From NCBI RefSeq assembly GCF_900170035.1, contig NZ_LT828541.1:116449-180448 (forward strand): a DNA stretch of 64,000 bases, read 5' to 3'. This stretch comes from Desulfamplus magnetovallimortis (GTDB lineage: Bacteria; Desulfobacterota; Desulfobacteria; Desulfobacterales; Desulfobacteraceae). Position 1 is the first letter of the stretch, and each line of letters begins with the position of its first letter. Shown piece by piece: positions 1-64,000 of this stretch. The notes under the pieces are model-generated. The model did not search any database, was not told where the DNA came from, and saw only the letters and a program-made list of their open reading frames with translations. A program made the position numbers and the translations under genes.

Positions 1-227
1 CAGTTAATGCACACATCAGAGTCTAACTGTTCAAACCTGCATACGGGACATACCATCTTATCAGCTTGTGGATTGCCTTTTTGTGGATTAGCAGTTTTTT
101 CCTGCATTGGCTGAGGATTTCCTGCCTGCGGGTCATGTCTGTTTCTAATTGCGGATTCATCAAGGTCAAGGTCAAAAGTTTCACGACTCTTTTGATTGCC
201 ATTGCCATATAGATTATCAGTAACCAT
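1..227 (-). CDS. Zinc-ribbon protein, 5' part (runs off left edge)
   Basis: Read on the minus strand, an ATG at 227-225 opens a frame that continues to the window edge (75 codons seen). An AAGGAG ribosome site lies just upstream at about 233-240. The visible product starts MVTDNLYGNG, has a Gln/Asn/Pro-rich polar stretch (residues ~28-57), then a CPVCRFEQ motif with a further Cys-Ile-Asn near the edge, the pattern of a treble-clef or zinc-ribbon finger. No signal peptide or membrane segment is visible in this part. The function is unknown because the body of the gene lies outside the window. The good ribosome site and the paired cysteines make a real gene likely. Confidence 0.65.
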   Translation of the reverse strand, partial: MVTDNLYGNGNQKSRETFDLDLDESAIRNRHDPQAGNPQPMQEKTANPQKGNPQADKMVCPVCRFEQLDSDVCIN

Positions 228-265
228 ATAGGTCTCCTTATTTTGAATGGATTACAGATTATTAA

Positions 266-439
266 CTCAAAATCGACACCTTATTGCTTTCCCGGTAGTT
301 ATTGAACTTGTCTGAATCAGGATAACCAGGATGAAAAAGATGTTCAGGATAGATAATCCTGACTTATCTTGTTAATCCTGGGCATCCTGATTCAGACAGT
401 ATTAACAAGGCTGAAAAGATCATAGATCTCAATTTTGAG
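266..439. mobile_element. Family A MITE-like element, copy A1
   Basis: 174 bp, starting CTCAAAATCGACACC and ending CAATTTTGAG. An inner inverted repeat consists of TGTCTGAATCAGGAT (309-) and ATCCTGATTCAGACA (-398), with AGGAT/ATCCT-rich sequence between. The six bases before it (260-265, TATTAA) are repeated directly after it (440-445), an exact target-site duplication. It has no coding capacity, so it would need a transposase in trans. Confidence 0.85.
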
Positions 440-690
440 TATTAACGTTTACCATCACTCATCAACCGTTACCACCATCTTAAGTAGCGCAACATAGCGC
501 CACCAAGACATCTATTTTCTCATATATTAAGCTATTAATTTATTGCGTTACACACTCTAATACAAAAATCAAGCCTTACCTTCTATCTCCATATCACAAA
601 AATAAAATTGCACGGCAGATAAAACCTGTGACTGGCACAAAAATTGATCATTTAAAGGTGGATAGACAAATAAAGGGAGATAGACAAATA

Positions 691-880
691 CCCTTACCAT
701 GAAAATGACTATTATTTTTATATTTGGGGATGGCCGAAATTAGGCTATGAGTGTTTACCATTAAAATGACTATCATTTTTATATTTAGGGATGATTAATA
801 CACAACCTTGAGTGTTTAGAGTCAAAATAGATACAAAATTTAACATTTGGAGATGACTGCATCCAAGCCATCTCCGTTTA
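691..880 (+). repeat. Family C repeat, three tandem units (operon leader)
   Basis: Units at 691-757, 752-818 and 819-880, sharing GTTTA boundaries. Each has an AAATGA-CTAT-TCATTT-like palindrome followed by a second hairpin. Unit 1 has arms TGGCC/GGCTA. Unit 3 has perfect 7-base arms GGAGATG/CATCTCC. Unit 2 is degenerate in the second hairpin. The array sits directly upstream of the cytochrome operon and could act as an operator or leader structure. Confidence 0.75.
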
Positions 881-910
881 ACCCTTCTGTGAAACCTTAA
901 AGGAGGAATC

Positions 911-1870
911 ATGAAGATCAATCGACGCAATTTTTTCAAGGTCATGGGTGCGACAGCAGTTTCAGGCAGTTCGCTTGCAGCTCTTCCATCCGACCTTACA
1001 GCCTGGGAATCAAAGGCTCCGCCTGATCCCTATGGATGTCTTGTGGATCTCACCAGGTGTGTTGGATGCCGCAAATGCGAAGAGGCATGCAGCCAAGTAA
1101 ACGGCCTTCCGGCACCGGAACGTGCCAATTGCCAATGTACAATCTTTGAGAAGAAAAGAAGACCAGATGACAAGGCATTTACAGTTGTAAACCGCTATTT
1201 TACCGGCAAACTGGACAATTTTGACAAACCCCTTCCAACCTATGCAAAGGTTCAATGCATGCATTGCCAGGATCCTGCCTGTGTATCTGCCTGCATTGTA
1301 GGAGCTCTTACCAAGGATGAAACCGGAAGCGTAAGATACGATGTCTCCAAATGCATTGGTTGCAGATACTGTATGGTGGCCTGCCCCTTTGAAATTCCGG
1401 CCTATGAGTACCATGATCCCATAACTCCAAGGGTAATGAAATGCACCTTCTGTTATGACAGGATTTCCAAGGATGGCGGAGTTCCTGGATGTGCAACCAT
1501 CTGTCCCACAGAAGCCATTACATTTGGCAAAAGAGCCGATCTTTTAAGAGTTGCCCACAAAAGACTTGATGAGAATCCTGGCAAATATATCAACCATGTT
1601 TACGGAGAAAAGGAGGCTGGCGGTACATCGTGGCTATACATATCATCTGTTCCCTTTGAAGATGTAAATCTTCCTGCCCTTCCGGACAACCCCTCTCCAA
1701 AACTTTCCGAAACCATACAACACTCTCTTTTCAGCTATCTCTGGTCGCCCATTGTGCTTTTCAGTACCCTTGGTGCTCTCATGTACAAATCAAACAAGAG
1801 TAATCCAGAAAATTCCAACGGAAAAAGAGGTACTTTAGAAGAAAAAAATATAACCAAAGGAGGTGCCTGA
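911..1870 (+). CDS. HybA-like periplasmic four-cluster ferredoxin subunit (Tat signal, C-terminal anchor)
   Basis: 319 aa. The N-terminus [13 protein letters not shown] is a Tat signal (RRNFF), so the folded protein is exported. Residues ~40-215 hold 16 cysteines in ferredoxin spacing, beginning C50-x2-C53-x2-C56-x3-C60, then [16 protein letters not shown] and CTFCYDR groups, the layout of the four-[4Fe-4S] HybA/DsrO/HmcB family. A hydrophobic segment at ~275-294 would anchor it in the membrane, as in HybA. A strong AAAGGAGG ribosome site precedes the ATG. The stop overlaps the next start (TGATG). In this family the protein wires a membrane quinone subunit to a periplasmic redox partner; here the partner should be the multihaem cytochrome two genes downstream. 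Confidence 0.92.
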
Positions 1871-3072
1871 TGAGCCATAAAGCCGCACCTTTAAACAAAA
1901 AATTCTGGACACCTGGCGTTCTTGTAATGGTGGCATTCATGATTGCAGGCGGTATTGCCATTCTGGCAAGATTCACAGGTGGCATAGGCTATGTTGCAAA
2001 TCTGAGCAACGCCAGACCATGGGGATTGTGGGTGGGAGTTGATGTTGCAACCGGTGTTGCCCTTGCTGCCGGAGGTTTTACCACTGCGGCACTTGCACAT
2101 ATTCTTGGAAAACACTTTTATGAACCTGTGACCCGGCCCGCACTTCTTACAGCACTTCTGGGCTACACATTTGTTGTTCTGGGGCTTCTTGTGGATATTG
2201 GCCGTTCCTGGGCAATCTGGAAGCCAATGTTTAACTGGAATACAAATTCCGTACTCTTTGAAGTTGCCATGTGTGTAATGGTATATCTGCATGTACTCTA
2301 TATTGAATTTATTCCAATTGTTGCAGAGCAGTTCAAGGACAGGGTAAACCTGCCCGGGCCTCTCTCCATTTTCAACGCTCTTGTCAATCTTCTACTGAAA
2401 ATGGCTGATGCCATTCTTGATAAAATAATGTGGATATTTGTAATACTTGGAGTTGTTCTCTCCTGTATGCATCAGTCAAGCCTTGGCTCTCTTATGCTTA
2501 TTGCCCCCACAAAAATTCATCCATTGTGGTACACCCCGATACTCCCTTTGCTGTTTCTCACATCTGCATTTGCTGTTGGATATCCCATGGTGGTTTTTGA
2601 AACAACCATTGTCACATCCTCCTTTAATATTGATTCAGAGATGGAGGTTCTTTCCCCTTTAACAAAAATCACAACATTTCTTCTTGGAATCTACATGTTT
2701 CTTAAAATCGGGGACATGCTCATCAGAGGCACATATGTTTATCTCTTTGATGGGACATATCAGACAAATTCCTTTATTGTGGAGATGCTTATTGGTGTCA
2801 TAATACCCTGGGGAATGCTTCTCTTTGAAAAGGTAAGAAGATCAAGAAAAGCTCTTTTTACAGCAGCCACAATGATTGTTGGAGGTGTTGCTCTTAACCG
2901 AATCAATGTATTCATAGTAGCCTATAAACCACCATTGAGCGAAGGTGGCTATTTTCCTGCACCAGGAGAAATTCTGGTGACTCTGGGTCTTATTGCAACA
3001 CTTATGTTTATCTATAGAGTCATTGTCACCTACCTGCCTGTTCTGCAGGCACCCAAGGAGGTATCCTCATGA
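1870..3072 (+). CDS. HybB/NrfD-family integral membrane quinone-interacting subunit
   Basis: 400 aa, almost entirely hydrophobic, with about ten predicted membrane helices. The N-terminal part, with the RPWGLWVGVD and GRSWAIWKP motifs, resembles HybB, HmcC and other NrfD-type (PF03916) proteins. These carry no haem and exchange electrons between menaquinone and a ferredoxin-like partner. It overlaps the ferredoxin gene by one base and the cytochrome gene by four (ATGA), so translation is coupled and all three probably form one complex. An AAAGGAGGTG ribosome site is present. The order ferredoxin, NrfD-type, multihaem cytochrome recalls the Hmc and Qrc complexes of sulfate reducers, but the cytochrome type differs. 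Confidence 0.92.
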   Translation: MSHKAAPLNKKFWTPGVLVMVAFMIAGGIAILARFTGGIGYVANLSNARPWGLWVGVDVATGVALAAGGFTTAALAHILGKHFYEPVTRPALLTALLGYTFVVLGLLVDIGRSWAIWKPMFNWNTNSVLFEVAMCVMVYLHVLYIEFIPIVAEQFKDRVNLPGPLSIFNALVNLLLKMADAILDKIMWIFVILGVVLSCMHQSSLGSLMLIAPTKIHPLWYTPILPLLFLTSAFAVGYPMVVFETTIVTSSFNIDSEMEVLSPLTKITTFLLGIYMFLKIGDMLIRGTYVYLFDGTYQTNSFIVEMLIGVIIPWGMLLFEKVRRSRKALFTAATMIVGGVALNRINVFIVAYKPPLSEGGYFPAPGEILVTLGLIATLMFIYRVIVTYLPVLQAPKEVSS

Positions 3073-5108
3073 TAAAAAAAATTGTTTACTTCACAGCTCT
3101 TATGCTTGTGACAGCCTTGATGCCAATGCATCTTTCCATCCATAAGGCATCTGCTGCATGGACAGCTCCTGATCAGGAAGATGCAAAAAAAAGGGCAAAA
3201 GAAGTGGTTCCTTTCATCAAAGAATATAAGGATGAACATAAAACCGCCAGAAAAATATCTCTTATGGATGCAGGAGTATCAATTAATGATGTAAAGGATG
3301 TCTATTTTCTTCTGGACAGCCCCATCATAAAAGAGCGTGAAGATCACTACGAACCTGTAAGATTTGCACATAAACGTCATGCAGCTCTTACCAAAGATTG
3401 CAGCAAATGCCACCACCTGCGGCCAAAAGATGAAAAAGAGCTTGAAACAACAAGGTGTTCGGCTTGTCACCAGGACTCTTTCAACTCTGAACATCCTGAA
3501 AGAATCGGCCTTAAAGCTGCCTATCACCAGCAGTGTATTGAGTGCCACAGAACTGAAGCCAAGGGCCCTGTTGACTGTAAAGGATGCCATCTGCAAAATG
3601 TACCTGACCACAAAAATCTTGTGAAACTGCCTGACAATGCAGATGTATTTCAGGTTACGGCAGAGTGTCTCAGATGCCACGATGCCCAGGCAAACGATAT
3701 GCTAACAACAGCCCACTGGCTGTGGCGGGGTCCATCTCCCTACACAACAGGCCACAGAAAAGATATCATGCATGGCAAGGGCACAACTGCCCTTAACAAT
3801 TACTGAATCAGCCCAATCAGCAACGAGGCTCGTTGCACAAGCTGTCATGCAGGATATGGTTGGAAAGATCAGAACTTTGATTTTACAGATAAAGGAAAAA
3901 TGGATTGCCTTGTATGCCATGACACAACCGGCAAATACAAAAAAGACCCTCCGGCAGCAGGAATGCCGGAAAAAGATGTTGATCTGAAACTTGTTGCAGA
4001 AAATGTAGGGCACTCAAGCAGGGCAACCTGCGGTGCATGTCACTTTAATGGTGGCGGAGGTGATGCCATAAAACATGCTGATATGTCAAGGCAGCTTCTT
4101 GAACCAGACAGAAACTGTGATGTCCACATGGGAGGATATGACTTTTCTTGCACCGAGTGCCATAAAACCAGAAATCACAAAATCAGCGGCAGAAGCTCAT
4201 CTGTACCTGTTGCAGAAGGAGAGGTAACCTGCCAGCAGTGCCACTCGGAAGAGCCTCACTACTGCGGAAGCCTTCTGGATCATCACCTGAACAAACATGC
4301 AAAAACCCTTGACTGCAATGTGTGTCACTCACCTGTATTTGCCAAGTGCAAAGCAACCAAGACATGGTGGGACTGGTCAAAAGCCGGAGACAAGAATCGT
4401 AAACCCAAAAAAGACAAATACGGCCAACCTGACTATGACTGGAAAAAAGGGGAGTTCAAGTGGGAAGAGTCTGCTGTTCCATCATATGCATGGGACTCGG
4501 GCTACATGAACCGCGTACTCATAGGAGACAAGGTTAACATCAACGCTGCTGTAATTAATCTGACAGAACCTGTCGGCTCTATCAAAGATCCAGCATCCAA
4601 AATAACACCTTTTAAGATCATGAAAGGTGTGCAGGCAGTTGACACTGACAACAACTACATCATTGTGCCCCATCTCTTCCCCCGCGACAAGGAGGACAAA
4701 ACAGCATACTGGAAAAACCTTGACTGGGAAAAAGCCTTTGAAGACGGCATGAAAAGCGTTGGCCTTGCATACAGCGGTGCATACAGATGGAAGGAGACCT
4801 GGATGTACTGGCGCTTAGAGCATGAAGTTATGCCCGCTGATATGGCTCTTTCATGTGTTCAGTGCCACGACAGTCTGAAAGGTGAAAAGACCTGCAACCG
4901 CTGTCACCAGGACAACCGTGATGTTGATTTTAAAAATATTGCCCACAAGGGAACTGACTTTTCATTCATGAAATCCCAGGGAAGGGATGTGGAACATCTG
5001 ATTGAAAAGACAGATTATATAAACTTCAAGGCCCTTGGCTATAAAGGGGACCCCATCATCCACGGTGGCCGTTTCAAAAAATTGCCTATGGGATATAAAG
5101 ATCAATAA
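3069..5108 (+). CDS. Selenocysteine-containing multihaem cytochrome c: tetrahaem c3-like domain fused to octahaem tetrathionate reductase (OTR) family domain
   Basis: 679 aa if the in-frame TGA at 3804-3806 is read as Sec246; no other stop interrupts the frame. A Sec signal peptide (1-29) indicates a periplasmic protein. Four CXXCH sites (111, 130, 156, 170) form a c3-like domain. Then CXXCH at 200, 256, 280, 321, 361, 388, 416 and 596 match the eight of the OTR family, and one more lies at 609, giving 13 in all. The segment around the TGA reads LNNY-U-ISPISNEARCTSCH; from memory of the family, OTR proteins have Asn-Asn-Phe-Cys-Val at this place, so Sec replaces a conserved Cys. Conserved OTR landmarks follow (CGACHFNGGGGDAIKH, KTWWDWS, the VPHLF region). 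It is translationally coupled to the NrfD-type gene. Substrate is unknown: OTR members reduce tetrathionate, nitrite or hydroxylamine in vitro. The alternative is a nonsense mutation, but 433 intact codons follow. Confidence 0.88.
3807..3844 (+). promoter_or_regulatory. Candidate bacterial SECIS element
   Basis: Thirteen bases after the TGA, GCAACGA (3820-3826) and TCGTTGC (3830-3836) form a perfect 7-bp stem closed by a GGC loop. The first loop base is G and lies 20 bases from the TGA. A lower stem CAGC (3809-3812)/GCTG (3841-3844) can pair across an internal loop. This fits the known bSECIS rules: a small apical loop with G in its first two positions, about 16-37 bases from the UGA. The hairpin lies in coding sequence, as bacterial SECIS elements do. 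Confidence 0.82.
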
Positions 5109-5114
5109 ACTGAC

Positions 5115-5232
5115 TTTACCATGGGAATAGATACATTACTTCCATGATCGGGAGTGGCGAAAAATCCGCCATGTCCGTTTACCTTAAAAATGGGCAGATG
5201 TCATAGATCTACATTGCGCCCATTCCCGTTTA
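5115..5232 (+). repeat. Family C repeat, two units
   Basis: Unit 5115-5181 has the second hairpin TGGCG/CGCCA around AAAAATC. Unit 5182-5232 is a shortened variant ending CCCGTTTA. Both follow the stop of the cytochrome gene. Confidence 0.7.
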
Positions 5233-5464
5233 ACTCTCCAATTAACACTCTTGCCCCTCTCCACTGCCATGAAGAGGGGCAAAAAGTGATATTGTAACAA
5301 AAGAAATTACAATCAGTTAAGCCACTTCCCTGCCATTCTTGCTCGTAAATAGAGCCTAATACCCGTTTGCTGAATGCTTTCTTTTGGATTGTCGCAGCCC
5401 CAAATGTAATCGAAGAGCGCATGCCATAACCGTCTTCTCTAACTTTTTCCAATTGAACATTCAT
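5201..5464 (-). CDS. Possible small protein, truncated by repeats
   Basis: 87 codons. The start at 5464 is preceded by TGAGGAAAAT, a good ribosome site, and the first ~45 residues (MNVQLEKVREDGYG...) look protein-like. The rest runs through the D-like hairpin and family C sequence and is probably not native. It may be the 5' remnant of a gene cut off by repeat insertion. No family recognised. Confidence 0.25.
   Translation of the reverse strand: MNVQLEKVREDGYGMRSSITFGAATIQKKAFSKRVLGSIYEQEWQGSGLTDCNFFCYNITFCPSSWQWRGARVLIGELNGNGRNVDL
5251..5287. terminator. Hairpin, probable terminator
   Basis: Arms TTGCCCCTCT (5251-5260) and AGAGGGGCAA (5273-5282) pair perfectly around a 12-base loop and are followed by AAAG. 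It resembles the central hairpin of family D. With an A-run on one side only, it would work better as a terminator for minus-strand transcription. Confidence 0.45.
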
Positions 5465-5500
5465 ATTTTCCTCATGCCAACTTTGTATATTATTGGCTTA

Positions 5501-5674
5501 CTCAAAGTCGACACCTATGATCTTGTAAGCCTTGTCAACACTGTCTGAATCAGGATTCCCAAGATTAACAAGATAAGGCAGGATTATCTATCCTGAGCAT
5601 CCTATCCATCCTGGTTATCCTGGTTCAGACAACTGCAATAACTTCTGAAAAAGCAATAAGATGTCGATTTTGAG
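5501..5674. mobile_element. Family A MITE-like element, copy A2
   Basis: 174 bp, with ends CTCAAAGTCGACACC and GTCGATTTTGAG. Flanked by an exact 6-bp direct repeat, GGCTTA, at 5495-5500 and 5675-5680. Identical length to A1 and A10. The TCTGAATCAGG core arms are present. Confidence 0.87.
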
Positions 5675-5924
5675 GGCTTAACATGATGTCCGCAATTTTA
5701 TATAAGGATCAAACCCAAACATAAAAACATTGAAAAAATGAAGACTTAAGTGTAAACGAGATACAGCTCCGTGAGCCTGAAAGGCCGTTATGATCCCCTC
5801 GCATTCGCAAATTTATTGCACAGCATGGGGCACCGGTTCTGTCGAGGATGCCATTGTTAAGTCCATAGTTTTAGCAACCATTGAGACAATAGAAATTAAA
5901 ATTCATGAGAATAGTATTTAGGTT

Positions 5925-7481
5925 ATGAATATCGAATTGGCGCATATAATGCTTTTTGTAAGCTTTTTCTGCTGCATTTCTCTTTGTATCTATAGTTTAA
6001 AATATAAATTCACTCACTTGAATTTTATTTTTTCACTTTTTACAGCAGCAGCCGCTATTTATACACTTGGTTATGCATTTGAGTTGATGAGTGTAAACCT
6101 CGAAACCATGCTTTTCTGGTCTAAAATTCAATATATAGGGATACCTTTTTTGCCAGGATTATTAATAGCCTTTACCTTATGCTATACAGGCTATGAAAAT
6201 AAAGTAACTAATTTTGGGTATTTAATATTTTTTGTTATTCCTGTTATTTCATTTATTGCCAGATGGTCAAATCAGTATCATCATCTTTTTTATAAAAATA
6301 CTGCCGTTTTTAATTCTCATCTGGGGCCTATGTTGAGTTTTGAGCCAGGTATTTTTTATTTCATAAACATTATATATCTCGTCTTTGCACTGAGCTATTG
6401 TACAGTTGTATTTATCAATTACTTTCTAAAAACAGCATTTGTGTATCGAATGCAGTCATTATTAATCATAGCTTCATTGACTATTCAGTGGTTTACCTTG
6501 ATAATTTATTTGAGTGGAACCTGTCCAAAATATTTTGATATCAACCCCTATATGTTTACAATTAGTGCAATCCTTTATGCATTTTCCATCTACCGTTTTT
6601 CACTTTTTAATATTATTCCTGTTGCGCGAGAAGTTATATTTGATGAAATGAATGATGCAATAATTATTATTAATCCTGAGATGCAACTCATTGATTTTAA
6701 TAAACGCTGTGCTTCATTATTTAATGAAATTAACGATAAGGCTATAGGAAAAAATATTGAGCAAATTTTTGTTTCTCGACCAAAAATAATAAATAGTATT
6801 AATAATATTTCTGTTGCAGAGGTTGAGGTCATCATAGAAAATGGTACTGACAGGCTCTTTTTAGAACTATCATTCAAATCTATAAAAACAGTAAATAAAA
6901 GCAGTGCTTGCACAATTATTACATTTCATAATATTACTGAAAAGCGGATTTTAATGCAAAAGCTTGAAAAATTAGCTACTGTCGATCCTTTGACCGGAGT
7001 GATTAACAGGCGACAGCTTGAGATTCAGGCTGATATTGAAATGAAACGTTCTATCAGAATGAATACCCCACTTTCTGTTTTGATGTTTGATATTGATCAT
7101 TTCAAAAATGTAAACGATACTTGGGGGCATCAGTGCGGGGATCAGGTATTGAAGCAATTCGTTGTAACTATTTTGGCTAATATACGTGAAATAGACTGCT
7201 TCGGAAGATTCGGAGGTGAAGAATTTATAATGATAATGCCAGAATCAAACCGTAACGTTGCAACAGCCATTGCTGAAAGGCTGCGCAAGATCGTTGAAAA
7301 AACGACTCTGAATATAGACGGAAATATGACCAGCATAACCGTTAGTATAGGTATCTCAGGAAGATGGAATAATGAAAACATTTCAATGGATTCACTTATT
7401 AAATATGCGGATAATGCTTTGTATGCTGCAAAGCAGAATGGACGCAACAGAGTTGAGATTGCTGAATTAACCCTGATGTAA
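5925..7481 (+). CDS. Membrane diguanylate cyclase (7TM-PAS-GGDEF)
   Basis: 518 aa. Residues 1-225 hold about seven hydrophobic helices of the histidine-kinase N-terminal 7TM type. Residues ~230-345 are PAS-like, with the IIINPEMQLIDFNK pattern. Residues ~350-515 form a GGDEF domain with GGEEF at 430-434 and an allosteric I-site REID five residues before it, so it should make cyclic di-GMP and be product-inhibited. The gene is AT-rich compared with its neighbours. It stands alone, with its own leader, at the start of a signalling island. The ligand of the 7TM sensor is unknown. Confidence 0.9.
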   Translation: MNIELAHIMLFVSFFCCISLCIYSLKYKFTHLNFIFSLFTAAAAIYTLGYAFELMSVNLETMLFWSKIQYIGIPFLPGLLIAFTLCYTGYENKVTNFGYLIFFVIPVISFIARWSNQYHHLFYKNTAVFNSHLGPMLSFEPGIFYFINIIYLVFALSYCTVVFINYFLKTAFVYRMQSLLIIASLTIQWFTLIIYLSGTCPKYFDINPYMFTISAILYAFSIYRFSLFNIIPVAREVIFDEMNDAIIIINPEMQLIDFNKRCASLFNEINDKAIGKNIEQIFVSRPKIINSINNISVAEVEVIIENGTDRLFLELSFKSIKTVNKSSACTIITFHNITEKRILMQKLEKLATVDPLTGVINRRQLEIQADIEMKRSIRMNTPLSVLMFDIDHFKNVNDTWGHQCGDQVLKQFVVTILANIREIDCFGRFGGEEFIMIMPESNRNVATAIAERLRKIVEKTTLNIDGNMTSITVSIGISGRWNNENISMDSLIKYADNALYAAKQNGRNRVEIAELTLM

Positions 7482-7752
7482 AAAAAAACATCGTGATGAA
7501 AATTGCAATAAAGATTCATATAATACAATACTTCTGACAGTTTTTATGAGCACTTGTTTTTATTGAACCAAAACACTTAGCCATCCCATATTTCAATAAA
7601 ACTTCTGGCATACATACTTGAAACAGGGCATAATTAAGAGCATTTAAAAAACCCTTCTTATCTGATTCTATCTAAAGGCAAATATGTAAAGAGAATGAAA
7701 GCAGGAGCAGGCTTTAATATGATGCACTGGCTCCCTTTTTTGGAGAATTATT
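7482..7752. other. Intergenic region, nothing recognised
   Basis: 271 bases of AT-rich unique sequence. No repeat family member, clear hairpin terminator or promoter pair was identified, apart from a TTTTTTGGAG ribosome site before 7753. Confidence 0.4.
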
Positions 7753-10700
7753 ATGAAACAGAAAAATAAAGTCCGGCTTGGCCTGATGGCTCCTTTTTCC
7801 GGCATAGTTCAGCTCTATGGGAATGAGATATCCAATGCAGGAATCATCGCCTGTAATGAAGTTAATGAAGCGGGGGGAGTTCTTGGCCGTGAACTTGAAT
7901 TGATTATACTTGATGATGGCAGCATGCCTGAGAGGGCCGTGCCTGCGGCAAAACGACTGATCAATGAATTCAAATGTTCCGCCATCATAGGCAACCTTCT
8001 TTCAAATTCAAGAATAGCAGTGTCAACACTTGTGTCAGAGCCATTGAAAATTCCCTATCTTAACTTCTCGTTTTATGAGGGCAGCATATTAAGTGAATAC
8101 TTTTTCAGTTTTTCAGCACTTCCCAACCAGCAAATTGACAAAATGATTCCCTTTATGCAAAAAAAGTTCGGCCCGAAAATGTTCTTTGCCGGCAATAATT
8201 ATGAGTGGCCAATAGGCTCCATTGATGCAGGGAAAAAATCACTTCTGCAACATTCAGGTGAAATAGTTGGAGAAGAGTTTCTGCCCATTGGTGTCTCAAT
8301 GTCAGAAATCGAAGCACTTCTTCTGAAGGTCGCCCGTTCAGGAGCTGATGTTTTTGTCCCCTATTTTGCAGGAACCGATCAGATCCACCTGCTGAATACA
8401 TTTACTGAACAGGGACTTAAAGAGAGAATGGCCGTTGTTATGGGACATTATGATGAGGCAATGGTCAGCCTCCTTTCTCCAGAGGTTCGTGAAGGTTTTT
8501 ACTCTTCCAACACCTATTTTATGTCCATAGATAGTGACATAAACCGCTCATACCTTGCCCGTCTTGCAAAACTTGAGGAGATAAAGGGTATATGGCCTGC
8601 CGGCAATGGTTTTCTGACCAACTTTGGAGAAGGAACTTATATTTGCGTAAAAGCATTTGCCAAAGCAGTTAATCAGATTGAATCTCTTGACTCTGATGCT
8701 GTTGCAATGGCTCTTGAAACCATTGAAGTTGAAGGCCCCCAGGGTGTTGTATCAATGGACCCTGCCACACATCATGCAACGGTAAACACATACCTGTCTA
8801 AATGTAATGCCGAGGGGGTATTTCAAATTATAGAGTCCTTTGGACGAATCCCGCCTGTGATACCTGAACGCTACAAAAAAGATATAACAGTCAGTATGGT
8901 GAAAAGTTCTACTCTCGGAAAAACAACTGACAGGAGTACTCCTGGGGAAGCAACTGACGGAAGCAGTTTTGGGGAAGCAACTGACGGAAGCACTCTTGGG
9001 GAAACAACTGTCAGAGGAACCATTGGGCAAGCAGTTGACAGGGAGAATATTGGGGAAGCAACTTCAGACTCTTTTAAGGAGAAAAGAAGCTCAAGTGAAG
9101 AGCAGGACAAGGGTTTTAAGAAAATATGGAATAAAATGAATGACAATTTCTCCAGCATCACCTCCCGAATCCTTGAAACTGCCAATGTTGTAATCATTGC
9201 TGCAAACAGGGACGGCATCATCCTTGAGGCCAACCGTGACGCATATCGTCAGTTCGGGTATGTTCCGGATGAATTACCAGGTTTATCCGTTCACCTGCTT
9301 CTCCCCCCCAACCATCGTAAAAAGCATGTTGATCTTTTCAATCAATTTGCGGAAGGAACTGTCACGGAGCTTCCCATGGGCAGACGGGGCAGAGTTCAAG
9401 GATACAGAAAAGATGGTACACTCTTTCCTGCGGAGGCGAGCATTGCAAAATTTTTCCATGAAGATAGGTGGATATTTGTCGTTACTCTCCGAGACATAAG
9501 TCAACGCAAAAAAGACGAAGAGACACTAATATGGATTGCCACACATGACTCCCTTACAAAACTGCCCAACCGTACTTTGATAAAGGATCGCCTGAGAAAC
9601 GCATTACTTCGCACCAAGAAAAACGAAGCAGGAAGTGTACAAACCAGCGGCAACAACGTTGGAGTGCTATTTATTGACTGTGACGAATTTAAGTTAATCA
9701 ACGATACTTATGGTCATAATGTAGGTGATGAACTTCTTTTAAGCATTGCCGACCGGCTTATAACAGCAACCCGTCCCGGTGATACTGTGGGAAGGCTTGG
9801 CGGAGACGAATTTGTTGTATTATGTGAAAACATAAGTACGGAACAGACACTCATAGCAATTGCCGAGCGAATCAACGAAAGGCTCCGTTCTCCGTTTGAC
9901 CTGATGCATTCCAATACGCTGAAAGTTCATATCAGTGCAAGTATCGGTATTGCTATAGGACACGGCTCCACCCATTCCCCTGATGATATGCTCAGAAATG
10001 CTGATGCTGCCATGTATCTTGTCAAAGAGGGTGGAAAAGATGGCTGGCGTCTCTTTTCAGATAAGATTTACGAAAACCTGACACGTAAATTGAGCATTAT
10101 CAACGGTCTTAAAACAGCCATTGAGCAAAACGAATTTTCCCTTGTCTATCAACCGATAGTTGGAGCCAACAGCCCCATAATAAAAGGTGCGGAGTCTCTT
10201 CTTCGCTGGAACAGAAAAGATGGCCCTGTTTCACCTGCTGATTTTATTCCTGTGGCAGAATCCAGCGGAGCCATCATCGCTATTGGACAATGGGTTTTCC
10301 GTGAAGCCTGCAAAATAGTTGCCCGTATCCAGAGTGAATTTGTCAACACCACCCCGCCCTACACATCCATTAATGTCTCAACCCGTCAACTTGATGATGA
10401 GGGTGTTGTTGAACAGTTCAAGGATATTCTCAATGAAACCGGTGCAAAACCTGAAAATATCGTGATTGAAATAACTGAAACATCCCTTATGGTTGATGTT
10501 AACAGAAACATAAAGGTTCTCAACGAACTTGCATCTCTCGGGATGAGAATTGCTGTTGACGACTTTGGAACCGGATACTCATCACTGTTGCAACTCATCC
10601 GAATGCCGGTCTGCATTATAAAAATTGATCGTGAATTTATTGATGGCCTTGACAAAAAATCTGAAAGCCGCGCCATAACCTCATCTGTAATAAAAATGGC

Positions 10701-11301
10701 AAAAATCATGAACAAAAAAACCATAGCAGAAGGCGTTGAAAATGAAGCAGAGCTGTTTGAACTTCAGGCTCAAGGGTGCGATATGATACAAGGATACTAT
10801 TTTTATCGTCCAATGCCCGCAGATGAGTACCTCACTTTGCTTAACCGTAATACCATGCTTCCGAAGAGCACCAGCGCACCAGGAGTCTATGTTGCTATTT
10901 ATCTGAGTAAAGCATCTGATACAATTAGAGATGATGAAATTCAACAGATTTTACATGCTTCACGCAAAACTAATTCAGAGCTTGGAATTACGGGATTTCT
11001 TATTTTCAATAAAGGGTACTTTCTTCAGTTGCTTGAAGGCAGACAGGATTCTGTGGAAAGACTTTTAAAGACAATAACAGATGACCGGCGCCATGATGAT
11101 GTCAAAATAGTTCTTCGTACCTTTAATGAACAACGCCTTTTTGCAGACTGGACCATGGGGTTCTGGAACATGAAAGAAACCGGTTCAGATATTGATTTTT
11201 CAACATGGCAAAAAAACACCTTCAGCCTCCTGGAAATATCCAATGACGCAAAACTGTGTTATGCTTTTTTTGAGGCCATATCTTCAAAAAATTTAATATA
11301 A
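7753..11301 (+). CDS. Cytosolic solute-receptor / PAS / GGDEF / EAL / BLUF cyclic-di-GMP protein
   Basis: 1182 aa, no signal peptide or membrane helix. Residues ~5-375 form a type I periplasmic-binding fold of the amide/branched-chain amino-acid receptor class (LGLMAPFSG..., AGGVLGRELELI), retained in the cytosol as in AmiC. Residues 387-440 are a six-unit, 9-residue repeat linker. PAS spans ~470-590; GGDEF has RLGGDEF at ~682-687 with I-site RPGD; EAL (~780-1030) has the AESLLRW motif and the DDFGTGYSS loop. The C-terminal ~105 residues are a BLUF domain with flavin-site residues Tyr1050, Asn1074, Gln1092, Trp1133 and Met1135 all in place. It should therefore couple a small ligand and blue light to cyclic di-GMP turnover. 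The net direction (synthesis or breakdown) cannot be read from sequence. Confidence 0.88.
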   Translation: MKQKNKVRLGLMAPFSGIVQLYGNEISNAGIIACNEVNEAGGVLGRELELIILDDGSMPERAVPAAKRLINEFKCSAIIGNLLSNSRIAVSTLVSEPLKIPYLNFSFYEGSILSEYFFSFSALPNQQIDKMIPFMQKKFGPKMFFAGNNYEWPIGSIDAGKKSLLQHSGEIVGEEFLPIGVSMSEIEALLLKVARSGADVFVPYFAGTDQIHLLNTFTEQGLKERMAVVMGHYDEAMVSLLSPEVREGFYSSNTYFMSIDSDINRSYLARLAKLEEIKGIWPAGNGFLTNFGEGTYICVKAFAKAVNQIESLDSDAVAMALETIEVEGPQGVVSMDPATHHATVNTYLSKCNAEGVFQIIESFGRIPPVIPERYKKDITVSMVKSSTLGKTTDRSTPGEATDGSSFGEATDGSTLGETTVRGTIGQAVDRENIGEATSDSFKEKRSSSEEQDKGFKKIWNKMNDNFSSITSRILETANVVIIAANRDGIILEANRDAYRQFGYVPDELPGLSVHLLLPPNHRKKHVDLFNQFAEGTVTELPMGRRGRVQGYRKDGTLFPAEASIAKFFHEDRWIFVVTLRDISQRKKDEETLIWIATHDSLTKLPNRTLIKDRLRNALLRTKKNEAGSVQTSGNNVGVLFIDCDEFKLINDTYGHNVGDELLLSIADRLITATRPGDTVGRLGGDEFVVLCENISTEQTLIAIAERINERLRSPFDLMHSNTLKVHISASIGIAIGHGSTHSPDDMLRNADAAMYLVKEGGKDGWRLFSDKIYENLTRKLSIINGLKTAIEQNEFSLVYQPIVGANSPIIKGAESLLRWNRKDGPVSPADFIPVAESSGAIIAIGQWVFREACKIVARIQSEFVNTTPPYTSINVSTRQLDDEGVVEQFKDILNETGAKPENIVIEITETSLMVDVNRNIKVLNELASLGMRIAVDDFGTGYSSLLQLIRMPVCIIKIDREFIDGLDKKSESRAITSSVIKMAKIMNKKTIAEGVENEAELFELQAQGCDMIQGYYFYRPMPADEYLTLLNRNTMLPKSTSAPGVYVAIYLSKASDTIRDDEIQQILHASRKTNSELGITGFLIFNKGYFLQLLEGRQDSVERLLKTITDDRRHDDVKIVLRTFNEQRLFADWTMGFWNMKETGSDIDFSTWQKNTFSLLEISNDAKLCYAFFEAISSKNLI
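8911..9072 (+). repeat. In-frame 27-bp minisatellite (6 units) in the receptor-PAS linker
   Basis: Six units of 27 bp encode nonapeptides of the type TPGEATDGS. Units 2 and 3 are nearly identical and the others are more diverged. It lies between the receptor and PAS domains, where length variation would be tolerated. Confidence 0.85.
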
Positions 11302-11349
11302 TGGCCATGTCGGACATACACCATTTACGCTACAAAATCTAAACATTGA

Positions 11350-11596
11350 TGGCTTTTTCGGTAGTTATTTAATTTGTCTGAATCAGGATAACCAGGATGG
11401 CCAGGATGTTCAGGATAAATAATCCTGCTTTATCCTGTTAATCTTGGGTATCCTGATTCAGACAATATTCACAAGGCTCAAAAGATCATAGGTGCCGTCT
11501 TTGAGGCTCAAAAGATCATAAGTGCTGTCTTTGAGGCTCAAAAAGATCATAAGTGCTGTCTTTGAGGCTCAAAAAGATCATATGTGTCATCTTTGA
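11350..11596. mobile_element. Family A element A3 with four tandem right ends
   Basis: The core arms TCTGAATCAGG and CCTGATTCAGACA are present, but the left terminus is degraded. At the right, the terminal segment beginning GGCTCAAAAGATCATA is repeated four times: 11475-11504, 11505-11534, 11535-11565 and 11566-11596 (30, 30, 31, 31 bp). The array ends 7 bases before the start codon of the downstream kinase. Confidence 0.8.
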
Positions 11597-11603
11597 AGTT
11601 ATA

Positions 11604-14600
11604 ATGGAGGCTCTTTTGCAACCACCCCCAACTCCTGAAAACGAAAAAGAACGTATTGAGGCATTACGCAATCTTAAAATCATAGACACTCCTGAAGAGG
11701 AGCGCTTTGATCGCCTCACACGTCTTGCCAAACACCATTTTAAAGTACCCATTGTCCTCATAAGTCTGGTGGACACCAACCGTCAATGGTTTAAGTCATG
11801 TCAGGGGTTAAGCGTAAGAGAAACCCCACGGGAGATATCATTCTGCGGCCATGCCATTCTCACGGATGAACCTCTGATCATTCCCGATGCCCTTGCTGAT
11901 GAGCGTTTTTTTGACAACCCGCTTGTGACCCAGGCACCATTCATACGGTTTTATGCAGGAGCACCACTGCACGCACCGGAAGGCTATAGGGTGGGCACGC
12001 TCTGCCTTATTGACAATAAACCCCGTGGATTTTCTCCGGAAGAGGCAGCCCTTCTCATTGATATTGCAAGAATTGTTGACGCAGAGCTGGAACGGACTCA
12101 CCTTCTGAAGGCCAACAAAGAGGCTGTTGAAAACCGCAAACGCCTTGAGATGAGTGAGGCCCGCACAACTGCCATACTCAATACCGTAATTGACGGTATT
12201 GTCACCATCAACCACCATGGTATTATTGAGGTTTTTAACCCTGCAGCCCAGCGACTTTTTGGCTACCAAAGTAACGAAGTGATCGGTCATAATGTAAAGA
12301 TTCTGATGCCCCAACCCTTTCACGGGGCACATGACGGCTACCTGCACAACTATCTTGAATCGGGTAATGCCAGAATTATAGGCATCGGACGGGAGGTCAT
12401 AGGAAGGCGCAAGGATGGCACCACCTTTCCCATGGAGCTTGCGGTGAGCGAGATGCACTCCGAGGGGAAACGCTACTTTACCGGCATTGTGCGGGACATT
12501 AGCCAGAGAAAAATTGACGAGCAGACGCTGATTCAAGCAAAAAAAGAGGCAGAACTTGCCAATAAATCCAAGAGTAACTTTCTGGCCAACATGAGCCACG
12601 AAATCCGAACACCCATGAATGCCATAATAGGTATGAGCCATCTTGTACTCAAGACAGAACTCACCAATAAGCAGCAGGATTATATTACTAAAATCCAATC
12701 CTCTGCCCATGCTCTTCTCGGTATCATTAACGACATTCTCGACTTTTCCAAAATTGAGGCAGGCAAGCTTTCCATGGAGTCCATTGAGTTCCGACTGGAC
12801 GAAGTGCTCAACCACCTGGCAACCATCATAAGCATAAAGGCCGAAGAGAAGGGACTTGAGCTGCTCTTTTCACGATCTCCGGCCCTTCCCAATGTACTGA
12901 CAGGAGATCCCCTCCGTCTGGGGCAGATTCTGGTCAATTTGACCAATAATGCCATCAAGTTCACTGAAACCGGCGAAGTTGTGGTAACAGCAGAGCCGGC
13001 AAGGGAGGAAAAGGATAGAAAAGAGCTTCGTTTTATTGTTAAAGATACCGGCATCGGAATGACAAAAGAGCAATCTGCAAAGCTCTTCCAGGCCTTTTCC
13101 CAGGCAGATACAACAACCACACGCAAATATGGAGGCACCGGCCTGGGGCTTTCCATATGCAAGCGGCTGGTGGAGATGATGGATGGCACCATAGGGGTTA
13201 AAAGTAGTGTTGGTGAAGGGAGCACTTTTACTTTTACCGCATGGTTTGGTCATAAAAAGAGCCTGGGAAAAACTGACAAGCTTCTCTCCTCCAGCCTAAA
13301 AGGTATGCGTGTGCTGGTGGTTGACGACAATCAGACATCCCGTACTATCCTAAAAGAGATTATGGAATCCATGTCATTTGTGGTCAAAACGGTTAATTCC
13401 GGACCGGAAGCCATAGATGAGCTGGAGCTTGACAGCCGCAATAATTTAGAACATGGCTACAAAATAGTCCTTATTGACTGGAAAATGCCCAGAATGACAG
13501 GTGTTGAAGCCATTCGCCGCATCCGAAAGTCACCATTAATACCTTTACCACCCAAGCTTATTCTCGTTACTGCCTACGGACGGGAGGAGATCATTGAAGA
13601 GGCCACATCCGCCGGAATTGACGGTATCATACTAAAACCTGTCAATCCGTCCCTGGTGCTTGATACCATCATGAACACCTTTGCCGAAGACGGGGAACAG
13701 ATAAGAGATGTTGCCCGGCCTCAACCTATTATACGGGATGTGGATGCCATCAAGGGTATGCTTGGAGCAAAGGCTCTGCTGGTTGAAGATAACCATATAA
13801 ACCAGCAGATAGCTGTGGAGCTTCTCGAAGAGCACGGCATTGATGTAACAGTTGCCAGCAATGGTGAAGAGGCAATTGAGATGATTAAATCCAACAGCTT
13901 TGAAATTGTGCTCATGGATATCCAGATGCCGGTTATGGACGGTCTTACAGCAACGAGAAATATTCGCAGGCTCCAGGGTTCCCATTACAGAGAACTCCCC
14001 ATCCTTGCCATGACCGCCCATGCAATGGCCGGGGATCGACAAAAGAGTCTTGATGCCGGAATGAATGATCACCTGACCAAGCCCATTGACCCTGACGCCC
14101 TTTTTGATGCCCTGGTTCGATGGATACCGAGGCGTGACAGAAAGTTACCTTTACCTGACAGACTGGAACAGAAAACAGAACCCTCTGTTGATCTGCCCGA
14201 AAGCATTCCAGGCATTGATTTGACAATAGGATTAAAGCAGGTTAGGGGAAACAGAAAACTTTTTGCCAAACTGCTCAGGGAGTTCAATGAGGATTACAGG
14301 GATGTCACTACCCGCATAAAAAATCTCATGAAAAAAAAGGATATTGCATCTGTACAGAGACTCGTTCACACTATAAAGGGAGTATCCGCATCAATTGGAG
14401 CTGCTCAGTTAAGTGTGGCTGCTGCTGATATTGAGAACATTCTCAAAAATGGGAAGCATGATGACCACCACAATTTTGATCTTCTCTTTACTTACTTTGA
14501 AGACAACATAACACAGGTTATGACAGGACTCTCTTTGCTTAGCCTAACCAAAGCCTCTGACATTCATGAAAAAAAAGCCGGATTTGAAGAGCCTCTGAAC

Positions 14601-14858
14601 GATACTCTTACCGATACATTGGAAGATATTGATACCATTTTGTTGCAGCAGCTTTTCAATGAGCTTGCAGGCTTTCTCGATGCAGGCCATGCAACAAGAT
14701 CATCTTCAACTCTGGAGCAAATTTGCACGCTCGGTGGCCATACCATTGCTTCCCAATTTGACGGGATCAAGGTACTTATTGATGATTTTGAATACGAAGA
14801 GGCTCTGGAAGCTCTCCGTAAACTCTCAACCACTTTGAATATTACATTGGAAAATTAG
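11604..14858 (+). CDS. GAF-PAS hybrid histidine kinase with two receivers and Hpt
   Basis: 1084 aa from the ATG at 11604. An in-frame GTG at 11553 lies inside the tandem repeat and is not credible as the start. The order is: GAF (~10-165; its TPENEKERIEALR opening is typical of soluble GAF kinases); PAS (~185-305); HisKA with His332 in NMSHEIRTPMNA; HATPase with GTGLGLS; receiver 1 with Asp625 (IDWKMP); receiver 2 with Asp772 (LMDIQMP); and Hpt with His922 (VHTIKGVSASIG). There is no membrane segment, so it senses inside the cell. It can run a complete phosphorelay internally. Its output partner may be one of the response regulators downstream. Confidence 0.93.
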   Translation: MEALLQPPPTPENEKERIEALRNLKIIDTPEEERFDRLTRLAKHHFKVPIVLISLVDTNRQWFKSCQGLSVRETPREISFCGHAILTDEPLIIPDALADERFFDNPLVTQAPFIRFYAGAPLHAPEGYRVGTLCLIDNKPRGFSPEEAALLIDIARIVDAELERTHLLKANKEAVENRKRLEMSEARTTAILNTVIDGIVTINHHGIIEVFNPAAQRLFGYQSNEVIGHNVKILMPQPFHGAHDGYLHNYLESGNARIIGIGREVIGRRKDGTTFPMELAVSEMHSEGKRYFTGIVRDISQRKIDEQTLIQAKKEAELANKSKSNFLANMSHEIRTPMNAIIGMSHLVLKTELTNKQQDYITKIQSSAHALLGIINDILDFSKIEAGKLSMESIEFRLDEVLNHLATIISIKAEEKGLELLFSRSPALPNVLTGDPLRLGQILVNLTNNAIKFTETGEVVVTAEPAREEKDRKELRFIVKDTGIGMTKEQSAKLFQAFSQADTTTTRKYGGTGLGLSICKRLVEMMDGTIGVKSSVGEGSTFTFTAWFGHKKSLGKTDKLLSSSLKGMRVLVVDDNQTSRTILKEIMESMSFVVKTVNSGPEAIDELELDSRNNLEHGYKIVLIDWKMPRMTGVEAIRRIRKSPLIPLPPKLILVTAYGREEIIEEATSAGIDGIILKPVNPSLVLDTIMNTFAEDGEQIRDVARPQPIIRDVDAIKGMLGAKALLVEDNHINQQIAVELLEEHGIDVTVASNGEEAIEMIKSNSFEIVLMDIQMPVMDGLTATRNIRRLQGSHYRELPILAMTAHAMAGDRQKSLDAGMNDHLTKPIDPDALFDALVRWIPRRDRKLPLPDRLEQKTEPSVDLPESIPGIDLTIGLKQVRGNRKLFAKLLREFNEDYRDVTTRIKNLMKKKDIASVQRLVHTIKGVSASIGAAQLSVAAADIENILKNGKHDDHHNFDLLFTYFEDNITQVMTGLSLLSLTKASDIHEKKAGFEEPLNDTLTDTLEDIDTILLQQLFNELAGFLDAGHATRSSSTLEQICTLGGHTIASQFDGIKVLIDDFEYEEALEALRKLSTTLNITLEN

Positions 14859-15384
14859 TATATTCTCAAATTTGACACCTATGTTTTTTTGGGATCTTTC
14901 ACTTGTCAGTTTACACTTTTTTTGAACCATGATTTTCATGATTAAGGGATTACCTTGATTTTTAATGGCATCTTTCATTTATCGGTTTACACTTTTTGAG
15001 CCTTATTCTTTTGTCTGAATCACGGATTAAACGGATTAAAAGATTACACAGATTGAAAAAATGGCATCCTTCATATCATCCCAAAAGTAGTTTACACTTT
15101 TTTTGAGGAAAGCCCCCGAAAACCGGAGATTCGCTTCAGAAAATGTAAAGCAGCAAATGAAACATGCCGAAAAAATCTGTGTAATCAGCGTAATCTGTGG
15201 CAATCCGTGATTCAGGCAATTAAAGAAAAGTGTAAACTACTTTTAAGCTGATATGAAGGATGGCTTTTTAATCGTGTTAATCCTTAAATCCTTTAATCAT
15301 GGTTCAGAATTTTTCGAAAAGTGTAAACTAATTTTGAGTTGAGATTAAGGATTTCTTTTTTTTAATGAAACTTACGAAGGTAAT
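14859..15384. repeat. Concentric palindromic repeat block
   Basis: No gene. The block is built as nested inverted repeats. Outer arms: sequence with TTTGAACCATGATT (from ~14919) against AATCATGGTTCAGAATTTTT (from ~15295). Inner arms: TCTGAATCACGGATTAA (from ~15011) against CAATCCGTGATTCAGGCAA (from ~15201), with CACAGATT/AATCTGTG inside. The motif GTTTACACTTTT occurs three times forward (~14910, ~14980, ~15090) and AAAAGTGTAAAC twice inverted (~15231, ~15319). It is related to family A in using TCTGAATCA arms. Confidence 0.65.
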
Positions 15385-18300
15385 ATGAAACTGAGAACCA
15401 TAATTTTAATACTGTTCATATTGGCATTCCTCTCCACGGCAACAATATCCATTGCAATTTCCGGAGAGGAGCAACAGGGCAGCTATAACATGGATGCCTC
15501 AACAAAACCACTTGTCGTTGCCCTTAGAAACGATCTGCCTCCAATGTTTTTCCTCAATGTTGAAGGCCAGCCTGTGGGCATGTATGTGGATGTCTGGAAA
15601 TTATGGAGTAAGAAAACAGGGCATAAAATTCGTTTTTATATGGCAGCATGGAAAGATATACCTGAAAGCCTGAAAAACGGTTCTTCTGATATTATAGGGT
15701 TGCTTTTATACTCAAAGGAGAGGAGGGAATGGATTGAGTTTTCCCAGCCTCTTTATGATACCAGTGCCCGTATTTTTTATCCGAAAACTATGCCTGACAA
15801 TCTTAACATAAACGACCTCAAAGGAAAGAAGTTGGGCGTTATAAGCGGCATTGCCAATGAACAGGATATTCGGAAAAGTTATCCTGATATTGAGCTTATC
15901 TTCTTTCCCACGGTAGAAGATATGATTCGTGGTGCTCTGGATGGCAAAGTGAGTGCCTTTATCAATTCCCCGGACTCTTCATTGACAGTTCTTGGGCGTA
16001 TGGGGTTATCGGGCAGGTTTCAGATATCCGAGGAGGTACTTTTTCCAAGGACCCTTCACGCAGGGGTTCTCAAAGGCAATAAAGATCTTCTTGCACTTGT
16101 TGACAGAGGATTTAATTCCATTTCAAATCAGGAACTTGCTGACATTGAAGCACGATGGATTACTGACCCCTCAAAGCGGCATTACAGATCAGCAGATAAT
16201 ATCCGACTCACCTCTGCTGAGGAAAGATGGATCAGACATAATAAAAAGGTTAAAGTCTCTATGCCGGATGGATTTCCGCCAATGATGTTTATGGAAGGCA
16301 ACATTTTCAAGGGTATGGTTCCAGAGTACCTTGAAATCTTTAACGAAAAGACAGGCTTGCAGTTCGAGTTTACAAAGGCTTGTCTGAGTGAACTGCCAGA
16401 ACAGATCGAAAAACGGCAAACAGATATCTTCCCATCATTCACGGAGCTTACTCCCACCCCTTTTGTAAATATGAGTGTTCCCTGTTTTTCATTATCATGG
16501 GTAATTGTAAACAGGACAAAAAGTGCTTTTGTAGCAGATCTGAAAGATTTGAAAGGTATGACGATTCTGGTTGTCAAAGATATTCCTCTTTATAAGCGCA
16601 TAATAAATGACTACCCTGAAATCAACATCCAGACTGCAGAAAAGCCGTTTGATGCACTTAAAGCTGTTTCATCAGGCAAGGCAGATGCCTTTGTGGGGGC
16701 ACTTCAAATTGTCGGTTATATGATTCAAAAACATGATCTTGCCAATCTGAAGATAGCAGGAACTGTTAAATATGAAGATTTTAAGTTCATGTTTGCTGCC
16801 AGAAGTGACTATCCTGAACTTACAACTATTTTGAACAAGGCAATTAATTCGATTTCTCAGCAGGAGCATGATGAAATTTTTCATAAATGGATGCCTGTCA
16901 GTTTTGACTACTCTGCTGACTGGTCAATTTTTATAAAGTGGGCAGTGATATTTGTCATTTTTTTCATTGCCCTTATGGGGATAACTCTTTTCTGGAATAG
17001 ACGCCTTGCTAAACAGATCAATGAACGAAGACGCACAGAGGACGAGTTAACAATAAGTCTGGAAAAATATAAAATCCTTTTTGACTCATTTCCCATCGGA
17101 GTAAGCGTTACCGACGAAAAGGGCAATCTGGTGGAAGTGAATCGTGAATCCCAACGGTTGCTGGGCATTTCCAGGGAAAAGCACAATGAAAGAAAAATTG
17201 ATGGCAATGAGTGGGAAATCATTCGTCCCGACGGCTCTGTCATGCCACCGGAAGAGTATGCAGCTGTCCGTGCAATAAAAACACAGCAGTTAGTAAAAAA
17301 TGCTGTAATGGGCATTGTAAAAGGAGATCAGGAGACACTATGGCTCGATGTTCATGCAACACCTGTTCCTCTTGAAGGTTATGGAGTGGTAATTACCTAT
17401 CATGACATCACCGATCGTAAACATGCTGAAAAAGAGCGGGCAGAAAACCAGAAGCAATTGCAAAGAAATATTCAAATTACCCAGACAAGGCTTTTTCTTG
17501 TTGAATATGCCAGAACCCACAAATTTGACAAACTGCTTTCAAAGGTTCTTGATCAGGTGGGAATGCTGGTTGAAAGTCCGATCGGATTCTATCACTTTGT
17601 GGAAGAGGATCAGCAGACTGTTTTCCTTCAGCAGTGGTCAAGCCGTACCCTTCAAGAGTTTTGCAAAATGGGGGCAAAAGGGATACACTACCCTGTTAAC
17701 AAGGCAGGTGTCTGGGTTGACTGCGTCCATCAGAAAAAACCGGTTGTGCATAATGACTATGCATCCCTGCCCCACAAAAAAGGCCTGCCTGAAGGTCATG
17801 CTGAGGTAATACGTGAACTTGTTGTTCCTGTCATTCGTCAGGGTAAAGTATTGGCCATTCTTGGAGTTGGAAATAAAAAGGACAAATACACAGAACAGGA
17901 TGTTGAAACAGTCTCCTACCTTGCCGATATCACATGGCAAATTGTAGAACAAAAAAGAACTGAAGAGCTGCTTAAAGGGGTACTTGACGGCTCGTTAATA
18001 GGCATTATGGCATTTAGGTCTGTACGGGACAGCAATGGAATCATATCTGATTTTAAGTGCCTGCTGGGAAATCGTGCGGCATGCAAAATGGTTGGATATT
18101 CCCAGGAGGTGCTGAAAGGCCGTCGTTTACTGGAACTTATGCCGGGCAATAAAATGGCAGGCTTGTTTGACAAATATGTCAATGTTGTCAACACAGGAAT
18201 CCCCCTTCAGTTGGAGCTGCACTATGGTTATGAAAATTTAGACCAGTGGTTTTCCATTTCTGCTGTGGCACTTGATGATGGTTTTCTTGTAACTTTCAGC

Positions 18301-20181
18301 GATATTACCGACCAGAAAAATGCAGAAGCAGCCTTAATTGAAGCAATAGAGGCGGCAGAAGCTGCAAACCAGGCAAAATCAGCTTTTCTGGCCAACATGA
18401 GCCATGAGATCCGAACGCCCATGAATTCTGTTTTAGGATTTTCAGATTTACTGATTTCAGAACTCACTGACAAAAAGCATAAAAGCTATGCAGAGAACAT
18501 TAGAACCAGCGGGAAAGTTTTGCTGAACCTGATTAACGATATTCTGGATCTTTCCAAAATTGAAGCCGGAAGAATGGAGATAAAGTATGGAGCAGTCAAA
18601 CTGCACGATCTTATCCGTGAAACAGAACAGTTCTTTTTGCCGGAAATATCCCGTAAAAAAATCGACCTGATAATTGAGATATCTGATGATTTTCCTGAAT
18701 GTATCATGATTGATGACGTGCGTTTAAGACAGATTCTTGTTAATTTAATCGGCAATGCCGTAAAGTTTACACATACAGGTTGGGTAAAAGTTATTGTGGA
18801 AAAAATTGACATGCCGATACGCGATGAGAAAACTGATCTGTCGATGCACGACGGCAAAATTGATCTGCCGGTTCACGATGGCAAAACTGCTCCGCCGATT
18901 CACGATGACAAAACCGATCTGCCGATTCACGATGAGAAAACTGATCTGTCGATGCACGATGACAAAACTGACCTGCCCTTGATCAATAATAAAATTGCTT
19001 TAAGGATTAGTGTTGAAGATACGGGCATTGGCATTCCTGAGGAATCCCATCAAAAAATATTTGAGTCATTTTCCCAAAATGAAACCCAGGATGCCAAAAA
19101 ATATGGAGGCACAGGGCTGGGACTGACCATCACAAAGCATCTGGTCAACATGATGAATGGGAAAATTACGGTAAAAAGTGTTATCAACAAAGGGAGCACT
19201 TTTGAGATACTATTCAACGACATTGATGTGCCTGAAAAAACAGTCAATTTGAGCCAGGAAAGCCTTGCAAAGCCTGAAAAAATCTATTTTGAACATGCCA
19301 TGGCCTTGATTGTTGATGATATTAAATTAAATAGAGTTTTACTGGTGGAGACATTAAAGACGCTTAACATAAAAGCCATAGAAGCTGAAAATGGAGAAGA
19401 AGCGGTGTTGGTGGCAAATAAATACCTGCCGGATATTATTTTCATGGATATTGAAATGCCTGTAATGGACGGTTATGAAGCGACAAGACAAATCAGGGAA
19501 AATGATAAACTAAAGGGGATACCCATTATCGCAATCACCGCAGCAGGAATGAAAAAAGATAAAGATAAAGTCATGCAAAGCGGTTTTGACAGCTATCTTT
19601 TGAAACCTGTTCAAGTCACTGCTTTGGTAAATGAATTAAAACAACATATGCCACATACTCCAATGGTTAAAAAAGAAAAAAATCACTCCGTCACAGATCT
19701 GTTTGAGAAAAAAAGCGGTGAAAATGGCGAAGATAGTGAAGGTAATGAAAATAGAGAAGAGAATAAAAATGAAGAACATAATAAGAATGTAGAAAATAAT
19801 AAAAATGAAGAAAATAACAAGAATGCAGAAGGTACTGAAAATGGAGGAGATAATAAAAAAAAAGACGGTAATATAAATGGAGATCAACGATCACCTGAAA
19901 TTCTGAAAACCCTATCTCAATTAAAAACAAGACTTGAAGAAAAATTTTTGCCCCAATGGGAAAAAAATCATGATAAATTATACATAGACTACATAGAACA
20001 ATGGGCAACAGAACTTAAATCAACAGCCGCTGAATATGATTACAGGCCGTTGATAGAGTGGTGCAATGAAGTGTTATCACAAATTGATCTTTTTGATATG
20101 GAACATTTGCCGAAAACTTTGGATACTTTTCCTCAATTAATTGATGATTTGCAAAGTTTGATTGCAGACAAAAACTTGTAA
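15385..20181 (+). CDS. Double-SBP hybrid sensor histidine kinase
   Basis: 1598 aa. Signal/anchor helix at ~5-27; two tandem bacterial extracellular solute-binding (family 3) domains at ~40-265 and ~280-505; membrane helix at ~515-535; PAS (~555-685); GAF (~700-865); PAS (~870-980); HisKA with His1007; HATPase split by a repeat insert; receiver with Asp1355 (FMDIEMP); then a low-complexity Asn/Glu/Lys stretch (~1445-1500) and a C-terminal helical tail. This is the BvgS/EvgS-type layout with Venus-flytrap sensors in the periplasm. The tail keeps no clear Hpt histidine motif. The next genes encode response regulators, likely partners. Ligand unknown. Confidence 0.9.
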   Translation: MKLRTIILILFILAFLSTATISIAISGEEQQGSYNMDASTKPLVVALRNDLPPMFFLNVEGQPVGMYVDVWKLWSKKTGHKIRFYMAAWKDIPESLKNGSSDIIGLLLYSKERREWIEFSQPLYDTSARIFYPKTMPDNLNINDLKGKKLGVISGIANEQDIRKSYPDIELIFFPTVEDMIRGALDGKVSAFINSPDSSLTVLGRMGLSGRFQISEEVLFPRTLHAGVLKGNKDLLALVDRGFNSISNQELADIEARWITDPSKRHYRSADNIRLTSAEERWIRHNKKVKVSMPDGFPPMMFMEGNIFKGMVPEYLEIFNEKTGLQFEFTKACLSELPEQIEKRQTDIFPSFTELTPTPFVNMSVPCFSLSWVIVNRTKSAFVADLKDLKGMTILVVKDIPLYKRIINDYPEINIQTAEKPFDALKAVSSGKADAFVGALQIVGYMIQKHDLANLKIAGTVKYEDFKFMFAARSDYPELTTILNKAINSISQQEHDEIFHKWMPVSFDYSADWSIFIKWAVIFVIFFIALMGITLFWNRRLAKQINERRRTEDELTISLEKYKILFDSFPIGVSVTDEKGNLVEVNRESQRLLGISREKHNERKIDGNEWEIIRPDGSVMPPEEYAAVRAIKTQQLVKNAVMGIVKGDQETLWLDVHATPVPLEGYGVVITYHDITDRKHAEKERAENQKQLQRNIQITQTRLFLVEYARTHKFDKLLSKVLDQVGMLVESPIGFYHFVEEDQQTVFLQQWSSRTLQEFCKMGAKGIHYPVNKAGVWVDCVHQKKPVVHNDYASLPHKKGLPEGHAEVIRELVVPVIRQGKVLAILGVGNKKDKYTEQDVETVSYLADITWQIVEQKRTEELLKGVLDGSLIGIMAFRSVRDSNGIISDFKCLLGNRAACKMVGYSQEVLKGRRLLELMPGNKMAGLFDKYVNVVNTGIPLQLELHYGYENLDQWFSISAVALDDGFLVTFSDITDQKNAEAALIEAIEAAEAANQAKSAFLANMSHEIRTPMNSVLGFSDLLISELTDKKHKSYAENIRTSGKVLLNLINDILDLSKIEAGRMEIKYGAVKLHDLIRETEQFFLPEISRKKIDLIIEISDDFPECIMIDDVRLRQILVNLIGNAVKFTHTGWVKVIVEKIDMPIRDEKTDLSMHDGKIDLPVHDGKTAPPIHDDKTDLPIHDEKTDLSMHDDKTDLPLINNKIALRISVEDTGIGIPEESHQKIFESFSQNETQDAKKYGGTGLGLTITKHLVNMMNGKITVKSVINKGSTFEILFNDIDVPEKTVNLSQESLAKPEKIYFEHAMALIVDDIKLNRVLLVETLKTLNIKAIEAENGEEAVLVANKYLPDIIFMDIEMPVMDGYEATRQIRENDKLKGIPIIAITAAGMKKDKDKVMQSGFDSYLLKPVQVTALVNELKQHMPHTPMVKKEKNHSVTDLFEKKSGENGEDSEGNENREENKNEEHNKNVENNKNEENNKNAEGTENGGDNKKKDGNINGDQRSPEILKTLSQLKTRLEEKFLPQWEKNHDKLYIDYIEQWATELKSTAAEYDYRPLIEWCNEVLSQIDLFDMEHLPKTLDTFPQLIDDLQSLIADKNL
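18802..18990 (+). repeat. In-frame 27-bp minisatellite (7 units) inside the kinase ATPase domain
   Basis: Seven units of 27 bp encode nonapeptides such as KTDLPIHDD and KTDLSMHDG. The insert lies between the N-box (NLIGNAVKFTHTG) and the G1 box (VEDTGIGIPEE) of the HATPase domain, a position where most homologues have only a short strand connection. Confidence 0.88.
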
Positions 20182-20217
20182 TTTCAAACATTAAAACCAT
20201 CGAACCACAACTTTTCA

Positions 20218-20287
20218 TTATCTATTGCACTTGTCTGAATAAGGCGCTATTTATCAGACACAAAAGAGAGCAGATGTCGAATTTGAG
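20218..20287. mobile_element. Family A remnant, copy A4 (core deleted)
   Basis: Only ~70 bp remain: TTGTCTGAATAAGGCG, ATTTATCAGACAC and the right terminus ATGTCGAATTTGAG. The left terminus and the AGGAT-rich core are missing. An ATG in the right terminus opens the reading frame of the next gene. Confidence 0.65.
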
Positions 20288-20363
20288 TAAACCTTCATGG
20301 CCGAATTCAACTGCCACCCCCGACCATGGTAAGGGTATTTTCACGGTAAAAAAGGGAATCTCC

Positions 20364-21473
20364 ATGTTTAACAAAACCCCGGGTATTTTAATAGTTGATG
20401 ATATGCCATCCAATTTGCAGGTGTTAGGGCAAATACTTAAAAGTCAGAAGTATATTATTATGGTTGCGTCAAACGGTCAGACAGCACTTAATATGGTTGT
20501 TGACAGAAAACCTGATCTTATACTGTTGGATATCATGATGCCGGAAATGGATGGATTTGAGGTGTGCAGGAGATTAAAAAGTTCTGATGCAACAAAATCT
20601 ATTCCAATTATTTTTTTAACTGCCAAAACTGACTCTGAGGATGTTTTAAAAGGCTTTGAAATGGGGGCAGTTGATTATATAACAAAGCCGTTCAACGCTG
20701 CTGAGCTGTTATCACGGGTCAGAACACACATTGAACTCAGGATGCTTCAAACAAACCTTGAAAGTGCTGTGGATAGCCGCACCAAAGAGTTGCATTCTGC
20801 ATTGGATAAATTAAAAATAATGCACAGTACTTTGCAGGGCACCTATCTTGAAATCATAAACCGTCTTGCCCTTGCTGCTGAATATCGTGACAATGAAACA
20901 GGACAGCATGTTTTAAGAATGAGCCATTTTTCATCGCTTCTTGCCAGGGCTGCCGGTTTTGATGAGAACTATTGCCATAACCTGCTGCACGCAAGTTCCA
21001 TGCATGATGTGGGTAAAATCGGCATACCAGATTCAATATTGTTGAAACCAGGCAAACTGACCAGTGAGGAGTTTGAGATAATGAAAAGCCACACAATCAT
21101 AGGAGGGGAACTGCTGTCAGGTATTGATTCAGATGTATGCCATCTGGCCAGGGCCATTGCATTGACCCACCATGAAAAATGGAATGGTAAAGGATATCCA
21201 AATGCACTTTCAGGTAAAAAGATTCCCATGGAAGGGCGAATTGTTGCTGTTGCAGATGTGTTTGATGCATTGACATCAGTTCGACCGTACAAAAAAGCAT
21301 GGGAGACAGATGATGCCATTGCACTGCTCAAAAAAGAAAAAGGTGAACATTTTGACCCATACCTTGTTGACCTGTTTATTGATAATCTTCCAGGAATACT
21401 TGAGATAAAACATGAGTTTGTGGAAGATGAGGAACTGACAGACACTGCAGAACCAGAAGGCGATCAAAGTTAA
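20364..21473 (+). CDS. HD-GYP response regulator (cyclic-di-GMP phosphodiesterase)
   Basis: 369 aa from the ATG at 20364. The same frame opens at 20274 inside the A4 remnant, but the extra 30 residues are not receiver-like. Receiver at ~6-120 (GILIVDDMPSN, LLDIMMPEMDG), a short helix, then an HD-GYP domain with His214-Asp215 (HDVGKIGIPD) and GKGYP near 274-278. HD-GYP proteins hydrolyse cyclic di-GMP. It follows the double-SBP kinase and precedes a receiver-GGDEF protein, giving a phosphorylation-controlled pair of opposite activities. Confidence 0.93.
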   Translation: MFNKTPGILIVDDMPSNLQVLGQILKSQKYIIMVASNGQTALNMVVDRKPDLILLDIMMPEMDGFEVCRRLKSSDATKSIPIIFLTAKTDSEDVLKGFEMGAVDYITKPFNAAELLSRVRTHIELRMLQTNLESAVDSRTKELHSALDKLKIMHSTLQGTYLEIINRLALAAEYRDNETGQHVLRMSHFSSLLARAAGFDENYCHNLLHASSMHDVGKIGIPDSILLKPGKLTSEEFEIMKSHTIIGGELLSGIDSDVCHLARAIALTHHEKWNGKGYPNALSGKKIPMEGRIVAVADVFDALTSVRPYKKAWETDDAIALLKKEKGEHFDPYLVDLFIDNLPGILEIKHEFVEDEELTDTAEPEGDQS

Positions 21474-21506
21474 ACCTGAATGCTAAAAAAACGAAGGTGA
21501 AAAATA

Positions 21507-22508
21507 ATGGGACAAAGAAGAGACACAATTCTTATTGTGGATGATGAACGCTTTAATCTCAACATTCTACAGGATCTGCTTGATCCGCAATACGACATTA
21601 TGGTTGCTAAAAACGGTTCCCAGGCTTTGAAAAGAGCTGCAGCCTCACCACCGCCTGATTTAATTCTGCTGGATATCATGATGCCTGCCATGGATGGCTA
21701 TGAGGTATTAGAGCGCCTTAAAGCTGACAACCGCACAAAAGAGATACCTGTTATTTTTATTACTGCAATGGGTGACTCCATTGAAGAGGCCAAAGGTTTG
21801 GAGCTTGGTGCTGCCGATTACATCATAAAACCCTTTTCACCTCCGGTTGTTACGGCAAGAATCCGTACCCAGCTCAATCTGAAATGGAGCTTAGAGAGAG
21901 AGCGTCAGCTCAATCGGAAGCTCTCTCAGCTCAATGATACCCTGGCGGACAAGAATGAAAAATTGCATGAATTCAACGTAATTCTTAAAAATATGGCAAG
22001 TTATGACGGACTTACCGGTATCCCCAATCGTCGCCGTTTTGATGAATTTCTGGATCAGGAGTGGCAACGATCAATACGAAACCGAACCCCCATCTCCCTG
22101 ATTATGATGGATATTGATTTTTTCAAGTTCTATAATGACAATTATGGCCATGCCGCTGGTGACGAATGCCTGAAACAGGTGGCACAGGCACTGTTTCAAT
22201 CAATTGAACGCAAGGTTGACATGGTGGCACGTTATGGTGGAGAGGAGTTTGCCTGTGTGCTGCCGGAGACAGATGCCACCGGGGCAAAGCTTGTTGGGCA
22301 AAGATTGAGATCGGCTGTAGTATCACTGCATTTACCCCATGAACACTCCGAGGCCGAAACCATGGTAACCATAAGTCTCGGTGCAGCAACTATGACACCA
22401 GAGCATGGAAATGACCCTGAAATGCTCATTAAAAAAGCGGATGAGAAACTCTATCAAGCCAAAAAAGAGGGCAGAAACCGTCTGGTATGCGCAATTTCAG
22501 ATATTTAA
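21507..22508 (+). CDS. PleD-like response regulator diguanylate cyclase (REC-GGDEF)
   Basis: 333 aa. Receiver at ~8-125 (ILIVDDERFN, LLDIMMPAMDG), coiled linker at ~128-160, GGDEF at ~165-330 with GGEEF at 244-248 and I-site RKVD five residues before. It starts 33 bases after the HD-GYP gene, with an AAGGTG ribosome site, and is probably cotranscribed. Phosphorylation by the upstream kinase would activate cyclic-di-GMP synthesis. Confidence 0.94.
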   Translation: MGQRRDTILIVDDERFNLNILQDLLDPQYDIMVAKNGSQALKRAAASPPPDLILLDIMMPAMDGYEVLERLKADNRTKEIPVIFITAMGDSIEEAKGLELGAADYIIKPFSPPVVTARIRTQLNLKWSLERERQLNRKLSQLNDTLADKNEKLHEFNVILKNMASYDGLTGIPNRRRFDEFLDQEWQRSIRNRTPISLIMMDIDFFKFYNDNYGHAAGDECLKQVAQALFQSIERKVDMVARYGGEEFACVLPETDATGAKLVGQRLRSAVVSLHLPHEHSEAETMVTISLGAATMTPEHGNDPEMLIKKADEKLYQAKKEGRNRLVCAISDI

Positions 22509-22524
22509 AAACAACTCTTTAATA

Positions 22525-22663
22525 CTACTTTGTTAGCTTATCTTTTTTGCTGTCTGAATCAGGATAACCAGGATAACCAGGATGTTCAGGATACTTAATC
22601 CTGCCTTATCCTGTTAATCCAGGGTATCCTGATTCAGACAATTTATAGAAGTTAACAAAGTAG
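22525..22663. mobile_element. Family A-type core with different termini, copy A5
   Basis: Core arms TGTCTGAATCAGGAT and ATCCTGATTCAGACA as in family A, but the outer inverted repeat is CTACTTTGTTAGCTT/AAGTTAACAAAGTAG instead of the CTCAAA...TTTGAG ends. No flanking duplication is evident. Confidence 0.65.
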
Positions 22664-22690
22664 AATTAAAGTATCGGACTTAAAAAACTT

Positions 22691-22770
22691 ACGTGGCTGA
22701 TGTCCGCAACAATGGAAATGTTGAAAGTCTCTTTTAAAACAGACTGTTACTGAGACTTTTAAATAAAATA
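22691..22770 (+). repeat. Family B repeat, copy B1
   Basis: Matches the B consensus through TTTTAAAACAGACTGTTACTGAGACTTT. The 5' hairpin (GGCTGATGTCCGC) is diverged. Lies in the leader of the receiver-STAS gene. Confidence 0.65.
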
Positions 22771-22814
22771 ATGAAAAATTCAGAAACATCATGGTAACAA
22801 TTTAGGAGTATCAA

Positions 22815-23537
22815 TTGAAAGTCCTTGTAATTGATGATGAGAAACCAACTCTCTCCATGTTCAAGCTTTTTCTTACTGCTTATGGCTATCAGGTTTTTGT
22901 GGCACAAAGCGGTGAAGAGGGTGTTGCAGTTTATGAAAAAGAGAGACCCCAGATTGTATTTACTGATCTTAAAATGCCCGGTATAGATGGCATTGAGGTA
23001 TTAAAGCGCATCCATCTGCTTTGTAAGGCACATGCAAAGAGCGTTCAGGTCATTATTATCACCGGCCACGGAGACATGGACAAGGCCATAGAAGCACTTG
23101 ATCTTGATGCATCGGATTTTATCAGCAAGCCTGTTGCAAAAAAAGCACTTGATGCATCTTTAAAAAGAGCTGAACTTCGTATAAAACAAAGCAGCGAAAG
23201 AAAAAACTTTGACGAAATCTCCTTCCAAAGAACAGATACAAAATTGCGGGTAAAAATATCAGGAAAACTTACAAGCAACTCCGAAACAACAGAAAAACTT
23301 GGAAAATACCGTAACAAATCAATGCTTGAAGGGATTGAATCTCTTTGTATTATCTTTGATCAAAATTTTTCCATCAAAAAAGATGGAATTTCATGGTTGA
23401 TGGCTTTTATTTCAGAAATACGCGATGTGGGAATAGAAATCACCATGGAGGGCTTATCATATAACTATATCCGCTTTTTTCAAATGGCAGGTCTTCATGA
23501 AATTGCAACTATTATTGAATCCAACACAGAGGAGTAG
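22815..23537 (+). CDS. Response regulator with STAS-like output domain
   Basis: 240 aa. The start is TTG at 22815, set by an AGGAG site six bases upstream. Receiver at ~1-118 with Asp51 (FTDLKMPGIDG) and Lys near 108. Residues ~145-238 have the alternating strand/helix pattern of a STAS (anti-anti-sigma-like) domain. STAS outputs work by protein contact, not DNA binding, so this regulator may control a partner-switching module or a kinase. No anti-sigma factor lies next to it. The STAS assignment rests on pattern, not on a diagnostic motif. Confidence 0.75.
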   Translation: MKVLVIDDEKPTLSMFKLFLTAYGYQVFVAQSGEEGVAVYEKERPQIVFTDLKMPGIDGIEVLKRIHLLCKAHAKSVQVIIITGHGDMDKAIEALDLDASDFISKPVAKKALDASLKRAELRIKQSSERKNFDEISFQRTDTKLRVKISGKLTSNSETTEKLGKYRNKSMLEGIESLCIIFDQNFSIKKDGISWLMAFISEIRDVGIEITMEGLSYNYIRFFQMAGLHEIATIIESNTEE

Positions 23538-23567
23538 AAGTCTGATCAAGCAAAGAGGAGGCAGGCG

Positions 23568-23648
23568 TGTACGTTACTATAAATATCCCCATAACAGCCT
23601 GTTTTAAAATGGCTTTCATTTCCTAAATTATGGCATTCATTTGCCATG
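23568..23648 (-). repeat. Family B repeat, copy B4 (inverted)
   Basis: Read on the minus strand it begins AAACGTACATGGC and contains TTTTAAAACAGGCTGTTA. Its hairpin arms differ from B2/B3: GGCAAATGAATGCC here against GGCGGATTACCGCC there. It lies just outside element A6. Confidence 0.6.
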
Positions 23649-23666
23649 TACGTTTAAAAAAACTTA

Positions 23667-23898
23667 CTCAAAGCCGACAGCTATGATCTTTTGAGCCTTG
23701 TCAACACTGTCTGAATCAGAGATACTCAAAGTCGACACCTATGATCTTGTAAGCCTTGTCAACACTGTCTGAATCAGGATTCCCAAGATTAACAAGATAA
23801 GGCAGGATTATCTATCCTGAGCATCCTGTTCATCCTGGATACCCTGATTCAGACAAATTCAATAATTAGTCAAAAAGAGATAAGATGTCGATTTTGAG
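23667..23898. mobile_element. Family A element A6 with duplicated left end
   Basis: A 57-bp left-end fragment (23667-23723) followed by a full element (23724-23898, 175 bp). The compound unit is flanked by an exact 6-bp direct repeat, AACTTA (23661-23666 and 23899-23904), so it either moved as one unit or duplicated after insertion. Its right terminus carries the ATG at 23885. Confidence 0.85.
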
Positions 23899-26800
23899 AA
23901 CTTATGCTGATAAAATGCTGACTGAAAAACCCTTTAAAAAAATATCCCATCTTTTTAACCCACCCAGGGTTCATGGCATTATTATACGTAAACGCCTTGA
24001 CAACCTTCTTGATTCGTCAAGGACAAAACCTCTGGTTCTTGTTCAGGGACAGGCTGCACAGGGGAAATCAACACTTGTGGCCTCCTACCTTAACCGCTGT
24101 TTCCCTGACAATGCTGTATGGCTTCATCTTGGAAAAAGAGAGTCTGACCATACAAATATGTTCGAGCTTTTGCTCCATGCCATTTGCAGCCGAGACTCTT
24201 TAATGAATATAAATTCTGTAAAAGAGGAGATAAGCCCTTCCCTTGCAACCCTTGGAGCAGGGGATGAAATATCTCGGGAAACAGAAATTATCACCTCCCT
24301 TTTGATACCACGTGAAATTCCTTTTGCCATTGTGCTTGATAACCTTGAATCCCTTGATGACAAGGCATCATCCCACTTACTGATACAGAACATCGTGCAG
24401 GAACTGCTTCATCGTGAAACGTCTGTCCAGTTAATCATCATTTCAAGACTGATTCCATCCATGGGAATCTCAATGTTAAAGGTAGAGCATAGATCCCTTC
24501 TGCTTAAAAATGATGATCTTGCCTTTACACTTGAAGAGACCGCCGACTTTTTCATAAATCGGCCAATTCACAAAATCGGCAATAAAAAATCTGACCTTTT
24601 CAAATGGCTGGAAAACCAGACAAAAGACAACGGAACCATTGAAAAAAAAGAGCTGGAAAATCAAACAATTGCCAATGAAACCATTGAAAAAATTTACAAA
24701 ATCACAAATGGCTGGGCAGGCGGGCTTGCACTGATAGCAGAGTCAATGGAAAGGGGTGTTGATATCTCCCGCCTGCCACATAACCTCACAGCCGAAGCCC
24801 TGCAATATTTCTCCCACGAAATATACGATCTGTTACCACACCACATCAAGCATTTCCTTATCAGAGTATCTCTTTTTGACGAAATTGATACCGAAATAGT
24901 TGAAACCCTTTGTGACACACCAAAGGCCGGAGAAATACTTGATTATCTTGAAAAACGAAACCTTTTCATACAGCGCCTTACAGGAAAAAATAACAGAATT
25001 TACTACCGTTTCAACACACTTTTCAGAAATTTTCTATACAAGGCACTGACAGACAATCTTTCTCCGGATCAGTTAAGGCAATTCAGGATTCGTGCAGCAC
25101 GTTTTTTTGAAAACAGAGGAGAGACAGAGCGCTCTGTACCTTACTATCTTGATGGAGGAGAGCTTGCAATGGCTTCCGACATGATCAAGAAATGTGCAAC
25201 GGATCTTTTGCTCAAAGGTGCTCTGCCCAATCTAAGAAGATGGTTAGAAGCCCTTCCTGATTCAATGGTACAAAATGACCCCTGGCTTCTTTTTTACCTG
25301 ACAATGACAAGAAGGATCCGGGGAGGAAAAAGAAATGTTGACGATTTTACCAGAGCCCTGGAAATCTTTAGGCAAAAGGGTGATACAAGAGGGTGCATGC
25401 TCTGCACAGCCTACCTTATTGAAGCCTGCGTATTTGTCAGAAAATCGTCTGAAAAAATTCTGGTATGGATACAGAACGGCGAAAAACTTCTGGCACAAAA
25501 CAGAGGAAACCCACTTTTCAGTTGGGCTCAGGCCCTTCTCTGGCAGCATATCGCCTTTGGTTATATTGCAGGAGAAGTTGATATACAAAAGGGGCTTTCA
25601 TCCTGTCGAAATGCCCGACTTCTTGCCAAAAAAATCAATAACAGTGAAATTGAGCTGAATGCTTCAATAATAATGGCGTTTGGATATGTCAGAAGCGGTA
25701 ATTTTCCTGGGGCAGCAAAACTTCTCAAAGCTTTGAAAAACATGACAGATGAAGGAAGGCACCCTGAATACAGGGCATTAAACCAGCTTGTCAGGATTGA
25801 CCTTGAACTGAAAAAAGGCAACTTTAAAACAGCCGATTACTACCTTGCAGAATCAGAGGCAGATGTTGAAAAATTTGGCCTTCTGTTTCTATATCCAGGC
25901 TTTATTGAGCTTAAAGCCATGCACAGCATTTACACCGGCAAATTTGAAAATGCAAAGCGTTTTGCAGAACATCTTTCCGATTTTTCAATTTTGTCAGGAA
26001 ATACCTTCTATCTTGCCCAAAGTTGTCACATCAAGGCCATGGTCAATTACCATGCTGCATTATCCACTCAGGAGTTACCTTCAGGATTTGAAACAGCCAG
26101 AAAAGAATCTGAAAAAGCCTTGCAGCTCTTTTATGAAAAAAAAGGAGAAGATGCCCATATGTACAAAGCTCGCCAGCTTTATGGAATGATTCTCTTCAAA
26201 AGCAAAAAGTTTGTTGAAGCGCACAGGGAATTTCAGGAGACCCTCGGCTATTTTGCAAAGGCATCTTCTGATATCTCATGGTGCGAAACACTATCCATGA
26301 CAGGGCTTTTATGCTGGGAAGAGTCAATGCCTGGCAAGGCACAGGAGTATATACTTACTGCCATAAAAAAATTTGTAACAGCAGGATATCAACGATTCTC
26401 TCTTATGGCCACTTCTGATTTTCTTGATTTTCTCATCCTTGGATTATGCTTTGATACATCAGATGAGCTTTTTTCGCCCGTTTTATCCTTAATAACAGAC
26501 AAACTCCCAGGGCATGCATCTGAAAGAATTATATATATACTGTCACACCCCCTTGTTCAGAAACAGCCGCAATGGCAAAACCGACTAAAACAGATATACC
26601 GCTATACCCTTCCAAAAATTACCATAAATACTCTGGGTCAATTTTCGATAATGATAAACAGTCAACCTGTCAACGATGATACCTGGGAAGGAAATAAACC
26701 AAAACTTCTGTTGAAATCAATCATATGTCATAGCAGCCATCATGTACCAAAGGAAAAACTCATTGAGGATATCTGGCCTGATGCCACTTCAAAAGCTGGA

Positions 26801-27385
26801 GAAAAAAACTTCAAGATAAACCTCCATAGAATACGGAAGGTGCTGGAACCGGATGTGGACAAAGCAGCAGGCTACAGTTACATTACCCTTGAATCAGGCA
26901 GAGTCTCCCTTGATCCCATGCTTGTGACAACAGATATTGAAATATTTGACCAACTACTGGATCAGGGATATTCACACCTTGCAAGGGGTGATGAGCTACT
27001 TGCAATATCATTTTTTGAACAGGCAGTACAACTATACAAAGGTGATTTTCTGGCAGAAGAACCATATGAATCATGGATTTATTCCAAAAGGGATCATCTG
27101 ACAGGCAGGTTCCTTGACCTTTTAATGACAATGGCCAGAATCCATGAAGAGCGGGATGAGCCTCTTAAGGCAATAAAATATCTTAAAAAAGCAATAGAGA
27201 ACAATCCGGGATACGAGGAAGCATATCAAAACCTGATGATCGTCTATGCTGACTCTGGTATGCTGAAACCTGCAAAAGAGCTATATGAACAGTGCAGACA
27301 GACCCTTTACGAAGAGCTTGGGGTGGAACCGGATGCCGAGACGAAAAATATCTATAACAAAATTCTTTCCCTGCACCCCTTATGA
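23885..27385 (+). CDS. MalT/LuxR-type STAND regulator with SARP-like winged helix and BTAD
   Basis: 1166 aa from 23885; an internal ATG at 23915 (MLTEKPFKK) is an alternative. The first five codons lie in the right terminus of element A6. Residues ~20-330 are a STAND-type ATPase with Walker A GQAAQGKST and a FAIVLDNLE Walker B. Residues ~410-880 are TPR-like helices. Residues ~905-1005 are an OmpR/SARP-type winged helix (KLLLKSIICH, AGEKNFKINLHRIRKVLEP). The C-terminal ~150 residues are a bacterial transcriptional activation domain. Such proteins activate transcription after binding a small inducer. The target is unknown. A tandem ENQT.../TIEK duplication occurs near 240-265. Confidence 0.88.
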   Translation: MSILRTYADKMLTEKPFKKISHLFNPPRVHGIIIRKRLDNLLDSSRTKPLVLVQGQAAQGKSTLVASYLNRCFPDNAVWLHLGKRESDHTNMFELLLHAICSRDSLMNINSVKEEISPSLATLGAGDEISRETEIITSLLIPREIPFAIVLDNLESLDDKASSHLLIQNIVQELLHRETSVQLIIISRLIPSMGISMLKVEHRSLLLKNDDLAFTLEETADFFINRPIHKIGNKKSDLFKWLENQTKDNGTIEKKELENQTIANETIEKIYKITNGWAGGLALIAESMERGVDISRLPHNLTAEALQYFSHEIYDLLPHHIKHFLIRVSLFDEIDTEIVETLCDTPKAGEILDYLEKRNLFIQRLTGKNNRIYYRFNTLFRNFLYKALTDNLSPDQLRQFRIRAARFFENRGETERSVPYYLDGGELAMASDMIKKCATDLLLKGALPNLRRWLEALPDSMVQNDPWLLFYLTMTRRIRGGKRNVDDFTRALEIFRQKGDTRGCMLCTAYLIEACVFVRKSSEKILVWIQNGEKLLAQNRGNPLFSWAQALLWQHIAFGYIAGEVDIQKGLSSCRNARLLAKKINNSEIELNASIIMAFGYVRSGNFPGAAKLLKALKNMTDEGRHPEYRALNQLVRIDLELKKGNFKTADYYLAESEADVEKFGLLFLYPGFIELKAMHSIYTGKFENAKRFAEHLSDFSILSGNTFYLAQSCHIKAMVNYHAALSTQELPSGFETARKESEKALQLFYEKKGEDAHMYKARQLYGMILFKSKKFVEAHREFQETLGYFAKASSDISWCETLSMTGLLCWEESMPGKAQEYILTAIKKFVTAGYQRFSLMATSDFLDFLILGLCFDTSDELFSPVLSLITDKLPGHASERIIYILSHPLVQKQPQWQNRLKQIYRYTLPKITINTLGQFSIMINSQPVNDDTWEGNKPKLLLKSIICHSSHHVPKEKLIEDIWPDATSKAGEKNFKINLHRIRKVLEPDVDKAAGYSYITLESGRVSLDPMLVTTDIEIFDQLLDQGYSHLARGDELLAISFFEQAVQLYKGDFLAEEPYESWIYSKRDHLTGRFLDLLMTMARIHEERDEPLKAIKYLKKAIENNPGYEEAYQNLMIVYADSGMLKPAKELYEQCRQTLYEELGVEPDAETKNIYNKILSLHPL

Positions 27386-27582
27386 ACCTGGAGGTTCTGT
27401 CAGCTTGGTACGCCCCCAATTCTTCAATTCTTGGCCTGCTCCCAAATCTCTTGGCCTGAGCACAATCCCACAAGTCTATTCCACCATTCTACGCCGCTTC
27501 CTGTTAATACAGATATTACTGAAAGCCGATAAACAGCGAGCTGATTTTTGCCACATCCCCCCAAAATTTCTTTGGCATCTTC

Positions 27583-28254
27583 CTAAAGCAGTGCCAAACC
27601 ACGCATAATTTCGGCAAATTCCGGATTCTTGCCAGCAAACTGCCTCAATGCCTGAAGCTGCCTTCTCAAAAGGGAACCATCTGAGTGATCAAGATCAAGA
27701 TCATCATGCACTTCTCGCTCCAAAAGGTTTAGCTGATCACTTAATGGCTTTACCATTGTTCGACGATCCCAGGCAATATAAGCAAAAAGAGCAACAATCA
27801 AAGTCACAATAGAACCAAAAAAAACAAGCATCGTGTTATAGGAATCATCCAATCTACTGTTAAGAGCTTCATTGCTTAATTTCATCTCGGATCTAAGAGC
27901 TTCATTGCTTGATTTCATCTCGGATCTAAGAGCTTCATTGATTGATTTCATCTCGGATCTGAGAGCTTCATTGCTTGATTTCATCTCATCTCTCAAATCG
28001 GACATCCTTGATGAAAGGGCTTCATTGCTGGATTTCATCTCATCTCTCAAATCGGATATCCTTGATGAAAGGGCTTCATTACTGGATTTCATCTCCGATC
28101 TAAGGGCATCCTGCCCTGCTTCTAATCTTGCAAGCTTTTCGGTAATCTCACGATCAGAAATTCGAGGTGCAGTTTCCACCGCAAAAGTTAACAACGGTAA
28201 CAAAAAATGTAAAAATACAAGTATCATAAAATATAACAATTTAAAATTTATCAT
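27583..28254 (-). CDS. Exported coiled-coil membrane protein with 11-residue repeats
   Basis: 223 aa with a GAGGAA ribosome site. Signal peptide at ~1-26; residues ~35-130 are a heptad-like coiled coil made of near-identical units of the type RSEMKSSNEAL (11 residues, 33 bp), some extended by SSRISDLRD; transmembrane helix at ~142-164; then a charged cytoplasmic tail. The layout recalls Bdr-like repeat proteins and other periplasmic coiled-coil spacers. Function not recognised. Repeat number is likely to vary between strains. Confidence 0.75.
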   Translation of the reverse strand: MINFKLLYFMILVFLHFLLPLLTFAVETAPRISDREITEKLARLEAGQDALRSEMKSSNEALSSRISDLRDEMKSSNEALSSRMSDLRDEMKSSNEALRSEMKSINEALRSEMKSSNEALRSEMKLSNEALNSRLDDSYNTMLVFFGSIVTLIVALFAYIAWDRRTMVKPLSDQLNLLEREVHDDLDLDHSDGSLLRRQLQALRQFAGKNPEFAEIMRGLALL

Positions 28255-28510
28255 CGGTATTCCTCACATTAACAGTCTCATAATATCAAAAAAATCAACT
28301 CTCATATTTCTTATCAATATAAACATCTGCAAAACAAAAGACAATAAAAAAGGGAACAAGTATTATGTACCTGTCCCCATTTTTTCCTTTGATATTTCTT
28401 ATGATATCCGGTGTTAATCCAAACATAAACGCTGAAATCAAAGTTTTTACGAGTCCATCCGGATTCTATCCCTGAAATCCTGATCAACCAGTGACCTTTC
28501 ATCCCGTATA

Positions 28511-28593
28511 AACGTACATGGCGGATTACCGCCACAATCGAAGGGATGAAAGTCGTTTTTAAAACAGGCTGTTACCGAGACTTTCATATAAAA
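28511..28593 (+). repeat. Family B repeat, copy B2, overlapping the protease 3' end
   Basis: ACGTACATGGCGGATTACC opening with hairpin GGCGG/CCGCC, then GGGATGAAAGT and TTTTAAAACAGGCTGTTACC. The TTA at 28559-28561 inside it is the stop of the hydrogenase protease on the minus strand, and the repeat encodes the last ~10 residues of that protein. Confidence 0.8.
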
Positions 28594-29038
28594 TCTTCAA
28601 GATCATCCTTGCCACAGGCTCAACCTGGGCGGCAATTGCAGGGGTAAGCTCTGTGCTGAGAGTACTTATATCCTGGGGCTCCACACCAAGTATAACAGTC
28701 TCCGGCACATTTCCCATAAGCCTGCAAAGGCTCAATGCCTCCAGAAGGTCAACCTGATGTATGGAGTTTTTACCAAGAATCCTATTGGGAATATCATCAC
28801 CTTCAAGGCGATGCAGATCACCTGGTTTTCCCCTGTTTATTATGGTATCAACCACAATAAGCCTGCGGGCACTTGAAATTACCCCAAGAAGATTTATCCC
28901 AAGAACCCCTCCATCCACAACTTCAATATTATCAGGCAAATCATACTCATTCTGAAGTTTTTCAACTACCCTGATACCAAATCCATCATCAGAATAGAGA
29001 ATATTGCCAACACCAAGAACCATGACATCACTTTTCAT
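28559..29038 (-). CDS. [NiFe] hydrogenase maturation protease (HynC/HyaD family)
   Basis: 159 aa from the ATG at 29038; an ATG seven codons earlier (29059) is also possible. VLGVGNILYSDDGFGIRVVEKL is the hallmark of the family (GNxLxxDDGxG, with Glu/Asp and a later His as nickel ligands; DGG at ~40). It trims the C-terminal tail of the large subunit after nickel insertion. It follows the large-subunit gene on the same strand, separated by inserted C, A and B repeats. Its last residues (YESLGNSLF) are encoded by family B sequence, so the native C-terminus has been replaced. Confidence 0.92.
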   Translation of the reverse strand: MKSDVMVLGVGNILYSDDGFGIRVVEKLQNEYDLPDNIEVVDGGVLGINLLGVISSARRLIVVDTIINRGKPGDLHRLEGDDIPNRILGKNSIHQVDLLEALSLCRLMGNVPETVILGVEPQDISTLSTELTPAIAAQVEPVARMILKILYESLGNSLF

Positions 29039-29075
29039 TGATCTCAACCTGTAATTCATTCGTCTGTTCTAAATA

Positions 29076-29144
29076 TTTACCGTAAAAATGACTATCATTT
29101 TTATATTTGGGGGTGATTGATACATAATCAATCGTGCTCGTTTA
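29076..29144 (+). repeat. Family C repeat unit
   Basis: A single unit TTTACCGTAAAAATGACTA... with second hairpin TGATTGAT/ATCAATC, ending CTCGTTTA. It lies directly upstream of the protease gene. Element A7 abuts its end. Confidence 0.75.
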
Positions 29145-29387
29145 CTCAAAAACGACACCTATGTGCTTTTGAACCTTGTCAATACTGTCAGACTCAGGAT
29201 GCCCAGGATCACAAGGATTTACAGGATAAAAATCCTGAGCATCCTGTAAATCCTGGTTATCCTGGTTCAGACAAATGCAATAACGTACATGGCGGATTAC
29301 CGCCACAATCGAAGGGATGAAAGTTATTTTCAAAACAGGCTGTTACTGAGACTTTCATATAAAACGCCAAAAAGTTGTCGATTTTGA
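29145..29387. mobile_element. Family A element A7 carrying a nested family B copy (B3)
   Basis: Left terminus CTCAAAAACGACACC and a right end GTCGATTTTGA. The sequence is continuous with A except that family B (29283-29364, ACGTACATGGCGG...CATATAAAA) is inserted in the right arm. No target duplication is preserved. It separates the large-subunit gene from its protease gene. Confidence 0.8.
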
Positions 29388-29391
29388 TTAT

Positions 29392-31029
29392 TTAAACCAC
29401 CTGCACCTTGTAAGTCTCATTGCTTTCAGGATCAACAACATGCACAGCACAGGCAATACATGGATCATATGAATGCACTGTTCTTAATATTTCCAGGGGT
29501 TTTGATGCGTCAGCAACAGGTGTTCCGATAAGTGATCTCTCCACAGGTCCCTTATTTCCCTTTGCATCAGCAGGACCGAAATTCCATGTGGAAGGGACAA
29601 CATACTGATAATTCTTGATCTTGCTATCTTCAATCTCTATCCAGTGCCCCAAAGCGCCCCTTGGTACATCGTTAAGACCAAAGCCTTTTCCTGTTTTTGG
29701 CATCTCCCATGCCTGATAGGTCTTTTTATCACCACTTGCAATATTGCTCTTAAGTGTTTCAAGCCAGTCGCCCATGGCATTGCCTATCACCTGTGTCTCA
29801 ATTGCCCTTGCAGCGGTCCTTCCAAGTGTTGAAAAAAGTGCCTCTTTTCCAATAGATAGTTTTTTCAAAACACCATTTACAGCAGCCTGAACATCAGCAT
29901 TACCATGGGCATATGCCACAAGCACCCTTGCAAGTGGGCCAACCTCTGCTGCAAGACCATCATATCGTGGAGCTTTAAGCCAGCTATAGCTTTTATCTGT
30001 ATCGTAAACAGGTTCCCCCTGAATGGGGCGTGTCTCTCCAGCAAAAGGATGTCGAGCTTTGCCTTTTTCATACCATGCACGGGTGACATCTTCTGTGATC
30101 ATATCGGGGTTGATATTTTCAACCTCCAGCCCCTTGCGAATGAAACCAGCAGGCATAAGTTTTTCATTTTCGGCAGTGTCATTGGCAAAATCCCCATAGG
30201 CAAGAAAAGCATCGTTGTTGCCACCAATTGCACCCCAATCCTTGTAAAATGAAGCAATTGCCAAAAGATCCGGAATATAGATCTTATCAATAAAATCTGT
30301 TGTCTCTTTCCATATCTCTCCAAATTCATGAATGCGATCCGCACTTAAATCTTTGACAGATGTGACACCCCCAACAACCAAAAACTGGGGATGCGGATTC
30401 TTGCCACCAAATACAGCGTGCATTCTTGCCGCTTTTGCCTGGAGCTTGAGAGCTTCAATATAATGTGAAGCAGCCATTAGATTGGCCTCGGGTGGAAGGA
30501 GATAAGCTGAATGTCCCCAGTATCCATTGTTAAAAGGACCAAGCTGACCGCTTGAGACAAAGGTTTTAAGTTTATCCTGAATCTCCCTGAAATATTCGCT
30601 TTTTTGGGGCATCCCGCTTACGTTTTCCGAAAGCTTTGCAGTTTTCACAGGATCTGCATCTAGGGCACTTACAATATCCACCCAGTCAAGTGCATGGAGA
30701 TGATAGAAATGAACCAGATGATCATGCTGAAACTGTGCCCCGTGGATCAGGTTTCTAATGAGACGTGCATTATCAGGGATTGTGATATTGCAGGCATCCT
30801 CAACCGCTCTGACTGATGAAAGTGCATGAACATAGGTACAGACCCCGCAGGATCTCTGTACAAAATGATGAGCATCCCGTGGATCCCTTCCCGTAAGCAT
30901 CATCTCAATGCCACGGAACATCTGTCCCGAGCACCAGGCATCCTTTACCTTTCCGTTTTCAATCTCAACCTCTATTCTCAAGTGTCCTTCGATCCTTGTA
31001 ATAGGATCAATGATAATTCTTTTACCCAT
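29392..31029 (-). CDS. hynA: Periplasmic [NiFe] hydrogenase large subunit
   Basis: 545 aa, the usual size for group 1 uptake hydrogenases. N-terminal RIEGHLRIEV, proximal nickel motif CGVCTYVHALSS and C-terminal DPCIACAVH. The nickel-site residue is Cys, not Sec, so this is a [NiFe] and not a [NiFeSe] enzyme. The 15 residues after the final His (VVDPESNETYKVQVV) are the tail removed by the protease. It has no signal of its own and is exported with the small subunit. It starts with an AGGGGA site, 167 bases after the small-subunit gene. It oxidises H2 in the periplasm, normally feeding cytochrome c3. Confidence 0.97.
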   Translation of the reverse strand: MGKRIIIDPITRIEGHLRIEVEIENGKVKDAWCSGQMFRGIEMMLTGRDPRDAHHFVQRSCGVCTYVHALSSVRAVEDACNITIPDNARLIRNLIHGAQFQHDHLVHFYHLHALDWVDIVSALDADPVKTAKLSENVSGMPQKSEYFREIQDKLKTFVSSGQLGPFNNGYWGHSAYLLPPEANLMAASHYIEALKLQAKAARMHAVFGGKNPHPQFLVVGGVTSVKDLSADRIHEFGEIWKETTDFIDKIYIPDLLAIASFYKDWGAIGGNNDAFLAYGDFANDTAENEKLMPAGFIRKGLEVENINPDMITEDVTRAWYEKGKARHPFAGETRPIQGEPVYDTDKSYSWLKAPRYDGLAAEVGPLARVLVAYAHGNADVQAAVNGVLKKLSIGKEALFSTLGRTAARAIETQVIGNAMGDWLETLKSNIASGDKKTYQAWEMPKTGKGFGLNDVPRGALGHWIEIEDSKIKNYQYVVPSTWNFGPADAKGNKGPVERSLIGTPVADASKPLEILRTVHSYDPCIACAVHVVDPESNETYKVQVV

Positions 31030-31196
31030 AATAATATCCCCTGATTAATAATAGCAATTTTGATGAGCCTGTAAAACATTCCACCCTGAGCTATACTAAT
31101 TAATTATTATGTAATTATTAGTAATTGACAGGCTATTGTTATGGAAATTTCGAGGCCACGAATATTGATAGTTTTAACTTTTCACACGAGCATCAA

Positions 31197-32144
31197 TCAT
31201 GCCTCTTCGTAAAAAGGTGTCATTGTATCCCAAAAACCAGGCTCGCTGCACCCTATGCATGGGTGGCCAGCCTGTATGGGAAAACTTGTGCCATCATTAA
31301 ATTTTGCAGTGGGACAGTTATTATAGGTTTCAGGGCCTCTGCAACCCATTTTGTAAAGGCAATATCCCAGTTCAGCCTCCTTTGAACCGAACTCTTCTAC
31401 ATACTCGTCATTTTCAAAATGCTTTAATCTTGGACAACGGTCATGAACTGTTTCTGCATATGCAAAAAGAGGTCGTCCCAGCTCATCAAGTTCTATCTTC
31501 TCCTTATTTAGATATTTCACTATTGTTGCAAGCAAGTTCAAAGGATTAGGCGGACATCCAGGAAGGTTTATGGTTGCAACACCAATGGCATCTTTTACGC
31601 CTTTATATCCGCCAGGATTGGGAGCGGCTGCCGGAAGACCTCCGTAAGCTGCACATGTACCAAGGGCTATTGTTGCAGCAGCATTGGGAATGATGGATTT
31701 TGCAATTTCAAGAAAGCTTCTGTCAGCAACCTTACCGTAACCACCATTATATTTTGTGGCAATGGAGCCTTCAACCACGCATACAAATTTCCCTTTGTAT
31801 TTTTCCACTGCATCGTGAAGTGACTTTTCTGCCTGATGCCCTGACGCAGCCATTATGGTTTCATGATATTCCACAGATATGGTTTCAAGAATTATAGCTC
31901 CTACATCAGGGGTTCGCAAAAAAGCTTCCGAACACCCTGTACACTCTCCAAAATGGAGCCATATAACAGGTGGACGAGGTGATGCAGCAGCCTTCTCAAC
32001 TGCCTTCACCACCTGCCCTGTACAGGATAATGTCAATCCCATTGATGCAGTCAATGCTGTACAATATTTAAGAAAATCCCGCCTGGAGACACCTTTTGCT
32101 TCAAGACGATCATAAAACTCCTGGTTTCTGTCTTTTTCTTCCAT
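31197..32144 (-). CDS. hynB: Periplasmic [NiFe] hydrogenase small subunit (Tat signal)
   Basis: 315 aa. Tat motif SRRDFLK near residue 20 followed by a hydrophobic stretch. Cluster ligands are visible in ECTGCSEAFL, GTCAAYGG, LPGCPPNP, HDRCPRLKHF, a CLYKMGCRGPETYNNC stretch and PCIGCSEPGFWD, the order of the Desulfovibrio-type subunit. The end WDTMTPFY is typical, with no C-terminal membrane helix, so the dimer is soluble. AAGGAGGTG ribosome site. It is the first gene of the hydrogenase operon. Confidence 0.97.
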   Translation of the reverse strand: MEEKDRNQEFYDRLEAKGVSRRDFLKYCTALTASMGLTLSCTGQVVKAVEKAAASPRPPVIWLHFGECTGCSEAFLRTPDVGAIILETISVEYHETIMAASGHQAEKSLHDAVEKYKGKFVCVVEGSIATKYNGGYGKVADRSFLEIAKSIIPNAAATIALGTCAAYGGLPAAAPNPGGYKGVKDAIGVATINLPGCPPNPLNLLATIVKYLNKEKIELDELGRPLFAYAETVHDRCPRLKHFENDEYVEEFGSKEAELGYCLYKMGCRGPETYNNCPTAKFNDGTSFPIQAGHPCIGCSEPGFWDTMTPFYEEA

Positions 32145-32203
32145 AGCACCTCCTTGATGCTGTTTTAAAGTTATCTAAAAATCCAAATTTTACTGCATAT
32201 TCA

Positions 32204-32350
32204 GCAGTTATTGCATTTGTCTGAATCAGGATAACCAAGATGGGCAGGATGTTCAGGATAAATAATCCTGCCTTATCATGTTAATCATGGATATCCTGAT
32301 TCAGACAGTATTAACAAGGCTCAAAAGAGAACAGGTGTCGTCTTTTAAAA
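32204..32350. mobile_element. Family A element A8 (termini degraded)
   Basis: The core arms TGTCTGAATCAGGAT and ATCCTGATTCAGACA are intact and the right end reads CAGGTGTCGTCTTTT. The left terminus is lost. The stretch TTATCTAAAAA occurs on both sides (32171-32181 and 32352-32362), possibly an older duplication. Upstream of the hydrogenase operon. Confidence 0.7.
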
Positions 32351-32394
32351 ATTATCTAAAAAGCAATATTATATCTATTTTGTTTTTAATAATA

Positions 32395-32943
32395 CTATTG
32401 AATAAACCCTTGAAATATCTCCCTTAAATCCTTCTGGGTAATTTTTTCCATAAGAATATCATCGTAATCAGCCTCTTCATCCAAATCTGGAATATCTGTT
32501 TTTATTGAAAAAGCCTTATTCCCGCCACCATCCACATGGGCAACCTCCATTGGGTCTGTTACTGAAGAATTGGCTCTACAGGATAATCCCTGATGCTCAT
32601 AAAGGTTCAGATTTGGCAAAAAATTATCTATTTTGAGATTGCGATTTTTATCAAGCCATGTATCACAACTATCATGACTTCCGGTATAAAGGACGTAAAC
32701 TGCTTTACGCTCTTTAACGCAGATCATTCGGTATCCTTTTCCAAGGTCATATTTAAGGCATTTTTTAATCCTGGCATCACCGTTACGGCTCAACTTTCCT
32801 GCATGAACAGGTTTTGTTCCCGTTGCAAGAGAATGGATTATCTGTTCAGCTTTTTTTGCAGCAAAAGCAGGAGTGTTTTCCTGATCCTGCAAGCGCTGAA
32901 ACTCCTTTTCAACCTTGGTGTGAATATATACATGTTCAATCAC
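32395..32943 (-). CDS. RelE/ParE-fold protein with C-terminal extension
   Basis: 182 aa with a GTG start preceded by GGGAG. Residues 1-~100 (TKVEKEFQRLQ, CLKYDLGKGYRMICVKERKAVYVLYTGSHDSCDTW) match the RelE/HigB-type toxin fold seen in mRNA-interferase-like proteins. Residues ~110-182 are an acidic extension. No antitoxin gene is adjacent on either side, so it is either an orphan or a domesticated relative. Catalytic residues cannot be confirmed by eye. Confidence 0.6.
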   Translation of the reverse strand: MIEHVYIHTKVEKEFQRLQDQENTPAFAAKKAEQIIHSLATGTKPVHAGKLSRNGDARIKKCLKYDLGKGYRMICVKERKAVYVLYTGSHDSCDTWLDKNRNLKIDNFLPNLNLYEHQGLSCRANSSVTDPMEVAHVDGGGNKAFSIKTDIPDLDEEADYDDILMEKITQKDLREIFQGFIQ

Positions 32944-33017
32944 TGTATGGACTCCCTTTCAGGTTGAATGTCCGGAAAGTCAGATCAATTTATTTCCGGA
33001 CAATATGGTTTTATTGT

Positions 33018-33329
33018 TTATGAACAGCAGGAGCCTTTTGTGCCGCATGAAGAGCATCCTGATGACAGTTGAAGGCTTGATTTCAAGTGAAACCCCATGC
33101 CGGAGTAGTCAATCTCAACCGGCTTTGCCTCATCAAGAAGTTTGCTATCCATAAGATACTCTATCCCCTCAACTTCATGAACTGAATCGTTACCACTTTT
33201 ATCATCCAGTGCCATGGCAAGCTGGGGGCCGCCGCATCCGTTATTTAAAAAAATTCTTATCGGTTTGATCTCTTTGCCTTCAAAATATGCTTTAATCTGC
33301 TCCCTGGCAGATTCAGTAACTGTGATCAT
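33018..33329 (-). CDS. HesB/IscA-like Fe-S (selenoprotein-related) protein
   Basis: 103 aa with a strong AAAGGAGAT site. A-type carrier-like fold: NGCGGPQLAMALDD near residue 30, and a Cys-rich tail CSSCGTKGSCC. It resembles the small HesB-like subfamily in which several members carry selenocysteine next to the CGGP motif; this copy has Cys. It lies between the RelE-like gene and the HdrD-like gene. It may store or deliver an Fe-S cluster, or possibly bind selenium or sulfur. Confidence 0.78.
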   Translation of the reverse strand: MITVTESAREQIKAYFEGKEIKPIRIFLNNGCGGPQLAMALDDKSGNDSVHEVEGIEYLMDSKLLDEAKPVEIDYSGMGFHLKSSLQLSSGCSSCGTKGSCCS

Positions 33330-33382
33330 TTTATCTCCTTTATCGTGAAAGTATGGAGGGCAGTTGGGTCACCCATAAAGTA

Positions 33383-34675
33383 TTAATCCAGCCCATATTC
33401 AGCAAGATCAGGCCCAAGATATGTTCTCTCGTTTTCACCAAGAATCCCAAGTGATAAACATATAAGTGTCCAAAGGTGAACAGTGTGGTACCCCCCACGA
33501 AAATGGTGGGAGAGATCCTCAATTTGAGCATGACAATTATGACATGGAGTTACCACATAATCTGCACCTGTGGCTTTTATCTGATTGAACTTTATGACAC
33601 CATATTCACGTCGCTCATCATTATAACCGGACTGTAAGGCTCCTCCTCCGCCACCGCAGCAAAAATTGTTTGACTTGTTGGGAGTCATATCCACAAAATT
33701 TTCCTCCCCCACAACCTGTTTCACAACAAAACGCAGATCATCGGCCATACTGTCCCCACGGGATTTACGAATGAGATTGCAGGGATCCTGTACCGTAAAT
33801 TTAATATTTCCGGTATTCCAGTCGGAATTGACAGGAAGCTTGCCCTCCCGTATCCACTGTGCATAGAGCTCCACAATGCTTTTGAGTTCAAATTTATGGG
33901 GGATATTGAAACGCTGCAAGCCTGACCACAACGCAAAAAAGGAGTGTCCGCATTCGGTGTTGACAAGGACTTTGCATCCAAGTCTGTCTATGTGTTCTGC
34001 CTGCTCACGGATGATATGCTCCCAGGAAGAATCATCGGCAAGGAACATGCAGTAATTCTCTCCTGCCCACATGGTGGAGTAGTATGTCCAGTCCGCTCCT
34101 GCCTTATGCAGGATTTTCCACAGGGGCAGAAGTTCATCAGGCTCTGTTACAGGCTCACGGGAATTCTGGTTCAGGGCAAAAAAAGCCCCTTCCCTGTCAA
34201 TATCTGCCTTAAGCTCTTCAAATCCAGGCTGGGTCTCCCGGCACTCCTCGGCCAGATCTTCAACGGTGAATTTAAAATCATCCAAAGGAACGCCCATGGC
34301 ACCTCCTCTGGATTTAAGATGGTGGTCGCAGGAACCAAGAATTCCCTTGGGTCTCTCTTCCCTTGGCCACTTTGATCTAATGTAATAGATCAATTGAGGG
34401 ATATTCAACTGCATCGGGCAAATGTCATAACATCTTTTACACATGGTGCATGACCATACCCATGGATGACGTTCAAGCTCGGCATCCATACCGAGCACTG
34501 CCATCCTGACAAATTTTCTGGGATCCATATCCATGATCCCTGTGGCAGGGCAGCCGCTGGAACAGGCGGCACAAGTCAGGCAGGCGGTAAGGTTACCGTC
34601 CTCTATTAATGCATTTACCTGATCTTTAATTCCATTTACTTTCCTGAATTCATTCAGTTTCAATACGTCGAGCAT
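33383..34675 (-). CDS. HdrD/TmcB-like Fe-S oxidoreductase with CCG domains
   Basis: 430 aa, GGAGG site. Two [4Fe-4S] motifs: CLTCAACSSGCP (~33-44) and CTMCKRCYDICP (~76-87). Then CCG-type cysteine domains with TECGHSFFALW, DPCNLIRKS, CCGGGGGALQSG and TPCHNCHAQ. These are features of heterodisulfide-reductase subunit D and of TmcB of sulfate reducers. There are no membrane helices. HdrD-like proteins reduce or oxidise disulfide-type substrates, or pass electrons to a membrane partner. No Tmc cytochrome or HdrE gene is adjacent, so the partner is unknown. Confidence 0.88.
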   Translation of the reverse strand: MLDVLKLNEFRKVNGIKDQVNALIEDGNLTACLTCAACSSGCPATGIMDMDPRKFVRMAVLGMDAELERHPWVWSCTMCKRCYDICPMQLNIPQLIYYIRSKWPREERPKGILGSCDHHLKSRGGAMGVPLDDFKFTVEDLAEECRETQPGFEELKADIDREGAFFALNQNSREPVTEPDELLPLWKILHKAGADWTYYSTMWAGENYCMFLADDSSWEHIIREQAEHIDRLGCKVLVNTECGHSFFALWSGLQRFNIPHKFELKSIVELYAQWIREGKLPVNSDWNTGNIKFTVQDPCNLIRKSRGDSMADDLRFVVKQVVGEENFVDMTPNKSNNFCCGGGGGALQSGYNDERREYGVIKFNQIKATGADYVVTPCHNCHAQIEDLSHHFRGGYHTVHLWTLICLSLGILGENERTYLGPDLAEYGLD

Positions 34676-35028
34676 CCAAAAACCTCCAACAACTGGACAG
34701 GCTTATGCCATGACTCAACAGCGGGTAAATCATGGCAAATATAAATGCAGCTGCCGGACACGGGCAGCTCTCGGACAAGGCTGTCAGTGTTGGTAAATTA
34801 TTGAATTCATTGAAAGCTCCACAGAGATTAAAGTAAATATTAGGTGAACCACTTATTAAAACAGAATATGATGTGTTTTCAGTGTAAACAGGCATGATTG
34901 ATTACGTATCAATCACCCCCAAATATAAAAATGATAGTCATTTTCACGGTAACCTGTCATGACAGCAGAGACAAGACATGCCTTGTCTCTACTGCCGCCC
35001 CCGAATATGAAAATTTGTATTCATTTTA
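34676..35028. other. Intergenic region with two inverted family C units
   Basis: 34676-34884 is unique sequence with no gene recognised. The rest is family C. Confidence 0.5.
34885..35028 (-). repeat. Family C repeat, two units (minus orientation)
   Basis: Unit 34885-34952 has the TGATTGAT/ATCAATCA hairpin. Unit 34953-35028 carries a longer insert in the hairpin position, AGAGACAAG/CTTGTCTCT, related to the palindrome at 54181. The yedF stop codon lies at its edge. Confidence 0.75.
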
Positions 35029-35689
35029 TTACAGTTGTATAACTTTATCAGCCAACTGCATAGCTGTAACAATATCAAGCATATTAGTGGTCTCTCCCAC
35101 CTTTTTAGCATCCATAAGATTAAAATGGGTAAGGCAGGTACCACAGACCAGAATCTTAAGACCATCGGCTTCATAACTTTTCAAATCATCAAGCACTTCT
35201 GAGCCTTCAATGGCAAGTTTCACACCATTGTTTACAAAGACAAGACGCCACAGCTCGTCTCCCATCTCCTTGATGGTTTTCAAAAAACTGATCATAAGTT
35301 TTTTCCCAAGCTCATCATCTCCAAAACCCATTCTGTCAGTTGCAGCAAGCACCATGATCTTCTGTTTATGACTTTCAGCGGCTCCGGAAGTTGCATCAGA
35401 AGCTGCACCTGCTTTCTGATTTCTTGATTCACTTTGTGTTTCAGAGTTTGTACTCTCATTTACAGGGGAATCATCTGAAAACTCAACCGTTATTCTGAAA
35501 TCGCCGCCTTCCCGAATAACATCAACACCCAATGACCTTGAGCCAAAAAATCTTGAAACATTTTCCATGGAAGCTTCATTATCAACCAAAACAGTAATGG
35601 CTTCTCTGGTTCCCTTATCTACTGCTTTTTTTTGCCATCAAAACAGGAGCTGGACAGGCCAACCCCCTTGCATCAATTATCTGTGACAT
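35029..35689 (-). pseudogene. yedF: yedF, selenium-metabolism TusA/DsrE fusion, split by an A8 frameshift
   Basis: The start at 35689 has a GGAAAAGGAT site and gives MSQIIDARGLACPAPVLMAKK, a TusA/SirA-type N-terminus with the CPxP motif. The frame then meets a stop 24 codons in. One base fewer in the run of eight A's (35626-35633) restores A-V-D-K-G-T-R-E-A-I-T and the remaining 187 residues, including VLAATDRMGFGDDELG and VCGTCLTHF of the C-terminal DsrE-like domain. YedF is associated with selenium metabolism in many anaerobes. The change may be a mutation, an assembly error at a homopolymer, or a slippage site that yields some full-length product. Confidence 0.85.
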
Positions 35690-35734
35690 ATATCCTTTTC
35701 CTGTTCAGGTAATCCCTTTTCAATGCTGTGAACT

Positions 35735-35838
35735 TAGAAATTAATTTTTAATAACTTGCCCATTCACCTCGCCCCCAGCCACATTTTACAGACTTGGGAG
35801 GGGGAGTTTGGATAAGTTAATTAAACCCAATTACTTAG
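35735..35838. repeat. Family D element, copy D2
   Basis: Shares TAACTTGCCCATT...CCTC at the left and GGAGGGGGAGTT...ATAAGTTAATTAAACCC at the right with the copy nested at ~45168-45270. Imperfect terminal inverted repeats; the centre is diverged. Confidence 0.7.
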
Positions 35839-35867
35839 CGCCCTTTGGACGGACTTTGTCATAATTA

Positions 35868-36098
35868 TTATTTTCGGGCATGTTTCATTTCCGGTAGTGT
35901 CATAAAAGTGTTGATATCTTTTTGTGAAAGCCCTGCTGAATCAAGTTTTGTGAAGAGCTCATCAACATATTTGGGACACCACCTCATTTCCCGCTATACA
36001 CTTTCAAGAGTGAAACGTCCATTTTGCGGATGTTTTTCCAGGATAATCTCTACTTTTGCAGGCAGATGAAGGATCCCTTTTTTCATCTTCTTTTGCAT
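35868..36098 (-). pseudogene. Small hypothetical gene interrupted by TAG
   Basis: Frame MQKKMKKGILHLPAKVEI... runs to an amber codon at 35996-35994 and resumes as REMRWCPKYVDELFTKLDSAG... to a stop at 35868. The last 91 bases of its body (35893-35983) recur nearly unchanged at 43171-43261. No family recognised. Confidence 0.5.
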
Positions 36099-36229
36099 TC
36101 CATATTGACAATTCTCAAATAAGCACTAAATTAAACTAAAAGTTAGAAGCACCAAACAATGTTAATATCTTTAGATGTTCTATGTCAATCATATTTAAAA
36201 TCAATCAATCCTAATATATGGAGGTTATC

Positions 36230-36433
36230 ATGAAAGCAAACCAATGTGTACGTCAAAAACTGTCAAAAAGTATGCTCTCTTTACTTATTTTTCTGGGAGC
36301 TGTTGGCTTGATCATAACTGGTTTTACTCTACTACCCATAGTAGGATTTATACTTGCCATTCCCGTGACAGCACTGTCTTATTATGTTTACAAGCTTCAT
36401 CTTAATGAGCAGTGTGAAATTGAACCTATATAG
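36230..36433 (+). CDS. Small two-helix membrane protein
   Basis: 67 aa from the ATG at 36230, chosen because GGAGG lies eight bases upstream. Residues ~12-58 form two hydrophobic helices separated by a Leu-Pro turn, with a polar tail (LHLNEQCEIEPI). It resembles small inner-membrane proteins (YgaP/DUF2892-like in size and layout). It is the only plus-strand gene in this stretch and is followed by a good terminator. Confidence 0.65.
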   Translation: MKANQCVRQKLSKSMLSLLIFLGAVGLIITGFTLLPIVGFILAIPVTALSYYVYKLHLNEQCEIEPI

Positions 36434-36456
36434 CGAGCTGGCACAAACTGAAGTAC

Positions 36457-36483
36457 CGGGGGCATAACCTTGCCCCCGCTTTT
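36457..36483 (+). terminator. Rho-independent terminator
   Basis: CGGGGGCA (36457-36464) and TGCCCCCG (36471-36478) form a perfect 8-bp stem with loop TAACCT, followed by CTTTT. It is placed 23 bases after the small membrane protein and serves the plus strand; it may also help the convergent activase gene. Confidence 0.85.
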
Positions 36484-36526
36484 AAAAATCTCATTAAACT
36501 ACTCCCATTTCAATTGCCCCCTTTAT

Positions 36527-37468
36527 TCATTGCTCCCCTGCAAGAAGAGCTGCTCCAAGAGCACCCACCATCTGGGGATTTTCCGGCACCAGTATTTCAC
36601 ATCCAAGCTTTTCGGATATCAACTTTATCATACATGGATTATTGGCAACACCGCCTGTAAAAACAATATTTTCGCCATGATTATCGGTTTTGCCCTCTTG
36701 ACCTCTTTTTTCCTGAGTAGCTCTTTCGTTATGAGTGTCTCTTTCTTTCTGAGCGCATCTTTCTTTCTGAGCGCATCTTTCTTTCTGATCGTCGCTTGCT
36801 TTCTGAGTAGATATTGCTTCCTTTAAATCTCTGAGATTCTTAACAGGCATACGCACACGGTTTAACATTGCCACTGCCCGTTTCATGACACTTACATGCA
36901 ATCCCAGAGCAATTTCCCTTGGTACTGCGCCTTTTGCAATAAGGGATGTTACCTCGGACTCGGCAAATACTGTACACATGCTGTTGATGGTCAATGCATT
37001 TTTAGCTTCCAGGGCTTCTCTGCCAAATGATTCAACAGTAAATCCAAGGGTTTTTGCCATGATCTCTAAAAATTTTCCGGTACCAGCGGCACATCGATCG
37101 TTCATTTCAAACTTTTTGACCCTGCCTTTTCCATTTATAGCAATGGCTTTGCTGTCCTGTCCTCCGATATCTAAGATGGTGGAGACATCAGGAAAAAAGG
37201 CCTGTGCTCCACGAGCGTGAGCCTTTATCTCCGTTACAGTCATTATCTTAGCATCATTATCTAAATTATCATGTGCTATTTCAAACAAAGTCCGGCCGTA
37301 TCCTGTTGCCAGGATACGTTCATATTCAATACCGTCCAAAAGTTTTATGCTCTCGGAAATAGGGTCAAAGGTAGTATCAGACTGACGACTCTCAATAATA
37401 TCACCAGACTGATTGATCACCACAACTTCAATGGTTCGGGAGCCGATATCAATGCCGGCATAATTCAT
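36527..37468 (-). CDS. ASKHA activase of a 2-hydroxyacyl-CoA-dehydratase-type reductase
   Basis: 313 aa. GIDIGSRTIEVVVI (phosphate-1 loop), DIGGQDSKAI, a CAAGTGKFLE cluster motif and a second Cys (SMCTVFAESEV) that together bridge a [4Fe-4S] cluster at the dimer interface. FTGGVANNPCM and GALGAALLA complete the ATPase. Such activases use ATP to drive low-potential electron transfer to a HgdB-type partner, encoded by the next gene. Residues ~220-255 contain an unusual charged insert with tandem QKERCA units. Confidence 0.93.
   Translation of the reverse strand: MNYAGIDIGSRTIEVVVINQSGDIIESRQSDTTFDPISESIKLLDGIEYERILATGYGRTLFEIAHDNLDNDAKIMTVTEIKAHARGAQAFFPDVSTILDIGGQDSKAIAINGKGRVKKFEMNDRCAAGTGKFLEIMAKTLGFTVESFGREALEAKNALTINSMCTVFAESEVTSLIAKGAVPREIALGLHVSVMKRAVAMLNRVRMPVKNLRDLKEAISTQKASDDQKERCAQKERCAQKERDTHNERATQEKRGQEGKTDNHGENIVFTGGVANNPCMIKLISEKLGCEILVPENPQMVGALGAALLAGEQ
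36728..36785 (-). repeat. In-frame 18-bp minisatellite in the activase
   Basis: About three units of 18 bp encode QKERCA/QKERDT in a surface insert between the ATPase lobes, just before the GENIVFTGG motif. Adjacent residues (DQKER, NERATQEKR) look like older decayed units. Confidence 0.8.
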
Positions 37469-37529
37469 GATGCTTAAACTCCATCGTGATTATTCAAATA
37501 TTCTAAACTTTTCCCCAGATAACCGGAAC

Positions 37530-38807
37530 TTACTTCAACTGCTCAATAAAGGCTTCCACCCTTGTTTTAAGCTGACCGACATCTTCCATTCCATAATCAG
37601 TTTCAATGCGAAGTGTTGGGATATCCTTCTCTTCAAGTGCTTTTTCAACAGGAATGGACTCCATTAGATATGGCTGACAGAACTGCAATCCATAATGAAT
37701 GACTCCATCTGCCTGATACTCCTCAACCATCTCGGTGATATGATTCAAGCGATCTTGATTGGGTGTAAAGATAGCGCAGTCAACCTTATAATAACGGTCT
37801 GTAATGGCTTCCATCATCTGCTCAACACTCTCCCCTGAGTCATCAGTAAGATTTCGGCATCCACGCTCACCTACGCATGACTCTTCGCCCACAATAACTC
37901 CGCCGGATGTCTCCACAATCCAGGGGAATTTCCAGTTGGGTACTGCCATGGGGCATCCGGAAACTATAATCCGTGGCGTTTTTTCAGGAAGTGCGCCTTT
38001 TTTCTCTGCAATGCGGGTCTCCAGCTCATCACAAATTTTGTTAACCGATTCTGTAAATCTTGCAGGATTATCATAAAAAGAGACCTGATTTGCCAACAGA
38101 GCATCAAGACCGGAAATTGGTGCAGGATCGGCCTTCCTAAGCTTTGCAAGACGATGGAGGGCACTTCGCTTGGCATTGACTGTCTGAATTGCAGACTTAA
38201 GGGATTCAGAAATGATTTTAACACCTGTAAGAGCTTCCACAGCATCTTTAAAACGCTCATACTCTGCTCTCAAAAGTGCTCTTCCCTGGGTGGATTTCAT
38301 CTGGGGCAGATCCATAACATAGAGATTTTCCATAAGTTCACCAAGGGACTCGTATGCCTTTTTCTTTCCATCACAGGTATTTTCTCCTACAACCATATCC
38401 GAAGCCTCAAGATAGGGACACACCTTGCCAAGTTTGAAGCCCATGGCTGACTTGATAAGAGCACAGGTGTTCCGTGGCAGATATTTTTCCACCTCTTCCA
38501 TAGCAAAATCAGCACCGGAACAAAGGCCTATCAAAGTTGCATTTGCTGCCAATGCTATCTCTTCAGGAACAAATACACAGTAAGATCCGATAATTTTTCG
38601 TCCCTGTGCCTTTTCATCAATGAGTTCCTTAATACGCAAACCATGGACTTCGCTCATGACAAAGTTGAAATAATCCATCCCTTCCGGTCGATTTTTCTGG
38701 GCAAGATAGATATCTGTATAAGCATTACCCAAAACACCAAGCAGGGCATCATGGGCATCAATATCAAGCCCCAAATCCTTCCACATCTTCACATAATCAT
38801 TGCTCAT
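37530..38807 (-). CDS. Double-cubane-cluster-type reductase (HgdB-like, single subunit)
   Basis: 425 aa from the ATG at 38807, preceded by GGAAGAG; an upstream in-frame ATG at 38834 is less well placed. HgdB/HgdA family (PF06050): Cys residues in SGADFAMEE...RNTCALIKS, KVCPYLE, GENTCDGKKK, GCPMAVPNWKFP and GEESCVGERGC. A single HgdB-like subunit next to an activase is the layout of double-cubane cluster proteins (DCCP/DCCP-R), which reduce small molecules at an [Fe8S9] cluster, and not of the heterodimeric acyl-CoA dehydratases. The natural substrate of DCCP is not settled. No CoA-ester genes are adjacent. Confidence 0.85.
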   Translation of the reverse strand: MSNDYVKMWKDLGLDIDAHDALLGVLGNAYTDIYLAQKNRPEGMDYFNFVMSEVHGLRIKELIDEKAQGRKIIGSYCVFVPEEIALAANATLIGLCSGADFAMEEVEKYLPRNTCALIKSAMGFKLGKVCPYLEASDMVVGENTCDGKKKAYESLGELMENLYVMDLPQMKSTQGRALLRAEYERFKDAVEALTGVKIISESLKSAIQTVNAKRSALHRLAKLRKADPAPISGLDALLANQVSFYDNPARFTESVNKICDELETRIAEKKGALPEKTPRIIVSGCPMAVPNWKFPWIVETSGGVIVGEESCVGERGCRNLTDDSGESVEQMMEAITDRYYKVDCAIFTPNQDRLNHITEMVEEYQADGVIHYGLQFCQPYLMESIPVEKALEEKDIPTLRIETDYGMEDVGQLKTRVEAFIEQLK

Positions 38808-39092
38808 TTTCTCTTCCTTGTTCCATACTTTCACAGTTATTTAACGGCAAGTCTTATTTTTCAAGATCACTGAAATACGTTTAAAGAAGAAAAATAGATT
38901 ATTCTCTGGTAAAGATGCAAATTGATTATACAAGTAGTTTATTAAACAGTGATAGAGGATTCAAATAATAAACATTCAAAGTCAACTCCAAAAGCTTTTG
39001 CCCCTTGTCATCATCTAATTGAAAAACTATTATTGAACCATTCGTTTAACATTTCGTCATTTACATCTCATTTTAAAATTCGACATGGAACC

Positions 39093-39902
39093 ATGAACAA
39101 CAAAAAAATATCCAACATAACTGTAGTGCTCCACCAACCAGGATACCCTGAAAACATAGGCTCTGCTGCCAGAGCAATGTGCAACATGGGCATTGGGAAA
39201 CTCATTGTGGTTGAACCCAGAAATTATAACCATGAAGCGGCTGCAAAACTGGCAACACATTCAGCAAAGCAGATTCTGGAACAGATGGAGATATATGAGA
39301 GCCTGAAAGATGCCCTGGCACCATTTCATTATATTGTGGGCACAACAGCCCGTCTGGGTGGACAGCGGGTGGTGGAATCCCCACGGGAAGTGGCAGAAAG
39401 AGTTGCACATCTCTCTTTAAATAACAGTATTGCAATGCTGTTTGGACGGGAAGACAGAGGCCTTTCAAACGAAGAACTCAAGCTTTGCCATACTCTTGTG
39501 AATATCCCCACTTCAGGATTTTCATCCCTTAATCTTGCCCAGGCTGTCATGGTTGTCTGCTATGAACTGTTCATTGCAAAATCAACCATTTCCGTCAATG
39601 AAGAGCCTCTACACCCTTTACTACAGGCAGAGAATTCTAAACATACAGGTAATTCTACACAGGAGGGCAAAGAGCAAAAAAGGCATTCCCCACGCCTTGC
39701 CCAACGCAGAGAACTTGATATTATGTATGACGAACTCGAAAATGTGCTGTCAGAAATATCTTACATTAACCCTGAAAACCCCGATTTCTGGATGAATCAC
39801 CTGAGAAATTTTCTGGGGCGAATATCTCTTCAGGCAAAAGAGGTGAGTATTATCAGAGGAATTATCAGACAGGTTTTAAAGTATGGAGAACAAAAGTCAT
39901 GA
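39093..39902 (+). CDS. trmJ: TrmJ-like SPOUT RNA methyltransferase
   Basis: 269 aa from the ATG at 39093; the frame upstream of it is not family-like. ITVVLHQPGYPENIGSAARAM, a GREDRGLSNEEL motif and IPTSGFSSLNLAQAVMVV are the three SPOUT/SpoU signature motifs. The C-terminal helical extension (~175-265) is typical of TrmJ, which 2'-O-methylates position 32 of tRNAs. It stands alone. Confidence 0.93.
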   Translation: MNNKKISNITVVLHQPGYPENIGSAARAMCNMGIGKLIVVEPRNYNHEAAAKLATHSAKQILEQMEIYESLKDALAPFHYIVGTTARLGGQRVVESPREVAERVAHLSLNNSIAMLFGREDRGLSNEELKLCHTLVNIPTSGFSSLNLAQAVMVVCYELFIAKSTISVNEEPLHPLLQAENSKHTGNSTQEGKEQKRHSPRLAQRRELDIMYDELENVLSEISYINPENPDFWMNHLRNFLGRISLQAKEVSIIRGIIRQVLKYGEQKS

Positions 39903-40225
39903 AACAATCAACAGCTTAACTACTTTACCGTAAAAATGACTATCATTTTTATATTTGGGGTGATATTTTTACATTTAGGGGGGTGATTGATACGTAATTA
40001 ATCATGCCCGTTTAATAGAGATATGAAACAACCCATTCTGCAATTTCTTAATTTGCAATACCGAAAAACTCACATTTATTGAAATCCAAGGGTTGCAAGT
40101 TAAAATACCTGTCTTACCATTGGTGATATTCAACAGTGATTTCTGAGCTGATGAAAAGGCCGGAAATACTTTGACAACTGTGAATAGAACTTTAACTAAA
40201 TTGTCCTGGGCCTAAAGGAGTTTGC
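39903..40225. other. Intergenic region with one family C unit
   Basis: Holds the family C copy at 39924-40014; the remainder (40015-40225) is unique, with an AAAGGAG site before 40226. Confidence 0.5.
39924..40014 (+). repeat. Family C repeat unit with internal duplication
   Basis: TTTACCGTAAAAATGACTA opening, then a partial duplication of the ATATTTGGGGTGAT region before the TGATTGAT hairpin, ending CCCGTTTA. Confidence 0.75.
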
Positions 40226-41449
40226 ATGAAGACACTTTCTCGAAGTGACCTGGTCGATTTGTCTCTTGAGATCACCTGGGAAAAAAATGGTATTCATCAT
40301 TCAGATCGGTATTTTGCTGATCAACTCAACTGCTGGCGGGATGTTTTTCCGGGCAGCCCTTTTGAAAAGCTGTTTGATCACGACATTGAACATCCTGTAA
40401 CGTTTCAGGCAAACCCAGGAGACCTTGTTCCGGATCACAGTAATGACAAAATTCTCCGACTGCCTTTATCCAGAGTTAATTCTGATAGGCTAAAACACAG
40501 TATTGACGTGGGGCGATTCTATCCTCAAGGCATAATTTCAGGGCTCACGGGTGTATTCAGGGACACTATAACCCCTTTTCGTTGTATTGGGCTTAGTCAA
40601 AGCATTATTACAGCTGATCTGAATCATCCCATGGCTGGAATCCCCTTCCAGTTGACAATGGAGGTTAACAAGCATTCCTCAAAAGCAAATGAGCGCGGGG
40701 GAAGCTGCATGGACTGGATTGATATTGCCCTGTCAGGCCCTGGAATGCAGGCCAGGAGTAACGCTAAGGCAACGGATTTTTTTTCTCAACACGCTTTTCA
40801 TCGAAAAGACCCGAGACCGGACGCTGATTTTTATAAAAAAGACAGATTTGTCCACCATATTGATGACCAGGCCAGGGAGAACCTGGCTGCCATCTATCAA
40901 TCGCTTGTACGTCCCGGTGACTCCATTCTGGATCTCATGGCTGGCTGGGAGTCCCATATCCCTGAAACCCTTGAACCTCTTTCCCTGCATGGCATAGGTC
41001 TGAACGCCAACGAACTGGCCAATAATCCGGCCCTGACATCGTACACTGTCCAAGATCTGAACATCAATCCAGAACTGGCCTTTAAAGACAATATATTTGA
41101 TCATGCGATCTGCTCGTTATCTGTTGAATACCTGACAGATCCCATACGTATATTCCAGGAGATAGCGCGCGTTTTAAAGCCCGGTGGCGCCTTTATCGTA
41201 TCGTTTTCAAATCGCTGGTTCCCCGAAAAATCCATAAGGATCTGGGAGGATCTTCATGACTTTGAACGCATGGGCTTGGTAACGGAGTACTTTCTTCTGT
41301 CTGACAGGTATGAATCCATTTCAACCCTGTCATTGCGGGGATATCCTAGGCCCTATGATGATGACTATTTTCCTAAACTCCGATTATCAGATCCGATTTA
41401 TACGGTGATCGGGCACACCAGGCATTATCTTCAAAGGTATTACAGGTGA
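40226..41449 (+). CDS. FKBP-like N-domain fused to SAM methyltransferase
   Basis: 407 aa, AAAGGAG site. Residues ~60-160 end in DLNHPMAGIPFQLTMEV, which mirrors the closing NHPLAG...V strand of FKBP/SlyD peptidyl-prolyl isomerases; the catalytic core is degenerate. Residues ~225-345 are a class I methyltransferase (DSILDLMAGWES as motif I; HAICSLSVEYLTDP; RVLKPGGAFIVSFSNRW). The protein lacks a signal. The stop overlaps the next start (GTGA), so it is coupled to an outer-membrane protein gene. Substrate unknown. Confidence 0.75.
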   Translation: MKTLSRSDLVDLSLEITWEKNGIHHSDRYFADQLNCWRDVFPGSPFEKLFDHDIEHPVTFQANPGDLVPDHSNDKILRLPLSRVNSDRLKHSIDVGRFYPQGIISGLTGVFRDTITPFRCIGLSQSIITADLNHPMAGIPFQLTMEVNKHSSKANERGGSCMDWIDIALSGPGMQARSNAKATDFFSQHAFHRKDPRPDADFYKKDRFVHHIDDQARENLAAIYQSLVRPGDSILDLMAGWESHIPETLEPLSLHGIGLNANELANNPALTSYTVQDLNINPELAFKDNIFDHAICSLSVEYLTDPIRIFQEIARVLKPGGAFIVSFSNRWFPEKSIRIWEDLHDFERMGLVTEYFLLSDRYESISTLSLRGYPRPYDDDYFPKLRLSDPIYTVIGHTRHYLQRYYR

Positions 41450-42561
41450 CATCCTTGAATCTGCTTATCCGATTACCCTTAAAGTGCAGTACAATCTATC
41501 TTCTCACTATCTATTGTTTATTTACACTGTTTTTCATTTCACCTCTGTACTGCGCAAACATCACATTAAATAGCTCCATGGGATACAATTCAAATCCTGC
41601 ATCAGAGCCTGAAAGCAAAGGTGCCCTCTTTGCAGATACAGGTATATGCCTTGAAGAGTCATTTCCCTTTTATGACACTGTGAAACTGAACCTGGCCTCT
41701 TCCTTTAACTATCAAGTTCTGGAAGCTCTTCCGGACAATCATCAAATCGTTGCAGACCTCTCCATATCCCCACTTAAGCAGGGAAACAGATACACGCCTT
41801 ATATATTTTCAACCATTGGATTTTACCGAGATTCACTGGTTACGTCTGACAGGCGCAACTCATTCTCATTTGGTGCTGGAGTTGAAACAATATTATCCAG
41901 CAGATACACTTTTATTTTTGAATCATCATGGAAGCATATAAAATATCTTGAAGATTCCCCTCCAACGTTTTTGCCACCGGAACAGAAAAATAAATATCAA
42001 AATGGCCAGAAATCTGAATCAGATCCTTTTTCACAACCTGTACAGATAGACGATGAAGTAACCAGCACCAATACAATGTCAAATCAGTTCCAGCAAATAT
42101 ATGATGCCAGAAATGACAATGCATTCACTGTCAACATGATGCTGAATCTATTCATCAGCCCTTCTGTTACCCTCTCCACCGGCCTTGCATTTGAACACCT
42201 TGCCTCTTCACTGGATATGGAATCCTATACCCAGATAACACCTGCACTCCAGTGCTACTGGACAATTAATGACAAATGGCAGATCAATTTAGGAGGCTGG
42301 TTCGAGATGAGACGTTTTTATAATATAAATGAAATGCCACCGGAAAATGAATATCAGATGATACAGGGAGGCGCCAATTTCCAGGATTTTACCATAAGGG
42401 AGGATAACAATACTTTCAGTGTTAATATGAGGCTCTACTATTTTCCCGACGCACCCTTTCATATTATTACAGACTACTCCCTTTTAAATGGCCAATATCC
42501 TGTAGATGAAGAGTCCTACAGGGAAAGGATAATACAATGCGGTATCTCCTGGTCATTCTGA
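41446..42561 (+). CDS. Outer-membrane beta-barrel protein
   Basis: 371 aa with a GTG start overlapping the previous stop. Long signal peptide (~1-36), then alternating polar/hydrophobic strands throughout, many aromatic residues, and a C-terminal CGISWSF ending in Phe as expected for BAM substrates. About 14-16 strands are likely. A polar, Gln/Asn/Ser-rich segment at ~180-215 could be an extracellular loop. It overlaps the next gene by 25 bases. No specific family recognised. Confidence 0.78.
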   Translation: MTSLNLLIRLPLKCSTIYLLTIYCLFTLFFISPLYCANITLNSSMGYNSNPASEPESKGALFADTGICLEESFPFYDTVKLNLASSFNYQVLEALPDNHQIVADLSISPLKQGNRYTPYIFSTIGFYRDSLVTSDRRNSFSFGAGVETILSSRYTFIFESSWKHIKYLEDSPPTFLPPEQKNKYQNGQKSESDPFSQPVQIDDEVTSTNTMSNQFQQIYDARNDNAFTVNMMLNLFISPSVTLSTGLAFEHLASSLDMESYTQITPALQCYWTINDKWQINLGGWFEMRRFYNINEMPPENEYQMIQGGANFQDFTIREDNNTFSVNMRLYYFPDAPFHIITDYSLLNGQYPVDEESYRERIIQCGISWSF

Positions 42562-43124
42562 TATTTTTTACATTAAATATTTTATATCTTGTAGATCAAG
42601 TACGGAGTGAGCAGGAAAACAGACTGTTTCTTGTAAAAATTATTTCTATAAACAAAAAAAACAACACCATGCTCCTTGAGCAGTTAAGATCAATTAACAG
42701 AAACGAAGAAAATAACGATAAAGAAGATAACGATAAAGAAGATAATAGCGGTAAAAAGGAGAATAAGGCTAAAGAGGGTGAGAAATTTTCTGACAATATT
42801 GATCAACTGCCTCTTTTGATTTACTCATGTGATAATATTCCCGGGAACCTTGAAGGGGGAGAAATTATCAGAATCTGGGGATATATTGATAATGATTACT
42901 ATCAATCAGCAAAAGATAATAATGGTGATGCCGCTACTTTACAGCTCCATGATATTTCCGGTGCATTTTATGCAAATACAAAAAATATTGATCTTTTGCA
43001 CGGTAAAATTACAGGTGCTTCCTACGGGAATACACCGGACCCCACAGGTGTACGCAGAAGGTTGCAGGGCAGGCCAGGCAGTTCATCAATGTTTCGAGGA
43101 GGCGGCATGCGTGGAAAACCGTAA
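42537..43124 (+). CDS. Exported protein with low-complexity acidic/basic segment
   Basis: 195 aa. Signal peptide ~1-24. Residues ~55-85 are NDKEDNDKEDN-type low complexity. Residues ~90-155 look like a small beta (OB-like) domain (GEIIRIWGYIDND). The C-terminal 30 residues are Gly/Arg-rich. Its start lies inside the barrel gene, so it is translationally coupled. Function not recognised; it may be a periplasmic partner of the barrel. Confidence 0.65.
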   Translation: MRYLLVILIFFTLNILYLVDQVRSEQENRLFLVKIISINKKNNTMLLEQLRSINRNEENNDKEDNDKEDNSGKKENKAKEGEKFSDNIDQLPLLIYSCDNIPGNLEGGEIIRIWGYIDNDYYQSAKDNNGDAATLQLHDISGAFYANTKNIDLLHGKITGASYGNTPDPTGVRRRLQGRPGSSSMFRGGGMRGKP

Positions 43125-43170
43125 AGCAGGTGATTATGGTAAAACCAGCCCGCAAGGCGCTAACTTCATT

Positions 43171-43261
43171 GGTGGTGTCCCAAATATGTTGATGAGCTCT
43201 TCACAAACCTTGATTCAGCAGAGCTTTCACAAAAAGATATCAACACTTTTATGACACTACC
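43171..43261 (+). pseudogene. Fragment duplicated from 35893-35983
   Basis: 91 bases nearly identical to part of the minus-strand pseudogene at 35868-36098, encoding WCPKYVDELFT...INTFMTLP and then stopping. It lacks the 5' part; a stop lies in frame just upstream. Confidence 0.7.
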
Positions 43262-43295
43262 AAGTCCTTTTGGATGAAATGAAGGATGCCCTGCT

Positions 43296-43422
43296 TTTAC
43301 GGTGAAAATGACTATCATTTTTATAGTTGGGGGTGATTGATACACAATCATGCCCGTTTACCGTGGAAATGGATACAATTTGCAATATTCGGGGATGGCT
43401 GGATGGCAGCCATGCCCGTTTA
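43296..43422 (+). repeat. Family C repeat, two tandem units
   Basis: Unit 43296-43360 has the AAAATGACTATCATTTTT palindrome and a shortened TGATTGAT hairpin. Unit 43357-43422 is the AAATGGATACAATTT subtype with second hairpin TGGCTG/CAGCCA around GATGG. Boundaries share GTTTACCGTG. Confidence 0.8.
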
Positions 43423-43493
43423 ATGGGTCTCGATCTGGTTGCTGACTCATCCATATTTTATGCAACGCAAATCACAACAAACAAGGTACACCA

Positions 43494-45026
43494 ATGACAA
43501 CAGAAACAACCTATAAACTCAATCTACGACACCTTAGGACTGAGGACTACGATGCTGTCCGTGAGATCAGTGCCAAGGTTTACAAAGGGTTTTCAGAACC
43601 ATATACAAAAAAGGAAATTGACTCTCTTATCAGCCGTTTCAGTGAGGGGCAAATATGTATTGAAGATAATGGAAAACCCGTGGCCGTTGCCCTGGCAATC
43701 ATCATTGATTTCAGCCTGTTCGGTAACCATCACACCTATGATCAGATTACAGCAAAAGGAACCTTCAAATCCCATGACCCTGAAGGGGATTATCTATACG
43801 GGATTGAAGTTTTTGTGGATCCGGATTACCGCGGCATGCGCCTTGGACGACGCCTTTATGATGCACGAAAGGATTTGGCAGTCAACCTCAATCTCAAAGG
43901 AATCTTGCTTGGGGGCAGGATTCCGGGTTACAGGGAGCATGCCGGCACTATTTCTGCCCAGGAATATATTTTAAAGGTACAAAATAGGGAGATTGTGGAC
44001 AATGTTCTCACCTTTCAGATGTCCAACGATTTTCATGTGCTCAATCTTCTTGATAACTACTGGCTTGAGGATAGGAACTCAAAGGGAAATGCAGTCCTGC
44101 TGGAGTGGCTCAATATATATTATGAAAAAAAGACAAGGCTCATAGGCGGTACAAAATCCATTGCCAGATTAGGGGTGGTGCAGTGGCAGATGCGCCGATT
44201 TATCTCATTTGATGACTTCATGCAGCAGGTGGAATTTTTTGTGGATACAGTCTCGGATTATCAGTCGGATATTGTCCTGTTTCCAGAACTTTTCAATGCA
44301 CCGCTGATCCATACCTATGAAGGGCAAAATCCATCTGATGCCATGCGCATGCTTGCTGAACATACCGAAAATATTCGGATTGCCATGGTGGAGATGGCTC
44401 TATCCTACAATATCAATATTGTGACCGGCAGCGTCCCGGCCATAACCGAAGACGGAAGACTTACCAATGTGGCCTATCTCTGCCGCCGTGACGGTACATG
44501 GGATAGCCAGGAGAAACTGCACATCACACCGGATGAAGAGACTCACTGGGGATTCAGCGGAGGTGATAAACTAAAGGTTTTTGATACGGATGTAGGTAAA
44601 GTCGGGGTGTTGATCTGTTATGATGTGGAGTTTCCGGAACTTGCAAGACTACAGACCCAAAAAGGGATGAAAATCCTTCTGGTGCCCTTCTGGACAGATA
44701 CTCGTAATGGTTATCTCAGGGTGCGACGGTGTGCCCAGGCACGGGCAATTGAAAATGAGTGCTTTGTGGCCATATCAGGCAGTGTTGGAAATATCCCCAA
44801 AGTTGAAACCATGGGCATCCAGTATTCACAGGCTGCAATCTTTACGCCGTCGGATTTTTCATTTCCCCATGATGCCATTGCCGCCGAGGCAACTCCCGGG
44901 GTTGAGACCACCCTTATTACGGATCTGGATCTGGATCTGATTAAAGAGCTTCGGGCCAAGGGGAGTGTACGGAATATGGAAAGCCGACGCACGGATCTTT
45001 ATGATCTTTTGTGGTTGCAACCATAG
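43494..45026 (+). CDS. GNAT acetyltransferase - nitrilase-family fusion
   Basis: 510 aa. Residues ~10-200 are a GNAT domain (DPDYRGMRLGRRLYDARKD is the acetyl-CoA loop). Residues ~225-500 are a carbon-nitrogen hydrolase with catalytic Glu in LFPELFNAP, Lys in QEKLHIT and Cys in LICYDVEFPE. The fusion is known from many bacteria, usually annotated as GNAT family plus amidohydrolase; the physiological substrate is not known. It stands alone between repeat blocks. Confidence 0.92.
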   Translation: MTTETTYKLNLRHLRTEDYDAVREISAKVYKGFSEPYTKKEIDSLISRFSEGQICIEDNGKPVAVALAIIIDFSLFGNHHTYDQITAKGTFKSHDPEGDYLYGIEVFVDPDYRGMRLGRRLYDARKDLAVNLNLKGILLGGRIPGYREHAGTISAQEYILKVQNREIVDNVLTFQMSNDFHVLNLLDNYWLEDRNSKGNAVLLEWLNIYYEKKTRLIGGTKSIARLGVVQWQMRRFISFDDFMQQVEFFVDTVSDYQSDIVLFPELFNAPLIHTYEGQNPSDAMRMLAEHTENIRIAMVEMALSYNINIVTGSVPAITEDGRLTNVAYLCRRDGTWDSQEKLHITPDEETHWGFSGGDKLKVFDTDVGKVGVLICYDVEFPELARLQTQKGMKILLVPFWTDTRNGYLRVRRCAQARAIENECFVAISGSVGNIPKVETMGIQYSQAAIFTPSDFSFPHDAIAAEATPGVETTLITDLDLDLIKELRAKGSVRNMESRRTDLYDLLWLQP

Positions 45027-45096
45027 TAACCCACAATATTCGCCTGAACCCGCCAGGAGAACACAGCAAGCATCTGTTTGGCCAGGAATATAATAT

Positions 45097-45294
45097 CTCA
45101 AAATCGACATCTTATTGATTTTTTCCATCTCTTGAATTTGTCTGAATCAGGATAACCAGGATGGATAGGGAACAGGGTCTAAATAACTTGCCCATTAACC
45201 TCACCCCCCAGCCCCCTCTCCATGAATGGAGAGGGGGAGTTCGGGTAAGTTAATTAAACCCTATTACTAGGATGTTCAGGATAGATAATCATGG
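45097..45294. mobile_element. Family A element A9, interrupted by family D and truncated
   Basis: Left terminus CTCAAAATCGACATC and the TCTGAATCAGGATAACC arm, broken near 45167 by a family D element. The A sequence resumes at ~45271 (GATGTTCAGGATAGATAATC) and is cut off at ~45294, where A10 has inserted or recombined. Confidence 0.75.
45168..45270. mobile_element. Family D element, copy D1, nested in A9
   Basis: Terminal inverted repeats GGGTCTAAATAACTTGCCC and GGGTAAGTTAATTAAACCC (imperfect) with a central hairpin CCCCCTCTCCATG/GAATGGAGAGGGGG. Its position inside A9 shows that it moved after A9. Confidence 0.75.
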
Positions 45295-45302
45295 CTTAAC
45301 TA

Positions 45303-45476
45303 CTCAAAATCGACACCTTATTGCTTTTTGAGCAGTTATTGAATTTGTCTGAATCAGGATAACCAGGATGAAAAGGATGCTCAGGATAAATAATCCTGCC
45401 TTATCTTGTTAATCTTGGACATCCTGATTCAGACAATGTTGACAAGGCTCAAAAGATCATAGGTGTCGGCTTTGAG
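45303..45476. mobile_element. Family A MITE-like element, copy A10
   Basis: Exactly 174 bp, with ends CTCAAAATCGACACC and GTGTCGGCTTTGAG. Flanked by the 6-bp direct repeat TAACTA (45297-45302 and 45477-45482). Intact core arms. Confidence 0.87.
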
Positions 45477-45553
45477 TAACTACTTTATCAGGCCATGATG
45501 GGGTATCAGCCATGTACGTAATAATCAATTATATTTTTGAAAACGAGGCCGTT

Positions 45554-48457
45554 ATGATAAAAAAATTTATCCTTTCAACTTGTACCACAATGTGCCTGTT
45601 TGTCTTCACAGAGATATACCTCTTAAACCAGGCAAATGCCCAGCTATCAGCGCATTCCTCCGTATCAGAGGCTCAGAAAAAGGATCTCTTCAGCAATAAC
45701 GAAACCATAAGCCTCTCTGAAATTATCAGCTATACTCTGGAAAACAACCCTGCCATACAGATCAGTCGGGAGAGATGGCAACAAACCGAAGATCAGTATC
45801 CTGTAGCCATCTCCCTTCCTGACCCACAATTCATAGTCACCTGGTTTCCAAGACCAATTGAAACCCGCATGGGGCCCCAGGATTGGAACGCCTCCATTTC
45901 CCAGATGATACCTTTTCCAGGAAAACTTGCAACGTCGGGCAAACTTGTTGAAACTGATGTTGCTGTTGCAAAACTCAAAACAGATGCCACAGCACAGAAT
46001 ATTGCTTTTAAAGTAGCGGCCTCGTTCCATGAACTTTTATATATCCGACAAGCCATTGCCATTGCTGAAAAAAATCTTGAACTCCTTCAAGAATTACGCC
46101 TTCTTGCAGAAACAGGCTATGCCGAGGATAAATCTCTATTCATTGATGTAATAAAAACCCAGTCAAAGCTGGGGCAGATCAGTTATGATCTGCTGCTTCT
46201 CAAAGAGTTGGAACAGACTGAAACAACAGCCATGAACGCCCTTCTGAATCGTTCTCCGGATGCCTTTATAGGCGACCTTGAGCCACCGCCTATAACGTAC
46301 CTTGAATATCCCCTGGAACAACTTTATCAAATGGCAGATGAATCCCAGGAAGAGATTGCCATCTCCCGCCTTAACATCAAAAAAGCCGAAATCGGAGTGG
46401 ATATGGCAGAATATGTCAAACTACCTGATTTCAAACTGGGGCTTTTTTATGCATCTATTGGTAACCCAGATGTAAGCATGCCACCTGTCGATGCAGGAGA
46501 AGATGCTGTTGGCATTCAGTTTGGCCTTACTCTGCCAATCTGGGCTGGCAAAAACAACTCAAGAATATCCCAGGCAAGATCCAGGGTAACAGAGGAAAAA
46601 GCCGATGCAAGTGACACTGCCAATTCCGTGCGCTCACAGATTCGTTCCCTCTACTTTAAGTTGAATAACTCCAGACGATTGATCTCACTCTATTCAGATA
46701 CGCTGCTGCCACAGGCACAACAATCCATGACACTTGCCGGAAACTGGTTTCAGGAGGGTAAAGGTACCTTTGCAGATTTTGTGGAAATTCAGTCATCGGT
46801 TTACAACTTTCAGCTTTCCATTGCCAGGGCAAGGGCAGACTACGGCAAGACAATGGCACAAATTCAGACACTTGTGGGCAAGCCCGTGGATTACGGATAT
46901 GACAGTACAAATAGAGAAACACTCTCTCAAAATAAAAAACATATAGATGCAGATAATCACCAAAATTCGGGATTAAGCCCAAAAGCAGTGAGAGAACTGC
47001 AAGAGGCAAAAGGGCTTAAAGAACGCTCTTCGTTTATAACCCTATCCCCTGATATTGAAAAAAAACTTGAGGGGATTGGAGGAAAGGGTAATGCTGCACC
47101 CCCAATCCAGATGGAGAAGTTACTTCAAAATTCTCCAGGGCTTCCTCTCCTTGAGGGTATTGTCCTTAAAAGAAATGCCGGTATCAAAGCGGCAAAGGCA
47201 AAGGTTCAGGCAGAGATGAACGCCTTTACCCAGGTTGAAAACCTGGATCAGATACTATATCGCTATTCGGCATTTACCGAAGCACTTATGAACGGGGTCG
47301 GCCCCATGGAGAGCAGCGAACCCATCAGCAAGGCTTTCCCCTTCCCCGGTGTCTCGGCATTAAAAGGGAGAGCAGCAGCACAATCTGTTAAAATTGCCCT
47401 TGCAGAGCTTGGCATGGCGGAACGGGAAGCAATAACCGCAATGAGAAAAGCATTCTGGCAGGGTATATATCTGGACAAGGCATACACCATCACCTCTGAA
47501 ACACTGGAGCTTTTCAGAAAATTGCACAAGGTTGCCGACAGCCTCTATCAATCCGGAAAAACCAGTTTTCAGGATGTGATAAAAATCACGATAAAACTCA
47601 ATCTCCTTGAAGATAACATAGTATCCATCCATGAAAGCCGCCTCAACATCAAATCGGAGATGCTGGCCCTAATGGATCTGCCCCGCGATCTATCCATTGG
47701 CGTGGATGATTTCCCTGTTGGAACACTTGGTTCCTCATATCCTTATGACACTCTTCCTTCTGACACGCTTCCTCCTGAGACGCTTCCTCCTGACACGCTT
47801 CCTCCTGACACGCTTCCTCCTGACACGCTTCCTCCTGACACGCTTCCTCCTGACACGCTTCCTCCAATTTCAACCATCTACGCCATGGCTTTTGAAAACC
47901 GTCATGAGCTGATAAAAATCAGGGCAATGATCACAAAAATGGAACAGATGCTTGAAATGGCTGAAACCATGATTCTTCCGGAGCCTGACCCGGGGTTCTC
48001 CCGATATGATGACAAAGCTGTTAGTAAGGTAGGCTCTGCAGCCACGAATCCTGCATTTGCCACTTCAATTTCACCTTCAAGAGGAGCAGGAAGCCCTCTA
48101 AAACCCTGGATTGGCACCACCATGCCATGGCTTGAACAGACCCGCGAGGAGATAATTTCCCTTGGCCATACCCTTGAGAATAAAGAAGCAGAAACCCGTA
48201 AGATGGTAAGAAATGCATGGTCGGATCTGGAGAAGGCCATTCGCAGTGCCCGTGTGTATGGGGATAGCATACTTGATCTCTCTTCCAGTGCACTGGGGGT
48301 CTCCACCCGTGAGTATGAAGCAGGACGCCTCACCTTCTCGGAGGTGACAGCTTCTTATTCTGAATGGCTCAACATCCGTCTTGCTCAAGCCGGAGCAATA
48401 AGAGACATTGGAATAGCAAGGGCCGAACTCCAGAGGATTACAGGCAAATCCTTCTAA
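45554..48457 (+). CDS. Double-length TolC/CusC-type outer-membrane efflux protein
   Basis: 967 aa from the ATG at 45554 (GAGG five bases upstream; an ATG at 45512 lacks a site). Signal peptide ~1-30. Two complete OEP (PF02321-type) regions follow each other: ~45-420, with helical coiled stretches ending SVYNFQLSIARARADYGK, and ~530-960, ending EWLNIRLAQAGAIRDIGIARAELQRI. One TolC protomer is normally ~450-500 aa, so this is a tandem fusion. It starts a copper efflux operon with the CusB- and CusA-like genes. Residues ~732-771 are an eight-unit DTLPP repeat. Confidence 0.85.
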   Translation: MIKKFILSTCTTMCLFVFTEIYLLNQANAQLSAHSSVSEAQKKDLFSNNETISLSEIISYTLENNPAIQISRERWQQTEDQYPVAISLPDPQFIVTWFPRPIETRMGPQDWNASISQMIPFPGKLATSGKLVETDVAVAKLKTDATAQNIAFKVAASFHELLYIRQAIAIAEKNLELLQELRLLAETGYAEDKSLFIDVIKTQSKLGQISYDLLLLKELEQTETTAMNALLNRSPDAFIGDLEPPPITYLEYPLEQLYQMADESQEEIAISRLNIKKAEIGVDMAEYVKLPDFKLGLFYASIGNPDVSMPPVDAGEDAVGIQFGLTLPIWAGKNNSRISQARSRVTEEKADASDTANSVRSQIRSLYFKLNNSRRLISLYSDTLLPQAQQSMTLAGNWFQEGKGTFADFVEIQSSVYNFQLSIARARADYGKTMAQIQTLVGKPVDYGYDSTNRETLSQNKKHIDADNHQNSGLSPKAVRELQEAKGLKERSSFITLSPDIEKKLEGIGGKGNAAPPIQMEKLLQNSPGLPLLEGIVLKRNAGIKAAKAKVQAEMNAFTQVENLDQILYRYSAFTEALMNGVGPMESSEPISKAFPFPGVSALKGRAAAQSVKIALAELGMAEREAITAMRKAFWQGIYLDKAYTITSETLELFRKLHKVADSLYQSGKTSFQDVIKITIKLNLLEDNIVSIHESRLNIKSEMLALMDLPRDLSIGVDDFPVGTLGSSYPYDTLPSDTLPPETLPPDTLPPDTLPPDTLPPDTLPPDTLPPISTIYAMAFENRHELIKIRAMITKMEQMLEMAETMILPEPDPGFSRYDDKAVSKVGSAATNPAFATSISPSRGAGSPLKPWIGTTMPWLEQTREEIISLGHTLENKEAETRKMVRNAWSDLEKAIRSARVYGDSILDLSSSALGVSTREYEAGRLTFSEVTASYSEWLNIRLAQAGAIRDIGIARAELQRITGKSF
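47747..47866 (+). repeat. In-frame 15-bp minisatellite (8 units, DTLPP)
   Basis: Eight units of GACACGCTTCCTCCT (DTLPP), the first and third slightly changed (DTLPS, ETLPP). It is inserted in the second OEP half, in a segment between helices. Confidence 0.9.
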
Positions 48458-48578
48458 CCCGAGAAAGATGTAACCCATTAGCATCTCATCAAATTCTTGT
48501 TTTTTTGAACAAAGAATCAAGATGTAAGGCACGAAGAAATTCACCAGAAATAAACCCGAAACAGAACGGAGCTTTTTC

Positions 48579-50180
48579 ATGACCATACATACAAACAAGA
48601 AATTTACGACCAAATTCCTTTTGGCAGCTCTTGTGATAACAGCTGTGACAACTGCGCTGACAATGGCATCCATCTTTTACTTCATGGGGTTTCATATCTC
48701 CCACTCCACAGCCTTATCAGGCCAATCCCTTATGCAGGAAGAAGAATCAGATGACAAAGCATTGGTAGATAAAAAAGGGGTAGATTCAGGGATGGAGGCA
48801 AACAGAAATTCTGAAATCCAACCTTCTGTCCAGTTGTGGACATGTGGAATGCATCCCTGGGTTATAACGGAAGAATCTGGCCTGTGCCCCATATGTAACA
48901 TGGATCTCATTCCCAAACGTGCAGAAAAAACCAACAACCCGGAAAAAGGAGACAAGAAGCGAAAAATCGTTTACTGGAAAGCCCCCATGGATCCCACTGA
49001 AATATATGAGCAACCCGGGAAAAGCAAAATGGGCATGGAGCTTGTACCTGTTTATGAAGATCAGCTCATGGGCGGTGTGGATATTTTCATTGATCCTGTT
49101 GTTGAGCAAAACATGGGGGTTCGCATGGAAGCTGTAGAAGAGGGGAGGCTTACCAACACCATCAGAACCTACGGCCATATCACCTTTGATGAAACCCGGA
49201 CAGCCCAGGTAAGCCCCAAGGTCAATGGATGGATTGAAAAGCTCTACGTCAATTTCACAGGTGTCCGTGTTGAATCAGGAGAGCCCCTGTTGGAGCTATA
49301 TTCACCAGAACTTATATCTGCCCAGGAAGAGTATCTCTCTTTCTATCTCTCCCTGAAAAGAGACAACAAAACATATAATACCATATCAAACCATGATCAA
49401 AACTTTCTGGAATCTGCTAAACAGAGGTTGAGCTATTTTGATGTTGCAGAAGAGGAGATAAAGGCCATTGAATTATCGGGTCAGACTCGGAAAACCATCA
49501 CAATCAGATCACCTTTCAGCGGTTTTGTTACCTTTAAAAATGCCATAGAAGGCGGCTACATCAAAGCCGGAACCAATATTTACACCATTACCGATCTATC
49601 ACGGGTCTGGGTGGAAGCCCATATTTATGAATATGAACTGGATCAGGTTAAGGTCGGGCAGGAGGCCGAGATGATGCTGCCCTATCTTCCAGGAAAGACC
49701 TACAAAGGAAAGGTCACCTTTATCTATCCCTATCTTCAGCAAAAAACGCGGGATGTTGTGGTTCGCCTGGAATTTGAAAACCGAGACATGGAGCTAAAAC
49801 CCGAGATGTACGGAGATGTGAGGATCAAAACCAAGGTTGCGGAAAAAGGGATGGCAATTCCTTCCGAGGCGGTCATACTGTCCGGGGAGCGAAATGTGGT
49901 GTTTGTATCCAGTGGCAATGGAAAATTTACCCCACGGGAAATAACCACAGGAGCGCCCCTTGATAATGGAAAAGTTCAAGTTCTTACCGGCCTTGCCCCA
50001 AGAGAACTGGTTGTCACATCCGGTCAGTTTATGCTGGATTCAGAATCAAAACTCCAGGAGGCCGTTAAAAAAATGGTGGAAATTGCTACGCCAACTCCAG
50101 CACAGTCCCAATCTCCCCCAATTACACCTAACGCCGATGAGAACCCTGGGGTTGAAGATTTTTTCAAGGATATGGAATGA
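48579..50180 (+). CDS. cusB: CusB-like periplasmic adaptor with heavy-metal-binding domains
   Basis: 533 aa. Membrane anchor at ~10-33. A metal-binding domain LWTCGMHPWVITEE...CPICNMDLIP (~85-110) is followed by a second, degenerate one (YWKAPMDPTEIYEQPGKSKMGMELVPVY). Residues ~150-500 form the adaptor barrel-sandwich/hairpin (GWIEKLYVNFTGVRVESGEPLLELYSPEL, TIRSPFSGFV). Met- and Cys-rich sites fit Cu(I)/Ag(I). It links the TolC-like channel to the CusA-like pump. Confidence 0.93.
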   Translation: MTIHTNKKFTTKFLLAALVITAVTTALTMASIFYFMGFHISHSTALSGQSLMQEEESDDKALVDKKGVDSGMEANRNSEIQPSVQLWTCGMHPWVITEESGLCPICNMDLIPKRAEKTNNPEKGDKKRKIVYWKAPMDPTEIYEQPGKSKMGMELVPVYEDQLMGGVDIFIDPVVEQNMGVRMEAVEEGRLTNTIRTYGHITFDETRTAQVSPKVNGWIEKLYVNFTGVRVESGEPLLELYSPELISAQEEYLSFYLSLKRDNKTYNTISNHDQNFLESAKQRLSYFDVAEEEIKAIELSGQTRKTITIRSPFSGFVTFKNAIEGGYIKAGTNIYTITDLSRVWVEAHIYEYELDQVKVGQEAEMMLPYLPGKTYKGKVTFIYPYLQQKTRDVVVRLEFENRDMELKPEMYGDVRIKTKVAEKGMAIPSEAVILSGERNVVFVSSGNGKFTPREITTGAPLDNGKVQVLTGLAPRELVVTSGQFMLDSESKLQEAVKKMVEIATPTPAQSQSPPITPNADENPGVEDFFKDME

Positions 50181-50212
50181 CAAACAACGTTGCCGAAGCT
50201 GGAACAAATCCC

Positions 50213-50340
50213 AAACGGGCATGATTACGTACCAATCACCCCCAAATATAAAAATGATAGTCATTTTCGTGGTAAACCGTCATGGTCGGAGTCCGGCCAC
50301 CCCCCGATCATGGAAATAATGTATCCATTTCCACGGCAAA
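50213..50340 (-). repeat. Family C repeat, two units between cusB and cusA
   Basis: Minus-orientation units 50213-50276 (AAAATGATAGTCATTTT palindrome) and 50273-50340 (second hairpin TGGCCGG/CCGACCA with one mismatch). They occupy most of the 198-base gap between two genes that should be cotranscribed. Confidence 0.78.
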
Positions 50341-50378
50341 AAAGCTCTCATTAACGTTGATTTACCGGGAGTATCAAT

Positions 50379-53300
50379 ATGATTGAAAAGATAATTGAAT
50401 GGTCAGTAAAAAACAGATTCATGGTGATTCTTACCACACTGTTTGTCATTGCAGGGGGCATAATTGCCATGCTCAATATTCCTGTTGATGCCATACCTGA
50501 TCTTTCCGATGTTCAGGTGATTATCTACACAGAATATTCAGGACAGGGCCCCCAGGTGGTTGAAGATCAGGTGACCTACCCTTTGACCACAGCCATGCTA
50601 AGTGTCCCCTATGCAAAGGTTGTCAGGGGCTACTCTTTTTTCGGACTCTCATTTGTCTATATTATTTTTGAAGATGGTACAGATCTCTACTGGGCACGCT
50701 CCAGGATGCTGGAGTACCTCAACTTTGTCTCGGGGCGTCTTCCAGCAGGTGTCACCCCAAGCCTTGGACCCGATGCCACCGGTGTTGGCTGGGTCTATGA
50801 ATATCTCTTAAAGGATACCACCGGAAAATATGATCTCCAGCAGATGAGAAGTATCCAGGACTGGTACTTAAGATATGAACTTACCGCAGTTCCGGGGGTG
50901 TCAGAAGTTGCAAGCATCGGCGGATTTGTCAAACAGTACCAGGTGGAGGTTGACCCCAATAAACTGATGGCCCACAATCTCTCCATAAGGAAGGTAAAAG
51001 ACGCAATCCAGCGCTCCAACAAAGATGTGGGGGGCAAACTTCTGGAGATGGGCGAAATGGAGTTTATGGTCAGGGGCCTTGGCTATATTAAATCCATTGA
51101 AGAGATTGCCAACATTGCCGTGGGCGTGGATCTGGCAGGTACGCCCATACTAATTAAAAATATTGCCAATATCCATATCGGGCCGGAACTGCGACGTGGC
51201 ATACTTGAATGGAACGGCCAAGGGGAAGTAGCCGGAGGCGTTGTCATAATGAGGTTTGGAGAAAATGCCCTTGATGTTATTAAAAAGGTCAAGGAGAAAC
51301 TTGCAGATCTCGAAAAGGGGCTGCCCAAAGGCATCGTAATTGAGACCGGATACGACAGATCAGCTCTTATTGAAAGGGCAGTAACGACACTGAAAAACAA
51401 ACTTATCGAAGAGATGTTGGTGGTAACCCTTATATGCATTGTGTTTCTTTTACATTTCCGTTCCGCCTTTGTGGCCATATTCACACTGCCCGTGGGTATT
51501 CTCATGGCATTTCTCATCATTTATCCTCTTGGCATCAATGCCAATATCATGAGCCTTGGAGGCATTGCCATTGCCATCGGGGTCATGGTGGATGCATCGG
51601 TTGTGCTTGTGGAAAATGCCCACAAACATCTTGAACGGGATGCCGGAGAAAAGAGCCACACACAAATCATAATTGATGCATCAAAGGAGGTTGGGCCTGC
51701 CCTCTTCTACAGCCTTTTGATTATCACAGTCTCCTTTCTGCCGGTCTTTACCCTTACTGAACAGTCCGGCCGGATGTTCAAGCCCCTGGCCTATACAAAA
51801 ACCTTTGCCATGGCAGCATCGTCGGTTTTGGCCGTTACCGTAATTCCTGTTTTGATGACATTTTTTGTTCTGGAACGGCCTGTCAACCCTGCCCTTTCCC
51901 GTAAAAAAAAGAATCTTATCTATCTGGGTCTTCCAGTTTTGCCTGTGGCTTTTATTCTTCTCATTGGCATTGCCGATATGACCGGCATGGCTGAAATTAT
52001 GGGCATTACAGGGATTAATGGAGTCTCCCCCTTTCACCTTCCGGACTGGAGTCTTACAGCGGCCATTGCCCTCTCCGTTTTTCTGATCTTCTGCATAATT
52101 CCCCAGAAGATCTATCCGGAACACCGAAATCCTGTCAGCCGTTTTTTTATCATGCTATACATCCCCTGCATCCATGTGGTGCTAAAATGGCGAAAACTCA
52201 CCATTTTAATGGCTATCATCGTCATGGCTTTCACATGGTACCCCTTTTCCAGACTTGGCAGCGAATTCATGCCGCCGCTGAATGAGGGCGACCTTTTATA
52301 CATGCCAACCACCCTTCCAGGCATATCTATCACAAAGGCACGGGAGCTTCTCCAGCAGACCGACAAAATCATACAGCGATTTCCAGAAGTACAACACACG
52401 CTTGGAAAAATAGGCAGGGCAGAAACCCCAACCGATCCTGCACCACTATCCATGATTGAAACAACAATCATGCTGAAGCCCGAGGTGGAATATGAAACCG
52501 TTGAGGTCAAACGCTTCTTTTCCCAATGGCCATCATGGCTTAAGGCCCCATTAACATTGATATGGCCGGAAGTGACAAAGGGTAAAATCATCCATGAGTG
52601 GCGAAAAAAGACTATCCCCCGTTTTTTCTCCAACTGGCCGGATTTTGTCAAAAAAATCCTGCCCTTAAGTTTGATATGGCCAGAAGAGCGGTACATCACA
52701 ATCAAGGAGCTGATAGAGGATCTCGATGCAGCCATCCAGTTTCCGGGCCTTACCAATGCATGGACAATGCCCATTAAAACCCGCATTGACATGCTGTCAA
52801 CAGGCATAAAAACTCCTGTGGGTATAAAACTAATGGGGCCTGATCTCACTGTATTAACCGATCTTGGTGCCACTATTGAAGCCATTGTAAGGGATATCCC
52901 GGGAACACTTTCTGTCTTTTCAGAGCGGGTTACCGGAGGCAACTACATGGACTTTGACATCAGAAGGGATCAGATTGCAAGGTACGGCCTGACAGTTGGG
53001 GATGTTCAGGATGTCATCATGACTGCCATCGGTGGCATGAATATCTCCTACACTGTGGAAGGACTGGAGCGATATCCCATTAATCTGCGATACAACAGGG
53101 AGCTTAGGGACAGCCTGGAAAAGATAAAAAGAGTTCTGGTTCCCACTCCAACAGGTGCCCATATTCCACTTGCCCAGCTTGTAAATTTTTCCATCCATAA
53201 AGGTCCTGGTGCCATCAAAAGCGAAAACTCCAGAAGAACCGCCTGGATATATGTGGATATCAAAGATATGGATCTGGGTTCTTACGTGAAAAAGGCCAAA

Positions 53301-53921
53301 AAAATCGTAATCGACTCCATTGATATGCCGACAGGATACTCCATGGTATGGTCGGGTCAGTACGAATATATGGAAAAGGCGAGAAAAACACTGAGCATAA
53401 TTGTTCCTGCCACTCTGGCCATTATCTTTTTTCTTTTGTACATCCACTTTAAAAACATCGTTGAAGCCATTATTGTAATGGGAACCCTGCCCTTTGCCAT
53501 GGTGGGAGGCATCTGGCTGATTTACCTTCTGAATTACAATGTATCCGTGGCTGTGGTGGTTGGCTTCATTGCGCTTTCAGGTCTTGCCGCAGAGACAGGG
53601 GTTGTTATGCTGGTCTATCTGGACGAGATATTTGAACGAAGACTCAAAGAGGGATCCATGAACTCCTACCAGGATATGCTGTCCGGTATTATTGAAGGGG
53701 CTGCAGAACGGGTAAGACCCAAAATCATGACCGTTGCCACCACTGTAATTGGTCTTTTGCCTGTAATGTGGGGATCGGAAACAGGTTCTCAGGTGATGAA
53801 AAGGATAGCTGCACCCATGGTAGGTGGATTGATATCATCAACAATTTTGACACTTATAATCATTCCGGCCATCTATCTGACCTGGAAAAAATGGCAATTT
53901 GGATATACTGAAAAATTATGA
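50379..53921 (+). CDS. cusA: CusA-like heavy-metal RND efflux pump
   Basis: 1180 aa, GGGAG site. HME-RND hallmarks: NIPVDAIPDLSDVQVIIYTEY at the N-terminus and the relay helix AIAIGVMVDASVVLVENAHKHLERD. The three methionines used by CusA for Cu(I)/Ag(I) are kept in LLYMPTTLPG, APLSMIETTI and RIDMLSTGIK, so monovalent copper or silver is the likely substrate. Between the second and third lies an insert (~705-775) with two similar segments, FFSQWPSWLKAPLTLIWPE and FFSNWPDFVKKILPLSLIW, not present in E. coli CusA. About 12 membrane helices. Confidence 0.95.
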   Translation: MIEKIIEWSVKNRFMVILTTLFVIAGGIIAMLNIPVDAIPDLSDVQVIIYTEYSGQGPQVVEDQVTYPLTTAMLSVPYAKVVRGYSFFGLSFVYIIFEDGTDLYWARSRMLEYLNFVSGRLPAGVTPSLGPDATGVGWVYEYLLKDTTGKYDLQQMRSIQDWYLRYELTAVPGVSEVASIGGFVKQYQVEVDPNKLMAHNLSIRKVKDAIQRSNKDVGGKLLEMGEMEFMVRGLGYIKSIEEIANIAVGVDLAGTPILIKNIANIHIGPELRRGILEWNGQGEVAGGVVIMRFGENALDVIKKVKEKLADLEKGLPKGIVIETGYDRSALIERAVTTLKNKLIEEMLVVTLICIVFLLHFRSAFVAIFTLPVGILMAFLIIYPLGINANIMSLGGIAIAIGVMVDASVVLVENAHKHLERDAGEKSHTQIIIDASKEVGPALFYSLLIITVSFLPVFTLTEQSGRMFKPLAYTKTFAMAASSVLAVTVIPVLMTFFVLERPVNPALSRKKKNLIYLGLPVLPVAFILLIGIADMTGMAEIMGITGINGVSPFHLPDWSLTAAIALSVFLIFCIIPQKIYPEHRNPVSRFFIMLYIPCIHVVLKWRKLTILMAIIVMAFTWYPFSRLGSEFMPPLNEGDLLYMPTTLPGISITKARELLQQTDKIIQRFPEVQHTLGKIGRAETPTDPAPLSMIETTIMLKPEVEYETVEVKRFFSQWPSWLKAPLTLIWPEVTKGKIIHEWRKKTIPRFFSNWPDFVKKILPLSLIWPEERYITIKELIEDLDAAIQFPGLTNAWTMPIKTRIDMLSTGIKTPVGIKLMGPDLTVLTDLGATIEAIVRDIPGTLSVFSERVTGGNYMDFDIRRDQIARYGLTVGDVQDVIMTAIGGMNISYTVEGLERYPINLRYNRELRDSLEKIKRVLVPTPTGAHIPLAQLVNFSIHKGPGAIKSENSRRTAWIYVDIKDMDLGSYVKKAKKIVIDSIDMPTGYSMVWSGQYEYMEKARKTLSIIVPATLAIIFFLLYIHFKNIVEAIIVMGTLPFAMVGGIWLIYLLNYNVSVAVVVGFIALSGLAAETGVVMLVYLDEIFERRLKEGSMNSYQDMLSGIIEGAAERVRPKIMTVATTVIGLLPVMWGSETGSQVMKRIAAPMVGGLISSTILTLIIIPAIYLTWKKWQFGYTEKL

Positions 53922-53977
53922 ATTCATATAACCAGCATGGCTTTCCACCTTCACAATCGAAAGAATGAAATTCGTTT

Positions 53978-54173
53978 TAAACAGGCATGATTAATTACGT
54001 ATCAATCATCACCAAATATAAAAATGATAATCATTTTCACGGTAAACGGTCATGGCTGCCATTCAGTCAGCCCCGAATATAGAAAATTGTATCCATTTTC
54101 ACGGCAAACAGGCATGATTGATTGCGTATCAATCACCCCCAAATATAAAAATAATAATCATTTTCACGGCAAA
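53978..54173 (-). repeat. Family C repeat, three tandem units upstream of a copper-binding protein
   Basis: Units 53978-54046, 54043-54108 and 54106-54173, minus orientation. Unit 1 carries AAAATGATAATCATTTT, whose inner 13 bases equal the core of the Fur-box consensus. Unit 2 is the GGCTG/CAGCC hairpin subtype. Unit 3 has AAATAATAATCATTTT and the TGATTGAT hairpin. Confidence 0.8.
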
Positions 54174-54180
54174 ACAGAAC

Positions 54181-54208
54181 GTAGAGACGTTGCATGCAAC
54201 GTCTCTAC
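54181..54208. repeat. Perfect 28-nt palindrome
   Basis: The two 14-base arms (GTAGAGACGTTGCA and its exact complement) leave no loop. It is followed by ATTTTAT. A related palindrome with different centre bases lies inside the family C unit at 34953-35028. It may act as a terminator or be a REP-like element. Confidence 0.8.
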
Positions 54209-54242
54209 ATTTTATAAATAATGTTAAAAAAAGGAGAATACC

Positions 54243-54755
54243 ATGAAAAATAACATACTCATCACAGCAACCGCCCTGATTATGGCACTGTCATTTTCAC
54301 CTCTGTCAATGGCATCTTCAAGCGGCCATGATGCATCCCATGGGACAGATAGCCATAAAACCCATGACATGTCAGAAAACACGGCCACTATGAACCACGG
54401 TGCCCACAGCGGTGAAGCAATGCACAGTTCCATGGTCGGGAAATACCATTTCACATATGAACTCATTGACATGCGAAAGAAGATGAAAGAGATGGAAAAC
54501 ATGCCGGAGATGAAGGCAACCCATCACATGATGCTCTTCATTAAATCCCATGAAGGCAAAGCCCCTGAAAAAGCAATGGTGGGTTTTCTGATTCAAAACC
54601 CCGACGGCACCACCCAGAAGATTATGGCCATGGGCATGGGCGATGGATTTGGAGCAGATGTTGATTTTGGCAAAACCGGAATCTATAAAATCAAGGTTAA
54701 GGCCATGGCCGGGGAAGAGAAACTTTTGGATACGTTTGAGTATGAAGTAAAATAG
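54243..54755 (+). CDS. Exported His/Met-rich copper-binding protein
   Basis: 170 aa, AAAGGAGA site. Signal peptide ~1-24. Residues 25-65 are rich in His and Met (GHDASHGTDSHKTHDMS, MNHGAHSGEAMHSSM), typical of periplasmic copper chaperones. The remaining ~100 residues form a compact domain with repeated Met (MKEMENMPEMKATHHMM, KIMAMGMGDGFG), beta-rich towards the end. It follows the Cus pump and probably hands copper to it or buffers it. No exact family assigned. Confidence 0.8.
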   Translation: MKNNILITATALIMALSFSPLSMASSSGHDASHGTDSHKTHDMSENTATMNHGAHSGEAMHSSMVGKYHFTYELIDMRKKMKEMENMPEMKATHHMMLFIKSHEGKAPEKAMVGFLIQNPDGTTQKIMAMGMGDGFGADVDFGKTGIYKIKVKAMAGEEKLLDTFEYEVK

Positions 54756-54761
54756 TGCTTT

Positions 54762-54880
54762 TTTACCGTGGGATTAGATACATATTCCTATATTCTGGGA
54801 TGGCGAAAACTCCGTCATGACTGTTTACTTGCTAAACACTCATGGCAGAATTTCGGTCGCCCCGCCCCAATTATGAAAAG
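54762..54880. repeat. Family C repeat, two divergent units
   Basis: Plus unit 54762-54827 (second hairpin TGGCG/CGTCA) and a partial minus unit 54833-54880. Between the copper-binding protein and the nitroreductase. Confidence 0.65.
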
Positions 54881-54903
54881 AGAGATTTAAAGGATATTTT
54901 TTT

Positions 54904-55686
54904 ATGACAAACCCGAATCACAATCGCGGTAATCGGTTTGACTATAACCGATTTTTTCTTAAAGATACGATCAGACAGCAGATCAACTTTGCCCGCACTG
55001 ATCAAAATCAACAAAGAGAAGCTCCACCACTGCAAAAACCCTGCCCTGCAGATGTTGTGCGTATTGATATTCCGGATGGAGAAGCGTCACTGAAAAAGCT
55101 TTGCAATATGTCAGTTGCAGATGCAATCCTTAAGAGGGAAAGTGTCCGGAATTACACATCTGCATCTTTGACACTAAATGAGCTGTCTGCGCTTCTCTGG
55201 GCGACCCAGGGTGTAAGAAAAATTTTAAGCACCTGCACTGCACTTAGGAGTGTCCCTTCTGCTGGTGCACGACATGCCTTTGAAACCTATCTTGCTGTCA
55301 GTCGTATTGATGGATTGCCTTCTGGTTTATACAGATTTCTGCCATTTGAGAGAAAACTTGCCCAACTATCAATTGATTCAACAATAGGACATAAGGCAGC
55401 ATCCGCATGCCTTGGACAGCGATTTGTGGCATCTTCTGCTGTAACCTTTTTCTGGACTGTTATTCCATACAGGACAGAATGGAGATATGATCTGGCAGCC
55501 CATAAGGTTATTGCCATTGATGCAGGGCATCTGTGCCAGAACCTCTATCTTGCATGCACATCCCTTGGAGCAGGAACCTGTGCCATTGCAGCTTACGACC
55601 AGGATGCCTGTGACAAGCTTCTTGGAGTTGATGGAGAAGAAGAATTTACAATCTATATGGCACCTGTGGGAATGCGTTTCATGTAA
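54904..55686 (+). CDS. SagB-type nitroreductase-family flavoprotein
   Basis: 260 aa. DAILKRESVRNYTSASLTLNELSALLWATQGV is the opening of SagB-like nitroreductases; SAGARHAFETYLAV and LGAGTCAIAAYD supply FMN-site residues. SagB proteins in biosynthetic clusters oxidise azolines to azoles, but many relatives stand alone with unknown substrates. No precursor peptide or cyclodehydratase gene is adjacent, so a general reductase role is as likely. Confidence 0.85.
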   Translation: MTNPNHNRGNRFDYNRFFLKDTIRQQINFARTDQNQQREAPPLQKPCPADVVRIDIPDGEASLKKLCNMSVADAILKRESVRNYTSASLTLNELSALLWATQGVRKILSTCTALRSVPSAGARHAFETYLAVSRIDGLPSGLYRFLPFERKLAQLSIDSTIGHKAASACLGQRFVASSAVTFFWTVIPYRTEWRYDLAAHKVIAIDAGHLCQNLYLACTSLGAGTCAIAAYDQDACDKLLGVDGEEEFTIYMAPVGMRFM

Positions 55687-55741
55687 AAAAGCTGTCAGAA
55701 TTCCCTCTTGCACTTCGCTATGAACGCTTTCATTGCCACCG

Positions 55742-55757
55742 TGGCATTTATTTTGCT
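55742..55757 (+). promoter_or_regulatory. Sigma-54 -24/-12 promoter of the CoA-transferase gene
   Basis: TGGCATTTATTTTGCT keeps GG (55743-55744) and GC (55755-55756) ten bases apart, with TGGCA and TTGC boxes matching the consensus. It lies ~90 bases before the start at 55848. A sigma-54 activator gene follows convergently. Confidence 0.72.
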
Positions 55758-55847
55758 TTTTGACTTCCAATGAATAATGGCAGGCAGATTTATAACCCAT
55801 ATTATAGAAAGCCAAACACAAAATAATGACCTTAATGGAGTATTTAC

Positions 55848-57521
55848 ATGGCAGAAAAAAACACCACGGGTGCCACTGACAGCGGTCACCCCATGCTTTC
55901 CTACAACTCTTCGGCCCGGGCAAAAAAAGGTAAAATCGTTTCCAGCCAGGAGGCGATTCAACTGATTCGATCCGGTGATACTGTTGCCACCGGCGGTTTT
56001 GTAGGCATTGGATTTCCGGAACAACTCGCCATCGCCCTTGAAGCGTATTATAAAAAAAACGGCAACCCCAAGGATCTCACACTGCTCTATGCTGCCGGCC
56101 AGGGAGATGGTGGTTCAAGGGGACTAAACCACCTGGGATACGAAGGACTTATAAGAAGGGTCATAGGCGGCCACTGGGGACTTGTACCCAAACTCCAGAA
56201 GCTTGCCGTTGAGAACAAGATCATCTCCTACAATCTTCCCCAAGGGGTAATTTCCCATATGTACAGAGACATAGCAGCTGGAAAACCCCGAACCATTACA
56301 ACAGTGGGATTGGGCACCTTTGTTGACCCAAGGCACGGAGGCGGTAAAATAAATGGAATCACCACAGAGGATCTGGTGGAACTCGTCAAGTTTGACGGCA
56401 ATGAGTACCTGGCCTATAAAACCATCCCCGTCAATGTGGCACTTCTGAGGGGAACCACCGCAGATACCGAGGGAAACATTACCATGGAGAAAGAAGCCCT
56501 GGTACTGGAATCCCTTGCCATTGCAACTGCTGCAAAAAATTCAGGTGGTATTGTAATCGTTCAGGTGGAGCGAATTGCAGAAAAAGGAACCCTCAATTCC
56601 AGACATGTTAAAATTCCCGGTATCCTTGTGGATTGCGTTGTGCTCTCCCAGGCTGAAAATCACTGGCAAACCTTTGCAGAGATCTATAACCCGTCTTACA
56701 GCGGAGAGCTTCGGGTTCCGGTCAACTCACTTGTACCAATGCAGATGGGCATACGTAAAATCATCGCAAGACGGGCAGCACTTGAGCTCAATGCCAACGA
56801 TATTGTAAATCTCGGTATAGGCATGCTCGAAGGGGTTTCCAATGTTGCCAACGAAGAGAAAATTCTGGAATACATGACCCTCACAGCAGAACCAGGTGTT
56901 ATTGGAGGTCTCCCGGCCGGCGGGTTGAACTTTGGTGCTGCTGTCAACACCGAAGCACTTATTGATCAGCCGGCTCAGTTTGACTTTTACGATGGAGGAG
57001 GACTTGATATAGCATTCCTGGGTCTTGCCCAGTCAGATCGCCACGGGAACCTCAATGTGAGTAAATTTGGCCCCAAACTTGCCGGTGCCGGTGGCTTTAT
57101 CAACATCAGCCAGAATGCCAAAAAGGTTGTGTTCATGGGTACATTCACTGCCGGTGGGCTTAACATCTCCATAAGTGATGGTGCCATAACCATTGAAGAG
57201 GAGGGCAAGGTAATAAAATTCAAGGATCATGTTGAACATGTTACCTTCAGCGGAAAGTATGCCGTAGAAAAAAGAAAATATATTCTCTATATAACAGAAC
57301 GATGCGTGTTTAGACTGACACCGGAAGGGATGCTGCTTACCGAGATTGCACCGGGTATTGACCTTGAAAGGGATATTCTTGCCCACATGGAGTTTAAACC
57401 CCTTATTTGCGACCCCTTGCCACTTATGGATGCCAGAATTTTCAAACAGGCACCCATGGGTCTCATGGATGATATCGTCAAAATTCCCTTTTTTCCTACA
57501 CCAGACCGGAAAATTTGTTAA
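55848..57521 (+). CDS. Acyl-CoA:carboxylate CoA-transferase (YdiF/propionate CoA-transferase type)
   Basis: 557 aa: a fused alpha/beta family I CoA-transferase. [19 protein letters not shown] opens the alpha half and [17 protein letters not shown] is typical of the family. The beta half has [14 protein letters not shown], with the catalytic Glu in GMLEG. It moves CoA between short acyl groups and acetate or propionate. Placed next to a sigma-54 activator and a TRAP importer, it probably activates or ferments the imported organic acid. AATGGAG site. Confidence 0.92.
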
Positions 57522-57537
57522 TCTGAATTGCTATAGT

Positions 57538-59010
57538 TCATAGTTCAAGATGATATTTTTTCATCTTCCTGTAGAGCATGGTTCTATGGATTCCCAACAT
57601 TTTAGCCGCTTTGCTCTTATTATTACCACATAGGTCCAGGGCCTGTATCACCGCCTCTTTTTCCGATTCCATCTGGATGGAACGCAGGCCCTGAACATTT
57701 CTATCTCTGTTTTTATCCATCTCTCTTTGTTTCGTTCCATTTGTATTGAGTTGTGCATCCCCATCCCTCAATGCTTTATGGGGTCGGTTATGGATATAAA
57801 ACGGAAGGTCAGATCTTTGTATGGTGTCGCCATCAAGGCGTGAAAGGGTACGTTCAAGAACATTGACAAGCTCTCTGACATTGCCTGGCCAATGGTAGGA
57901 TGCAAGGGCATTTCGAGCATGTTGGCTTATCCTTATCCCCTGCATGTCGGCCTCCTCAGAAAGTTTTTTCAAAAGAGCTTCTGCCAAAAGCAGGATATCA
58001 CTTCCTCTCTCTCGCAAGGGCGGCACGGACAAGGGAATAACATTCAATCGGTAGAAAAGATCTGTCCTAAACGTTCCCTCTTCCATCATATCTTCCAGAT
58101 GACGGTTGGTGGCGGCAATGAGTCTAAAATCCGATGTAATGAGTTTGCTTCCACCGATCCGCTCAAACTCCTTCTCCTCAAGCACCCTTAAAATCTTGGG
58201 CTGCATCTCCAGGGGCATGTCTCCAATTTCATCCAAAAAAATAGTCCCCCGATGGGCCAGTTCAAATTTCCCAGGCTTACCTCCAGGTCTTGCACCGGTA
58301 AATGCCCCCTTATCATAGCCAAACAGCTCGGATTCCAACAGATCCTTTGGAATGGCTGCACAGTTGATCCTCACAAAAGGGTATATCTTTCGATCACTTC
58401 CTTGGTGGATGGCTTGGGCAAATAGCTCCTTTCCGGTTCCACTTTCTCCTGTAATAAGAACAGGATAGGTGTTGGCAGTTGCCCTGAGTGCTTCCATCTT
58501 CAAGGAACGCATTCCTTCGCTTTCTCCCAGAATGCTCTCAAAGGTGTACCTTGTTGCACGAAGATTTAGCAACTCCTCTTCATAGAGCTTAACCTTGTAT
58601 TCAAGGGAATCAATCTTTCTGGCCAGCTTGCCCACTTCCCGAACATCACTGAACATGACCAGGCCAAACACTGCTATCACCTTTCCGTCCCTTTTCACCG
58701 GAATGCGTTGAACCACCGTTTTAACACCCTTGATATCCTGTATATGATTCACTTCGGCTTTGCCGGTCTTTGCCACGATATGCATACGGCTGTTTTCAAC
58801 AACCTCTTGACAATGCTTTCCCATCTGCTTGTCTCGATCAAGATCCAAGAATTTGCAGTAGGATGAGTTTATATAAAACACAATCCCCTCAGCATCTGTG
58901 ATGATGATTCCGTTTTTAAAACTGTCAAACATGTCGTGATACAAGGCAACGTCTTCCTTAAAAAAAGGGGTTTCTCGTTGAGTGATGGAAGTGTCTTGAG
59001 GAATGATCAT
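57538..59010 (-). CDS. PAS-containing sigma-54-dependent activator (Fis-type HTH)
   Basis: 490 aa from ATG 59010, set by AAAGGA six bases upstream (an adjacent ATG at 59013 is possible). The longer frame to 59217 runs through family C sequence and is rejected. PAS ~25-135 (NGIIITDAEGIVFYINSSYC), AAA+ ~165-395 with GESGTGKE, the sigma-54 contact GAFTGA and a DEIGDMP Walker B, then a Fis-type helix-turn-helix at the C-terminus (GNNKSKAAKMLGIHRTMLYRKMKKY). It likely senses a cytosolic acid or redox signal and activates the -24/-12 promoters at 55742 and 59198. Confidence 0.94.
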   Translation of the reverse strand: MIIPQDTSITQRETPFFKEDVALYHDMFDSFKNGIIITDAEGIVFYINSSYCKFLDLDRDKQMGKHCQEVVENSRMHIVAKTGKAEVNHIQDIKGVKTVVQRIPVKRDGKVIAVFGLVMFSDVREVGKLARKIDSLEYKVKLYEEELLNLRATRYTFESILGESEGMRSLKMEALRATANTYPVLITGESGTGKELFAQAIHQGSDRKIYPFVRINCAAIPKDLLESELFGYDKGAFTGARPGGKPGKFELAHRGTIFLDEIGDMPLEMQPKILRVLEEKEFERIGGSKLITSDFRLIAATNRHLEDMMEEGTFRTDLFYRLNVIPLSVPPLRERGSDILLLAEALLKKLSEEADMQGIRISQHARNALASYHWPGNVRELVNVLERTLSRLDGDTIQRSDLPFYIHNRPHKALRDGDAQLNTNGTKQREMDKNRDRNVQGLRSIQMESEKEAVIQALDLCGNNKSKAAKMLGIHRTMLYRKMKKYHLEL

Positions 59011-59029
59011 CATTATTCCTTTCATTACA

Positions 59030-59123
59030 TTGGAAATGAATCTCATTTTTATATTACTGTGAAAACACCCCTCACCATTTTCATGATCGGGGGGTGGCCA
59101 TTGAATTAGACCATGAGGGTTTA
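59030..59123 (+). repeat. Family C repeat (composite unit)
   Basis: A CATTTTTATATTACTGTGAAAA segment followed by the GATCGGGGGGTGGCC...GACCATGAGGGTTTA half, second hairpin TGGCC/GACCA with one mismatch. It overlaps the leader of the activator gene. Confidence 0.65.
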
Positions 59124-59699
59124 GGAGTGATTGATAAGTACTATAGTTATGAGCATTTATAATGTGGAGAAGATACCTGGCAATCCAGGAGGCTTTATTG
59201 GCTTTAGTGTTGCACATATGTGTACAGTGGGGTCTACATGTAGATTGAACGCTACATATCCTATGGTAGATCTATTAGGTAAATTCCATTGACATGTCAA
59301 ATCATTTTTTCAGCTAACGTTGTTAATAAATAAATGGATGCATTTGGGAGAAAGGGATGAGAAAGGGGTGAAAAACGAATTGAGCATGACCTTCAGTGGG
59401 ATAAAACAATATTTCGATGGATGTCTAAATCTAACTGCATTACCTGCTTGTTTTTTTCTGGCCTGCATATTGCAATGTAAACAAGAAACAGAAGTAAACG
59501 CCATTGTTCACCGTATTTATGAGCCCGTTGATTTAGTCGATTTTTGAAAAAATTACCACAATATGATGTGTTTCTTGATCACTTCAAATCATTATATTGT
59601 TTCAAAATCAAATATGTAAATACTTCATCAACGGAATCACTTATACAATATTGTGGCCAAATCACGTTTATCAATTTTAATGATTTATCAGGAGAAAAA
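59124..59699. other. Intergenic leader of the TRAP operon
   Basis: Holds the candidate sigma-54 promoter at 59198-59214 and a TCTACATGTAGA palindrome at 59233-59244. From 59320 to 59547 there is an open frame of 75 codons without a ribosome site, which I do not accept as a gene. The leader from the promoter to dctP is ~480 bases, unusually long; no riboswitch was recognised. Confidence 0.5.
59198..59214 (+). promoter_or_regulatory. Candidate sigma-54 promoter of the TRAP operon
   Basis: TTGGCTTTAGTGTTGCA: GG at 59200-59201 and GC at 59212-59213, ten bases apart, with TTGCA intact. It points towards dctP, away from the activator gene. The distance to the dctP start (~485 bases) weakens the call. 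Confidence 0.5.
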
Positions 59700-60851
59700 A
59701 TGAAAAAAAATTTAATCTTTATTACCGTCTGTTTACTAAGTTTTCTGCTAATCACTGCGTCATCCTTTGCCGCCAAACGAGAAAAATTCGGAGAGGATCT
59801 CCGCCATAATGAAGCCAAACGTGTCTCTTTCAAAACCTCCGATGAAAAAGTGCGATGGAAAATGGTGATGCCTTGGTCCAAGGGGCTTTTGTTTTACGAC
59901 ATCGCCGTTCACTTTGCAGACAGTGTACGTCTCGCATCGGCCGGCCGTCTTGATATCAAACCCTTTTCAGCAGGTGAGCTGGTTCCGGCCATGCAGAGTT
60001 TTGATGCTGTCAGTAAAGGCTCTGCCCAGGTAGGTCATGACTGGCCTGGATACTGGAAGGGAAAAAATGAAGCCTTTGTTGCGTTTGCATCGGTGCCCTT
60101 TGGTCTGGACGCAGAAGGGTACAATATCTGGCTTTATGAAAGAGGCGGCCTTGAGATGATGCAGGAACTATATGGGAAGTTCAACCTCTTCGCTCTACCA
60201 GGTGGGCAATGTGGACAGGAAATGGGACTTTTTTCCAATAAAAAAGCCACAAAAATGGAGGATTTTAAAGGCATGAGAGTCCGTACTCCGGGATGGTATA
60301 TGGACATCATGAATAATCTGGGTGCTTCGGTAAGTCCCCTTCCCGGCGGAGAAGTCTATCTTGCTCTTGAGCGTGGTGTTATTGATGCGGCAGAGTTCTC
60401 TTCTCCTGCCATCAACTATCCCATGGGATTTGATGAAATCACAAAATATGCCATCCAGCCCGGTGTTCATCAACCCGGTATCCAGTGTGCACTTTTCTTT
60501 AACCAGGATGCATACAATAGACTTCCCGAAGATCTTAAATGGATTGTTGATATCTGTGCCAAAGAGACCCAACTTTGGAGCTATAACTGGGTGAACAGCC
60601 TGAATGCCAAAGCCATACGCATGTTCAAAGAAAAAATTGAAATCGTCAAAATGGATAAAGAGACCCTGATTGAATTTAGGAAAACAACAAAAAGCTACAT
60701 TGATGAATTAAAATCAAAATATCCGGATGTTAAAAAAGTTATGGATTCCCAGGAAGCCTTTACCTCAGATTATGAAGATTGGAGAGATGCCAGAACCGGT
60801 GCAGCGCCATGGCCATATGAAAGATACATAGGCGGCCAGATCACAGAATAA
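59700..60851 (+). CDS. dctP: TRAP transporter substrate-binding protein (TakP-like DctP)
   Basis: 383 aa from ATG 59700, with AGGAG 6 bases upstream; the frame opens earlier at 59544 without a site. Signal peptide ~1-25. The family is close to TakP: LVPAMQSFDAVSKGSAQ, a PPGW-like ...FKGMRVRTPGW, GGEVYLALERGVIDAAEFS (arginine and acidic ligand motifs) and QPGVHQPGI. TakP binds 2-oxo acids such as pyruvate and 2-oxobutyrate, often with Na+ or Ca2+, so a 2-oxo or hydroxy acid is the likely substrate. Confidence 0.93.
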   Translation: MKKNLIFITVCLLSFLLITASSFAAKREKFGEDLRHNEAKRVSFKTSDEKVRWKMVMPWSKGLLFYDIAVHFADSVRLASAGRLDIKPFSAGELVPAMQSFDAVSKGSAQVGHDWPGYWKGKNEAFVAFASVPFGLDAEGYNIWLYERGGLEMMQELYGKFNLFALPGGQCGQEMGLFSNKKATKMEDFKGMRVRTPGWYMDIMNNLGASVSPLPGGEVYLALERGVIDAAEFSSPAINYPMGFDEITKYAIQPGVHQPGIQCALFFNQDAYNRLPEDLKWIVDICAKETQLWSYNWVNSLNAKAIRMFKEKIEIVKMDKETLIEFRKTTKSYIDELKSKYPDVKKVMDSQEAFTSDYEDWRDARTGAAPWPYERYIGGQITE

Positions 60852-60901
60852 CGAGCAGCCCGAATAACACTCTATCATAACAACAGATAAGGAACACGAC
60901 A

Positions 60902-61399
60902 ATGCTGGAACCATTATCACAAACCATTGAAAACATAAGCAGAAAGGAGGGAGAAGTCACCTCTTTTCTCATCTATCCCCTTCTCTTCATAGTTATTTAT
61001 GAAGTTTTCATGCGGTATGCGTTCAACGCACCCACCACATGGGGATTTGAGGCAACCACATTTCTTTATGGCCTTCACTACATGTTTGGATTTGCCTATA
61101 CCGATGTCCAAGACGGCCATGTAAAGGTCGATATTTTTACATCCCTGCTCTCTGAAAAAAAGCAGATTTTTATAAAAATCTTCACCAATATTGTGATGTT
61201 CATGCCTGTGATGTTCTGTATGACCCTGTGGGCATTCAAGTTTGCCTATACTTCCACCATGGGGCTTGAGGTCAACTCAACCAGCTGGGCACCGCCCATA
61301 TGGCCAATTAAAATTCTCATGGGCATATGTTTTCTGTTTCTGTTTTTACAGGGGGTGGCAAATCTCATCAATGATATCAACGCTCTGAAGCAGAAATAA
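60902..61399 (+). CDS. dctQ: TRAP transporter small membrane subunit (DctQ)
   Basis: 165 aa with four membrane helices. The conserved helix-2 segment EVFMRYAFNAPTTWGFEATTF is typical of DctQ. AAGGA site. It is 50 bases after dctP. It partners with the DctM subunit for Na+-driven uptake. Confidence 0.94.
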   Translation: MLEPLSQTIENISRKEGEVTSFLIYPLLFIVIYEVFMRYAFNAPTTWGFEATTFLYGLHYMFGFAYTDVQDGHVKVDIFTSLLSEKKQIFIKIFTNIVMFMPVMFCMTLWAFKFAYTSTMGLEVNSTSWAPPIWPIKILMGICFLFLFLQGVANLINDINALKQK

Positions 61400-61470
61400 A
61401 GGTCTGTAAACTTAACATTAATGTGCATAATGTACGTTATACGTAATGAGTCCTGGATAACTTATCCTAT

Positions 61471-61505
61471 GCCCCCTCTCCAGGCATGGAGAGGGGGCTT
61501 CATTT
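61471..61505. terminator. Strong hairpin between dctQ and dctM
   Basis: GCCCCCTCTCCA (61471-61482) and TGGAGAGGGGGC (61487-61498) form a perfect 12-bp stem with loop GGCA, followed by TTCATTT. It resembles the centre of family D and may be a D remnant (D3). It may attenuate dctM expression or protect the upstream RNA. Confidence 0.6.
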
Positions 61506-61567
61506 GGAGCTAAATGGGCACTTTACGTAAAATTCTTGATCTTAAAATGATTTAAAGAGGTATTCAC

Positions 61568-62908
61568 ATGAGTCTCGAATTTCTGACAATCGCCATGTTT
61601 CTCACCCTGGTGCTTGCCATTACCCTTGGCCATCCCCTGGCCTACACCCTTGCCGCAGTTGCCACACTTTTCGGCCTGATTGAAAACGGTTTTTCCATCC
61701 CCATGCTCTTTGATCTTTTTGCCAACAACGCATGGGGACTGATGAACAACTATACCCTTGTGGCCATTCCCCTTTTCATTCTAATGGCCCAGCTTCTGGA
61801 TCGTTCCAAGGTTTCCGAGGCTCTTTTTGAATCTCTCTATGTGGTACTCGGAGGCCTTAAAGGCGGACTTGGCCTGGCTGTTGTTGTGGTTTGTACAGTC
61901 TTTGCAGCCACAACTGGTATCATTGGTGCATCAGTGGTAGCCATGGGGCTTCTGGCAACCCCTGCCCTTATGAGTAAAGGATATCAAAAAGAGCTGTCCG
62001 CCGGTATTATCTGTGCATCCGGAACCCTTGGCATTTTGATTCCACCCAGTATCATGATGGTGGTCTTCGGTGGATTAACCGGCATGAAGGAGACCTCTGT
62101 CGGTAACCTGTTTGCCGGTGCCATCCTGCCGGGGCTGATGCTTGCCGGCATCTATTTTCTCTATATCTTCATCCGGTGCAACATCAATCCTGAACTTGGA
62201 CCACCCATTTCCAGAGAGGAAGCCTCCAAATACAGTGCAGCACAAAAATGGGGCATGACCATGAAATCCCTTATGCCTCCCATGGTCCTTATCCTGGCCG
62301 TCATGGGGACCATATTAGCTGGTGTGGCAACCCCCACCGAAGCTGCCGGACTGGGTTCGGGAGGTGCCATGATACTTGCTCTTGTAAACAGAAAACTCAA
62401 TTGGCAGGTATTAAAAGAGGCCAGCTACGCCACGTTAAAAACCACTTCCATGGTGATGATGCTATTTATCGGAGGAACGTTTTTCAGTACCGTATTCCTT
62501 AGCATGGGCGGCGGCGATGTGGTGGCCGATCTCTTTATCGGAAGCGGTATGAACCGATGGACGGTTCTCTTTATCATGATGTTCATTGTCTTCATGATGG
62601 GCATGTTTATTGACTGGGCTGCCATTCTCCTGGTTACCGTTCCCATATTCATGCCCATTGCCATGGAGATCGGATTTGATCCTCTGTGGTTCTCCCTGCT
62701 CATGTGCGTCAACCTCCAGACATCCTTTCTAACCCCGCCATTTGGCTATGCACTCTTTTACTTCAAAGGAGTGGCTCCGGAAGGCTATACCATGATGCAC
62801 ATTTATAAAGGCATTATGCCCTTTGTACTGATCCAGCTTCTGAGCATATTGATTCTGTGCATGTTTCCCTCCATTGTCACATGGTTGCCAGGTCTTTTCT
62901 TTGGATAA
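61568..62908 (+). CDS. dctM: TRAP transporter large membrane subunit (DctM)
   Basis: 446 aa with about 12 membrane helices. LAITLGHPLAYTLAAVATLFG, GIIGASVVAMGLLATPAL, GTLGILIPPSIMMVVFG and ATPTEAAGLG are signature segments of DctM. AGAGG site. Separated from dctQ by 168 bases with a hairpin. Confidence 0.95.
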   Translation: MSLEFLTIAMFLTLVLAITLGHPLAYTLAAVATLFGLIENGFSIPMLFDLFANNAWGLMNNYTLVAIPLFILMAQLLDRSKVSEALFESLYVVLGGLKGGLGLAVVVVCTVFAATTGIIGASVVAMGLLATPALMSKGYQKELSAGIICASGTLGILIPPSIMMVVFGGLTGMKETSVGNLFAGAILPGLMLAGIYFLYIFIRCNINPELGPPISREEASKYSAAQKWGMTMKSLMPPMVLILAVMGTILAGVATPTEAAGLGSGGAMILALVNRKLNWQVLKEASYATLKTTSMVMMLFIGGTFFSTVFLSMGGGDVVADLFIGSGMNRWTVLFIMMFIVFMMGMFIDWAAILLVTVPIFMPIAMEIGFDPLWFSLLMCVNLQTSFLTPPFGYALFYFKGVAPEGYTMMHIYKGIMPFVLIQLLSILILCMFPSIVTWLPGLFFG

Positions 62909-63114
62909 TTCAACAATCCGAAGTTGGTGGACAAGGGGTGCCAAGTTTCAAAAGTATGCTTAGATACTCAGTGCTTCTTCAAATTTAAACTGTCGGGTGA
63001 CTTTTAAGGCTTTTCAAAGATTCAAGGCATTTTCTACCCGACAATCAAACCTTGGAAGGACACTCAGACTCGATGTTAATTCTCAGACAAATAATGAAAA
63101 ATCAGGAGATTGTT

Positions 63115-63942
63115 ATGAAAATACTTAAAAGTTTTACACTATTTTTTGCACTATGTTTCATTGCAGTTACAACAATATCTGCAGAAGAATCGTCTCAAAA
63201 ACAGTCCACTTTGCTGATCATTGACTCCCAGGAGAGTGAGCCTTATTCGTCAGTTAGAGAAGCTATGCTTCTTGAATTGTCAAGTTTAGGATATATTGAA
63301 GGAAAAAATCTAAAAACAAAGTATTATTCTCTCGGCAATTATGATGGACGATCAAAAAGTATATGGAATGTATTGGAAAAGAAAAATAGCTATGATGTTA
63401 TTTTTCTAAATGGCACAATAGCTGTGGCATCATTTAAGGAACTTGCACTGGATGATCAAAACAAATTTGTTTTCGCTTCAATTACTGACCCTGTAGGCGT
63501 CGGTGTAATAGAGGATTTTCAGAATCCTCCAAAACATAATTTCACAGGAATATGTTACCCTGTAAAAGTTGAAGATCGTTTGAAATTTATTCAGAAAGTA
63601 TTGCCAACAGCTAAAACCATCGGTTTGATTCATGCAGATATGCCACAGTCTCAAAGCTATAAAAATTGGATTGAAGAAACACTAAAGAAGCCTGAATTTC
63701 AAACCCTTAAAGTTATTTTTAGAGATGTGGAATTTGTTAAAAGTGACGGTGGACATAAACGTATGACAATGTTAGCAAAGAAGCATGTTGAAGAGTTGGA
63801 TTCCCAGGTTGACGTTTTCCTAAGTCCCAATGACCAGATGGGGGTTACCGTAGGCTGTAGAACTTCACTTTATCTGATTTCTATTGTATCTTTGCACTTC
63901 GTGCCCATTGATTTTTTGAAAAAATATGGCATACTCCTCTAA
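63115..63942 (+). pseudogene. ABC-type substrate-binding protein, 3' end replaced
   Basis: 275 codons from ATG 63115 (AGGAGA site). Signal peptide ~1-23, then the DUF534/ABC_sub_bind fold: LLELSSLGYIEGKNLKTKYYS, a VIFLNGTIAVAS half and ITDPVGVGVIEDFQ. Homology stops near FLSPNDQMGV (~63845). The following ~30 residues are not family-like and about 60-80 C-terminal residues are missing. The right-hand sequence looks like the end of an insertion sequence whose gene begins at 63976. Confidence 0.7.
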
Positions 63943-63975
63943 AAAACACAAAAAATATAGTGAGGAGAAATTTCC

Positions 63976-64000
63976 ATGAACTGTCATGAGCGTAAGGCCT
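63976..64000 (+). CDS. Gene start at right edge, possible transposase
   Basis: ATG at 63976 with GAGGAG ten bases upstream gives MNCHERKA before the window ends. Its position directly after the break in the binding-protein gene suggests an insertion-sequence transposase, but eight residues cannot establish a family. Confidence 0.35.

Follow-up and report, generated by a model that had tools for sequence, protein, structure and literature searches.

A 13-haem c3-OTR cytochrome gene of Desulfamplus magnetovallimortis with an in-frame TGA probably read as selenocysteine

Described systems and the cytochrome operon

Octahaem tetrathionate reductase (OTR) is able to reduce nitrite and hydroxylamine as well as tetrathionate (PMC4484225), the second of its haems being the catalytic one according to PMC11024163, and one OTR from the Beggiatoaceae reduces tetrathionate and nitrite (PMC6449678). 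The Shewanella enzyme is soluble, resides in the periplasm and receives its electrons from STC/CymA (PMC4484225, PMC6449678). NrfABCD and MccACD are quinol-linked and combine a multihaem catalytic subunit, NrfA (5 haems) or MccA (8 haems), with Fe-S and NrfD membrane subunits (PMC8076601). Selenocysteine (Sec) in multihaem c-type cytochromes has precedents. A TGA in a Geobacter cytochrome (GSU2937+GSU2936) was proposed in 2007 to encode Sec (PMC1914089), and Geobacter ExtKL (NF040886) appears as a Sec multihaem cytochrome in PMC13188914; the two probably represent one family. The 2007 Geobacter protein resembles the one described below in being a multihaem c-type cytochrome with a proposed Sec at a TGA, but it has five CxxCH motifs, is not an OTR, and carries its Sec in a C-terminal part for which that account gives no known relatives (PMC1914089). 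A table in the 2026 review also lists, without analysis, the GenBank-annotated WP_331457571.1, a TIGR04315 protein with one Sec; the row, on which our comparison is based, gives no motif (PMC13188914). Sec in a multihaem cytochrome is therefore no new kind, although an earlier note on this DNA had expected the combination of 13 haems c and one Sec in a periplasmic enzyme to be a new kind of redox centre, nor is Sec in the OTR family new.

The window analysed here, a stretch of 64,000 nt of contig NZ_LT828541.1 of D. magnetovallimortis, harbours a frame at 3069-5108 whose sole interruption is the TGA at 3804-3806 (Table 1). The earlier note had described this frame as encoding a single OTR-type protein, and its product indeed belongs to the family, scoring 483.7 bits against TIGR04315 (curated cut-off 375). 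It contains 13 CxxCH motifs, as had been claimed, four of them in the c3 domain; the nine found from residue 193 on correspond to the eight expected for OTR and one near the C-terminus. The predicted structure matches the fold of 1SP3, the S. oneidensis OTR SO4144, in agreement with the OTR domain recognised by sequence. The fold match is the sole use made of the model, since it is too uncertain near residue 246 for a Sec-haem distance (mean pLDDT 68.9; below 50 at 220-238 and 322-391).

Table 1. Features of the cytochrome operon in the 64,000-nt window
Feature	Position	Strand	Remarks
HybA/HmcB-like Fe-S protein gene, first in operon	911..1870	+	PRK10882.1/HybA 282.7 bits (cut-off 263); Fer4_11
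NrfD-like (HybB/HmcC-like) membrane subunit	1870..3072	+	PF03916 80.9 bits; NF008133 337.2 bits, under cut-off 450
13-haem c3-OTR cytochrome gene, in-frame TGA presumably read as Sec, 679 aa	3069..5108	+	
Class III (c3-type) tetrahaem domain, residues 92-174	3342..3590	+	PF02085 56.2 bits
OTR domain, residues 193-602	3645..4874	+	TIGR04315 best stretch
TGA, putative Sec codon 246, aligned with Cys64 of the 1SP3 chain	3804..3806	+	
SECIS-type hairpin, 7-bp stem, loop GGC 3827-3829	3820..3836	+	Cys256 codon (haem motif) lies within the 3' arm
CTSCH motif, residues 256-260, second OTR haem	3834..3848	+	haem catalytic in OTR (PMC11024163)
Lys335, counterpart of 1SP3 Lys153 in the alignment; predicted to ligate the catalytic haem	4071..4073	+	

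SO4144 shares with the product the OTR domain and aligns with it at Cys64, Lys153 and the second haem motif, but has Cys instead of Sec and lacks the c3 domain. Cys64 presumably adjoins or faces the catalytic haem, and Lys153, going by its number, is taken to be the ligand of that haem; the corresponding position (Lys335) is Lys in 56/56 Sec cores and 170/171 other cores. We know of no NrfD/HybA operon associated with SO4144.

The cytochrome gene is the last of the operon. The product of the first gene has a twin-arginine-type start (RRNFFK, by eye), and the NrfD-like gene shares a few bases with each of its neighbours. Both upstream genes end in TGA, which rules out a general change of the code. 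As in NrfABCD and MccACD, an NrfD and an Fe-S subunit are encoded together with a multihaem cytochrome, whereas the catalytic subunits of those systems are not c3-OTR proteins and Sec is not part of their description in the section concerned (PMC8076601). HmcB- and HmcC-like partners, and a c3 domain resembling the C-terminus of HmcA, are shared with Hmc/Nhc of sulfate reducers, but OTR replaces the HmcA core and the scores fall below the Hmc cut-offs (HmcA 69.2/400, HmcB 336.7/420, HmcC 272.7/550 bits). Judged by these sequence matches, the operon is kin of the Hmc membrane module and not a member of the Hmc complex. The HybA-like Fe-S gene occurs together with NrfD in 34 of the 35 fused loci that have enough upstream DNA, and in 4/4 long-frame relatives examined NrfD is fused to the cytochrome. 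These fusions suggest that the electrons come from quinol and, together with the HybA-like and NrfD genes of the operon, make a quinol-linked periplasmic reductase likely.

The in-frame TGA and its hairpin

Codon 246 lies in an NN-aromatic context, ten residues upstream of the CTSCH haem motif, and the suggestion that the TGA stands in place of the Cys of an Asn-Asn-aromatic-Cys motif agrees with its alignment to Cys64 of 1SP3. A Cys codon is found at this position in the majority of relatives. Among the 68 relatives covering this codon (72 found), 33 have TGA and 34 TGC or TGT, the remaining one being a spurious alignment. In a search of 389 genomes, a single TGA was present in 23/150 match rows among the matches listed (rows counted by hand), in all 23 at the codon-246 position. 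A comparison of 227 cores, a set that includes the gene of the window itself (as L125) and some near-copies and leaves aside loci whose core match is shorter than ~280 residues (e.g. L038, also TGA), revealed TGA at this position in 56, Leu, Ala or Thr in nine, and neither TAA nor TAG in any. Since so many cores carry TGA at the same codon, it does not represent decay, and the nine other residues indicate that not every member of the OTR family requires a thiol or selenol here. All eight haem motifs downstream of the TGA are kept in 28/28 Sec genes, in none of which a second in-frame stop was detected, and the median dN is 0.11 after the TGA vs 0.14 before it; dN/dS is unusable because dS is saturated in 25/27 comparisons.

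The 7-bp stem (arms 3820-3826 and 3830-3836) begins 13 nt after the TGA, and its GGC loop lies 20 nt after it, just as the earlier note had drawn it. Bacterial SECIS elements are described as having a stem of 4-16 bp, an energy of at most -7.5 kcal/mol and a loop of 3-9 nt with G in its first two positions, at a distance of 16-37 nt from the UGA (PMC13188914); the hairpin, with a fold energy of -11.4 kcal/mol for 3801-3845, lies within all these bounds. As a single sequence the fold is unexceptional (z -1.43; 20/200 shuffles fold equally well), and the energy bound is satisfied by 36/58 Cys genes as well as by 56/56 Sec genes. That the hairpin exceeds chance is seen from its conservation instead. 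In 56/56 Sec cores, a 7-bp Watson-Crick stem carries a G(G/T) loop at a distance of 20 or 24 nt downstream of the TGA, while a stem of seven or more occurs in 1/58 Cys genes with DNA; one Cys gene retains the intact hairpin. In the 28 full-length fused TGA genes, only six of 209 degenerate codons for invariant residues are frozen to a single codon, and five of these six are hairpin codons. Moreover, of the 1152 synonymous ways to encode SNEARC, just two yield a stem made up entirely of Watson-Crick pairs, or 16 if G-U pairs are allowed. The possible lower stem fared less well: all four pairs form in 20/29 distinct fused TGA sequences and in 0/22 stand-alone ones, and it was rejected as a conserved feature.

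The genome encodes the machinery for Sec insertion, selA (517.8 bits), selB (361.5), selC (76.6) and selD (370.4) each exceeding its cut-off, and the anticodon of the tRNA-Sec is tca. The frame, TGA, motifs and hairpin are confirmed, and their interpretation as selenocysteine is supported at the level of sequence.

Selenium and sulfur forms among relatives

Both forms of the 13-haem enzyme occur in named strains, the TGA form in Desulfocicer vacuolatum DSM 3385 and the Cys form in Desulfospira joergensenii DSM 10085. The presence of selA failed to discriminate between owners of the two forms, being equally common in both: it was over the cut-off in 41/46 Sec-owner and 28/31 Cys-owner genomes, 77 genomes taken from the loci in hand rather than sampled at random and classed by locus. 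The five Sec owners in which selA did not exceed the cut-off include G147 (92% complete) and G103 (90%), and draft gaps may be the cause. One genome classed as Cys (G055) and one classed as Sec (G401) seem to be a single assembly.

On a quick tree of 115/227 rows, thinned by identity, with hairpin columns dropped and SH-aLRT as the only support, no fewer than nine changes are required to account for the distribution of Sec, and the two forms appear to have replaced each other many times among related genes. According to the tree program, long rows, of which three were flagged, make its starred branches less certain. The Pro254 association is partly phylogenetic (starred branches): of nine independent pairs, a mean of 6.3 go the same way, none the opposite way and 2.7 do not differ (median p 0.031, range 0.008-0.125). 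The Sec genes show two hairpin designs. The shared hairpin is no proof of common descent between the fused and the stand-alone enzymes, and convergence is plausible, given how few SNEARC codings form the stem. We would give an even chance to the broader picture of at least nine Sec/Cys switches with two hairpin designs in haem-motif codons, in which the selenol is the chemical partner of a Lys-ligated c haem in a respiratory, quinol-linked reductase used by sulfate reducers.

Proposed reaction and alternative explanations

Sec246 may have a redox or ligand role. In the explanation that we favour, with some reserve, Sec at the Cys64 site of a 13-haem periplasmic enzyme would provide a selenol that attacks the substrate, the electrons probably coming from membrane quinol. 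SelB and Sec-tRNA would decode the UGA at 3804-3806, and the products of the three operon genes would form one complex. Its NrfD subunit would oxidise quinol, and the electrons would reach the eight haems of the OTR part by way of the Fe-S subunit and the c3 domain, and from there the Lys-ligated one, where the neighbouring selenolate may open the S-S bond of tetrathionate via a Se-thiosulfonate adduct. The model for this step is TsdA, a thiosulfate dehydrogenase/tetrathionate reductase in which the active-site Cys at the haem forms a Cys S-thiosulfonate (PMC4423706). The likeness would be one of working only: TsdA is a dihaem enzyme, its Cys ligates the haem, and no homology is claimed. Tetrathionate as the substrate is the weakest step of the explanation.

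It is conceivable, if rather unlikely, that Sec is inserted into an enzyme that chiefly reduces nitrite, hydroxylamine or NO, or that works in the oxidative direction, and that Sec tunes proton delivery or guards against over-oxidation without forming a bond with sulfur. However, the replacement of a thiol by a selenol would be better suited to S-S chemistry, and NrfA chemistry, to our knowledge, needs neither Cys nor Sec. Nitrite reductases also have a Lys-ligated haem (PMC8840924) and the operon layout is NrfABCD-like (PMC8076601), but the tetrathionate activity of the Beggiatoaceae OTR was significantly above its nitrite activity (PMC6449678).

Very little speaks for a UGA acting mostly as a stop, with a 245-aa c3 protein as the main product, the hairpin regulating termination and the 402-aa rest being made from the ATG at 3900. 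This ATG is preceded by an AAGGA-like stretch (by eye), and gene callers do report 399-405-aa fragments, six in the best 120 of 4591 matches. Nevertheless, codon 278 is ATG in just 14/28 Sec genes, the 402-aa rest would have neither a signal peptide nor the catalytic haem motif, and the pairing of TGA with Cys in relatives, like the lack of TAA and TAG in the 227 cores, is at odds with a stop. That the TGA is a sequencing error, or a recent nonsense mutation in a gene undergoing decay, can be practically dismissed: the relatives are mostly draft metagenome assemblies, yet the number of separate genomes with TGA at this codon, D. vacuolatum DSM 3385 among them, and the intact downstream haem motifs without another stop already contradict it.

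It has long been asked why selenium is retained in certain enzymes. Should the favoured explanation and the repeated switching hold, the family would amount to an experiment of nature in which selenium takes the place of sulfur at a haem, and strains such as D. vacuolatum (Sec) and D. joergensenii (Cys) could serve as natural pairs for comparing the two elements at one and the same haem site. Since gene callers split the Sec genes, this enzyme can readily escape notice in sulfate reducers that have been annotated. Sec at the position of Cys64 marks this residue as probably reactive.

The TGA codon among relatives of the cytochrome

The earlier note read the in-frame TGA at codon 246 of the 13-haem c3-OTR cytochrome (OTR, octahaem tetrathionate reductase) as selenocysteine (Sec), and the Cys/TGA pairs expected under this reading were found. 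A scan of genome contigs yielded 72 relatives, 68 of which cover the position: 33 carry TGA and 34 TGC/TGT, the remaining one being a spurious alignment. Among 389 genomes of the class that were searched, 270 gave matches, 221 of them above the cut-off; among the 150 matches listed, counted by hand, 23 contain one TGA and none contains another stop. All 23 were fetched, and in each the TGA lies at the codon 246 position. The combined set of 227 OTR cores, including that of the window, comprises 56 TGA, 162 Cys, 7 Leu, 1 Ala and 1 Thr, with neither TAA nor TAG at this position. The 399-405-aa fragments beginning at or near an internal ATG, six of which occur among the best 120 of 4591 database matches listed, are the product of gene callers cutting Sec-type OTR genes. 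The second in-frame stop within the match of L035 (Desulfotignum sp.) and the early end of that of L038 (Desulfobacula sp.) are frameshifts or assembly errors.

In an alignment numbered along the 1SP3 chain (Shewanella oneidensis OTR), codon 246 aligns with Cys64, Ala254 with Pro72, the CTSCH motif (256-260) with Cys74-His78 and Lys335 with Lys153. In the OTR crystal structure, Cys64 reportedly faces the catalytic haem. According to the accessible text of PMC11024163, the second haem of OTR is the catalytic one and has a conserved Lys ligand; by the 1SP3 numbering, the codon 246 residue thus stands 10 positions ahead of the catalytic-haem motif.

The hairpin and its probable footprint in the protein

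The bacterial SECIS rule, as set out in the available part of a 2026 review (PMC13188914), calls for a stem of 4-16 bp, a loop of 3-9 nt, a distance of 16-37 nt, an energy of at most -7.5 kcal/mol and a G in the first two loop places, often followed by G or U. The window hairpin agrees with this rule, as the earlier note had held (the fold of 3801-3845 gives -11.4 kcal/mol), while the possible lower stem proposed there is not conserved. The energy itself is unremarkable, being equalled in 20 of 200 shuffles, and the energy limit of the SECIS rule is satisfied by 56/56 Sec genes but also by 36/58 Cys genes; it is conservation, not energy, that counts. In each of the 56 TGA cores, seven Watson-Crick pairs form a stem that carries a G[G/T] loop, at 20 nt in fused proteins, i.e. 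those joining a c3 domain to OTR (GGC 30, GTC 4), and in stand-alone ones (GGC 13), and at 24 nt in other stand-alone proteins (AGGT or AGTT, 9). A stem of at least 7 bp was found in one of 58 Cys genes with DNA (L121). In addition, 28 full-length fused Sec genes share 209 codons where an invariant residue leaves synonymous freedom; six of these are single-codon, five of them being hairpin codons (251, 252, 253, 255 and 256).

Two of the 1152 codings of SNEARC yield a Watson-Crick-perfect stem, and none of the 576 codings of SNWPRC does so in that register. Pro stands at residue 254 in 124 of 162 Cys cores but in none of the 56 Sec cores (Ala 43, Cys 9, Ser 4). For hairpins at 20 nt, codon 254 supplies the second loop base with its first position; a Pro codon would put C there, whereas the rule favours G or U. 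With the 24-nt design, the codon falls within the stem. The RNA is likely to have imposed a change on the protein next to the haem motif, and the association of residue 254 with Sec on the tree is supported, if not overwhelmingly. L121, from genome G180, combines TGT at the Cys64 position with an intact GGC hairpin after it and is likely a fossil of a Sec gene reverted to Cys, a base error being possible in this single draft genome. L112 and L118 pair Cys with Ala254, and their hairpin is damaged.

Selenium machinery and the history of the Sec/Cys switch

All four genes named in the earlier note were detected in the genome of the window: selA (517.8 bits), selB (361.5 bits), selC as tRNA-Sec (76.6 bits, anticodon tca) and selD (370.4 bits). 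The last has its own in-frame TGA, followed by a hairpin-like stretch recognised by eye, and SelD is probably a selenoprotein too. Above the cut-off, selA was found in 69/77 genomes (41/46 Sec owners, 28/31 Cys owners); being nearly as common in both, it permits the choice of Sec without explaining it. The five Sec owners where selA was not found (G298, G103, G208, G147 and the genome of L010) may reflect draft gaps.

A quick tree was built from 115 of the 227 cores without the hairpin columns (SH-aLRT support only, three long rows flagged); on it the Sec label requires at least 13 changes, and starred branches force 9 of these. Fused proteins with Sec share their hairpin with a set of stand-alone ones, and a different hairpin accompanies Sec in another stand-alone group and in L057. 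Since the hairpin peptide allows almost no other solution, distant clades with identical hairpins did not necessarily inherit them from a common ancestor. The genome of the window also encodes a Cys-type (TGT) stand-alone OTR (L124); within its genus (10 genomes, 3 of high quality), three genomes have an OTR and this one alone a Sec OTR. At L126 (genome G074), Cys-type and Sec-type stand-alone OTR genes lie near each other.

Sec in a multihaem cytochrome has a precedent in a Geobacter protein, put forward as a selenoprotein in a 2007 paper (PMC1914089, accessible part); a Sec cytochrome c family likewise appears in the available text of a 2022 review (PMC9312934). In a literature search short of most subscription literature, one of the listed papers that were read, PMC13188914, joins Sec with TIGR04315; there a table in the accessible part lists one GenBank-annotated Sec and no motif. 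The accessible parts of these three papers contain neither Sec at the Cys64 position beside the catalytic-haem motif, nor the 13-haem NrfD-linked form, repeated switching with two hairpin designs, a fossil hairpin or the Pro-to-Ala footprint.

Proposed chemistry and probable electron path

Tetrathionate, nitrite and hydroxylamine are reduced by Shewanella OTR (PMC4484225), and tetrathionate and nitrite by a Beggiatoaceae one (PMC6449678); in TsdA, a haem-side Cys handles tetrathionate via S-thiosulfonate (PMC4423706; accessible parts of all three). By analogy, the Sec of the window cytochrome could carry out a selenium version of this step. The 9 of 227 cores with Leu, Ala or Thr count against a general need for the Cys64-position residue. 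The fused relatives with these residues (P0106, P0108-P0112, P0117, P0119, P0120; Leu 7, Ala 1, Thr 1) perhaps form a sub-family with another substrate.

The window cytochrome gene shares bases with an NrfD-like gene (PF03916), and this in turn with the gene for a HybA-like Fe-S protein; both neighbours have TGA as their stop codon, so this codon is not recoded across the board. Behind the operon lie signalling genes.

Coordinates of features in the window and in related loci
Feature	Location	Strand	Details
Hairpin stem	window 3820-3826/3830-3836	+	loop GGC, 20 nt from TGA
Signalling genes	window 5925-22508		GGDEF; Peripla_BP-GGDEF-EAL-BLUF protein; hybrid histidine kinase; HD and GGDEF response regulators
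Nickel-dependent hydrogenase large subunit	window 29392-31029	-	PF00374, 718 bits
Stand-alone OTR, L124	own genome, C7:191728-193110		Cys-type (TGT)
selD TGA region	own genome (C7), L089 1522-1575		hairpin-like stretch after TGA
NrfD-c3-OTR fusion gene	L141 955-4224	-	
NrfD-c3-OTR fusion gene	L142 888-4160	+	
NrfD-c3-OTR fusion gene	L143 1691-4954	+	
NrfD-c3-OTR fusion gene	L144 1631-4900	+	

Upstream DNA of at least 2600 bp is available for 35 of the 40 fused loci, and 34 of these possess both NrfD-like and Fe-S neighbours (the exception is L138); in the 34 stand-alone loci covered to the same length or more, neither neighbour was found. Distant Fe-S or NrfD matches (27-32% identity) came from three stand-alone loci covered over a shorter stretch (L051, L107, L116). 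At least 15 open frames of 1064-1159 aa were counted by hand among the matches listed from the 389-genome search, and in all four fetched (L141-L144) the NrfD and c3-OTR parts form one protein of 1087-1091 aa (Pfam for two). P0104 (1043 aa) resembles these fusions. NrfABCD/MccACD, as described in the available part of PMC8076601, where the words octaheme and OTR are absent from the text, provide a model for a predicted quinol-fed cytochrome complex. Given the NrfD neighbours and the gene fusions, the window cytochrome is therefore likely to belong to a membrane complex receiving its electrons from quinol.
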